The position numbers and the translations under genes were made by a program. The notes under the pieces were generated by a model. It worked only from the letters and a program-made list of their open reading frames with translations. It made no database searches and was not told where the DNA came from. Of a stretch of DNA of 27,164 nt, positions 1-27,164 are shown in pieces. This DNA is from a virus, in IMG/VR virus record IMGVR_UViG_3300017772_000092, positions 1 through 27,164 of that record; one strand, written 5' to 3'. Positions within the stretch are counted from its first letter, which is position 1, and the number at the start of each line of letters is the position of its first letter.

Positions 1-1026
1 ATGCAACTCACCCATGAATTGATTGTTGAGTTTGGCCGAATCTGCTCCTGTATTTGCTGAACCGTTAGCCCCTAAATAAAAGTCTTCTCTGTCAAAAGAA
101 AAGTCAGTGCTTTGAGTGTGAAAGGTACTAGCAACTTCTACCCCGCCATAGTAGATTGTCATTTTCTTATTGAATTGATTGTATGTTGCGGCGACATGAT
201 GGACTTCATTTGCATATAGCGGGTTCTTAGTTGTGGGTACTACAAGAGTACTGCCGGTCAAATCGGAAGAATATGCACTATCTAAAGTGATAGTGGTAGT
301 ACCTACCACCGCTATTTTACCTACCAAAGCAACATCAAAGCCACTTTGAATGTAGAGCAGTTGGCCTACATGGAAATCATTCGTTACGGTTGAAGCAAAG
401 GTTACTGTCGTACCGGAGTTACTTGATATAGCGACTGTTGTAGCGGGTGCATAAGTCACTACACTATCAGCATCAAAGACACTTTTTGCGACAAAGGAAG
501 CCCAAGCAATAGGCTTACCAAAAACAGGAGCAATAACAATAGGACTATCTAAAGTAATAGTGGTGCTATTTAGAGTTAGAGCAAACCGTATTTTGTATTG
601 TGAAGGATTGTTTAACGCATGGTCTGTGACATTTAATAAGGAAAGTTTAGCCTTAGTGCTATGGAATATTCTCATTTCATAATTTTCTTTATCATTATAC
701 GCTAGGTATTTGAAAGAAGTATAATTATTTCTAGTAGAACTACTATCAGCAATTGATTTACTAATACCACTCATTGACCTTTCGGAAGAAGTAGTTGAAG
801 GTACACTAGTCTTCAAAGCATATCCGTTAATATCATAAGGCGTAAAAGTAGATTCAATAGTAAATGAGTCTGTATGGTTCCAAATACCATAAGTAATATC
901 ATCACTAGAACCTCTTGAACCATCTACCCCTTTAGGAATATTATCGCTATAATCTATTTTAACATGAGCATTACACATAACAGGAAATACTAAACTTCTC
1001 TGCTTTCCTGTTAAAAGACGGTACAT
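1..1026 (-). CDS. LamG/concanavalin-fold tail protein, likely receptor binding (3' end outside window)
   Basis: The gene starts at ATG 1026 and stays open for 342 codons to the window edge, so its C-terminus is missing. TTGGAGTGAT precedes the start and contains the stop of the upstream gene. Residues about 273-342 read like the second half of a laminin-G/concanavalin-A-like jelly roll: N-E-V-H-H-V-A-A-T-Y, then a strand ending Y-Y-G-G-V, then Y-L-G-A, then F-M-G-E-L at the edge. Residues about 45-150 would supply the first half. Between them (about 150-262) lies a Thr/Val/Ser-rich beta module with two T-T-T-I-T-L-D-S-like strands. LamG folds in phage tails usually bind glycans. The place last in the tail module after the tape measure fits a tip or receptor-binding protein. 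The fold is fairly clear, the role is inferred. Confidence 0.72.
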   Translation of the reverse strand, partial: MYRLLTGKQRSLVFPVMCNAHVKIDYSDNIPKGVDGSRGSSDDITYGIWNHTDSFTIESTFTPYDINGYALKTSVPSTTSSERSMSGISKSIADSSSTRNNYTSFKYLAYNDKENYEMRIFHSTKAKLSLLNVTDHALNNPSQYKIRFALTLNSTTITLDSPIVIAPVFGKPIAWASFVAKSVFDADSVVTYAPATTVAISSNSGTTVTFASTVTNDFHVGQLLYIQSGFDVALVGKIAVVGTTTITLDSAYSSDLTGSTLVVPTTKNPLYANEVHHVAATYNQFNKKMTIYYGGVEVASTFHTQSTDFSFDREDFYLGANGSANTGADSAKLNNQFMGELH

Positions 1027-1030
1027 TGTA

Positions 1031-1714
1031 TCACTCCAATGCTTCTTCTATTGTGGTTAATATGTTGCCCGAAGGGAATACTGTGGCTACTTCAAAGTTT
1101 AATGAAAAGGCAATATCAATAGTAGTAGAATCAATGGTGCTATTAAAACTACGAACAAAGCCCTTTAGTCCATTAGAATATTCATTGGTGGGGAATGCGT
1201 TGGGTCTTACAACCCCTTGATTATCTAGAGTACCTGTAGTTAATCCTCCTTCCCCTCTAGATGCAAAGGTGAATGGGATTAATTGCGTTGCTCCTGTAGG
1301 TGTTCTTTGGGTATAAGAAGAATCTACCTTAGAATCATAAAGAAAAACTAATTCATTAATGGCTTGGTAAGGTTGAAGTCCCGTAGAATCAATACTAGAA
1401 TGGATTAATTGAGCAATTTCAATAGCAGTGAAGGTTCTACTAATTGCATTTGCATCATCACTAAACTTTTTCACTATAGCATCTTCTAAAATATACCCAT
1501 TAACGGTTATTGATTTAGAAGCCATACCTAAATCTAATGCCGCAGTTACAGACTCTCCTTGTAATATTCCACCCAAAGGAACATCTATTGAAGGGATTGT
1601 TTTATTTGTTGAAATATCTACACTAGTAGCCTTTAGAGGAATAATGTTCGTAGTCAAGTCGTTACCGTTTGCGCTACCTGCGCCTAATTTTAAAAATACA
1701 TAGTGGTCAGGCAT
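1031..1714 (-). CDS. Tail protein after tape measure, distal-tail/tail-tip candidate
   Basis: This 227-residue protein lies directly downstream of the tape measure, where siphoviruses encode distal tail and tip proteins. I recognise no domain. It is rich in Ser, Thr, Ile and Asn with alternating hydrophobic residues, suggesting a beta structure, and has no Cys and no membrane segment. The start at ATG 1714 is well supported: AGGGTGATTAAATG places a strong site just upstream, and the TGA in it is the stop of the tape measure gene. The stop is in turn embedded in the ribosome site of the LamG gene. Translation of the three genes is therefore probably coupled. Assignment to the tail is by position only. 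Confidence 0.6.
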   Translation of the reverse strand: MPDHYVFLKLGAGSANGNDLTTNIIPLKATSVDISTNKTIPSIDVPLGGILQGESVTAALDLGMASKSITVNGYILEDAIVKKFSDDANAISRTFTAIEIAQLIHSSIDSTGLQPYQAINELVFLYDSKVDSSYTQRTPTGATQLIPFTFASRGEGGLTTGTLDNQGVVRPNAFPTNEYSNGLKGFVRSFNSTIDSTTIDIAFSLNFEVATVFPSGNILTTIEEALE

Positions 1715-1718
1715 TTAA

Positions 1719-3191
1719 TCACCCTAATGTTCCTCTTGAAGAGGTTGTTCTATTTACTTCTTTGTTAATCATTTGACCAACCTTAGTAGCAATTTGTCTT
1801 AATTCTGTATCGGAGGCTCCTATTCTCCCTTGAACATTGACTGTAATGTTAGTACTGCCTCCACTAGACACCATTTTCCTTGAGTCTTTATTAGAATGTA
1901 CTCTAGAACCCTGTGGTAGTCTTACCAACTCCGGCCCCTTTTCCCCAACAAGAGAAAGGCCGGAACCTGTTACTCCCCCACCGGAAAAAATACCCATCCC
2001 TTTGAATATAAGATAAATTGCACCGAGTATCCCTACAACAAGAAGAATAGGAGAGAGTATAGCACCAACTGTTACTGCGACTCCCGACAGGCCAAGCATT
2101 ACTAATTTAACAACGATAAACAACATTCCTAAAATTGTTGCAAGTTTAAATAGACCCCTACCGTTTTCTTGAAGTTTTACATAGATTTTATCAAGTACTG
2201 CCGTTATCCCATTTCCTAGTTTTCTCAACGCCATTTCTATATTACCTATCAACAATGCTACAAGACCCGATAAAACAATACCCGCCAAAGCAAGGGCAGA
2301 AGAGAGTATAGGTATAAGAAGACCTCCTGCAATAAGAAGAAGCCCCTCTCCAAACGCCATCAATTTCTCCGTAAAAGTGCCGCCTCCACTGAAAACAGAG
2401 GCTATCAAACCAATTCCTTTAACAATCAACTTAAAAGAATAAGCGAATACTTCTTGTAGAGCCTCTAGAATGGTTTTCACTAAATTACTCCATGTTTCAA
2501 AAGTTTTAGATTTCATAAAAGTTTTCACTAGGAAAATAACTATCATACCTATTAATAAATATTTAAAAAAGACTCCCATGACAAGACTGATTTTACCTAA
2601 AAAACCTAATATTTTTTTACCGAATGGGGTTTTATCATCATCATCATCATCTCCATTGCCCCTAATCCATCTATTAATACCTCTCATAGTTTTTCCTACA
2701 GTATCTTTAAAATTCATTAGAGGACGCAATCCTGTAAAGTCCCCAAGTGCTTGCCCTCTAGTCTTAGTATTTCCTTCTTCATCCTTTGCCTTTCCTGTAA
2801 AAGCACCTTGAAGATTAGTATAAGAACCCTTTACCCCTCTAAGTAAAGATAACAAAGGGCCACTTTTAGTTTTATCATTTACTTTATCAAATAGTTTACC
2901 TATAGTACCGGACACTAATTCTATTCCATTCTTAAACCTAAAAAAGAAAGGAATAAAAGCATATCCTGTCTTAAGAAATGTTTTTAATTTTCCTTCGGGT
3001 TGATTTAAAGCATCAGCAAATCTAGTAAATGCGCTCTTTACCTGCTCTGTATTTTCTGTTACTTCTTCTTGAATTTCGGCTACTGCTTGTAGTCCCCTCA
3101 TCATATTATTTAGAGCAGGTAATAAATTCGCTATTTGAGTACCTAAACCATGTACTTGTTCGGCTAAAACTCTAGTAGAATCTCCACTCAT
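1719..3191 (-). CDS. Tape measure protein
   Basis: This 490-residue protein has the composition of a siphovirus tape measure. Residues 1-60 form an amphipathic helical region. Residues about 195-225, 283-318 and 346-402 are long hydrophobic stretches. The C-terminal part has the motif G-L-S-L-V-G-E-K-G-P-E-L-V (411-423) followed by L-P-Q-G-S-R-V, a signature common near the C-terminus of tape measure proteins. A run of six Asp (181-186) separates the N-terminal third from the hydrophobic core. If most of it were extended helix at 0.15 nm per residue, the tail would be around 70 nm. The ATG overlaps the stop of the chaperone gene in an ATGA. It follows a two-frame tail chaperone pair, the usual order. 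Confidence 0.88.
   Translation of the reverse strand: MSGDSTRVLAEQVHGLGTQIANLLPALNNMMRGLQAVAEIQEEVTENTEQVKSAFTRFADALNQPEGKLKTFLKTGYAFIPFFFRFKNGIELVSGTIGKLFDKVNDKTKSGPLLSLLRGVKGSYTNLQGAFTGKAKDEEGNTKTRGQALGDFTGLRPLMNFKDTVGKTMRGINRWIRGNGDDDDDDKTPFGKKILGFLGKISLVMGVFFKYLLIGMIVIFLVKTFMKSKTFETWSNLVKTILEALQEVFAYSFKLIVKGIGLIASVFSGGGTFTEKLMAFGEGLLLIAGGLLIPILSSALALAGIVLSGLVALLIGNIEMALRKLGNGITAVLDKIYVKLQENGRGLFKLATILGMLFIVVKLVMLGLSGVAVTVGAILSPILLVVGILGAIYLIFKGMGIFSGGGVTGSGLSLVGEKGPELVRLPQGSRVHSNKDSRKMVSSGGSTNITVNVQGRIGASDTELRQIATKVGQMINKEVNRTTSSRGTLG
2634..2651 (-). repeat. (GAT)6 microsatellite in tape measure gene
   Basis: Six tandem GAT codons on the minus strand encode Asp181-186 of the tape measure protein. 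A change in repeat number would keep the frame and lengthen or shorten an acidic hinge. Confidence 0.85.
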
Positions 3192-3397
3192 AACTTCGCC
3201 TTCTTCATCTCTTGTTCTATTGTATCCGACTTCAATTCTTCAAAGTTTCTATGTATGTATAAAAAGTCCATTACCATATTAGCGGGCATCTTCATTATTT
3301 CTAGCGGGCTTATTGATAAGGCTTTACTGAGTGTGTATGTAATTAAGAGAGAGGCAGTAGGAAGGTCTTTTGGGCCTTGCCTAATTGCATCTCTCAT
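3188..3397 (-). CDS. Tail assembly chaperone, second frame (GT-like extension)
   Basis: This 69-residue frame sits between the first chaperone frame and the tape measure, the place of lambda T. It could start at ATG 3397, which overlaps the preceding stop in an ATGA, but I see no GGTGA-type site before that ATG. The frame is also open upstream across the slippery heptamer at 3403-3409. A -1 slip there fuses it to the first chaperone through residues K-R-R-M-R-D. I therefore think it is mainly made as the C-terminal part of a frameshift product of about 185-190 residues. In the lambda model such a product recruits tail tube and coats the tape measure. The sequence is mixed helical without a recognised domain. 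Confidence 0.72.
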   Translation of the reverse strand: MRDAIRQGPKDLPTASLLITYTLSKALSISPLEIMKMPANMVMDFLYIHRNFEELKSDTIEQEMKKAKL

Positions 3398-3753
3398 TCT
3401 TCGTTTTTTTCTCCATCCTCCGAAAAGGCATCCAATGGATTAGGGAGTATTTCTTTTAGTTGATTTCCGATATACGGATTCAAACGGATTAATTCAATTG
3501 TGGTCAAACTTGGTTCTGTTCTAACTACAAATTTTTCTACCAAATATCGGTACATAGCATTTAAGTCAATATCTAATCCTTGACTCTTCGCATCTATCTT
3601 CATAAGAGTAGTCAAGGCTTTTTCTACTTCTAACCAAGTGGGTTCTCTAACCCAAACCTTGAGGCATTCTTCACTTGTCGGTGACACTTTCAATGAGTGA
3701 CACTTCTCTTCTGTATGTGCAAAAAGCACTGATTTATCTTTTACTGTATTCAT
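3394..3753 (-). CDS. Tail assembly chaperone, first frame (G-like)
   Basis: This 119-residue protein precedes the second chaperone frame and tape measure and follows the tail tube region, the standard siphovirus order. I chose ATG 3753 because AAGGTGGAT lies just upstream. Two earlier in-frame ATGs lack such a site and sit on the hairpin before the gene. Helical segments and a run W-L-E-V-E-K-A-L-T-T-L-M fit small helical chaperones. Its last codons are GAA AAA AAC GAA GAA TGA and contain an in-frame A_AAA_AAC slippery site. The unshifted product ends E-K-N-E-E, while a -1 shift enters the next frame. Family membership rests on position plus the slippery site, not on a recognised domain. Confidence 0.75.
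   Translation of the reverse strand: MNTVKDKSVLFAHTEEKCHSLKVSPTSEECLKVWVREPTWLEVEKALTTLMKIDAKSQGLDIDLNAMYRYLVEKFVVRTEPSLTTIELIRLNPYIGNQLKEILPNPLDAFSEDGEKNEE
3403..3409 (-). promoter_or_regulatory. Slippery heptamer A_AAA_AAC for -1 ribosomal frameshift
   Basis: On the minus strand the codons are GAA AAA AAC, so the heptamer is in the X_XXY_YYZ register of the first chaperone frame and lies nine bases before its stop. A slip of one base backwards reads AAA CGA AGA ATG AGA and enters the second chaperone frame with no stop between. Conserved -1 frameshifts at this position between tail tube and tape measure genes are established for many long-tailed phages. Confidence 0.8.
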
Positions 3754-3765
3754 TTTATCCACCTT

Positions 3766-3795
3766 CATAAAAACTAACAAACAAACAATGTTAGT
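3766..3795 (-). terminator. Weak hairpin plus U-run, possible terminator or attenuator
   Basis: The minus strand reads ACTAACA, a 9-nt loop, TGTTAGT, then TTTT. That is a 7-bp AT-rich stem followed by a short U-run in the 49-bp gap between the 59-residue protein and the first tail chaperone. The stem is weak. It could lower readthrough from the highly expressed capsid and tube genes into the chaperone and tape measure genes. Confidence 0.3.
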
Positions 3796-3802
3796 GGAGT
3801 AT

Positions 3803-3982
3803 TTATTCTTCTTCCGTCTTAGAGACTTCCTCCTTTGGCGGTGGAGTTTCCTTCACTGCCTTTGGCTTCCTGCCCCTCTTCTTAGGGGCAGGTTTTGATT
3901 TTGCTTTCTCCTGTTCCTCTAGAAGACGCTCACGGTATTGTTTCCTTTTTGTGTAGCGGTCTACACTTTTTACTTCAACCAC
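3803..3982 (-). CDS. Small basic/acidic protein after tail tube, AT-hook-like motif
   Basis: I call this as a 59-residue protein from GTG 3982. GGGGTGA, which contains the stop of the tail tube gene, lies four bases upstream, matching the coupling pattern of this genome. The frame is also open further back to a GTG at 4027, overlapping the end of the tube gene. The protein starts with a helical, charged stretch, then has K-K-R-G-R-K-P-K-A, similar to an AT-hook or nuclear-type basic motif, and ends in an acidic Pro-rich tail. It may be a tail accessory protein. A +1 frameshift fusion to the tube protein is possible but less likely. The function is unknown. Confidence 0.6.
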   Translation of the reverse strand: MVEVKSVDRYTKRKQYRERLLEEQEKAKSKPAPKKRGRKPKAVKETPPPKEEVSKTEEE

Positions 3983-3986
3983 TTGC

Positions 3987-6014
3987 TCACCCCTGCAAGA
4001 CCCAATGGGTTTTGACGGTGCATCCACTAGACGCTAAGGAACGAGGAATGATTGTAGCATCTACGACTACGGCTCCTTTGTCTTCGGGAATAGGCCAAGA
4101 GTTTGTAGTCAAGTAATAGTTATCAAACTTCAAACGGATTTGTTCTTGGTTTGGTTTATCAAAGATTAAATCAATCAATGCTCCACTAGCACCCGATTGG
4201 TTTTCGTCATTGTTTTTCAACTCATTGAATAATTTATCATCAGTAACTAAAGCACTAAAAGTCAATTCGTAGGTTCTTTGTGCAGGAATAGCATCCTTAA
4301 CATTCCTACTACCAATACCAATGAATCTTTTATCAGTAAGAGTATTGTTCATTGTCAAGGAGAATTGGGTAATTCTCATAAAGTCTTGTCCGAATAAACT
4401 AATAGAACCACTTGAAAAGAAGAAAGGCTCCAATAGTTTATCATCGGAAGAGAAATTCTTGAAAGCAGTTTCGTCAGTAACAGACCTTCTAGCCGCATAC
4501 TTTTCACCTTTTTCTAGACTGTGAACCTTACGAGGCATACAATCCATAGTCATTTTCAACTCTTCGTTTTCGTTAGCAGTCATTGTAAGAGTGTTTACTC
4601 TGTTGCCTGTAGCAATAAGAACGAAGTTAGTATCTTCATCAGCACCACTAGCAGTATTTGTACTGTAAGTGTTTGTAGATGGTAATTTAGAAAAGACTTG
4701 TTCCATAGCAAAGGAAGGCAAATCATCCCCATCCTGCTCTGCAAAGGTGTAGGTAATAGGGTCATCAATAAATCCGTCAGCACCAACAGTAGATTCTGTT
4801 AATTGGTCTAAATCTGTGAAGGCATCTTGCCCTTCCAAAAGCGGAGGGGTCATTACATTGTCTATACTTCTGTAAAACAACGGCCCTGTGTCAGTAAGAC
4901 TAGAGCCATGCAAATAATATTTATTTTCGGAGGTAACATCTCCTGCGAAGGCACTATCGGGGTGAGTACCAGAGTCTAGAGTAGCACTAATAGAAGAACA
5001 CTTACCGAAGAAATAGTACAACCAAGCACCATGATTAGCAACAATACCAATGCTTGCGTTACCTGCCGTTTCTATTCCTTTGTATTGGTGGGTAAAGTTT
5101 CTGCTTCCACCCACAAACAAATTCTGTTGTTTGAATTCTACATCAACAGAAGGGAAAGTTAAGGACTCTACAATACCCAACCAATTGTCAGCATTTAGAT
5201 GTTTTAGATTTGAAGTACCACTAGTAGCAGGACAAGGTGCGCCATATCCTTTTAGGTGGAAAAAGTCAGTAGCAGGAACAATAGTCTCTGTTATAGCAGG
5301 GTGAAAAGTAATGGTTGTAGCGTCATTAGTTGTTACTCTATGAGAAGAAGTGAGAGTACTAGTGGTTACTGTAGTCCCTAAAGCATTATCAATAGTAATT
5401 TCACTTGTAGAATGAGCCGTACCGTCTAATTCTGTCTTAGTTGTAGCAGTAGTTGGCCCTCCATGAGTATTAGTAACCGTAACTACTGCGCCGCTTCTCG
5501 TAGCACTAATGTTAGTAAGGGCGTTTACTGCCGCAGTAAAAACAGTAGCATATTCTTCTCTAGTGTTGTTAGCGGCGGGAGAAATGTCTGCTTCTCCGGT
5601 AGGGCTAACTCCACCACTATAACTAGCCGAAGCATCATGGTCAAAGAATACTACTGAATCTGCCGCAGTGCCTCCTGCTGATGGTTGGACTAAGAATACA
5701 ACCGCTAAATCATCATAATCCGCTTTAACATCGGAATTAAAAGTAATCGTAGTTACTGCTTGAGTATGAGAAGCAGTACCTCCGCTAGCATCGTGAAATT
5801 CCAAAACACAACCAACATAAAGGTCATTGACCAAATCAAAATTGCCTGTAAAATCACCATGCAGAGTTAATTTATTTCCTTGTCCCGAAGGAAGTACGCC
5901 GTTTGTATCGGTTAAAGCCGTACCCGCCGTTTGGTGAGGTTTCAAATAAATATCTACTTCGGGAACAAAAGTTACCGATGTGCCGCTTCCTAAAAATACA
6001 TTTGTGTTACTCAT
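3987..6014 (-). CDS. Major tail tube protein with inserted beta domains
   Basis: At 675 residues it is much longer than the usual 150-350 for a tube protein. The N-terminus (F-L-G-S-G-T-S-V-T-F-V-P-E) and the C-terminal third (F-M-R-I-T-Q-F-S-L-T-M-N-N-T-L, later L-I-F-D-K-P and a closing strand D-A-T-I-I-P-R-S-L) look like the tube-forming beta sandwich of siphovirus tail proteins. Residues about 45-260 are a Thr/Ala/Ser-rich stretch with T-T-I-T-F strands, probably one or two immunoglobulin-like or similar modules on the tube surface. The start ATG 6014 follows GGAAGAGAG. The gene stands after head-completion genes and before the chaperone pair, as expected. The tube role is likely, domain borders are approximate. 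Confidence 0.78.
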   Translation of the reverse strand: MSNTNVFLGSGTSVTFVPEVDIYLKPHQTAGTALTDTNGVLPSGQGNKLTLHGDFTGNFDLVNDLYVGCVLEFHDASGGTASHTQAVTTITFNSDVKADYDDLAVVFLVQPSAGGTAADSVVFFDHDASASYSGGVSPTGEADISPAANNTREEYATVFTAAVNALTNISATRSGAVVTVTNTHGGPTTATTKTELDGTAHSTSEITIDNALGTTVTTSTLTSSHRVTTNDATTITFHPAITETIVPATDFFHLKGYGAPCPATSGTSNLKHLNADNWLGIVESLTFPSVDVEFKQQNLFVGGSRNFTHQYKGIETAGNASIGIVANHGAWLYYFFGKCSSISATLDSGTHPDSAFAGDVTSENKYYLHGSSLTDTGPLFYRSIDNVMTPPLLEGQDAFTDLDQLTESTVGADGFIDDPITYTFAEQDGDDLPSFAMEQVFSKLPSTNTYSTNTASGADEDTNFVLIATGNRVNTLTMTANENEELKMTMDCMPRKVHSLEKGEKYAARRSVTDETAFKNFSSDDKLLEPFFFSSGSISLFGQDFMRITQFSLTMNNTLTDKRFIGIGSRNVKDAIPAQRTYELTFSALVTDDKLFNELKNNDENQSGASGALIDLIFDKPNQEQIRLKFDNYYLTTNSWPIPEDKGAVVVDATIIPRSLASSGCTVKTHWVLQG

Positions 6015-6038
6015 ATTCTCTCTTCCTTACAAACAAAC

Positions 6039-6545
6039 TCATGGGAGTAGTGAGCGACGATTTGCCGTTAAATTAATCTTGTATCCGAATAATCGTTTTG
6101 CCCTATCATTGGATTCGCTTCTAGCACCAAAAAATAGTTGATTAAAACATGAATTATCCGAAGATTCGTACCCCCTACGCTTGCTCTCAATTGCGTGACG
6201 AGTTATCAAGTATAAAGCCCTTAGCCTATCTTTGCCGAAATCTGCATCTGTACCGGCTCTTTCATCATGAACCGTTCTAATATGTAGTGTAAAATTAAAA
6301 ACCTCTCTGCGGGTGTCATAGAATAAAGTAGGATAGATAATTTCATTAGAATCCTCAAAAACAATAATTACATCTTTAGAAGAGAGGTCATATCTAACAC
6401 CCTTATTCTTCTCAATAGAACGAACATCAATTAAACTAGGCTTTCCCGAATGAGAAACATTTATTGTACCTGCACTAACTAAAGTTGTTGCAGAAGTAGA
6501 CCATTGGTTGTCTAATAAATCAATTACTAAACTAACTTCATCCAT
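6039..6545 (-). CDS. Head-tail joining or tail completion protein candidate
   Basis: This 168-residue protein lies between the connector and the tail tube gene, where siphoviruses encode tail terminator and neck proteins. Residues 1-30 form a helix and strand, the middle has Y-P-T-L-F-Y-D-T-R-R-E-V-F-N-F-T-L-H-I-R-T-V-like beta strands, and the end is basic. The pattern V-I-I-V-F-E-D-S followed by F-T-L-H-I-R-T resembles the small alpha/beta fold of tail terminators, but that is a weak call. The ATG overlaps the preceding gene by 8 nt, and GGAGG lies about 13-17 nt upstream. Confidence 0.55.
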   Translation of the reverse strand: MDEVSLVIDLLDNQWSTSATTLVSAGTINVSHSGKPSLIDVRSIEKNKGVRYDLSSKDVIIVFEDSNEIIYPTLFYDTRREVFNFTLHIRTVHDERAGTDADFGKDRLRALYLITRHAIESKRRGYESSDNSCFNQLFFGARSESNDRAKRLFGYKINLTANRRSLLP

Positions 6546-6744
6546 TAATTGCCGCCTCCACTTGTTCTACTATTAGTTTTTCCATGTACTGAATGTATGC
6601 TTCTTCTGCATTTTTGATAAGTTCGTCATTTGTAAAGGTTAAATCTACTCCTAATAATCTTGAAACTTCTAACATCTGTATGTTTCTTTGTTTTTCTCTC
6701 GCTAGAAAATCATTAAAAACCTCAGTTGCCTTTCTAAATGACAT
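6538..6744 (-). CDS. Small helical protein in the head-completion block
   Basis: This 68-residue protein is predominantly helical and charged (M-S-F-R-K-A-T-E-V-F at the start, Y-I-Q-Y-M-E-K-L-I-V-E-Q near the end). I chose ATG 6744 because the stop of the connector gene (TGA) sits directly before it in TTGATTGATATG, the same arrangement seen at other junctions here. A TTG at 6753 is the alternative start. It has no recognised domain. Its position between connector and joining protein suggests a neck or completion factor, by context only. Confidence 0.5.
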   Translation of the reverse strand: MSFRKATEVFNDFLAREKQRNIQMLEVSRLLGVDLTFTNDELIKNAEEAYIQYMEKLIVEQVEAAING

Positions 6745-6745
6745 A

Positions 6746-7864
6746 TCAATCAATCAAATATACTAAGTCTTTCTTACCGTCTAAGATTTCCATACCTTCT
6801 TTTCTTAGAATATCGTACTTTTCCTTAGTGGAAATATTAGCACCTGTTTCAGCAATAAGAATAGTTTGGTCATCGTGCCGTAGTATTTCTGCCGCAACCA
6901 ATTTAGTAGCGGCTTCATGAATTGCAGAAGGCACTCTTCCATCACCTGCAACGAAACTAACAATAACTGAATTTTTTCTGTGGTAAGGATACTTCTTATT
7001 GAAGAAAATACGACCATCACTACCCATCATCCAAAAGTCTCCTAGTCTTTTCATTTCCTGCTTGTCAGTAAAATTAACCACTACACTATCGGAAGTTTGC
7101 CCCGCTTGGTCTGTGACTGTAAGAGTACAATCCGAACCATCCTCGCCTTCTAACAGACTAGAAATATGGACTAAGGTTCCGTCTTGACTATCAGTGTAAG
7201 CATAGAAAAAATCGGAAATAGAATATCCACTAGTCAAAGAAGTGTTTGCCTTTTCAGCAGTGGCTCCCGTAAACTGTGCAGTCCTAGCAGGAAACTGTTC
7301 GTTAATCAAAGCAACAATTTCCTTTGCCGTAGTCTTTGCTCCAAAATTTAAATTGAATGTCTGTGTGGCCGACTTACCGCCTTCCCCACTATAAAACAAA
7401 TCCCAAGAATCTACTGAATTAGGTAGAGTTAAGGTTAGTTTTCTTATCTTATTGTATTTGGAAGTGTCCAAACTAATACTCGCTTGAGCAGAAGCCAACT
7501 CTCTATAATTGGTTCCTTCCCAAACTTGAAGGCTGATAATCTTTCTAACTTTCATTTGGTTTAATTGAACAAACCCTACATAGCCACTATAGTAAGAGTT
7601 TATTGGGTGATGGGTAAATTCAAAATCACGAAACTCATCCTTCCAAATAATAGGTCTAAAGGAACGATTTATCATATCATCAATAATCCCTTCTGTTCTT
7701 TTAATAATAGAACCTATTTGTGCGTCAGTAGGATTGGTTACAGAAGTAAAAGCAGGTATCTGTAGTAAATCCGAGACTGATGTTTTATCAGTATAAAACC
7801 CACGGCCTTGAGAGTAATCTACATTTATGTTGGTATAGTCACTAGGGGATGATGATACAGGCAT
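6746..7864 (-). CDS. Head-tail connector (HK97 gp6-like) with inserted beta domain
   Basis: The ends of this 372-residue protein look like a head-tail adaptor. The N-terminus has D-L-L-Q-I-P-A-F-T followed by a helix I-G-S-I-I-K-R-T-E-G-I-I-D-D-M-I-N-R-S (51-68). The C-terminal half has V-P-S-A-I-H-E-A-A-T-K-L-V-A-A-E-I-L (311-328), the classic helix of gp6-like connectors. Those families usually have 100-200 residues. Here about 115 residues (150-265) of Thr/Ser-rich beta sequence are inserted between the two parts. The start ATG 7864 follows TTGGAGGTC. The protein would form the ring under the portal and bind the tail. Confidence 0.68.
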   Translation of the reverse strand: MPVSSSPSDYTNINVDYSQGRGFYTDKTSVSDLLQIPAFTSVTNPTDAQIGSIIKRTEGIIDDMINRSFRPIIWKDEFRDFEFTHHPINSYYSGYVGFVQLNQMKVRKIISLQVWEGTNYRELASAQASISLDTSKYNKIRKLTLTLPNSVDSWDLFYSGEGGKSATQTFNLNFGAKTTAKEIVALINEQFPARTAQFTGATAEKANTSLTSGYSISDFFYAYTDSQDGTLVHISSLLEGEDGSDCTLTVTDQAGQTSDSVVVNFTDKQEMKRLGDFWMMGSDGRIFFNKKYPYHRKNSVIVSFVAGDGRVPSAIHEAATKLVAAEILRHDDQTILIAETGANISTKEKYDILRKEGMEILDGKKDLVYLID

Positions 7865-7866
7865 AA

Positions 7867-9192
7867 TTAGACCTCCAATGCGTCTTCTAAATCACTAAGA
7901 TTAGAAATGATTTCATAAAAGAAAGCGAGTACCATTTCTCTAGTTTCTGTAATTTTCCTTTGGTTTTGATTGAATATTTTATCTCTCAACTCTTCTTCTC
8001 TTGTTTGCCTTGCTTTGGGAGTAAGGTCTTGGTATTTGGCTCTAGCACTTTCACTTAATTCATCTTTCCAAGCATCGGGTTGTTTTAGATTAATTCTGTC
8101 TTTATCTATAAAATCTGGAAAGGGAATATTCGTTGATACTCTAGGTTTAAGCAAATTGTCTTTCTTAGTTCCACCCGCAAGTCTAGGCAAAGGTGGCTTA
8201 GTAAATCTAATTCTACCATATTCAGTAAATACTAAATCGGCTAAAATTTGTCCTCTATCCGATTTAGGCTTAATAGTACATTCAACCTGCATCAGTTTAG
8301 TAAAATCGGTTAGATAATCTATGAAATTATTTTTTTGGTTGTCAAATATAGCACTTAAAAATAAATCAGCCCATGCCTTTCTGTTTAAGTTTTCCTTTAG
8401 TGTTGCTACTACTTCTTCTTCGCCCACTTCTATTTGTTCATAATCAAAGTATTCCTCTACTTGGTCTTCATCTAGATTACCTTCAACTACAAGTTTACCA
8501 TTGACTACCTTTAAGGTAGCAAGAGCCACTGTGTCTGTAAATGTATTAGGGGATAATTGCTTATGTTGGTTTAAATAATCATCAATCCATAGTTTACTAG
8601 GTTTGTATCTTTCTAATACTCTTCTTGTAAATGGTATATCGCTGAAAGATATTTTATTGTTTTCTACTTCCATGTCATCTAAAACAGTATCATACAATTC
8701 ATCAAATTGTGTGTTAAATTCCGTGTCCTTAATTGCGTCTTCTAACTCATCTAGTGATATTTTTTCGCTAGGAGTTGTTAGTCTTTCATATGCAACAGTT
8801 TCTTCACCCATAGATAGTAATTTATTTCTCTTATCAGTATTAGCAATGTCTTTAATTGTAAAATTCATCTTATCAACAAGTATTGGTATCTTCCTGTCAA
8901 TCTGTACTATTTTATCCAACTCCGAAAATTTCTTAGTTTTTAGATTTGCTAATTGTTCTCTAAATTCTTTTTTAGCATCATCAACATTGAACTCGTAGTC
9001 CGAACCCCTATTCAAATCTTCTAAATCCTCAATCTTCTCATCCAATTCTTCATCCGAAGAAACAGAAGAAACCTCTGTATTACCGTAGAACAATTTTTTC
9101 AATAGCGACAATTCGCCATATTTCACAACATCAAAAACTTGACCTGTATTGTTTAAATGAATCGCATTGTCAAGTTGTGGAATAAATCGCAT
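7867..9192 (-). CDS. Acidic helical protein of unknown function
   Basis: This is a 441-residue protein rich in Glu, Asp and Lys with many predicted helices. Residues about 45-100 are strongly acidic with E-E-L-D-E-K-I-E-D-L-E-D-L, and the last 90 residues are charged with a hydrophobic end. I see no enzyme motif. I place the start at ATG 9192 because GAGGAT lies six bases before it; a TTG at 9198 would be too close to that site. It stands between the WW-like protein and the connector, so a head-vertex or neck role is possible. Its size and acidity could also fit an ejection or internal protein. I do not recognise the family. Confidence 0.6.
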   Translation of the reverse strand: MRFIPQLDNAIHLNNTGQVFDVVKYGELSLLKKLFYGNTEVSSVSSDEELDEKIEDLEDLNRGSDYEFNVDDAKKEFREQLANLKTKKFSELDKIVQIDRKIPILVDKMNFTIKDIANTDKRNKLLSMGEETVAYERLTTPSEKISLDELEDAIKDTEFNTQFDELYDTVLDDMEVENNKISFSDIPFTRRVLERYKPSKLWIDDYLNQHKQLSPNTFTDTVALATLKVVNGKLVVEGNLDEDQVEEYFDYEQIEVGEEEVVATLKENLNRKAWADLFLSAIFDNQKNNFIDYLTDFTKLMQVECTIKPKSDRGQILADLVFTEYGRIRFTKPPLPRLAGGTKKDNLLKPRVSTNIPFPDFIDKDRINLKQPDAWKDELSESARAKYQDLTPKARQTREEELRDKIFNQNQRKITETREMVLAFFYEIISNLSDLEDALEV

Positions 9193-9198
9193 TGTCAA
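9160..9198. repeat. 14-bp direct repeat at start of the acidic-protein gene
   Basis: The forward-strand sequence aatcgcattgtcaa occurs at 9160-9173 and again at 9185-9198, 25 bp apart. On the coding strand it is TTGACAATGCGATT, which includes the start codon in the upstream copy and is read in another frame in the second copy. It may be a small local duplication. Confidence 0.6.
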
Positions 9199-9201
9199 TC
9201 C

Positions 9202-9873
9202 TCACATTAACCACTTTGCCCATGCCGCACCCTTTTGGATAGCGGAGCCTAAATGCAATCCACTTTTAGGAGGCTCGTAACTAGTTTGCCCTGTTTGTGG
9301 GTCTACCCAAAATGGCCTACCGTATCCATCTGTACCGCTTGGTGGTATTGGATAGCCACTACCATTATTCACTGCACCTTGCATTTGGTTATATTGTTGA
9401 GTTTGTCCTGTAATGCCCGCTACCGCCATACCTGCTGATGGAGCCATTGCTTGTTGGTATCCTTGTTGAGGGGAAGTAAATCCTTGTGATTCTAAATACT
9501 GTTTCTTAGCCATCTTTCTTTGGTTGATTACTTCTGTATCAACCGCAGAGTGAAGAATTGCATTAATATCTAATTGAATATTTTCAGCAGTAATCTTTTC
9601 ATATTCCCTTAAACAATCGGGATGAACAGTGGTTTTACCTGTAGTAGAATCTTGAACGAATTCTAATTTAGCCAACATTTGACTTACTACTCTTTCTGTA
9701 ACATCTTCCATTAGTTTTTCTAATGCTCCTAAAAATTGCGCTCCGTGATACTGAAAAAATTCTTCCACATGGTTATCTTGCAAAGAAAGTAAATTATTTA
9801 CATTCTTGAATTGTTGGTCATTTTGAGCGTTTACCGCACTTAATACTGTTCCATTGCTTGTCCCAAATACCAT
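9202..9873 (-). CDS. Gln/Gly/Pro-rich protein with WW-like motif
   Basis: The start ATG 9873 follows AAAGGTGAATAAT, giving 223 residues. Residues 1-130 are helical with L-G-A-L-E-K-L-M-E-D-V-T-E-R-V. Residues about 135-180 are Gln, Gly and Ala rich and likely disordered. Residues 184-201 read G-Y-G-R-P-F-W-V-D-P-Q-T-G-Q-T-S-Y-E, very close to the second half of a WW domain (G-R-P-Y-Y-V-D-H-N-T-x-x-T-x-W), followed by P-P. The first conserved Trp is missing and the second is replaced by Tyr, so this may be a degenerate copy. It could bind Pro-rich segments of a partner. The function in the particle is unknown. Confidence 0.6.
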   Translation of the reverse strand: MVFGTSNGTVLSAVNAQNDQQFKNVNNLLSLQDNHVEEFFQYHGAQFLGALEKLMEDVTERVVSQMLAKLEFVQDSTTGKTTVHPDCLREYEKITAENIQLDINAILHSAVDTEVINQRKMAKKQYLESQGFTSPQQGYQQAMAPSAGMAVAGITGQTQQYNQMQGAVNNGSGYPIPPSGTDGYGRPFWVDPQTGQTSYEPPKSGLHLGSAIQKGAAWAKWLM

Positions 9874-9874
9874 A

Positions 9875-10507
9875 TTATTCACCTTTTCCTTCTATTAAAA
9901 ACTGCATTCTTTCTAATGATGTACGCATTTCTTGTGATAGTCTAACTACTTCTTCGGGAGGTGTTTCTTCTGCCTTATTAGTAGGGGGTTTTAGTATCCA
10001 TCCTGCCGAGGTTAGCGAAACCACATCTGCCTGTGATAGTGTGGTAAGCGGCCCCTTAGATAAAACTTGGGGCATTCTTGGTCTAGGGATAAATGCTTTA
10101 AAATCAAGACCGTGTTCTTCTGCTAGTATTTGTTGTTGTAGCATTTCCATTTGTTTATGTGTTGCTGAATGCTTATCACAATATGTTCCTCGCATAGGAC
10201 GACCCTTTTCTACATGAGTCAAAGGGATAGGAGGCCGCATATAATCTCCCGACTCCCATACTTTATGTGTTCCACAAACAACACACCGTTCCTTTAAATT
10301 AAATTTAAAGCCATATCTAATAAACAAAAATTTCTTTTTTTCGGCCATTAGTACTTGCTTGATTTCCTTTAACTTCTTTTTAGGTTTAATATTCTTAAAC
10401 TTATATTCCTCTACAGGGCCACTTGCTCTTGCTTGCATTAAGGGCGACAAAAACAAGTTACCTGTTTGTGGTGATTGCGCCCCTATCAAATTCGGTTGTT
10501 GGTACAT
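9875..10507 (-). CDS. Putative zinc-binding protein next to the GTPase
   Basis: This is a 210-residue protein from ATG 10507, whose TTGATTAAT leader includes the stop of the GTPase gene; a TTG at 10516 is an alternative start. The N-terminal 30 residues are Gln/Pro rich, then a very basic segment K-P-K-K-K-L-K-E-I-K occurs at 41-50. C75-x2-C78 and C110-x2-H113 make a likely split zinc site. The C-terminal half is helical with Pro-rich linkers (P-P-T-N-K-A-E-E-T-P-P). The Pro-rich linker is a possible partner for the WW-like motif of the next gene, but that is speculation. I recognise no family. Confidence 0.58.
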   Translation of the reverse strand: MYQQPNLIGAQSPQTGNLFLSPLMQARASGPVEEYKFKNIKPKKKLKEIKQVLMAEKKKFLFIRYGFKFNLKERCVVCGTHKVWESGDYMRPPIPLTHVEKGRPMRGTYCDKHSATHKQMEMLQQQILAEEHGLDFKAFIPRPRMPQVLSKGPLTTLSQADVVSLTSAGWILKPPTNKAEETPPEEVVRLSQEMRTSLERMQFLIEGKGE

Positions 10508-10512
10508 ATTAA

Positions 10513-11175
10513 TCAATAATCCTTTATCATTGTTGTAACGCCACGATAAACCATCTCCGGTTGCGACTTAGCGGATACTATGTATTTGAATGTAGGAATC
10601 CCTCGTTCATTTAGTTTTTGCATACCGTAATGGAACGGCTCAAAGATAGGGTGGTCTTCTATTTCACCATCATGTTTATATTTTTTACCCCACATATCAT
10701 ACTTATTAGCCCAAAGACCTATCGCCAAAGGATATTCTTCTGTTTTTTTCTTTTTTCCATTAGGCCAAGTACTTGAACAAATACCATCTACTAAAAACTT
10801 CCATGCTAATTGATGGTCTAAATTGGCTTGAATATCTAAATGCCTATGGTCAATTAAAAAAATAATGTATTTTACCTTTCTCTTCTGTATATCATTAAGC
10901 CATTGCCGCCAATAGATAGACTCCCCGCCCATATCCGCAGTCTTTAGTGTGTGAACATCACCGTCTATTTTTACTGTTTTTCTAGTGGGTCTATGCACCC
11001 CTACAGTCCTTTCTTTTATTTGAGGCACTTCCCCTCTAGTTCTTAACTGATGATGTAAAGTAGTTTTACCTACCATTGTTGCCCCGTACACACCAAAATT
11101 AATTGCGTGTATTTTTTTGTAAAAACCTATTATTGCTTCACCAATAAGAATAGCAAAACCTGTCATTACCGACAT
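10513..11175 (-). CDS. Ras/Arf-like small GTPase with N-terminal hydrophobic helix
   Basis: All five GTPase motifs are visible in 220 residues: P-loop G31-x4-G36-K37-T38, a switch-I Thr in E-R-T-V-G-V (57), DxGG at 81-84 followed by E, N157-K-Y-D160 for guanine selectivity, and S201-A-K203. The spacing and E-R-T-V-G-V-H...T-A-D-M-G-G-E are most like the Arf/SRP-receptor-beta branch. Residues 4-20 are hydrophobic and could anchor the protein at a membrane. A Lys-rich insert (140-145) lies before the NKxD motif. The ATG at 11175 overlaps the upstream TGA. It follows two small membrane proteins, so the three genes may act together. GTP binding is well supported, the role in a virus is unknown. 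Confidence 0.82.
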   Translation of the reverse strand: MSVMTGFAILIGEAIIGFYKKIHAINFGVYGATMVGKTTLHHQLRTRGEVPQIKERTVGVHRPTRKTVKIDGDVHTLKTADMGGESIYWRQWLNDIQKRKVKYIIFLIDHRHLDIQANLDHQLAWKFLVDGICSSTWPNGKKKKTEEYPLAIGLWANKYDMWGKKYKHDGEIEDHPIFEPFHYGMQKLNERGIPTFKYIVSAKSQPEMVYRGVTTMIKDY

Positions 11176-11176
11176 A

Positions 11177-11395
11177 TCAATGTCCCCAAATACCTGTTAC
11201 TTTGTCTATTAACCATCCCATGATGTTAATATCAAAAACACCCATGATGTTTCCTATTAATAAACATGACAAACCAACACAAGAACCCCAAAACCATGCT
11301 CTCATTCGCATAAAAAACATATCAGCAGAATGCGCTCTTTGTTGATTATACGCATAATCCGAGTCGGAAAAACCCATTAAGTCGCTCAAGACCAC
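11177..11395 (-). CDS. Small membrane protein
   Basis: This 72-residue protein starts at GTG 11395. The site GAGGTGG lies five to six bases upstream, which decides the start. The first 32 residues are polar (F-S-D-S-D-Y-A-Y-N-Q-Q-R-A-H). Residues about 33-54 form one hydrophobic helix containing two Cys, and a short amphipathic end ending I-W-G-H follows. It lies two bases before the GTPase gene, and the two are probably co-translated. Holin-like size and topology are possible, but holins are not usually placed among head genes. It may instead recruit the GTPase. I do not recognise the family. Confidence 0.6.
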   Translation of the reverse strand: MVLSDLMGFSDSDYAYNQQRAHSADMFFMRMRAWFWGSCVGLSCLLIGNIMGVFDINIMGWLIDKVTGIWGH

Positions 11396-11404
11396 TTAAC
11401 CACC

Positions 11405-11803
11405 TCACTGTAAGGTGGCTAAAAATTCATTTCCTATTCCTTCTTCTGCGTTATAAGTAGCAATTTCCGGTACTCTAGTAGTATTATAGTCTGTTTGGAA
11501 GGTCTTTAAAGAATCTTGCATTCTCTTCCTTTGTTGTTCTTCCTTGTTTTTAAGTTTCCAATAAGCCTCAATTCTTCTGTCTAGAAGACCTTGCTCTATG
11601 TAATCATTTAAAAATAAATCATTGAGAGCCTTCATAATTAGAATAGCACCCACTGTAATAAGTCCAAATAGAACCCCATGCGCTAAATGCGTATATGGGA
11701 AATTAGTACCATATTGTGCATAAAAGAAAACATTTGCTCCGCTAACTACCCCTACAAAAAGAATAGTCATGATTAGCCTAGTGTCGGTGTTAAGTGCCGC
11801 CAT
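11405..11803 (-). CDS. Two-helix membrane protein
   Basis: This protein has 132 residues. Hydrophobic segments at about 10-29 (L-I-M-T-I-L-F-V-G-V-V-S-G-A-N-V-F-F) and 41-60 (A-H-G-V-L-F-G-L-I-T-V-G-A-I-L-I-M) form a hairpin with a short loop. The remaining 70 residues are a charged helix (K-L-K-N-K-E-E-Q-Q-R-K-R) and a polar tail, probably facing the cytoplasm or particle interior. The start ATG 11803 follows TGAGGCGAT, with the upstream stop in that site. With the next two genes it makes a membrane cassette inside the head block. The function is unknown. Confidence 0.62.
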   Translation of the reverse strand: MAALNTDTRLIMTILFVGVVSGANVFFYAQYGTNFPYTHLAHGVLFGLITVGAILIMKALNDLFLNDYIEQGLLDRRIEAYWKLKNKEEQQRKRMQDSLKTFQTDYNTTRVPEIATYNAEEGIGNEFLATLQ

Positions 11804-11812
11804 TGTATCGCC

Positions 11813-12136
11813 TCAGTTAAACTCCACTGAGAAAGCAAATTGAGATGCGGCGTTTGGTGGAAGGGGTTGAGTCAATTGTGCAAATAGTCCCTCTCTAGCC
11901 AAAACACCGTGCATGTCATATTCTACATTAATGGCCCCTGTGTGGCCCTTAAAAACAAACCTTGCTAATTCAGTATTTCCTGTTAAATCTACATCTTTAG
12001 AGTCAAAAATCTTTAGAATGTATTCGTCAGTACTACCTGTACTACAAGTAACATGAATGCTTTTCAAATTACATGCGTTTTTACAAATTATTGCGTCTCC
12101 TGCGAGAACACCACTTGACCTTGAAGCGTCGGGCAT
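11813..12136 (-). CDS. Small beta-rich protein, capsid-accessory candidate
   Basis: This 107-residue protein has alternating strands (S-I-H-V-T-C-S-T-G, Y-I-L-K-I-F-D-S, A-R-F-V-F-K-G-H, S-Q-F-A-F-S-V-E-F at the end), like a small jelly roll or Ig-like fold. AAGTGATACT precedes the ATG at 12136. It is the third small gene after the capsid protein, a usual position for decoration or minor head proteins. There is a 51-bp gap upstream, one of the few gaps in the module. I see a short GAAGG/CCTTC hairpin in it but no clear promoter. The role is inferred from position only. Confidence 0.5.
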   Translation of the reverse strand: MPDASRSSGVLAGDAIICKNACNLKSIHVTCSTGSTDEYILKIFDSKDVDLTGNTELARFVFKGHTGAINVEYDMHGVLAREGLFAQLTQPLPPNAASQFAFSVEFN

Positions 12137-12187
12137 AGTATCACTTATCTATTGCTAGAGTCCATGTCTTAATGAAGGTTTTGGCCT

Positions 12188-12538
12188 TCACTCAGCAACT
12201 TCTTCTACCTTTTTCTCTTTCTTAGAAGCGGTTTTCTTTGGTTTAGTGACCTTCTTAGGCTTTGATTTCTTTTTAGGGAGCAAGATACCTACTACTTCAT
12301 TAGGTTCACATCTTAATGCAACACTAAGCATAGTAGATTCTCTTTCCGGCAAAGATTCTAGTTCTACTCTATCCGATTCGGAAAAAACCACTACGACATT
12401 TCTGCCGCCGTAATAATGAGAGGCAACAAAGGCCGAGACTTTTGTAGACTCGGCCTTTGTGACTTCAAATTTTCCTTCTCTTCCTTGTAGTTTTAGAGAA
12501 TCTGCCCAACAAGTTTCACTTAATTGGATAGTAGCCAA
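12188..12538 (-). CDS. Small capsid-module protein with Lys-rich tail, TTG start
   Basis: This 116-residue protein starts at TTG 12538; TTTGAGGTGGTC lies just upstream and there is no in-frame ATG until about residue 70. Residues 1-85 look like a compact alpha/beta or beta domain (N-V-V-V-V-F-S-E-S). Residues about 89-112 are a basic tail with repeated K-K-x-K and K-P-K-K, ending acidic. Such tails suit contact with packaged DNA. The 5' part of the gene contains a strong 12-bp inverted repeat at 12426-12460. It follows the capsid gene by one gene, so it may be a minor head or decoration protein. I recognise no family. Confidence 0.55.
   Translation of the reverse strand: MATIQLSETCWADSLKLQGREGKFEVTKAESTKVSAFVASHYYGGRNVVVVFSESDRVELESLPERESTMLSVALRCEPNEVVGILLPKKKSKPKKVTKPKKTASKKEKKVEEVAE
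12426..12460 (-). promoter_or_regulatory. Strong 12-bp hairpin inside coding sequence
   Basis: The arms acaaaggccgag (12426-12437) and ctcggcctttgt (12449-12460) are perfect inverted repeats with an 11-nt loop. They lie about 80-110 bases inside the gene starting at TTG 12538. In mRNA this would be the most stable short stem I noticed in the window. It could slow ribosomes, protect the 3' end of a processed capsid mRNA, or be a protein-binding site. Confidence 0.55.
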
Positions 12539-12543
12539 AAGAC

Positions 12544-12559
12544 CACCTCAAATATTTCC
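12544..12559. repeat. 16-bp repeat, copy 2 (coding-strand GGAAATATTTGAGGTG)
   Basis: This sequence is identical to 14266-14281. In both places it encodes the C-terminal residues G-N-I, the stop TGA and the start of the GAGGTG ribosome site of the next gene. Confidence 0.8.
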
Positions 12560-12913
12560 CCAAACACGCACTCTAAATTGCATACCGGAGTGTGTACCAC
12601 CGTCTGCAACCTCGGCAGGTGTAGCCTGTAGGTTTTGCACAATTAACATTGTAACTGTACTGTCGCTAGTATAGGCTCCTGTAGTACCACTCATGACGAA
12701 GGTTGGATAGAATAGAACATTCGCTATTCCTGTATTACAGATTGCAGTTATTTTACCTAATCCGAAATCTGATGCGCTAAGTACAACACCGGAGGCATCG
12801 TATGTAGAAACATCAATCATAGCATCTACCATGTATTCATCACCAATAACACTAGGGCGGGTCTGCCCTTTATGGTCGGCTAAAAGCGCAACTGTGTAAA
12901 CTTCTTCTGTCAA
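12548..12913 (-). CDS. Small protein directly after capsid gene, decoration or minor capsid candidate
   Basis: This 121-residue protein starts at TTG 12913. TTGAGGTG lies six bases upstream, and the first in-frame ATG would remove 27 residues, so the TTG start is well supported. The sequence is rich in Val, Thr, Ala and Gly with repeated strands (V-V-L-S-A-S-D-F, V-L-F-Y-P-T-F-V, T-V-T-M-L-I-V-Q) and ends F-R-V-R-V-W-G-N-I. It is only 10 bp from the capsid gene and probably on the same mRNA. Position and beta character suggest a head decoration protein. No family is recognised. Confidence 0.55.
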   Translation of the reverse strand: MTEEVYTVALLADHKGQTRPSVIGDEYMVDAMIDVSTYDASGVVLSASDFGLGKITAICNTGIANVLFYPTFVMSGTTGAYTSDSTVTMLIVQNLQATPAEVADGGTHSGMQFRVRVWGNI

Positions 12914-12923
12914 TCAAAACACC

Positions 12924-14258
12924 TCAAGCCACATTCGTAATTTTACCTTGTCCACGGAAGAAGGAACACCCTGTTTCACCGATGGTTCGGTAAAGGGCTT
13001 GGTTTCCTAGACGACCGACACCGAATGGGTTTCCATTGGAGATACCATCCTCAAAGTACTGAGTAGGCTTCATAACAGAGAGCCATAGATGGTCAGTATC
13101 AAGGAACAATAGGTCACTAATTCCACTATCGGAAGCGTTACGAGTTCCGGTCATTTCCTTAACAGGGATGAGAGGAATGTCGTAGTATGTTGCAACACGG
13201 AATCCAACTTCTGCTCCCTTAATTCCACGAACACCATTAACAGTAGGAATAATTTCCTTTCTGTCCATGAATCGCTCTTGGGATTGTAGCAAGTCAGCAA
13301 TTGCTTGGATGGTATCGTATCCTGTTAGGATAACCTTTGGTGAACCACCGGCAATACGCAAGTTTCTAATCATAGCGTTAAGCAAAGTCAAAGTTAGTGG
13401 GCGAACCGTAGAGGCCGCATAACTGCCGTTGAAGTCTACTTCTGCATCTAGGAAAGAAGCGTCAGTGTATCTCTCATCACCGTAGATTTTACCTAGATTG
13501 TTAGTAGCACTAGTAGGGTCAGTAGCAAGTACTCCACCGTCTAGAGCGAGTAATTCTGCTCGGCTAGAGACAATCTTAAGAAGCGAAGTATAGTTTCGCT
13601 CAATGTCACCAAGAGCAGAGTTTTCACCGTAGAATTCAAGAGGCATAACTAGCATCTTGTTTTGTGCTTCTGCGTGAGCCTTACCCATGTCTTCACGGAT
13701 AATAGCACGAATGTCTCCCAAACCATCGTCAATTTGAGCCATTTCCATAGCCAATTCCGATATGTCAAATTGGTGAGCAACTGTCTTAGGACTCATAAAG
13801 AGTTGAGCGTAGGTAGGAGCCATGCTTCCTAGACCGTCAGCCGCAGTAGAAAGTCCTGCATTTTCGGGAACACCACCGATTTCATCTGCTTGTGGGTCGT
13901 CGGAACCAATTCCGCCGCCGCTACCGTCACTTTGCAAAGTAAGAGTAGAAGCACTACCACCAAAGGGTCGGCTCTTAAGAATTCTCCAACCGCTTGAGGT
14001 GTAAGGACGCTTTGATAGCATAGCCAAAGCATTAACTTCTCTGTTAAGCATTGACCAAACTTTCTGTCCGTATAGTACATTATACATTCCGGTAGCACTA
14101 CCAATTGCAGTAACTCCGCTTGCGCCTACTGCCGCAGTATCGTGTGCCGTGTGTAATCCTTGTACGACTCCTGCTTGCTTAAGGAGGGAATTTCCTCCAA
14201 ATGCAGGTACTCCGTATGTTGCCGCTTCTAAATCTCTAATTGTGTTAATATATGTCAT
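12924..14258 (-). CDS. Major capsid protein, HK97 fold
   Basis: This 444-residue protein stands directly after the protease-scaffold gene, the hallmark position. The N-terminal 50 residues are Ala/Gly rich and could act as an arm. The body has the helix-rich and beta pattern of HK97-type capsid proteins: an E-loop-like stretch around 95-125 with Gly/Ser-rich linker, a spine helix I-R-E-D-M-G-K-A-H-A-E-A-Q-N (about 186-199), P-L-T-L-T-L-L-N-A-M-I-R-N-L and P-K-V-I-L-T-G-Y-D-T in the P/A-domain region, then I-P-L-I-P-V-K-E-M. The start ATG 14258 has a very strong site GAGGTGATTT. Codon choice seems more GC-rich than in the neighbours, as expected for the most expressed gene. Confidence 0.85.
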   Translation of the reverse strand: MTYINTIRDLEAATYGVPAFGGNSLLKQAGVVQGLHTAHDTAAVGASGVTAIGSATGMYNVLYGQKVWSMLNREVNALAMLSKRPYTSSGWRILKSRPFGGSASTLTLQSDGSGGGIGSDDPQADEIGGVPENAGLSTAADGLGSMAPTYAQLFMSPKTVAHQFDISELAMEMAQIDDGLGDIRAIIREDMGKAHAEAQNKMLVMPLEFYGENSALGDIERNYTSLLKIVSSRAELLALDGGVLATDPTSATNNLGKIYGDERYTDASFLDAEVDFNGSYAASTVRPLTLTLLNAMIRNLRIAGGSPKVILTGYDTIQAIADLLQSQERFMDRKEIIPTVNGVRGIKGAEVGFRVATYYDIPLIPVKEMTGTRNASDSGISDLLFLDTDHLWLSVMKPTQYFEDGISNGNPFGVGRLGNQALYRTIGETGCSFFRGQGKITNVA

Positions 14259-14265
14259 GCTAAAT

Positions 14266-14281
14266 CACCTCAAATATTTCC
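14266..14281. repeat. 16-bp repeat, copy 1 (coding-strand GGAAATATTTGAGGTG)
   Basis: This copy covers the end of the protease-scaffold gene (G-N-I-stop) and the GAGGTG site of the capsid gene. The identical second copy is at 12544-12559. Confidence 0.8.
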
Positions 14282-14920
14282 GCTAACCATCTTGTGAATG
14301 TCGCTCCAATTCATCTCAGCAACTTCCTCTAGGGAAAGTACCTTAACTTCTTGTGCGGCTTCGTTGGCCTTGCGAATTTCTGCGTTTCCGTTATCCAAAG
14401 ACTTACGGAGTTCACTAAATTGTTGTCGTAGAGCAGAGATTTCATCTTGTGCATCGTACTCGGACTTTGCAACCAAATGTTCTCGGTGAGAAACTTCGTT
14501 CTCAAATCTCTTAGCGAAGGTATCTTGCAAGTTATCGTATGCAAGTTTTTCCATTTGCTCTGCTCTAAACTGAGCATAAGCCTTCTCAATGTTTTCCGAA
14601 GAAAGGTTTAGAGTATCAAATTCTCCGTTACCGAAGGCTTTTGAAACCTTACCTTCTTCTTCTGCTTGTGAAGAACCTGTTGGTTTTCCACCGCTTACAA
14701 CAACTCTTTCAGCAGGTTCACCTGTTTCTACAGAGCCGCCATCAAGCGTAGCAGTAGGAGACTTACGGGTATCATCCATATATTCTCCGCCCATCATTTC
14801 TTGTGCTTCTTCTTCTCCCGCCATGTTTTCCATTTCGGGGTCTTCTTCTTCTTTACGCAGAGTGTTCACTTCTTCTAGAAGAGTGTCCAATTCCGCCAAT
14901 GCTTTTTCTAATTTATTCAT
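14270..14920 (-). CDS. Scaffold protein from internal start within the protease gene
   Basis: In frame within the protease-scaffold gene, AGAGGTGA (14926-14933) lies five bases before ATG 14920. This site is as strong as the one of the capsid gene and is absent from ordinary internal Met codons. It would give a separate 216-residue scaffold starting M-N-K-L-E-K-A-L-A-E-L, acidic and coiled-coil rich, with the C-terminal M-N-W-S-D-I-H-K motif. The layout corresponds to lambda C/Nu3 and similar nested protease/scaffold genes. The start is directly visible, while separate expression is inferred. Confidence 0.7.
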   Translation of the reverse strand: MNKLEKALAELDTLLEEVNTLRKEEEDPEMENMAGEEEAQEMMGGEYMDDTRKSPTATLDGGSVETGEPAERVVVSGGKPTGSSQAEEEGKVSKAFGNGEFDTLNLSSENIEKAYAQFRAEQMEKLAYDNLQDTFAKRFENEVSHREHLVAKSEYDAQDEISALRQQFSELRKSLDNGNAEIRKANEAAQEVKVLSLEEVAEMNWSDIHKMVSGNI

Positions 14921-15442
14921 GTTAGTCACCTCTTGTTTGAGTATGTCAAATTTCGCTTCGGGATTTATTCCTTTTTCACAGATTGTTACTTCGTGCAATT
15001 CAAGTTTGCTAATTTCACTAAATTCGCCTAACTCTTCACTGCGCTTTTTCACTTTCTGTAATGCTTGTCCTCCAATGCTAAAAGACCTTAATGTTCCCTT
15101 GCGAATTCCTCTGCCTATTTCTTTGGCTTTTTCTATGTCGTCCCTTAATTTAATTACTACAAAAAATCCTACATCATCTACTTCGGTTTTCCATAGTCTT
15201 CCATTTGAGTCTCGGTAATTTTCTACTACTTCTCCTACTTGGACATTTGAGTGGTTTGTCATTACATTTCGGAAGTTTTTTTGTTCCATAAATTTGTTTA
15301 CTGCTTCTTTGAGTGATTTTAAGGTAATCAAATCATTTTGTTTATCTACCATTTCAATAGAAGCATATCCACCTATCATTAATTCGTCGCTTTTGATTAT
15401 TTGAAAGTCATCAAATCGTTGCGCCTTAATGATTGGCGACAT
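14270..15442 (-). CDS. Prohead maturation protease fused to scaffold
   Basis: The 390-residue protein has two parts. Residues 1-165 match the HK97-type (U35-like) protease: G-G-Y-A-S-I (24-29), catalytic His candidate in T-N-H64, Ser in S-F-S122-I-G-G, and E-L-H-E-V-T-I-C-E-K-G-I-N-P-E-A (148-163), the usual end of the domain. Residues 175-390 are acidic and coiled, as in a scaffold. An internal ATG at residue 175 has its own ribosome site. The last residues are M-N-W-S-D-I-H-K-M-V-S-G-N-I, a motif shared with other genes here. I chose ATG 15442 over TTG 15451 because GAAGG lies too close to the TTG. A TATA-like box lies about 30 bp upstream. Confidence 0.85.
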   Translation of the reverse strand: MSPIIKAQRFDDFQIIKSDELMIGGYASIEMVDKQNDLITLKSLKEAVNKFMEQKNFRNVMTNHSNVQVGEVVENYRDSNGRLWKTEVDDVGFFVVIKLRDDIEKAKEIGRGIRKGTLRSFSIGGQALQKVKKRSEELGEFSEISKLELHEVTICEKGINPEAKFDILKQEVTNMNKLEKALAELDTLLEEVNTLRKEEEDPEMENMAGEEEAQEMMGGEYMDDTRKSPTATLDGGSVETGEPAERVVVSGGKPTGSSQAEEEGKVSKAFGNGEFDTLNLSSENIEKAYAQFRAEQMEKLAYDNLQDTFAKRFENEVSHREHLVAKSEYDAQDEISALRQQFSELRKSLDNGNAEIRKANEAAQEVKVLSLEEVAEMNWSDIHKMVSGNI

Positions 15443-15459
15443 ATTACTCAAACCTTCGT

Positions 15460-15485
15460 TCTACAATTGACTATATAGCCTTATC
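15460..15485 (-). promoter_or_regulatory. Candidate archaeal TATA promoter before protease-capsid genes
   Basis: The 49-bp gap between ligase and protease genes contains GGCTATATAGTC on the minus strand (TATATA at 15472-15477). It lies about 30 bp before the protease ATG, so a transcript would start close to the start codon. The bases upstream (AATCCGATAA) are only a loose match to a BRE. It would give the protease, scaffold and capsid genes their own transcription start. Confidence 0.35.
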
Positions 15486-15491
15486 GGATTT

Positions 15492-17957
15492 TTATTCCAA
15501 TTTTAAGGTTTTGTACTTATCTTCATAGATATTCCAAACGCCTTCGTCTGTATCTTTATCTACAGGTTTTTGTTCATATCCTGTCCAAGCAATCCAACTT
15601 TTCTTATCTTTAATATCTACTACTCGGAAATGTAATTTAGTTTCAAACTTATTACCGTCTAGTATGTACTCATGGTATCCATTTCTTTGAACACCTACCT
15701 CTACATCTCCTTCATCTATTAATTTATGAGTATCCTGTTGCTCGGATATTTCCGCAGGATACTTTACTGCTTTACCAAACAATGCGAATATATCATCATC
15801 AGTCTCTAAATCAATAGTCCACATCAATAATTCTTCTTTGTGTTGTACTGAGAAATTAAGGTTGCCGTCCTTTCTCAAATAAATTTTAAATTGAGAAGGC
15901 TTCTCTTTAATTATTTTAGAATCGTCAATTGAAATCTTACCGTTGGATATTGATATATCTTCTCTACGGTTCAACCAATCCGGTAAGTCTTTCTTATCGC
16001 TTTCTAATACCGTTTCGTATTGGCTACCGTAATTCCTAATCAAGAAGTCATGTACCTCTGTTATTGGTTGTGGCCCCTTTCTTTTTATTAGATTGATAAC
16101 CCCTACATATATTTCCGATTGTAGGCTTTTCATTGTTTCTTCTGCTTCCTTCTTCCACATATCTAAATCGTGGATTGCGTTCTTAGCCATAAGATTAGTT
16201 TCTTTAAATCCGTATAAAGTAAAACCATCCATGCTTTTAGCAATCAAAGTTGCAGTGCCGTGAATTCCATCACTGATAGTTATTCCTTTTTTCAAAGCCA
16301 TAGTTTTGTATTTGATACTAGGCTTAGTATCTTTAGAAAGCATTTGCAAAGTCACTATTTTATCGGGTAATTCAACTTCGGGTATCTCAATAACCTTAGC
16401 GGAGTAAAGAGTAAACCTACCATTATCCTCTCTTACCTCATCTACTTTGACTCTAATGATTTGGCCGACCTTTGCATTAATCTTAGTATTAAGTGCTTTA
16501 CCGACATTCATGTATCTTCTATCGTTCTGTTCAACGATGTGCTTACCTTCGTCCTCATCAACCGGCCCTGCCCCTAAAGTGTAGGAATAAAGACCGGACT
16601 TAGTAGATTTCTTTTCTAGAACGACCATATCCAAATCTACAAACTTCTTCCACTTAACCCACTTAGGGTTTTTCTTCGTACCAATAAAGTAAGTAGATTC
16701 AATATCTTTAATGACTACTCCTTCCGAAGTAGGCATTTCCATAATCTCTTTTGCGTATTCTGCTATATCTTTTAGAGAGTCAGCAATACGAGTATCTTTC
16801 TTTGAAGGGTAAACCAAATCCGAAGAAGACTTGGAAGAATAATTGTTGAACAGTATGTTGATTCTGTCTCTTAGGGGTTCTTCTGTAAGGTTTTGAGCCT
16901 CATGTCTCATAATATCAAAAACATGCGCTCTTAGTCTAGCCTCTTTGTACTTATTCTTGAAAACATGGGCTATTGTATCTGCCCTATGCAGGGCTTTCTC
17001 ACCATCAAACAAAATTAACTCAGCATCAAGGATACAATCACCGTATGCTTTTTTCTGTAGTTCCTTGACTTGTTCGGAACACTTGTCTGTAATGTCCTTT
17101 TCATTATAGGAGTAGATATTGATTTTGTCATCTATCTTATGAATCTGTATTCGCATACCATCATATTTTTCTTGGACAACATATTCTCCACTAAACCCTT
17201 TCAATTCATTCATGTCATCAATGTCAAAGATTCGGTACATGGGTTTGTTAGGAACAATAAATTGAGAAGATGCCTTTTCAGTTTTCTCGGCCTTTTCTAA
17301 ATTGACTTCTACTAAGTCTTCTAAATCTTCTTCCGAAGAATTTGATAACATCATTTCTTCTAGTATCTTATTTGCTTTTTTGAATTGTGATTCAACTTTT
17401 TTAGAATCCTTATCATCACCATAATGCTCAATGATAAACAAAGGAACATCATCAACTACTAAATCAAGTCCTTCTAATCCATCAGTAATTTCATCTTCTT
17501 GTAATTCTTTAGATGTGTAGAAATCAGCAGGTAAGGCTTTTTCATCGGAACGAATAGCATAATGAATAAATTTGACCATTGTACCAACATCGGATAATAG
17601 TGCCTCTAGCACATTACCTTTGAATCGGTCAGCGAAGGGGTCTTCTACTTCTTCCGATTTGAAACGCATATCCTTAATGGCTTCGTAAATAATTCTAGCA
17701 GTAGTGCTTTCGGGGTCTTTAGAATCATTATCTTCTAAATGCCTTTCGTCTAAGAAAACATTAATTTCTTTACCCAAAGGAGAAATTGAATCAAATGCTT
17801 CGCTTATTTCTTCTAGTGTGTTTCTCCAACGACCACCGTATTCTTTCTTATCTTCCTTTGCGGATAGATAAGATACTCTAACCTTCTCAAACAAATGTAG
17901 TATTTCATCGGAAACGGGGGCTTTGACTTTCCCGATAGTTAAACCTGTAGAGGGCAT
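15492..17957 (-). CDS. ATP-dependent DNA ligase with LigD-PE-like C-terminal extension
   Basis: Nucleotidyltransferase motifs are clear: motif I E-K264-Y-D-G-M-R with the Lys that is adenylated, motif III L-D-A-E-L (310-314), motif IV S-E-G-V-V-I-K-D (411-418), and motif V W-V-K-W-K-K (433-438). An OB-fold region follows to about 530. The length, 821 residues, exceeds the usual 550-600 for archaeal ligases. Residues 1-250 do not look like a normal DNA-binding domain. Residues about 610-680 may be a winged helix. Residues about 688-796 resemble the LigD 3'-phosphoesterase domain in pattern but lack its His/Asp set. ATG 17957 follows GTTGATTAAA. The position inside head genes is unusual for a replication or repair enzyme. 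Confidence 0.85.
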   Translation of the reverse strand: MPSTGLTIGKVKAPVSDEILHLFEKVRVSYLSAKEDKKEYGGRWRNTLEEISEAFDSISPLGKEINVFLDERHLEDNDSKDPESTTARIIYEAIKDMRFKSEEVEDPFADRFKGNVLEALLSDVGTMVKFIHYAIRSDEKALPADFYTSKELQEDEITDGLEGLDLVVDDVPLFIIEHYGDDKDSKKVESQFKKANKILEEMMLSNSSEEDLEDLVEVNLEKAEKTEKASSQFIVPNKPMYRIFDIDDMNELKGFSGEYVVQEKYDGMRIQIHKIDDKINIYSYNEKDITDKCSEQVKELQKKAYGDCILDAELILFDGEKALHRADTIAHVFKNKYKEARLRAHVFDIMRHEAQNLTEEPLRDRINILFNNYSSKSSSDLVYPSKKDTRIADSLKDIAEYAKEIMEMPTSEGVVIKDIESTYFIGTKKNPKWVKWKKFVDLDMVVLEKKSTKSGLYSYTLGAGPVDEDEGKHIVEQNDRRYMNVGKALNTKINAKVGQIIRVKVDEVREDNGRFTLYSAKVIEIPEVELPDKIVTLQMLSKDTKPSIKYKTMALKKGITISDGIHGTATLIAKSMDGFTLYGFKETNLMAKNAIHDLDMWKKEAEETMKSLQSEIYVGVINLIKRKGPQPITEVHDFLIRNYGSQYETVLESDKKDLPDWLNRREDISISNGKISIDDSKIIKEKPSQFKIYLRKDGNLNFSVQHKEELLMWTIDLETDDDIFALFGKAVKYPAEISEQQDTHKLIDEGDVEVGVQRNGYHEYILDGNKFETKLHFRVVDIKDKKSWIAWTGYEQKPVDKDTDEGVWNIYEDKYKTLKLE

Positions 17958-17967
17958 TTTAATCAAC

Positions 17968-18483
17968 TTAAGGTGATAGTTCGTATGTGGGTGGGGCAAT
18001 GAATTTAGGAGGAAATAGAGGTTGGCCTAAAGCCTTAGATAGTGCAAATCTAGTGTAAATCTCTCTTTTTGATTCTTCGGTCATTCCCGCAAATTCTCGC
18101 TCAACTTTTTTCAAGTTCTCTTTCGTTATTCTTTTTGAGCCTGTGTCATACAACCAAGTTATGGCCGTTTCTACATCAAGTCCCTTAATACCCTGAAATT
18201 TTTCCCTAAGAATAGTATCATAATCTACTTCATTGAGGTCTTCTTTTTTAAAATGAGATTCTTGACCCGCCAACCCATATCCCGAATGAGTACCTTTGTT
18301 GTTCTCAATCTTGGTCTTGTCTTTTTCGCCTGTCTTTTTAGGTCGCTTTACTTTAACCTCTTCCGATTCATCATCGTAAGCAATTCTTTCAGCACTAGCC
18401 TGTTGTACTAATTCTTTAACAATTCTAACTTGCTCAATTGCTTGTGCAACTCTAACTTCTTCTTTAGTCATTTTTTCGGGCAT
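17968..18483 (-). CDS. Unknown charged protein
   Basis: The protein has 171 residues from ATG 18483. CGGTGA lies five bases before it and contains the stop of the upstream gene; a GTG at 18492 is too close to that site. Residues 1-45 form a helix or coiled coil (E-E-V-R-V-A-Q-A-I-E-Q-V-R-I-V-K-E-L-V). Residues 45-75 are a Lys-rich linker with K-R-P-K-K-T-G-E-K-D-K. The last 100 residues look folded and helical (A-I-T-W-L-Y-D-T-G-S), ending in a Pro-rich tail P-L-F-P-P-K-F-I-A-P-P. It is one of five unknown genes between portal and ligase, and an internal head or ejection protein is possible. Confidence 0.58.
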   Translation of the reverse strand: MPEKMTKEEVRVAQAIEQVRIVKELVQQASAERIAYDDESEEVKVKRPKKTGEKDKTKIENNKGTHSGYGLAGQESHFKKEDLNEVDYDTILREKFQGIKGLDVETAITWLYDTGSKRITKENLKKVEREFAGMTEESKREIYTRFALSKALGQPLFPPKFIAPPTYELSP

Positions 18484-18488
18484 AAGTT

Positions 18489-18713
18489 TCACCGTCCACC
18501 TACGAATTTCTCTATATCATCCCAAGACATTTTATGAATTACATCATCTGTCGGCATGGTTGAGTTAGTAATTGAAGGAGTAGGAGATTGAGCAACAACA
18601 AATCCCGACTTCATTAGAATATTGTCTTTGTTGTAGACTGCTTGTTCTAGAGTCTTGATTCTACCCACTAGAGCCTTTAGGATTTCTAAAACTTCTTCGT
18701 CTGTTTCACTCAT
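18489..18713 (-). CDS. Small protein with C-terminal W-D-D-I-E-K motif
   Basis: This 74-residue protein starts at ATG 18713 after GGGGGATT and overlaps the preceding gene by 8 nt. Residues 3-30 are a leucine-zipper-like helix (V-L-E-I-L-K-A-L-V-G-R-I-K-T-L-E-Q), then comes a flexible Ser/Thr/Pro region, then the end K-M-S-W-D-D-I-E-K-F-V-G-G-R. That end closely matches the end of the protease-scaffold protein (M-N-W-S-D-I-H-K-M-V-S-G). It looks like a bivalent adaptor: an oligomerising helix linked to a docking peptide. The function is not known. Confidence 0.6.
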   Translation of the reverse strand: MSETDEEVLEILKALVGRIKTLEQAVYNKDNILMKSGFVVAQSPTPSITNSTMPTDDVIHKMSWDDIEKFVGGR

Positions 18714-19053
18714 CTCTTAAATCCCCCTTTCTACTTGGATAAATGACTTCCCGAAGTTGTCGGTACAGTAATTCATACTCCTTACGAAGTTTGCTAGATA
18801 GGGCTAACATATCAATGTTCCTTTCATCTATGGACTTAAACTTCTTTGTCATTTTTTCATCGGATTTGATTAACTCTAACTCTTTGAGCATATCAATCAA
18901 TTCACCTAAGCGAGTAAAATCTTGGCCGAAGTACTCTGTAGGTTCTGTTGATTGTAGAGTCTTCTTCAATCTCTTTTTCTTCTTATCGTCTAACGATTGT
19001 AAAATCGGACTGTTTTCTTTTTCTATTGTTTCTTTTAGTACATGTTCCCACAT
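18706..19053 (-). CDS. Small helical protein with N-terminal W-x-x-V-L-K motif
   Basis: This 115-residue protein from ATG 19053 (GAGGAAT upstream) begins M-W-E-H-V-L-K-E, a member of the shared N-terminal motif set. The rest is charged helix: K-K-K-K-R-L-K-K near residue 23, then L-G-E-L-I-D-M-L-K-E-L-E-L-I and a last helix Y-E-L-L-Y-R-Q-L-R-E-V-I. No Cys is present, unlike the Cys-rich members. It overlaps the next gene by 8 nt. It may be an internal head protein, given the motif and the location between portal and scaffold. Confidence 0.58.
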   Translation of the reverse strand: MWEHVLKETIEKENSPILQSLDDKKKKRLKKTLQSTEPTEYFGQDFTRLGELIDMLKELELIKSDEKMTKKFKSIDERNIDMLALSSKLRKEYELLYRQLREVIYPSRKGDLRDE

Positions 19054-19055
19054 AA

Positions 19056-20690
19056 TTATTCCTCTTCTTCTTTTTGCTCTCGCATATCGGTAATGTCTCT
19101 GTCAGTAATTTCCATAGGCTCTAATCCCGATTCCCTTACATCATCCAAAAGTCTGTCCGAATCAGTGCGTCGGTCTTCGCTTTGTCTAACACTTGCTAAA
19201 ATTTCCTTTTTTAGTTTAGTAAGTTCTTTTCTCATCTTTTTGTTTTCTGCAACATCTATTACAATACCTGTTAAAGATTGGTAGGTCTGCATCAACTCTT
19301 CTAAGAGACTATCGTTTCCATTTTCCTTAGCAATAAGCAAAATATAGTCTGTAATATCTTTTGTTTCCAATCCCTTTATTGTCACTTCTAAAGGTTCTAC
19401 ACCATCATTAATAGTAAAACTACTTTTACCTTCTTTCCTAGCAGATTCTAAATCATCTAAATATTTTTGATTTAGGCTTGCCGGACTGTCTTCCAAATTT
19501 AACAAACTATGTATCTCCTTACCTACCTTTTCTAATTCATCATAGCGTTGGTTTTCTTTATCGGTATTAGCGTTATTTTTGAGATACCTTATCTTATTAT
19601 TTTTTTGTCGCAGAGGACTTAAAAAATCTGTTCCTGCTTTAACATAATTATAGAAAATAGATTCGGTGTTTTTACCAACAGTCTTTAAGAAACTATAATT
19701 ATTTTTTGCCGTAGCCCCTCTACCCATTGTCTTCACAACATCGTAATTTGTGTTTCTGTTTTTATTCAGTTGTACTAACATATCCCGTAGTTCTTTTACT
19801 TTGGTTAGGGTTGCAGGTTGCACTGTATGTCCCTTAATAGTAAAAGTTAGGTTTTTTAATTCTTCAAGGGACTTAATATGAGGAGTTAATTTTCTTTTAT
19901 AGGGAGCCGCTACTAAATCCGACTCTTTAATATCTTGCAGTAGTATTCTCAACTTATTCATAATATCAGCATTTCTACCTTGTACTTTATCAATAATAGA
20001 TTTAGCAGAATCTATTGCAATAACAATTGGTAAGCGTAGTTTTCCTAAGTCTAGAAGCATAGATAAATCTTGAGTTGAGGGAGTATTTTCTTGTATTGTT
20101 TTTTTCATATCTAGTAATACCGCACTTAATTTATCAATATCAAAAGAAGTATTTTCTCTGCCTTCTCCCGAATTAACGAAATCATTTATTTCCTTTGCTC
20201 TAGGAGTTTTAGGTTCTTCCGCCACAACTTCTTTTTCTTTAGGTTGCATTACTGTTCCTTCGGAGTAACGCTTAACTTTCTCTTTGATAGATTCTAATAA
20301 TTCTCCCAAAACGATTTTTCCTATCTTTGCCTCAGTAATTCCTTTTAGTGGAATATTAAAGGTCATTCTTTCTTTAGGATTTAGAGGGTCTTGTAAGTCT
20401 AGTTCAACAGAATTCCTAACTACCAAAGGCTTTCTATCCTTTTCCTTTCTGCCGTTATTAGTCTTTTCCCTATCCTCTTCTTCATCCTTATTATATTTTA
20501 TTTGCTCACTTATTGTTTCCGATAAAGAATTCTTTATTTTCTTATAATATCCCATCAATTCGGAATTAGTTTTTAGTGACGATAATGTTTGAGGTTCTAG
20601 TACCTCCATCTCTTCTTTTACTTCATTCAATTCTTCTTCCTTATCCTCTTCGGTAGGAAATTGAACCTTTAGAATATCCATAAAAGACAT
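19056..20690 (-). CDS. Large charged helical protein with N-terminal M-D-I-L-K motif
   Basis: I place the start at ATG 20690 because GTGGTGATTTT precedes it and includes the stop of the upstream gene. This gives 544 residues beginning M-S-F-M-D-I-L-K-V, which fits the shared N-terminal motif with Phe for Trp. The protein is largely charged helix with low-complexity acidic starts and ends (E-E-D-K-E-E-E; E-Q-K-E-E-E-E). A more folded middle part occurs around 100-135 and 280-330 with short hydrophobic strands (L-T-F-T-I-K-G-H-T-V). I see no catalytic motif. Size and composition resemble internal or ejection proteins of tailed phages, but I do not recognise the family. Confidence 0.6.
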   Translation of the reverse strand: MSFMDILKVQFPTEEDKEEELNEVKEEMEVLEPQTLSSLKTNSELMGYYKKIKNSLSETISEQIKYNKDEEEDREKTNNGRKEKDRKPLVVRNSVELDLQDPLNPKERMTFNIPLKGITEAKIGKIVLGELLESIKEKVKRYSEGTVMQPKEKEVVAEEPKTPRAKEINDFVNSGEGRENTSFDIDKLSAVLLDMKKTIQENTPSTQDLSMLLDLGKLRLPIVIAIDSAKSIIDKVQGRNADIMNKLRILLQDIKESDLVAAPYKRKLTPHIKSLEELKNLTFTIKGHTVQPATLTKVKELRDMLVQLNKNRNTNYDVVKTMGRGATAKNNYSFLKTVGKNTESIFYNYVKAGTDFLSPLRQKNNKIRYLKNNANTDKENQRYDELEKVGKEIHSLLNLEDSPASLNQKYLDDLESARKEGKSSFTINDGVEPLEVTIKGLETKDITDYILLIAKENGNDSLLEELMQTYQSLTGIVIDVAENKKMRKELTKLKKEILASVRQSEDRRTDSDRLLDDVRESGLEPMEITDRDITDMREQKEEEE

Positions 20691-20695
20691 TAAAA

Positions 20696-20917
20696 TCACC
20701 ACTTATTTTCTGTCTTGTTTCTTCTTTTTACGGGAAGTTGAACCGCATCGGGAGTATCTGCTGAACCCCGTTTAGGAGTATGAGTAGTATCGGGAGGTAA
20801 ACCACCCAAAGAAAAATCCCTATTCTTTCTAACTGCTCTATCTTCGGCGGCTCTTTGTGAGCGAACCTTTGCTAACTCTCTTGCTAACTGTGCTTCTTTT
20901 CTTGCTATATCTGTCAT
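20696..20917 (-). CDS. Small basic protein after portal
   Basis: This 73-residue protein starts at ATG 20917, sharing one base with the stop of the portal gene (TAATG). Residues 1-33 are a charged helix (A-R-K-E-A-Q-L-A-R-E-L-A-K-V-R). The rest is Pro/Thr-rich and basic (L-P-V-K-R-R-N-K-T-E-N-K-W) and likely disordered. It is tightly coupled to the portal and may be a portal or scaffold accessory protein. The function is unknown. Confidence 0.55.
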   Translation of the reverse strand: MTDIARKEAQLARELAKVRSQRAAEDRAVRKNRDFSLGGLPPDTTHTPKRGSADTPDAVQLPVKRRNKTENKW

Positions 20918-22557
20918 TATGGTATTCTCCTTTCACTTCTTGAATCAACATTTTGATTGCCCGCTTCTTTGGGTAATCCTGTCATACGCTTATCCGGCCC
21001 TACGCTCATCCTCGCTTTATTTCTTGTGGCCGGTGGGTTCTCTTGTGGCTTACTTCCGCCTTGCATCATCTGTTCTTGCATCTGTCCCATTTGCGAAGCA
21101 TCAATATTTGTTCCCGCATAAGGGTCAATATCAACGCTAGAATCTTCTTCTCCTTCTTGCTTAGGTGTTTCTTTTGGTTCCGGCTTACTAAAAGTAAACT
21201 GTCCGTCTTCATCCATATCTACTTCAAATCCTAGATTCTTAGTAGAAGCCGCAATATTAACTTCAATCTCTCTTTTACGAAGTACTGCTATTTCATCCTC
21301 TTCTTCGCTAGGAGGTAGTTTTAGAACCCAATCTGTAATTCCAAACTCTTTAGTTAAGAACGGGAAAACATAATCATTGTAGACATTTTGAGCCATTTGT
21401 ACTGCTCTATTAGTGACTAAGATTTGCATACCTTCATTGTTAAGTCCACCGCTAGTAGTGTTGTCAGCCATGAAGACTTTACTAACTCCATAGAACGCTG
21501 AAATCCTATCTCGCAAATCATCCTTTACTGCAACATATTCCATCTCTTTTAGACTGTCCATGAATTTAATCCATTCAACAGAACCCTTACCATTCTCTGC
21601 TTCAATTCCCATAACAGGAATATAGTGAGGGTCTTGCTCCATCCGTTCTTTAACCCCTCTCCAAAATGCGGCCATAGAATCCATATTTCTAGTTTGCACT
21701 GCTAACAAACCTCTAGGCATTCTACTCTTAGTGTATGAAGAATTGACATAATTTTCCATAGCAATAAGTGTCATTATGTTATTGAATAAAGTTAGAATAG
21801 GAGATTGCCCATACATTCTACTAGGGTTGTATTTACTAAAGTGCAATACTTCTCCTTGTAAGAAGTACTGATGTTCCCCATTAGCACGATTAACATAGTG
21901 TACCGGATAAAGAGGACTACCACATTCTTCACAACTTTCATGTGGTTCATGGGCAAGATGGCTTCTATGGTTAATACAAGTGAAACCTTTTGTTCCTCTA
22001 ATGCCTACTTCATCAGCATAGATAGTCATAGTTACAGGGTCGCCTCTAAACAATTCCTTGATTCGGTGCATACGGATTTTGCCGTTACCATCCAAGTAAT
22101 ACTCTTTTACAAGAACAATATACGCATCATCCATGATATTCAAATCATCTTCTAATTCTTTAAATACATCAATGAATTTTTGCTCGGACTTATTTACATA
22201 TCCTTCTATGAAACTTTCAGCATATTCTAATTGTTTTGGGTTGGGTTTTTCTAAGTCTGTTGAGCCACATCTAGCACATTCCTGTACCGGCATCTTGTGT
22301 GTTTTTTGACAAGATAAACAACGGGACTCAAACGCCTTTTCCCAAACATAGCCTCTGCGAAAAATTTCTTGTTTAAGTTGAGTAATACAAGTCCTAACAA
22401 TAACTGATTGCCCCACGACATTGTAGACCAATGGCCCTGTCATCATGTAGGATTGTTCTTTCTCTTGAATACCTACATTGAAGACCTTTCTATCGTTAGG
22501 TTTAGGAGTAGTCCTTCGGAATAGATTTGTGAACGAAAAGCGTCTTTTATCAGCCAT
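20917..22557 (-). CDS. Portal protein with two zinc-ribbon inserts
   Basis: The start ATG 22557 follows GGGGAGGAT. An earlier in-frame ATG at 22584 would place that site inside the gene. The 546 residues have portal features: an N-terminal F-T-N-L-F-R-R region, a V-G-Q-S-V-I-V-R-T-C-I entry to the wing, a conserved helix A-M-E-N-Y-V-N-S-S-Y-T-K (about 265-276), L-R-D-R-I-S-A-F-Y-G-V-S (about 345-356) and S-G-G-L-N-N-E-G-M-Q (about 365-374), typical of HK97/T4-like portals, then a stem helix. Two metal sites are inserted, C80-x2-C83...C94-x2-C97 and C194...C209-x2-C212 with nearby His. The last 90 residues are Gln/Met-rich and disordered. The protein forms the dodecameric DNA entry ring. Confidence 0.84.
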   Translation of the reverse strand: MADKRRFSFTNLFRRTTPKPNDRKVFNVGIQEKEQSYMMTGPLVYNVVGQSVIVRTCITQLKQEIFRRGYVWEKAFESRCLSCQKTHKMPVQECARCGSTDLEKPNPKQLEYAESFIEGYVNKSEQKFIDVFKELEDDLNIMDDAYIVLVKEYYLDGNGKIRMHRIKELFRGDPVTMTIYADEVGIRGTKGFTCINHRSHLAHEPHESCEECGSPLYPVHYVNRANGEHQYFLQGEVLHFSKYNPSRMYGQSPILTLFNNIMTLIAMENYVNSSYTKSRMPRGLLAVQTRNMDSMAAFWRGVKERMEQDPHYIPVMGIEAENGKGSVEWIKFMDSLKEMEYVAVKDDLRDRISAFYGVSKVFMADNTTSGGLNNEGMQILVTNRAVQMAQNVYNDYVFPFLTKEFGITDWVLKLPPSEEEDEIAVLRKREIEVNIAASTKNLGFEVDMDEDGQFTFSKPEPKETPKQEGEEDSSVDIDPYAGTNIDASQMGQMQEQMMQGGSKPQENPPATRNKARMSVGPDKRMTGLPKEAGNQNVDSRSERRIP

Positions 22558-22609
22558 AATGTATCCTCCCCAATTACTGTTCAATAGCCATCGTTAATGA
22601 TGTTTGTTA

Positions 22610-22897
22610 TCACCATAATTTCTTACAGGCTAGACATTTAGGAGTTGTTATTCTCCCTTTGCATTCGTGACACTTATGCCTTGCTTTGAATGACTTTCTT
22701 CTTTTAGGGTTCTTGTGGGTTCCACCACCACGATTTTTACCCTTTGCTTTGTAGTTACCATATCCCTTAGCACCGGCATGGATTTTCTTTCCTTCATGGG
22801 TGAGCATCATGATTTTCTTACCGCTTCTATCACTAGGATATACAGTCCCAACCCTCATATCTTTTTTGTCCTTTTTTAGAATAGTTTTCCAACTCAT
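22610..22897 (-). CDS. Basic zinc-ribbon protein with N-terminal W-K-T-I-L-K motif
   Basis: This 95-residue, strongly basic protein starts M-S-W-K-T-I-L-K. The centre, K-K-I-H-A-G-A-K-G-Y followed by T-H-K-N-P-K-R-R-K-S-F-K-A-R-H, resembles a short signature seen in small proteins of many tailed viruses (I-H-F-G-x-x-Y...R-R-x-S-Y/F-x-A-R-H; possibly the DUF5754-type family, from memory). The C-terminus has C76-x2-C79 and C88-x2-C91, a zinc ribbon. ATG 22897 overlaps the upstream stop as ATGA. A 52-bp gap follows before the portal, in which I see only an imperfect CATC/GATG palindrome and no promoter. It is a likely nucleic-acid-binding particle protein. Confidence 0.65.
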   Translation of the reverse strand: MSWKTILKKDKKDMRVGTVYPSDRSGKKIMMLTHEGKKIHAGAKGYGNYKAKGKNRGGGTHKNPKRRKSFKARHKCHECKGRITTPKCLACKKLW

Positions 22898-23295
22898 TTT
22901 TCTCGCCTCTCTTGATTTTCTTTTGAGGTCTTATCATCATCAATTGGGCCACCTTTAGCCCAAGTGTAGCAAGTTCTAGCCGAATGACATTTGAAATCGT
23001 GCATCCAACAATAACCTAAACGCCCATCTTCGTCTGTATTTAGAGGCATACATTCATCCATTCTAGGAGAAATATCAAACGCTACGCAATTACTACAATT
23101 AGATTTCTTAGCAACATCAGCAGTAGTATTCCATTTCTTCGCATACCTAACCCAATAGTCTTCATCTTCTAAATTCAAAGGCCCGTACTGAATGTACTTT
23201 TCCTTGACTGCTCTATCTCTATTTTTGGTATTCAGTTCCAAATCTTGAGTAGCAACAGGGCAAGAAAATGCCTTGACTAGAATTTTCCAACCCAT
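22894..23295 (-). CDS. Cys-rich metal-binding protein with N-terminal W-K-I-L-V-K motif
   Basis: The best start is ATG 23295. AAGTGATACA precedes it, with the stop of the upstream gene inside, and the product begins M-G-W-K-I-L-V-K as its neighbours do. An upstream in-frame ATG at 23331 would hide the motif. The 133 residues contain C67-x2-C70, C82, C96, C103 and C109 plus H99 and H104, spaced with aromatic residues (G-Y-C-W-M-H-D-F-K-C-H). Two zinc ions or an iron-sulfur cluster could fit. The tail is hydrophilic (D-D-D-K-T-S-K-E-N-Q). No family can be named with confidence. Confidence 0.65.
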   Translation of the reverse strand: MGWKILVKAFSCPVATQDLELNTKNRDRAVKEKYIQYGPLNLEDEDYWVRYAKKWNTTADVAKKSNCSNCVAFDISPRMDECMPLNTDEDGRLGYCWMHDFKCHSARTCYTWAKGGPIDDDKTSKENQERREK

Positions 23296-23299
23296 TGTA

Positions 23300-23509
23300 T
23301 CACTTGCCTTGTAGCCCGAATCTTCTAACAATATTTCTAAGTGCTATTCTTTTCTTGGTATTATGGTCTTTACTACTAAGATAAGGATTGTTGTATTCTT
23401 TTTTGTATTCGTCCACTTGTTCGGGAGAAAACTGATAAGTCTTCCCATCAACAGAATAACGCATACCAATCGCCTTTCTTTTATTCTTCAAAACCACTTT
23501 CCAACTCAT
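23300..23509 (-). CDS. Small basic protein with N-terminal W-K-V-V-L-K motif
   Basis: This protein of 69 residues starts M-S-W-K-V-V-L-K-N-K-R-K. It has no Cys. A short beta stretch M-R-Y-S-V-D-G-K-T-Y-Q-F is followed by a helix S-P-E-Q-V-D-E-Y-K-K-E-Y and a basic helix K-K-R-I-A-L-R-N-I-V-R-R. GAGGAATAA precedes ATG 23509. It is the only one of the six clustered small genes without Cys, so the N-terminal motif rather than metal binding is what unites them. The function is unknown. Confidence 0.6.
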   Translation of the reverse strand: MSWKVVLKNKRKAIGMRYSVDGKTYQFSPEQVDEYKKEYNNPYLSSKDHNTKKRIALRNIVRRFGLQGK

Positions 23510-23511
23510 AC

Positions 23512-23898
23512 TTATTCCTCTTCATCTGTAGGTAAAGGTAGGCCATCTAACAGAATATAGTCTCCCTTTTTATGCTGAACAACATTCTCCATGTTCTCTA
23601 GCATATCTTTTAATTCATCCTTAGACATTTTAGTAGACTCTTCTAGAGGTTCTAAACCGGATGCCCCGCCCTCTTCTTCTAGAGTAGAAACAATTGTTTC
23701 TGTTGGGTCAGCCTTCTTAGCACTATCTCTTAACATGGAAAAATCCTTACCTGTAATCTTTCCATCTTTGTCTCGGTCTAATTTTCTTTGTCTACCGATA
23801 AGTTCCTTTTCCATTTTTTCTTCACATGCACTACAACTACAACCGGAACCGGCTTTTTCTGTATTGCAGTGTGCTTTCAATATATTTTTCCAAATCAT
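23512..23898 (-). CDS. EF-hand-containing Cys-rich protein with N-terminal W-K-N-I-L-K motif
   Basis: I start this gene at ATG 23898, which overlaps the upstream stop as ATGA and yields M-I-W-K-N-I-L-K; an upstream in-frame start at 23940 would bury the motif. The 128 residues contain C11, C20, C22 and C25 (G-C-S-C-S-A-C) and then a canonical EF-hand loop D41-R-D43-K-D45-G46-K-I48-T-G-K-D52 flanked by helices. The C-terminal part is acidic and ends in P-T-D-E-E-E. Calcium binding is plausible; only one loop is present, so it may pair as a dimer. The role may be structural in the particle. Confidence 0.66.
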   Translation of the reverse strand: MIWKNILKAHCNTEKAGSGCSCSACEEKMEKELIGRQRKLDRDKDGKITGKDFSMLRDSAKKADPTETIVSTLEEEGGASGLEPLEESTKMSKDELKDMLENMENVVQHKKGDYILLDGLPLPTDEEE

Positions 23899-24131
23899 TT
23901 TGTTCCCTTCCTTCTTTTGTAGGTTTTGCAAGCCGAACATGTCGGCCTACATCTTCGTTTAGTTCCTTTACCTGCGTTCTCTCTCCCACAAGGTTTAACT
24001 CCTTTTTTATCATCTTCGCATGATTGACAAGAAACCCAACCCGAAACTGTTTCTCCGTCTTCTCCTTCGGCTTCGTTTTCAAACCATTCGTCTAAACTTT
24101 TCTCAATTTTGAGAATTTTTTTCCAACTCAT
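23895..24131 (-). CDS. Small zinc-binding basic protein with N-terminal W-K-K-I-L-K motif
   Basis: This 78-residue protein begins M-S-W-K-K-I-L-K-I, the clearest copy of the shared motif. An acidic stretch (E-N-E-A-E-G-E-D-G-E) leads into G-W-V-S-C35-Q-S-C38, then C48-G-R, then C61-R-P-T-C65-S-A-C68 in a very basic end (K-T-Y-K-R-R-K-G-T-K). The Cys pattern can hold one or two zinc ions. It overlaps both neighbours by ATGA. Similar small Lys/Cys-rich proteins occur in marine tailed viruses as far as I recall, without known function. Confidence 0.64.
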   Translation of the reverse strand: MSWKKILKIEKSLDEWFENEAEGEDGETVSGWVSCQSCEDDKKGVKPCGRENAGKGTKRRCRPTCSACKTYKRRKGTK

Positions 24132-24301
24132 GCTTTTCTACCTACCCAAATTTGTCCTTGTCGGCATCGTTCCATAGCACCCGATTTATACGCCCCATGT
24201 TCTTCATATTCTTCGTCTGCAATTAAAGCGCAACGGTCTTTCTTTTCTCCTTTGCTATTATGAGTAGCAGTAGCCTTTACTTTAAGAATATCAAACCACA
24301 T
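24128..24301 (-). CDS. 57-residue protein with N-terminal W-F-D-I-L-K motif
   Basis: This short gene starts at ATG 24301, sharing one base with the upstream stop (TAATG), and ends in an ATGA overlap with the next gene, so it fills the space exactly. It begins M-W-F-D-I-L-K-V-K-A, then has D-R-C-A-L-I-A-D-E-E-Y-E-E-H-G-A-Y-K-S-G-A-M-E-R-C-R and ends basic (I-W-V-G-R-K-A). The two Cys with nearby His could bind metal. GGTGAG lies five bases before the ATG. The tight overlaps and the strong site support a real gene. The function is unknown. Confidence 0.66.
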   Translation of the reverse strand: MWFDILKVKATATHNSKGEKKDRCALIADEEYEEHGAYKSGAMERCRQGQIWVGRKA

Positions 24302-26277
24302 TAAAACTCACCTTCTTCTTTTAAATCATCAACTATCTGTTGATATTCTTTAGGTTTGTCTTTCATAAACATTTTCAATTGTTGTAGTTGTAGGGCTTTA
24401 GGATGATTCCTATTCATGTTGTAAGTATTATACATTAAATCCTTTGCGGCTTCTACTCTTTCGTCTAAATCTTTCCTTTTTTGTTCATCAATAGGGCGAT
24501 AATTTTTATCATAATAGTCCATCATTTTTTTGTATTTACGGCCTTTTCTAGTTTTAGTTTCCCAACCCTCCATAGCCCAATCTTCTCTAGCATCCCATAA
24601 TTCTTTTCTGTGATTAAAAATATCCTCAGTTGCTTCTTTTATTTCTTCAAGTTGAAGTTCGTGTTCATATGAATCCTTATCTAATCTATTACCTTCATCA
24701 TCATACAATTGCAGAAGCCCCCCCTCTTTATTGGCTTCTATTACAAAACCCATAGAATACTCTCTACCATCTTTACCGATATATCCATTTTCAGTTTCCT
24801 TAACTTTAGTAATATTATATCCTTGACTTCTTAAAAAATCAGGAGTTTGTTTTTGATATTGAGGTGTTTTGGGTAGCCTATCCTTAGTCCCATATTTTTT
24901 TAAATTCTCTTCGGGGTCATATTCTTTTTGCTTAAGAACCATACCACCAATTTGTTCTAATGAATCCATAACAGACATTTTACAATTATCTCTGTATTTT
25001 TGAATATCGTCTTTGTAGATGCCTTCTTTCTCAAAATCAAAACCTACATGGTCACGATGATTTTCCCACTTCATCAATTTGAAAATTTCTCCGCATCTAT
25101 CCTTATACCAACTAGCCTTCTTGTGTCCTTTCTTTATTCTAACTAACTCCAAAAGAAGTTGTGCGTTTGGCCCCTTCATTCTAAAATGAGGAAGACACTT
25201 AACTAACAAATTATGAACATCATCTTGAGAATAAAAATTTAAACGATTAACCGGCCTAGTGTCTTGAGGAGATTTTTGGTCAAGGTGCAACTTACCAAAA
25301 CCAATCGCCTTATGAATTTCTTGCATGAATACTTTACCTCTGTCCCCTGTAGCAACAAGCCCAACTCTAGGATTGTATTTCCTATCCATTGTAATATATC
25401 CGTCCGAATCAATAAAAGCCGCAGTATAGGCCCAAATATTTTTCTTTATCTCCCCATTAAGTTTGTAGTACTTACCTTCTAAAGAAACAATATCTAATCC
25501 CTTTGATATTTTAGAAATAGTATTCCAAGAATTTCTATCATATAGTTGAGAAGGCATTCTATCATGTATTTGCCTAGCACTAATTCCTTGATTGTCACAA
25601 ACTTGTTTTAAAATAAACTCTTGAGTCTTTTCTTTAATGTTTTTTCTAAGAACAACATCGGGAATCTGTTTCAAGTTTTTTCTAAATTCGCTTTTAGCAA
25701 GCCTCATGTCTTTATCTAAAGAAGCATAAACCCTACCATAATTCACTTCTCTTTTATCCAAATCTGCTTCCCAATACTTACAAAGACTATCTACAATATT
25801 TCTTCTACCTTCTGTTTCTTTTACAGAATGTAGTTTTCTCAAATCCGATTCTTTGAAGGTCATCTTTTTCAATGTTGTTTTGTAAGGATGCAACCAATAC
25901 AAACTATCTATGCACTTGTCAATATGCTCACTGTATCCTTCTATTAAAGAATCAATGCTCTTAGTCATGCTATCCCTGTATTGACCCTTGAGACTCCTTC
26001 TTTCTTTTCTAAGGGTTTTTATTACTGACGGTATATCTTGCTCATACATTTGATATTTAGGAGGAAAATATTCAATGTTTCTTTTGGCTTGGCTAGCATT
26101 AATATTGTACTCCTTGCATACTCGCTTAACAATTTCATGTTCCGACTGAATAAACAAACCTTTCTGCAAACTAGAAAACAAGTTATCTAAATCGTTTTCT
26201 GCATCCTCTTGAGATTCTGCAACTTCTTCTAGTTTATCACTAGCCTCCTGTAATTCCTCAGTAGTTGCAATAGCCAT
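24301..26277 (-). CDS. Large protein with winged-helix-like and LAGLIDADG-type domain
   Basis: The 658-residue protein starts at ATG 26277 after AGGGTGATT. Residues 1-210 are charged helices. Residues about 215-272 look like a winged helix (I-S-A-R-Q-I-H-D-R-M...L-E-G-K-Y-Y-K-L). Residues 284-295 read Y-T-A-A-F-I-D-S-D-G-Y-I, a LAGLIDADG motif, followed by the family's usual strands and the closing L-L-L-E-L-V-R-I-K-K-G-H (374-385). Only one motif is seen, so it would act as a dimer. Residues 430-658 are charged helices. No intein splice residues flank the domain. It lies between terminase and portal genes, where a packaging accessory might sit. It could be a homing endonuclease or a domesticated DNA-binding protein. 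Confidence 0.68.
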   Translation of the reverse strand: MAIATTEELQEASDKLEEVAESQEDAENDLDNLFSSLQKGLFIQSEHEIVKRVCKEYNINASQAKRNIEYFPPKYQMYEQDIPSVIKTLRKERRSLKGQYRDSMTKSIDSLIEGYSEHIDKCIDSLYWLHPYKTTLKKMTFKESDLRKLHSVKETEGRRNIVDSLCKYWEADLDKREVNYGRVYASLDKDMRLAKSEFRKNLKQIPDVVLRKNIKEKTQEFILKQVCDNQGISARQIHDRMPSQLYDRNSWNTISKISKGLDIVSLEGKYYKLNGEIKKNIWAYTAAFIDSDGYITMDRKYNPRVGLVATGDRGKVFMQEIHKAIGFGKLHLDQKSPQDTRPVNRLNFYSQDDVHNLLVKCLPHFRMKGPNAQLLLELVRIKKGHKKASWYKDRCGEIFKLMKWENHRDHVGFDFEKEGIYKDDIQKYRDNCKMSVMDSLEQIGGMVLKQKEYDPEENLKKYGTKDRLPKTPQYQKQTPDFLRSQGYNITKVKETENGYIGKDGREYSMGFVIEANKEGGLLQLYDDEGNRLDKDSYEHELQLEEIKEATEDIFNHRKELWDAREDWAMEGWETKTRKGRKYKKMMDYYDKNYRPIDEQKRKDLDERVEAAKDLMYNTYNMNRNHPKALQLQQLKMFMKDKPKEYQQIVDDLKEEGEF

Positions 26278-26286
26278 TTAATCACC

Positions 26287-27164
26287 CTAAAAATTAAGCC
26301 CCATTATACCTTGATACGGGTTATGCGGCCTCTCGCTAAATAAGCCCAAGTCGTCTAACAATAAGAAATTTTCACTAGCCTTTTGTGTAGCGGCATTTGC
26401 TAAAGCAAGACTCATAACCATATCGTCATGCGCCCCAACACCCTCAAACTTACCCTTATCTGTAATAGAAAACATAGACAATTCCTCTATAAGGGCGGTA
26501 GTAACTCGCCTACTCTCTTCGTTACCATAGGGCAAGTGTATTTTACTGTTTTCAAAATTCATCTGTAAATTTAAAACAATGTCTTGTTTCTTCTTCCTTG
26601 TAGTGTTGAAGTCGTGAACATTTATGTCCGATATATTTCTCAACTCTTGAGTAAAGGATTTGGCGAAAACATTCGTCTCAAATAAAACAACTTCGGGATT
26701 GAACACTTTACCTATCAATCTAACCTTCTGTATATTTTCTCTAAATTCTACATTCTTTGCTCGGTCAATATAGACAATTGATTTATTATCATGCTCATCT
26801 ACTTCTAAAACAGTAATAACATTGTAGTCTCCATCAGTAGAAATAGCAGGGTCAATACCTACATAATATTTGTAGCCTTCTCTCCTTCGGGAAGATAAAA
26901 CTAAACCTTTATTTTTGGCTTTCTCTAAGTATTCGGGATTGAATAGAGAAGTACCTGTAGAAATAGGAACGCACATGTATTCTCTTGTAAATTTTAAAGA
27001 ACCGATTTCAGCCTTTCTATTCATTAAAGAATCATAGTCCCATCGTTCCGGCCAAAGCGGTTCATTAAGAGCATTCAAACATGGATACTTACGCACAAGG
27101 TATTGGGTATTTTCTTCTAATTGAGAATAAATATCCGTGTAAGAAAACGGCGTTCCAATAATTC
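26287..27164 (-). CDS. terL: Terminase large subunit, C-terminal nuclease part (5' end outside window)
   Basis: The frame is open to the window edge, so the ATPase domain lies outside. The first visible residues I-I-G-T-P-F-S-Y look like the coupling motif at the end of the terminase ATPase. Counting from the GTG codon at 27096, the RNase-H-like nuclease motifs are V-G-I-D82-P-A, L-F-E140-T-N, and H-D224-D-M-V-M-S-L-A-L-A. These acidic residues bind the metal ions that cut concatemeric DNA during packaging. The motor docks on the portal. The GTG at 27096 is only an internal codon. The gene ends TAG ten bases before the next start. Confidence 0.9.
   Translation of the reverse strand, partial: IIGTPFSYTDIYSQLEENTQYLVRKYPCLNALNEPLWPERWDYDSLMNRKAEIGSLKFTREYMCVPISTGTSLFNPEYLEKAKNKGLVLSSRRREGYKYYVGIDPAISTDGDYNVITVLEVDEHDNKSIVYIDRAKNVEFRENIQKVRLIGKVFNPEVVLFETNVFAKSFTQELRNISDINVHDFNTTRKKKQDIVLNLQMNFENSKIHLPYGNEESRRVTTALIEELSMFSITDKGKFEGVGAHDDMVMSLALANAATQKASENFLLLDDLGLFSERPHNPYQGIMGLNF

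Follow-up and report, generated by a model that had tools for sequence, protein, structure and literature searches.

Among the head genes of a virus that fits the magrovirus-like tailed archaeal viruses lies an open reading frame (ORF) that is almost certainly a very divergent small GTPase, and its gene belongs to a five-gene cassette that is either complete or absent in related viruses. The window analysed here, meaning the whole stretch of DNA under study, comprises 27,164 nucleotides (positions 1 to 27,164 of the IMG/VR record IMGVR_UViG_3300017772_000092). The reading that makes the best use of all the parts is a step at the membrane, be it in assembly, release or entry, and it is supported by invariant motifs, a Ras-like model, an all-or-none colinear cassette, two predicted membrane partners and tight gene packing.

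A conserved small GTPase

The GTPase ORF lies on the minus strand at positions 10513-11175 and begins with an ATG. Its features are the following:

10513 to 11175, minus strand: small GTPase, cassette gene 3, 220 amino acids (from motifs and fold model)
11110 to 11172, minus strand: N-terminal hydrophobic helix, residues 2-22 (model helix and hydropathy; G6, F7 and E13 invariant)
11062 to 11085, minus strand: G1/P-loop GATMVGKT, residues 31-38 (G31, G36, K37 and T38 invariant, 209/209)
11005 to 11007, minus strand: G2, switch I Thr57 in RTVG (invariant, 209/209)
10921 to 10935, minus strand: G3 DMGGE, residues 81-85 (D81, G83 and G84 invariant, 209/209)
10900 to 10902, minus strand: Trp92 of the Arf/G-alpha type in the switch II helix (invariant, 209/209)
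10696 to 10707, minus strand: G4 NKYD, residues 157-160 (N157, K158 and D160 invariant, 209/209)
10567 to 10575, minus strand: G5 SAK, residues 201-203 (invariant, 209/209)

The original prediction had described all five small-GTPase motifs as intact, and they are, not only in the window protein. Scans of IMG/VR, stepped from close to distant relatives, yielded 439 full-length homologous ORFs representing 209 distinct sequences, which are 60-98% identical to the window protein (the 60% floor was counted among 92%-non-redundant representatives) and down to 54% identical among themselves. Every G1-G5 residue is kept in all 209 distinct sequences without exception, and because the 439 homologous ORFs keep each residue, the motifs are not a product of chance. 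Relatives that had lost the P-loop or NKxD residues would have refuted the assignment; no such relative exists among these sequences. The tryptophans W89, W92 and W155 are likewise invariant (209/209).

The catalytic-Gln position after DxGG is occupied by Glu85 in the window protein, and across the family by Glu in 159 and Gln in 50 of the 209 sequences, a distribution that requires five changes on the GTPase tree under parsimony. The corresponding Ras substitution, Q61E, speeds hydrolysis. By analogy, Glu85 may alter intrinsic GTP hydrolysis, which is itself inferred here; the residue is not essential to the family, because a quarter of the distinct sequences carry Gln. The dN/dS ratio of the gene is about 0.03-0.07 in those comparisons with the window that could be computed, showing purifying selection.

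A few copies depart from the common pattern. In IMGVR_UViG_3300006810_000369 the GTPase gene is broken by an in-frame stop near residue 125, which reflects either a sequencing error or a recent loss, and the other incomplete copies stop at or adjacent to a contig end. The scan of genome contigs gave a single match, NZMJ01000024.1, a 12-kb contig of a public 'Maricaulis' metagenome-assembled genome (MAG) that is most likely a virus contig mis-binned into this MAG. No relatives were found among phages (50,697 records) or plasmids, which is not proof of absence.

Profile matches, predicted fold and family placement

The original prediction called for a profile search and a structure prediction, and regarded placement in a non-GTPase P-loop family as a refutation. 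The profile search returned almost only GTPase families, and the refuting placement did not occur. For the window protein, the Pfam matches include MMR_HSR1 (E 0.0035), SRPRB, Roc and Ras, and TIGR00231 (small_GTP) is matched with an E-value of 0.0006, all under the curated cut-offs; Ras (PF00071), for example, reaches 15.8 bits against a cut-off of 21.6 bits. Arf (PF00025) is not matched by the window protein in the Pfam search. Across 91 diverse family members, MMR_HSR1 is matched by 87, SRPRB by 78, Roc by 75, Ras by 57, G-alpha by 36 and Arf, weakly and with a best E-value of 5e-5, by 32, while P-loop ATPase families give scattered weak matches in a minority of them. A phmmer/hmmsearch comparison with PDB sequences found nothing better than Ras at an E-value of 0.68. 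PHROGs contains no matching GTPase family, the best matches of the window GTPase being other P-loop proteins, and in four records with the cassette (87-103 kb) PF01926 misses the gene; for these two reasons the GTPase could escape notice, and since it lies under every curated family cut-off, it is overlooked by routine annotation.

More sensitive comparisons agree on the Ras superfamily. Profile comparison with hhalign aligned the GTPase to human H-Ras from the P-loop through SAK with a probability of 91% (E 1e-6) and more weakly to Arf1 (26%), while the control, the P-loop kinase-like zeta-domain protein of HCTV-1, scored 0.1%; H-Ras and Arf1 served as yardstick sequences. AlphaFold2, given the 91-sequence alignment, produced a model with a pLDDT of 77.7 and a pTM of 0.76, compared with a poor model (pLDDT 57) from 23 close sequences only. 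The former has the full Ras-like order of strands and helices, with helix 2-22 in front. Foldseek matched it to Rab, Ras, Arf and Arl, and realignment with VIA-align 2 put Arf/Arl at the top, with Z-scores from 18.6 down to 17 over 153-176 residues, two Asgard Arfs at 17.2 and 17.0, and Rab at 16.5. All 1000 of 1000 chains had Z-scores of at least 8, and the matches listed were mostly Arf/Arl, then Gtr/Rag and Rab. The BFVD matches listed all come from giant eukaryotic viruses, and most of them are Ras/Rab GTPases. Sequence identity to cellular GTPase families is 15-22%, a level at which a tree with them would scarcely be resolved.

Motifs and predicted fold therefore place the protein in the Ras superfamily, as what would be a separate family with Arf-like structural features. 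It is not filed as Arf because several Arf-defining features fail. The earlier description of a Ras/Arf-like GTPase thus holds at the level of the superfamily, with the choice between Ras and Arf unresolved. A packaging ATPase or another P-loop protein was considered and ruled out by the invariant NKxD and SAK, the fold and the 0.1% hhalign control. The broader objection that the ORF encodes another P-loop ATPase or a dead pseudo-GTPase could draw on the sub-cut-off scores of single sequences and on the P-loop proteins that head the PHROG matches, but it is hardly tenable against invariant NKxD and SAK motifs, a Ras-like fold whose top matches are Arf, Rab and Ras, and the 91% for H-Ras against 0.1% for the P-loop kinase control.

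The N-terminal hydrophobic helix, proposed from the start as a membrane anchor, is borne out as a helix by the model (residues 2-22). Its maximum 19-residue Kyte-Doolittle value is 1.66 and its hydrophobic moment 0.20-0.31, so that the hydrophobic character outweighs the amphipathic one. Because this hydropathy is borderline for a membrane-spanning segment, anchoring is likely and not shown; the helix is a probable anchor, and its membrane location is inferred.

The five-gene cassette

The GTPase gene is the third of five. Genes 1 and 2 encode membrane proteins with two helices and one helix, respectively (both assignments being predictions from sequence), gene 4 encodes a C2CH zinc protein and gene 5 a protein of about 226 amino acids. 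The partners and the two flanking genes are:

12924 to 14258, minus strand: major capsid protein (MCP), upstream flank (PHROG 24667, E 1e-20; Druskaviridae MCPs 25% identical)
11405 to 11803, minus strand: cassette gene 1, 132 amino acids, two hydrophobic helices and a charged tail (hydropathy segments at about 8-28 and 45-65; co-occurs with the GTPase)
11177 to 11395, minus strand: cassette gene 2, 72 amino acids, probably one transmembrane helix (hydropathy and co-occurrence; RAHSAD conserved)
9875 to 10507, minus strand: cassette gene 4 (p213), zinc-binding-type protein (alignment and co-occurrence with the GTPase)
9202 to 9873, minus strand: cassette gene 5 (p226), about 223-226 amino acids (alignment: conserved helical part; C-terminal half-WW-like motif)
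6746 to 7864, minus strand: head-completion-type protein (by position), downstream flank (PHROG 17057, function unassigned, E 4e-14)

Distant relatives have two layouts downstream of the MCP gene. Both begin with a decoration-like gene and end with the head-completion-type gene. Between these, the first layout has the 132-aa, 72-aa, GTPase, 213-aa and 226-aa genes and then a gene of 443-621 amino acids, and the second has a single gene of 788-1026 amino acids. When every locus reaching from the MCP to the head-completion-type gene was searched with profiles, all five genes were found in 300 loci, none in 32 and a mixture in 0, corresponding to 161 complete and 28 empty loci when counted by distinct MCPs (n=189). 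Gene order and strand are the same in 300 of 300 loci. On the MCP tree, this pattern needs one change, with modest support for the split (SH-aLRT 71). Whole-record searches of three records without the cassette (88-94 kb, perhaps incomplete) found neither the GTPase (including by PF01926) nor p213, and the head-gene loci of Druskaviridae and vir335 contained no ORF with the pattern GxxxxGK[ST]...[NT]KxD. The proposal that the GTPase belongs to the head module is upheld by its position between the capsid and decoration genes and the head-completion gene, and is refined in that the unit is a five-gene cassette missing in a sister clade. As the head-tail genes are present without it, the cassette is an accessory late module and not core head machinery.

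GTPase distances correlate with MCP distances (r 0.64), which is consistent with inheritance of the cassette GTPase mainly by vertical descent. Gene 2 and the GTPase are separated by 1 nt, and the ATG of p213 lies 5 nt past the GTPase stop, spacings that make co-expression very likely; a scan for bacterial promoters remained at chance level. The five genes very probably act together, complex formation being inferred.

In p213, C78-x2-C81 and C113-x2-H116 are invariant (numbering from the listed ORF start). The C-terminal motif of p226, [FY]W[IVM]xPxxxQxx[YF]xPP, scores as the latter half of a WW domain (PF00397, E 0.001, sub-cut-off), a match given by 5 of 12 relatives. Such domains are typical of eukaryotes, and the half-WW resemblance could be convergence. 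Pfam searches of p213, p226, p132 and p72 found neither DUF2073 (ArvB) nor DUF2072 (ArvC), so that homology of p213 and p226 to ArvC and ArvB was rejected for want of a match, and none of the partners had detectable homology to a known GAP or GEF.

The virus and its structural genes

The window encodes an HK97 MCP, an S78 protease, a portal, a terminase nuclease domain, a tape measure and an ATP-dependent DNA ligase, and many contigs of its relatives measure 84-103 kb. Magrovirales/Aoguangviridae and Druskaviridae have the MCP, portal, S78 prohead protease and ATP-dependent DNA ligase in common with the window, and the MCPs of the Druskaviridae HCTV-1 and HVTV-1 are about 25% identical to the window MCP; unlike in the window, the cassette is missing from Druskaviridae and from a sister clade among the MCP relatives. 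The window virus thus fits a magrovirus-like tailed archaeal virus (Magrovirales), which is inferred and not shown, as is a Poseidoniales (Marine Group II) host, inferred from the magrovirus literature only.

Several features of the neighbouring minus-strand genes were observed in passing. An 835-aa ATP-dependent DNA ligase gene (15492-17999) lies among the head-morphogenesis genes, immediately upstream of the one for the prohead protease. The portal protein (20917-22584) carries CxxC pairs with weak zinc-ribbon profile matches, which is unusual for a portal. In a 658-aa ORF (24301-26277) adjoining the terminase nuclease domain, the sequence AAFIDSDGYI resembles the LAGLIDADG motif of homing endonucleases; an intein or a homing insertion in the terminase gene is possible. 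Proteins encoded at 22610-24131, 18489-18713 and 14270-15451 share a Trp-containing motif at their starts or ends: consecutive small proteins start with M[SI]WKxxLK-type sequences, with similar starts in sister viruses (L346, L374 and L387), and MxWxDIxKxV-type sequences form the C-terminal ends of the prohead protease and of a 74-aa protein. This terminal motif is perhaps a capsid- or scaffold-targeting signal. Among the related records, IMGVR_UViG_3300021958_000021 (184,733 bases) is about twice a 92-kb genome and its separate matches are spaced by about 97 kb, pointing to an assembly duplicated in tandem.

A possible role at the host membrane

The tentative proposal, which falls just short of an even chance, is that a membrane-tethered GTPase complex acts on the host membrane late in infection, with assembly or egress as its endpoint; the GTP cycle, the membrane location and the complex are all inferred. 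The cassette would be transcribed together with the late structural genes, and the GTPase would be held at the host cytoplasmic membrane through its N-terminal helix, forming one complex with the products of its four neighbouring genes. The 132-aa and 72-aa integral membrane proteins may serve as a membrane receptor or scaffold, the C2CH zinc protein is a candidate regulator of the GTPase, and the 226-aa protein is a candidate adaptor to capsids. GTP binding would recruit the partners to the membrane and hydrolysis would release them, and the complex may bend or mark the membrane such that heads dock, assemble or exit there. That the cassette acts at a membrane at all is probable, a location that is again inferred. 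Membrane remodelling for assembly or egress as the endpoint is the most uncertain part, a guess slightly tilted towards being wrong. The precedents, vesicle formation by ArvA (PMC10927574) and the mimivirus Rab (PMC4569851), are analogies. Against the proposal stand the borderline helix, the partners without ArvB, ArvC, GAP or GEF homology, the sister viruses that manage without the cassette, and the lack of biochemistry, virion proteomics or a cultured virus. A membrane or budding step is also unexpected, since an icosahedral head-tail architecture of the ordinary kind and a likely lytic lifestyle are predicted for Aoguangviridae (PMC10768690).

Other roles can be envisaged for the same genes. 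The GTPase and its partners might be virion components, located in the capsid, beneath it or at the portal vertex, that serve in entry or carry lipid into the particle. A position on the structural strand between the genes for decoration and head completion, strong conservation of a similar degree to that of the MCP and the correlation of GTPase and MCP distances (r 0.64) would all accord with this, but the same flanking head genes occur in sister viruses without the cassette and two integral-membrane-like partners would be unusual in a tailed virion, leaving it unlikely. The head-module position would equally suit a GTP-using checkpoint or chaperone for capsid building or tail joining with no membrane role; head-tail genes that occur without the cassette, together with a hydrophobic N-terminus and membrane partners, make this very improbable.

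A lysis module, in which the small membrane proteins form holin-like pores and the GTPase is a timer, is improbable. It gains from the one- and two-helix small proteins immediately upstream of the GTPase, from the late operon and from the Glu at the catalytic position, which could mean a fast intrinsic clock by analogy with Ras Q61E; yet known holins need neither a conserved GTPase nor a zinc protein, 50 of 209 relatives have Gln instead of Glu, and no endolysin was noticed in the window. Interference with the host is quite unlikely, whether the GTPase were to mimic or compete with a host GTPase of the Arf/ArvA type as a decoy or the cassette were a membrane-based superinfection-exclusion or counter-defence module: the retention of all catalytic residues is unnecessary for a mere decoy and the cassette sits amid late structural genes, even though it is accessory and clade-specific and includes membrane proteins, and even though Euryarchaeota can encode vesiculating GTPases (PMC10927574). 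A stronger version of the preferred membrane reading, somewhat unlikely as it stands, would make the cassette a self-contained Arf-like vesiculation or membrane-coupling machine, built from the GTPase, two membrane scaffolds, a zinc regulator and an adaptor, for assembly at the host membrane or exit through it, possibly in the absence of lysis or within vesicles.

Significance and comparison with known systems

Ras/Arf-type switches are hallmarks of eukaryotic membrane traffic, and virus-encoded ones have so far been reported in giant eukaryotic viruses. Archaeal small GTPases have only now been tied to vesicle formation (ArvA, PMC10927574). A literature search found no report pairing a magrovirus with a GTPase, which does not exclude earlier annotation. 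The protein is rated here as a new family of the Ras superfamily, none having been found reported in the late module of tailed archaeal viruses, and no counterpart of the four-partner cassette was recognised. These results suggest that a large and widespread group of marine tailed viruses, probably with archaeal hosts, brings its own machinery for handling the host membrane. With a highly conserved and catalytic-residue-complete GTPase in the late block, the idea that tailed viruses of prokaryotes have GTPase-driven membrane machinery becomes directly testable. The cassette also offers candidates for the membrane partners and for a zinc-containing regulator of a small GTPase of archaeal type, proteins that are hard to find in cellular archaea. 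Since routine annotation misses this sub-cut-off GTPase, further cases may be overlooked.

The best structural matches are Arf/Arl proteins (Arf1, Arf6, Arl1, Arl3 and the Asgard ArfR; Z 17-18.6), and the viral GTPase shares with them a helix ahead of strand 1, DxGG, NKxD and a switch I of the T-[VI]-G type, T57-[VI]-G59 in nearly all relatives. Arf and G-alpha proteins have a Trp seven residues beyond the catalytic position, which is W92 in all relatives here. Unlike Arf, the viral protein has Ser2 or Thr2 and no Gly2 for myristoylation, Ala/Ser80 instead of Trp (W66 of Arf1) before the G3 Asp, mostly Glu85 instead of Gln, and SAK instead of CAT. SRP receptor beta (SRPRB) likewise has a membrane helix at its N-terminus, ahead of a G domain of the Arf type, and PF09439 is the second commonest Pfam match in the family (78 of 91 members), but the window protein is sub-cut-off, no SRP-receptor alpha partner was seen, and SRbeta is eukaryotic.

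The Rab and Ras proteins of giant viruses (mimivirus R214 and others) are also virus-encoded small GTPases (PMC4569851, PMC11915834), and a role in virion membrane acquisition has been proposed for the mimivirus Rab (PMC4569851); unlike the GTPase described here, they are eukaryotic genes acquired by nucleocytoviruses, with neither a tailed virus nor a cassette. In Euryarchaeota, vesicle formation is driven by the small GTPase ArvA, whose N-terminal helix is amphipathic (Mills et al. 2024, PMC10927574), and the zinc-ribbon protein ArvC from the same operon is a proposed GAP (PMC10927574). ArvA/OapA with ArvB and ArvC likewise combine a small GTPase annotated as PF01926, an N-terminal helix (amphipathic in ArvA, mainly hydrophobic in the viral protein) and a zinc-binding-type neighbour, whereas the viral cassette has two extra membrane proteins, is virus-borne and has no DUF2073 or DUF2072 match. 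The cassette is thus reminiscent of ArvABC and of eukaryotic Arf as a functional analogy only; if the vesiculation or membrane-coupling reading is true, it would be the prokaryotic-virus counterpart of eukaryotic coat-GTPase systems.
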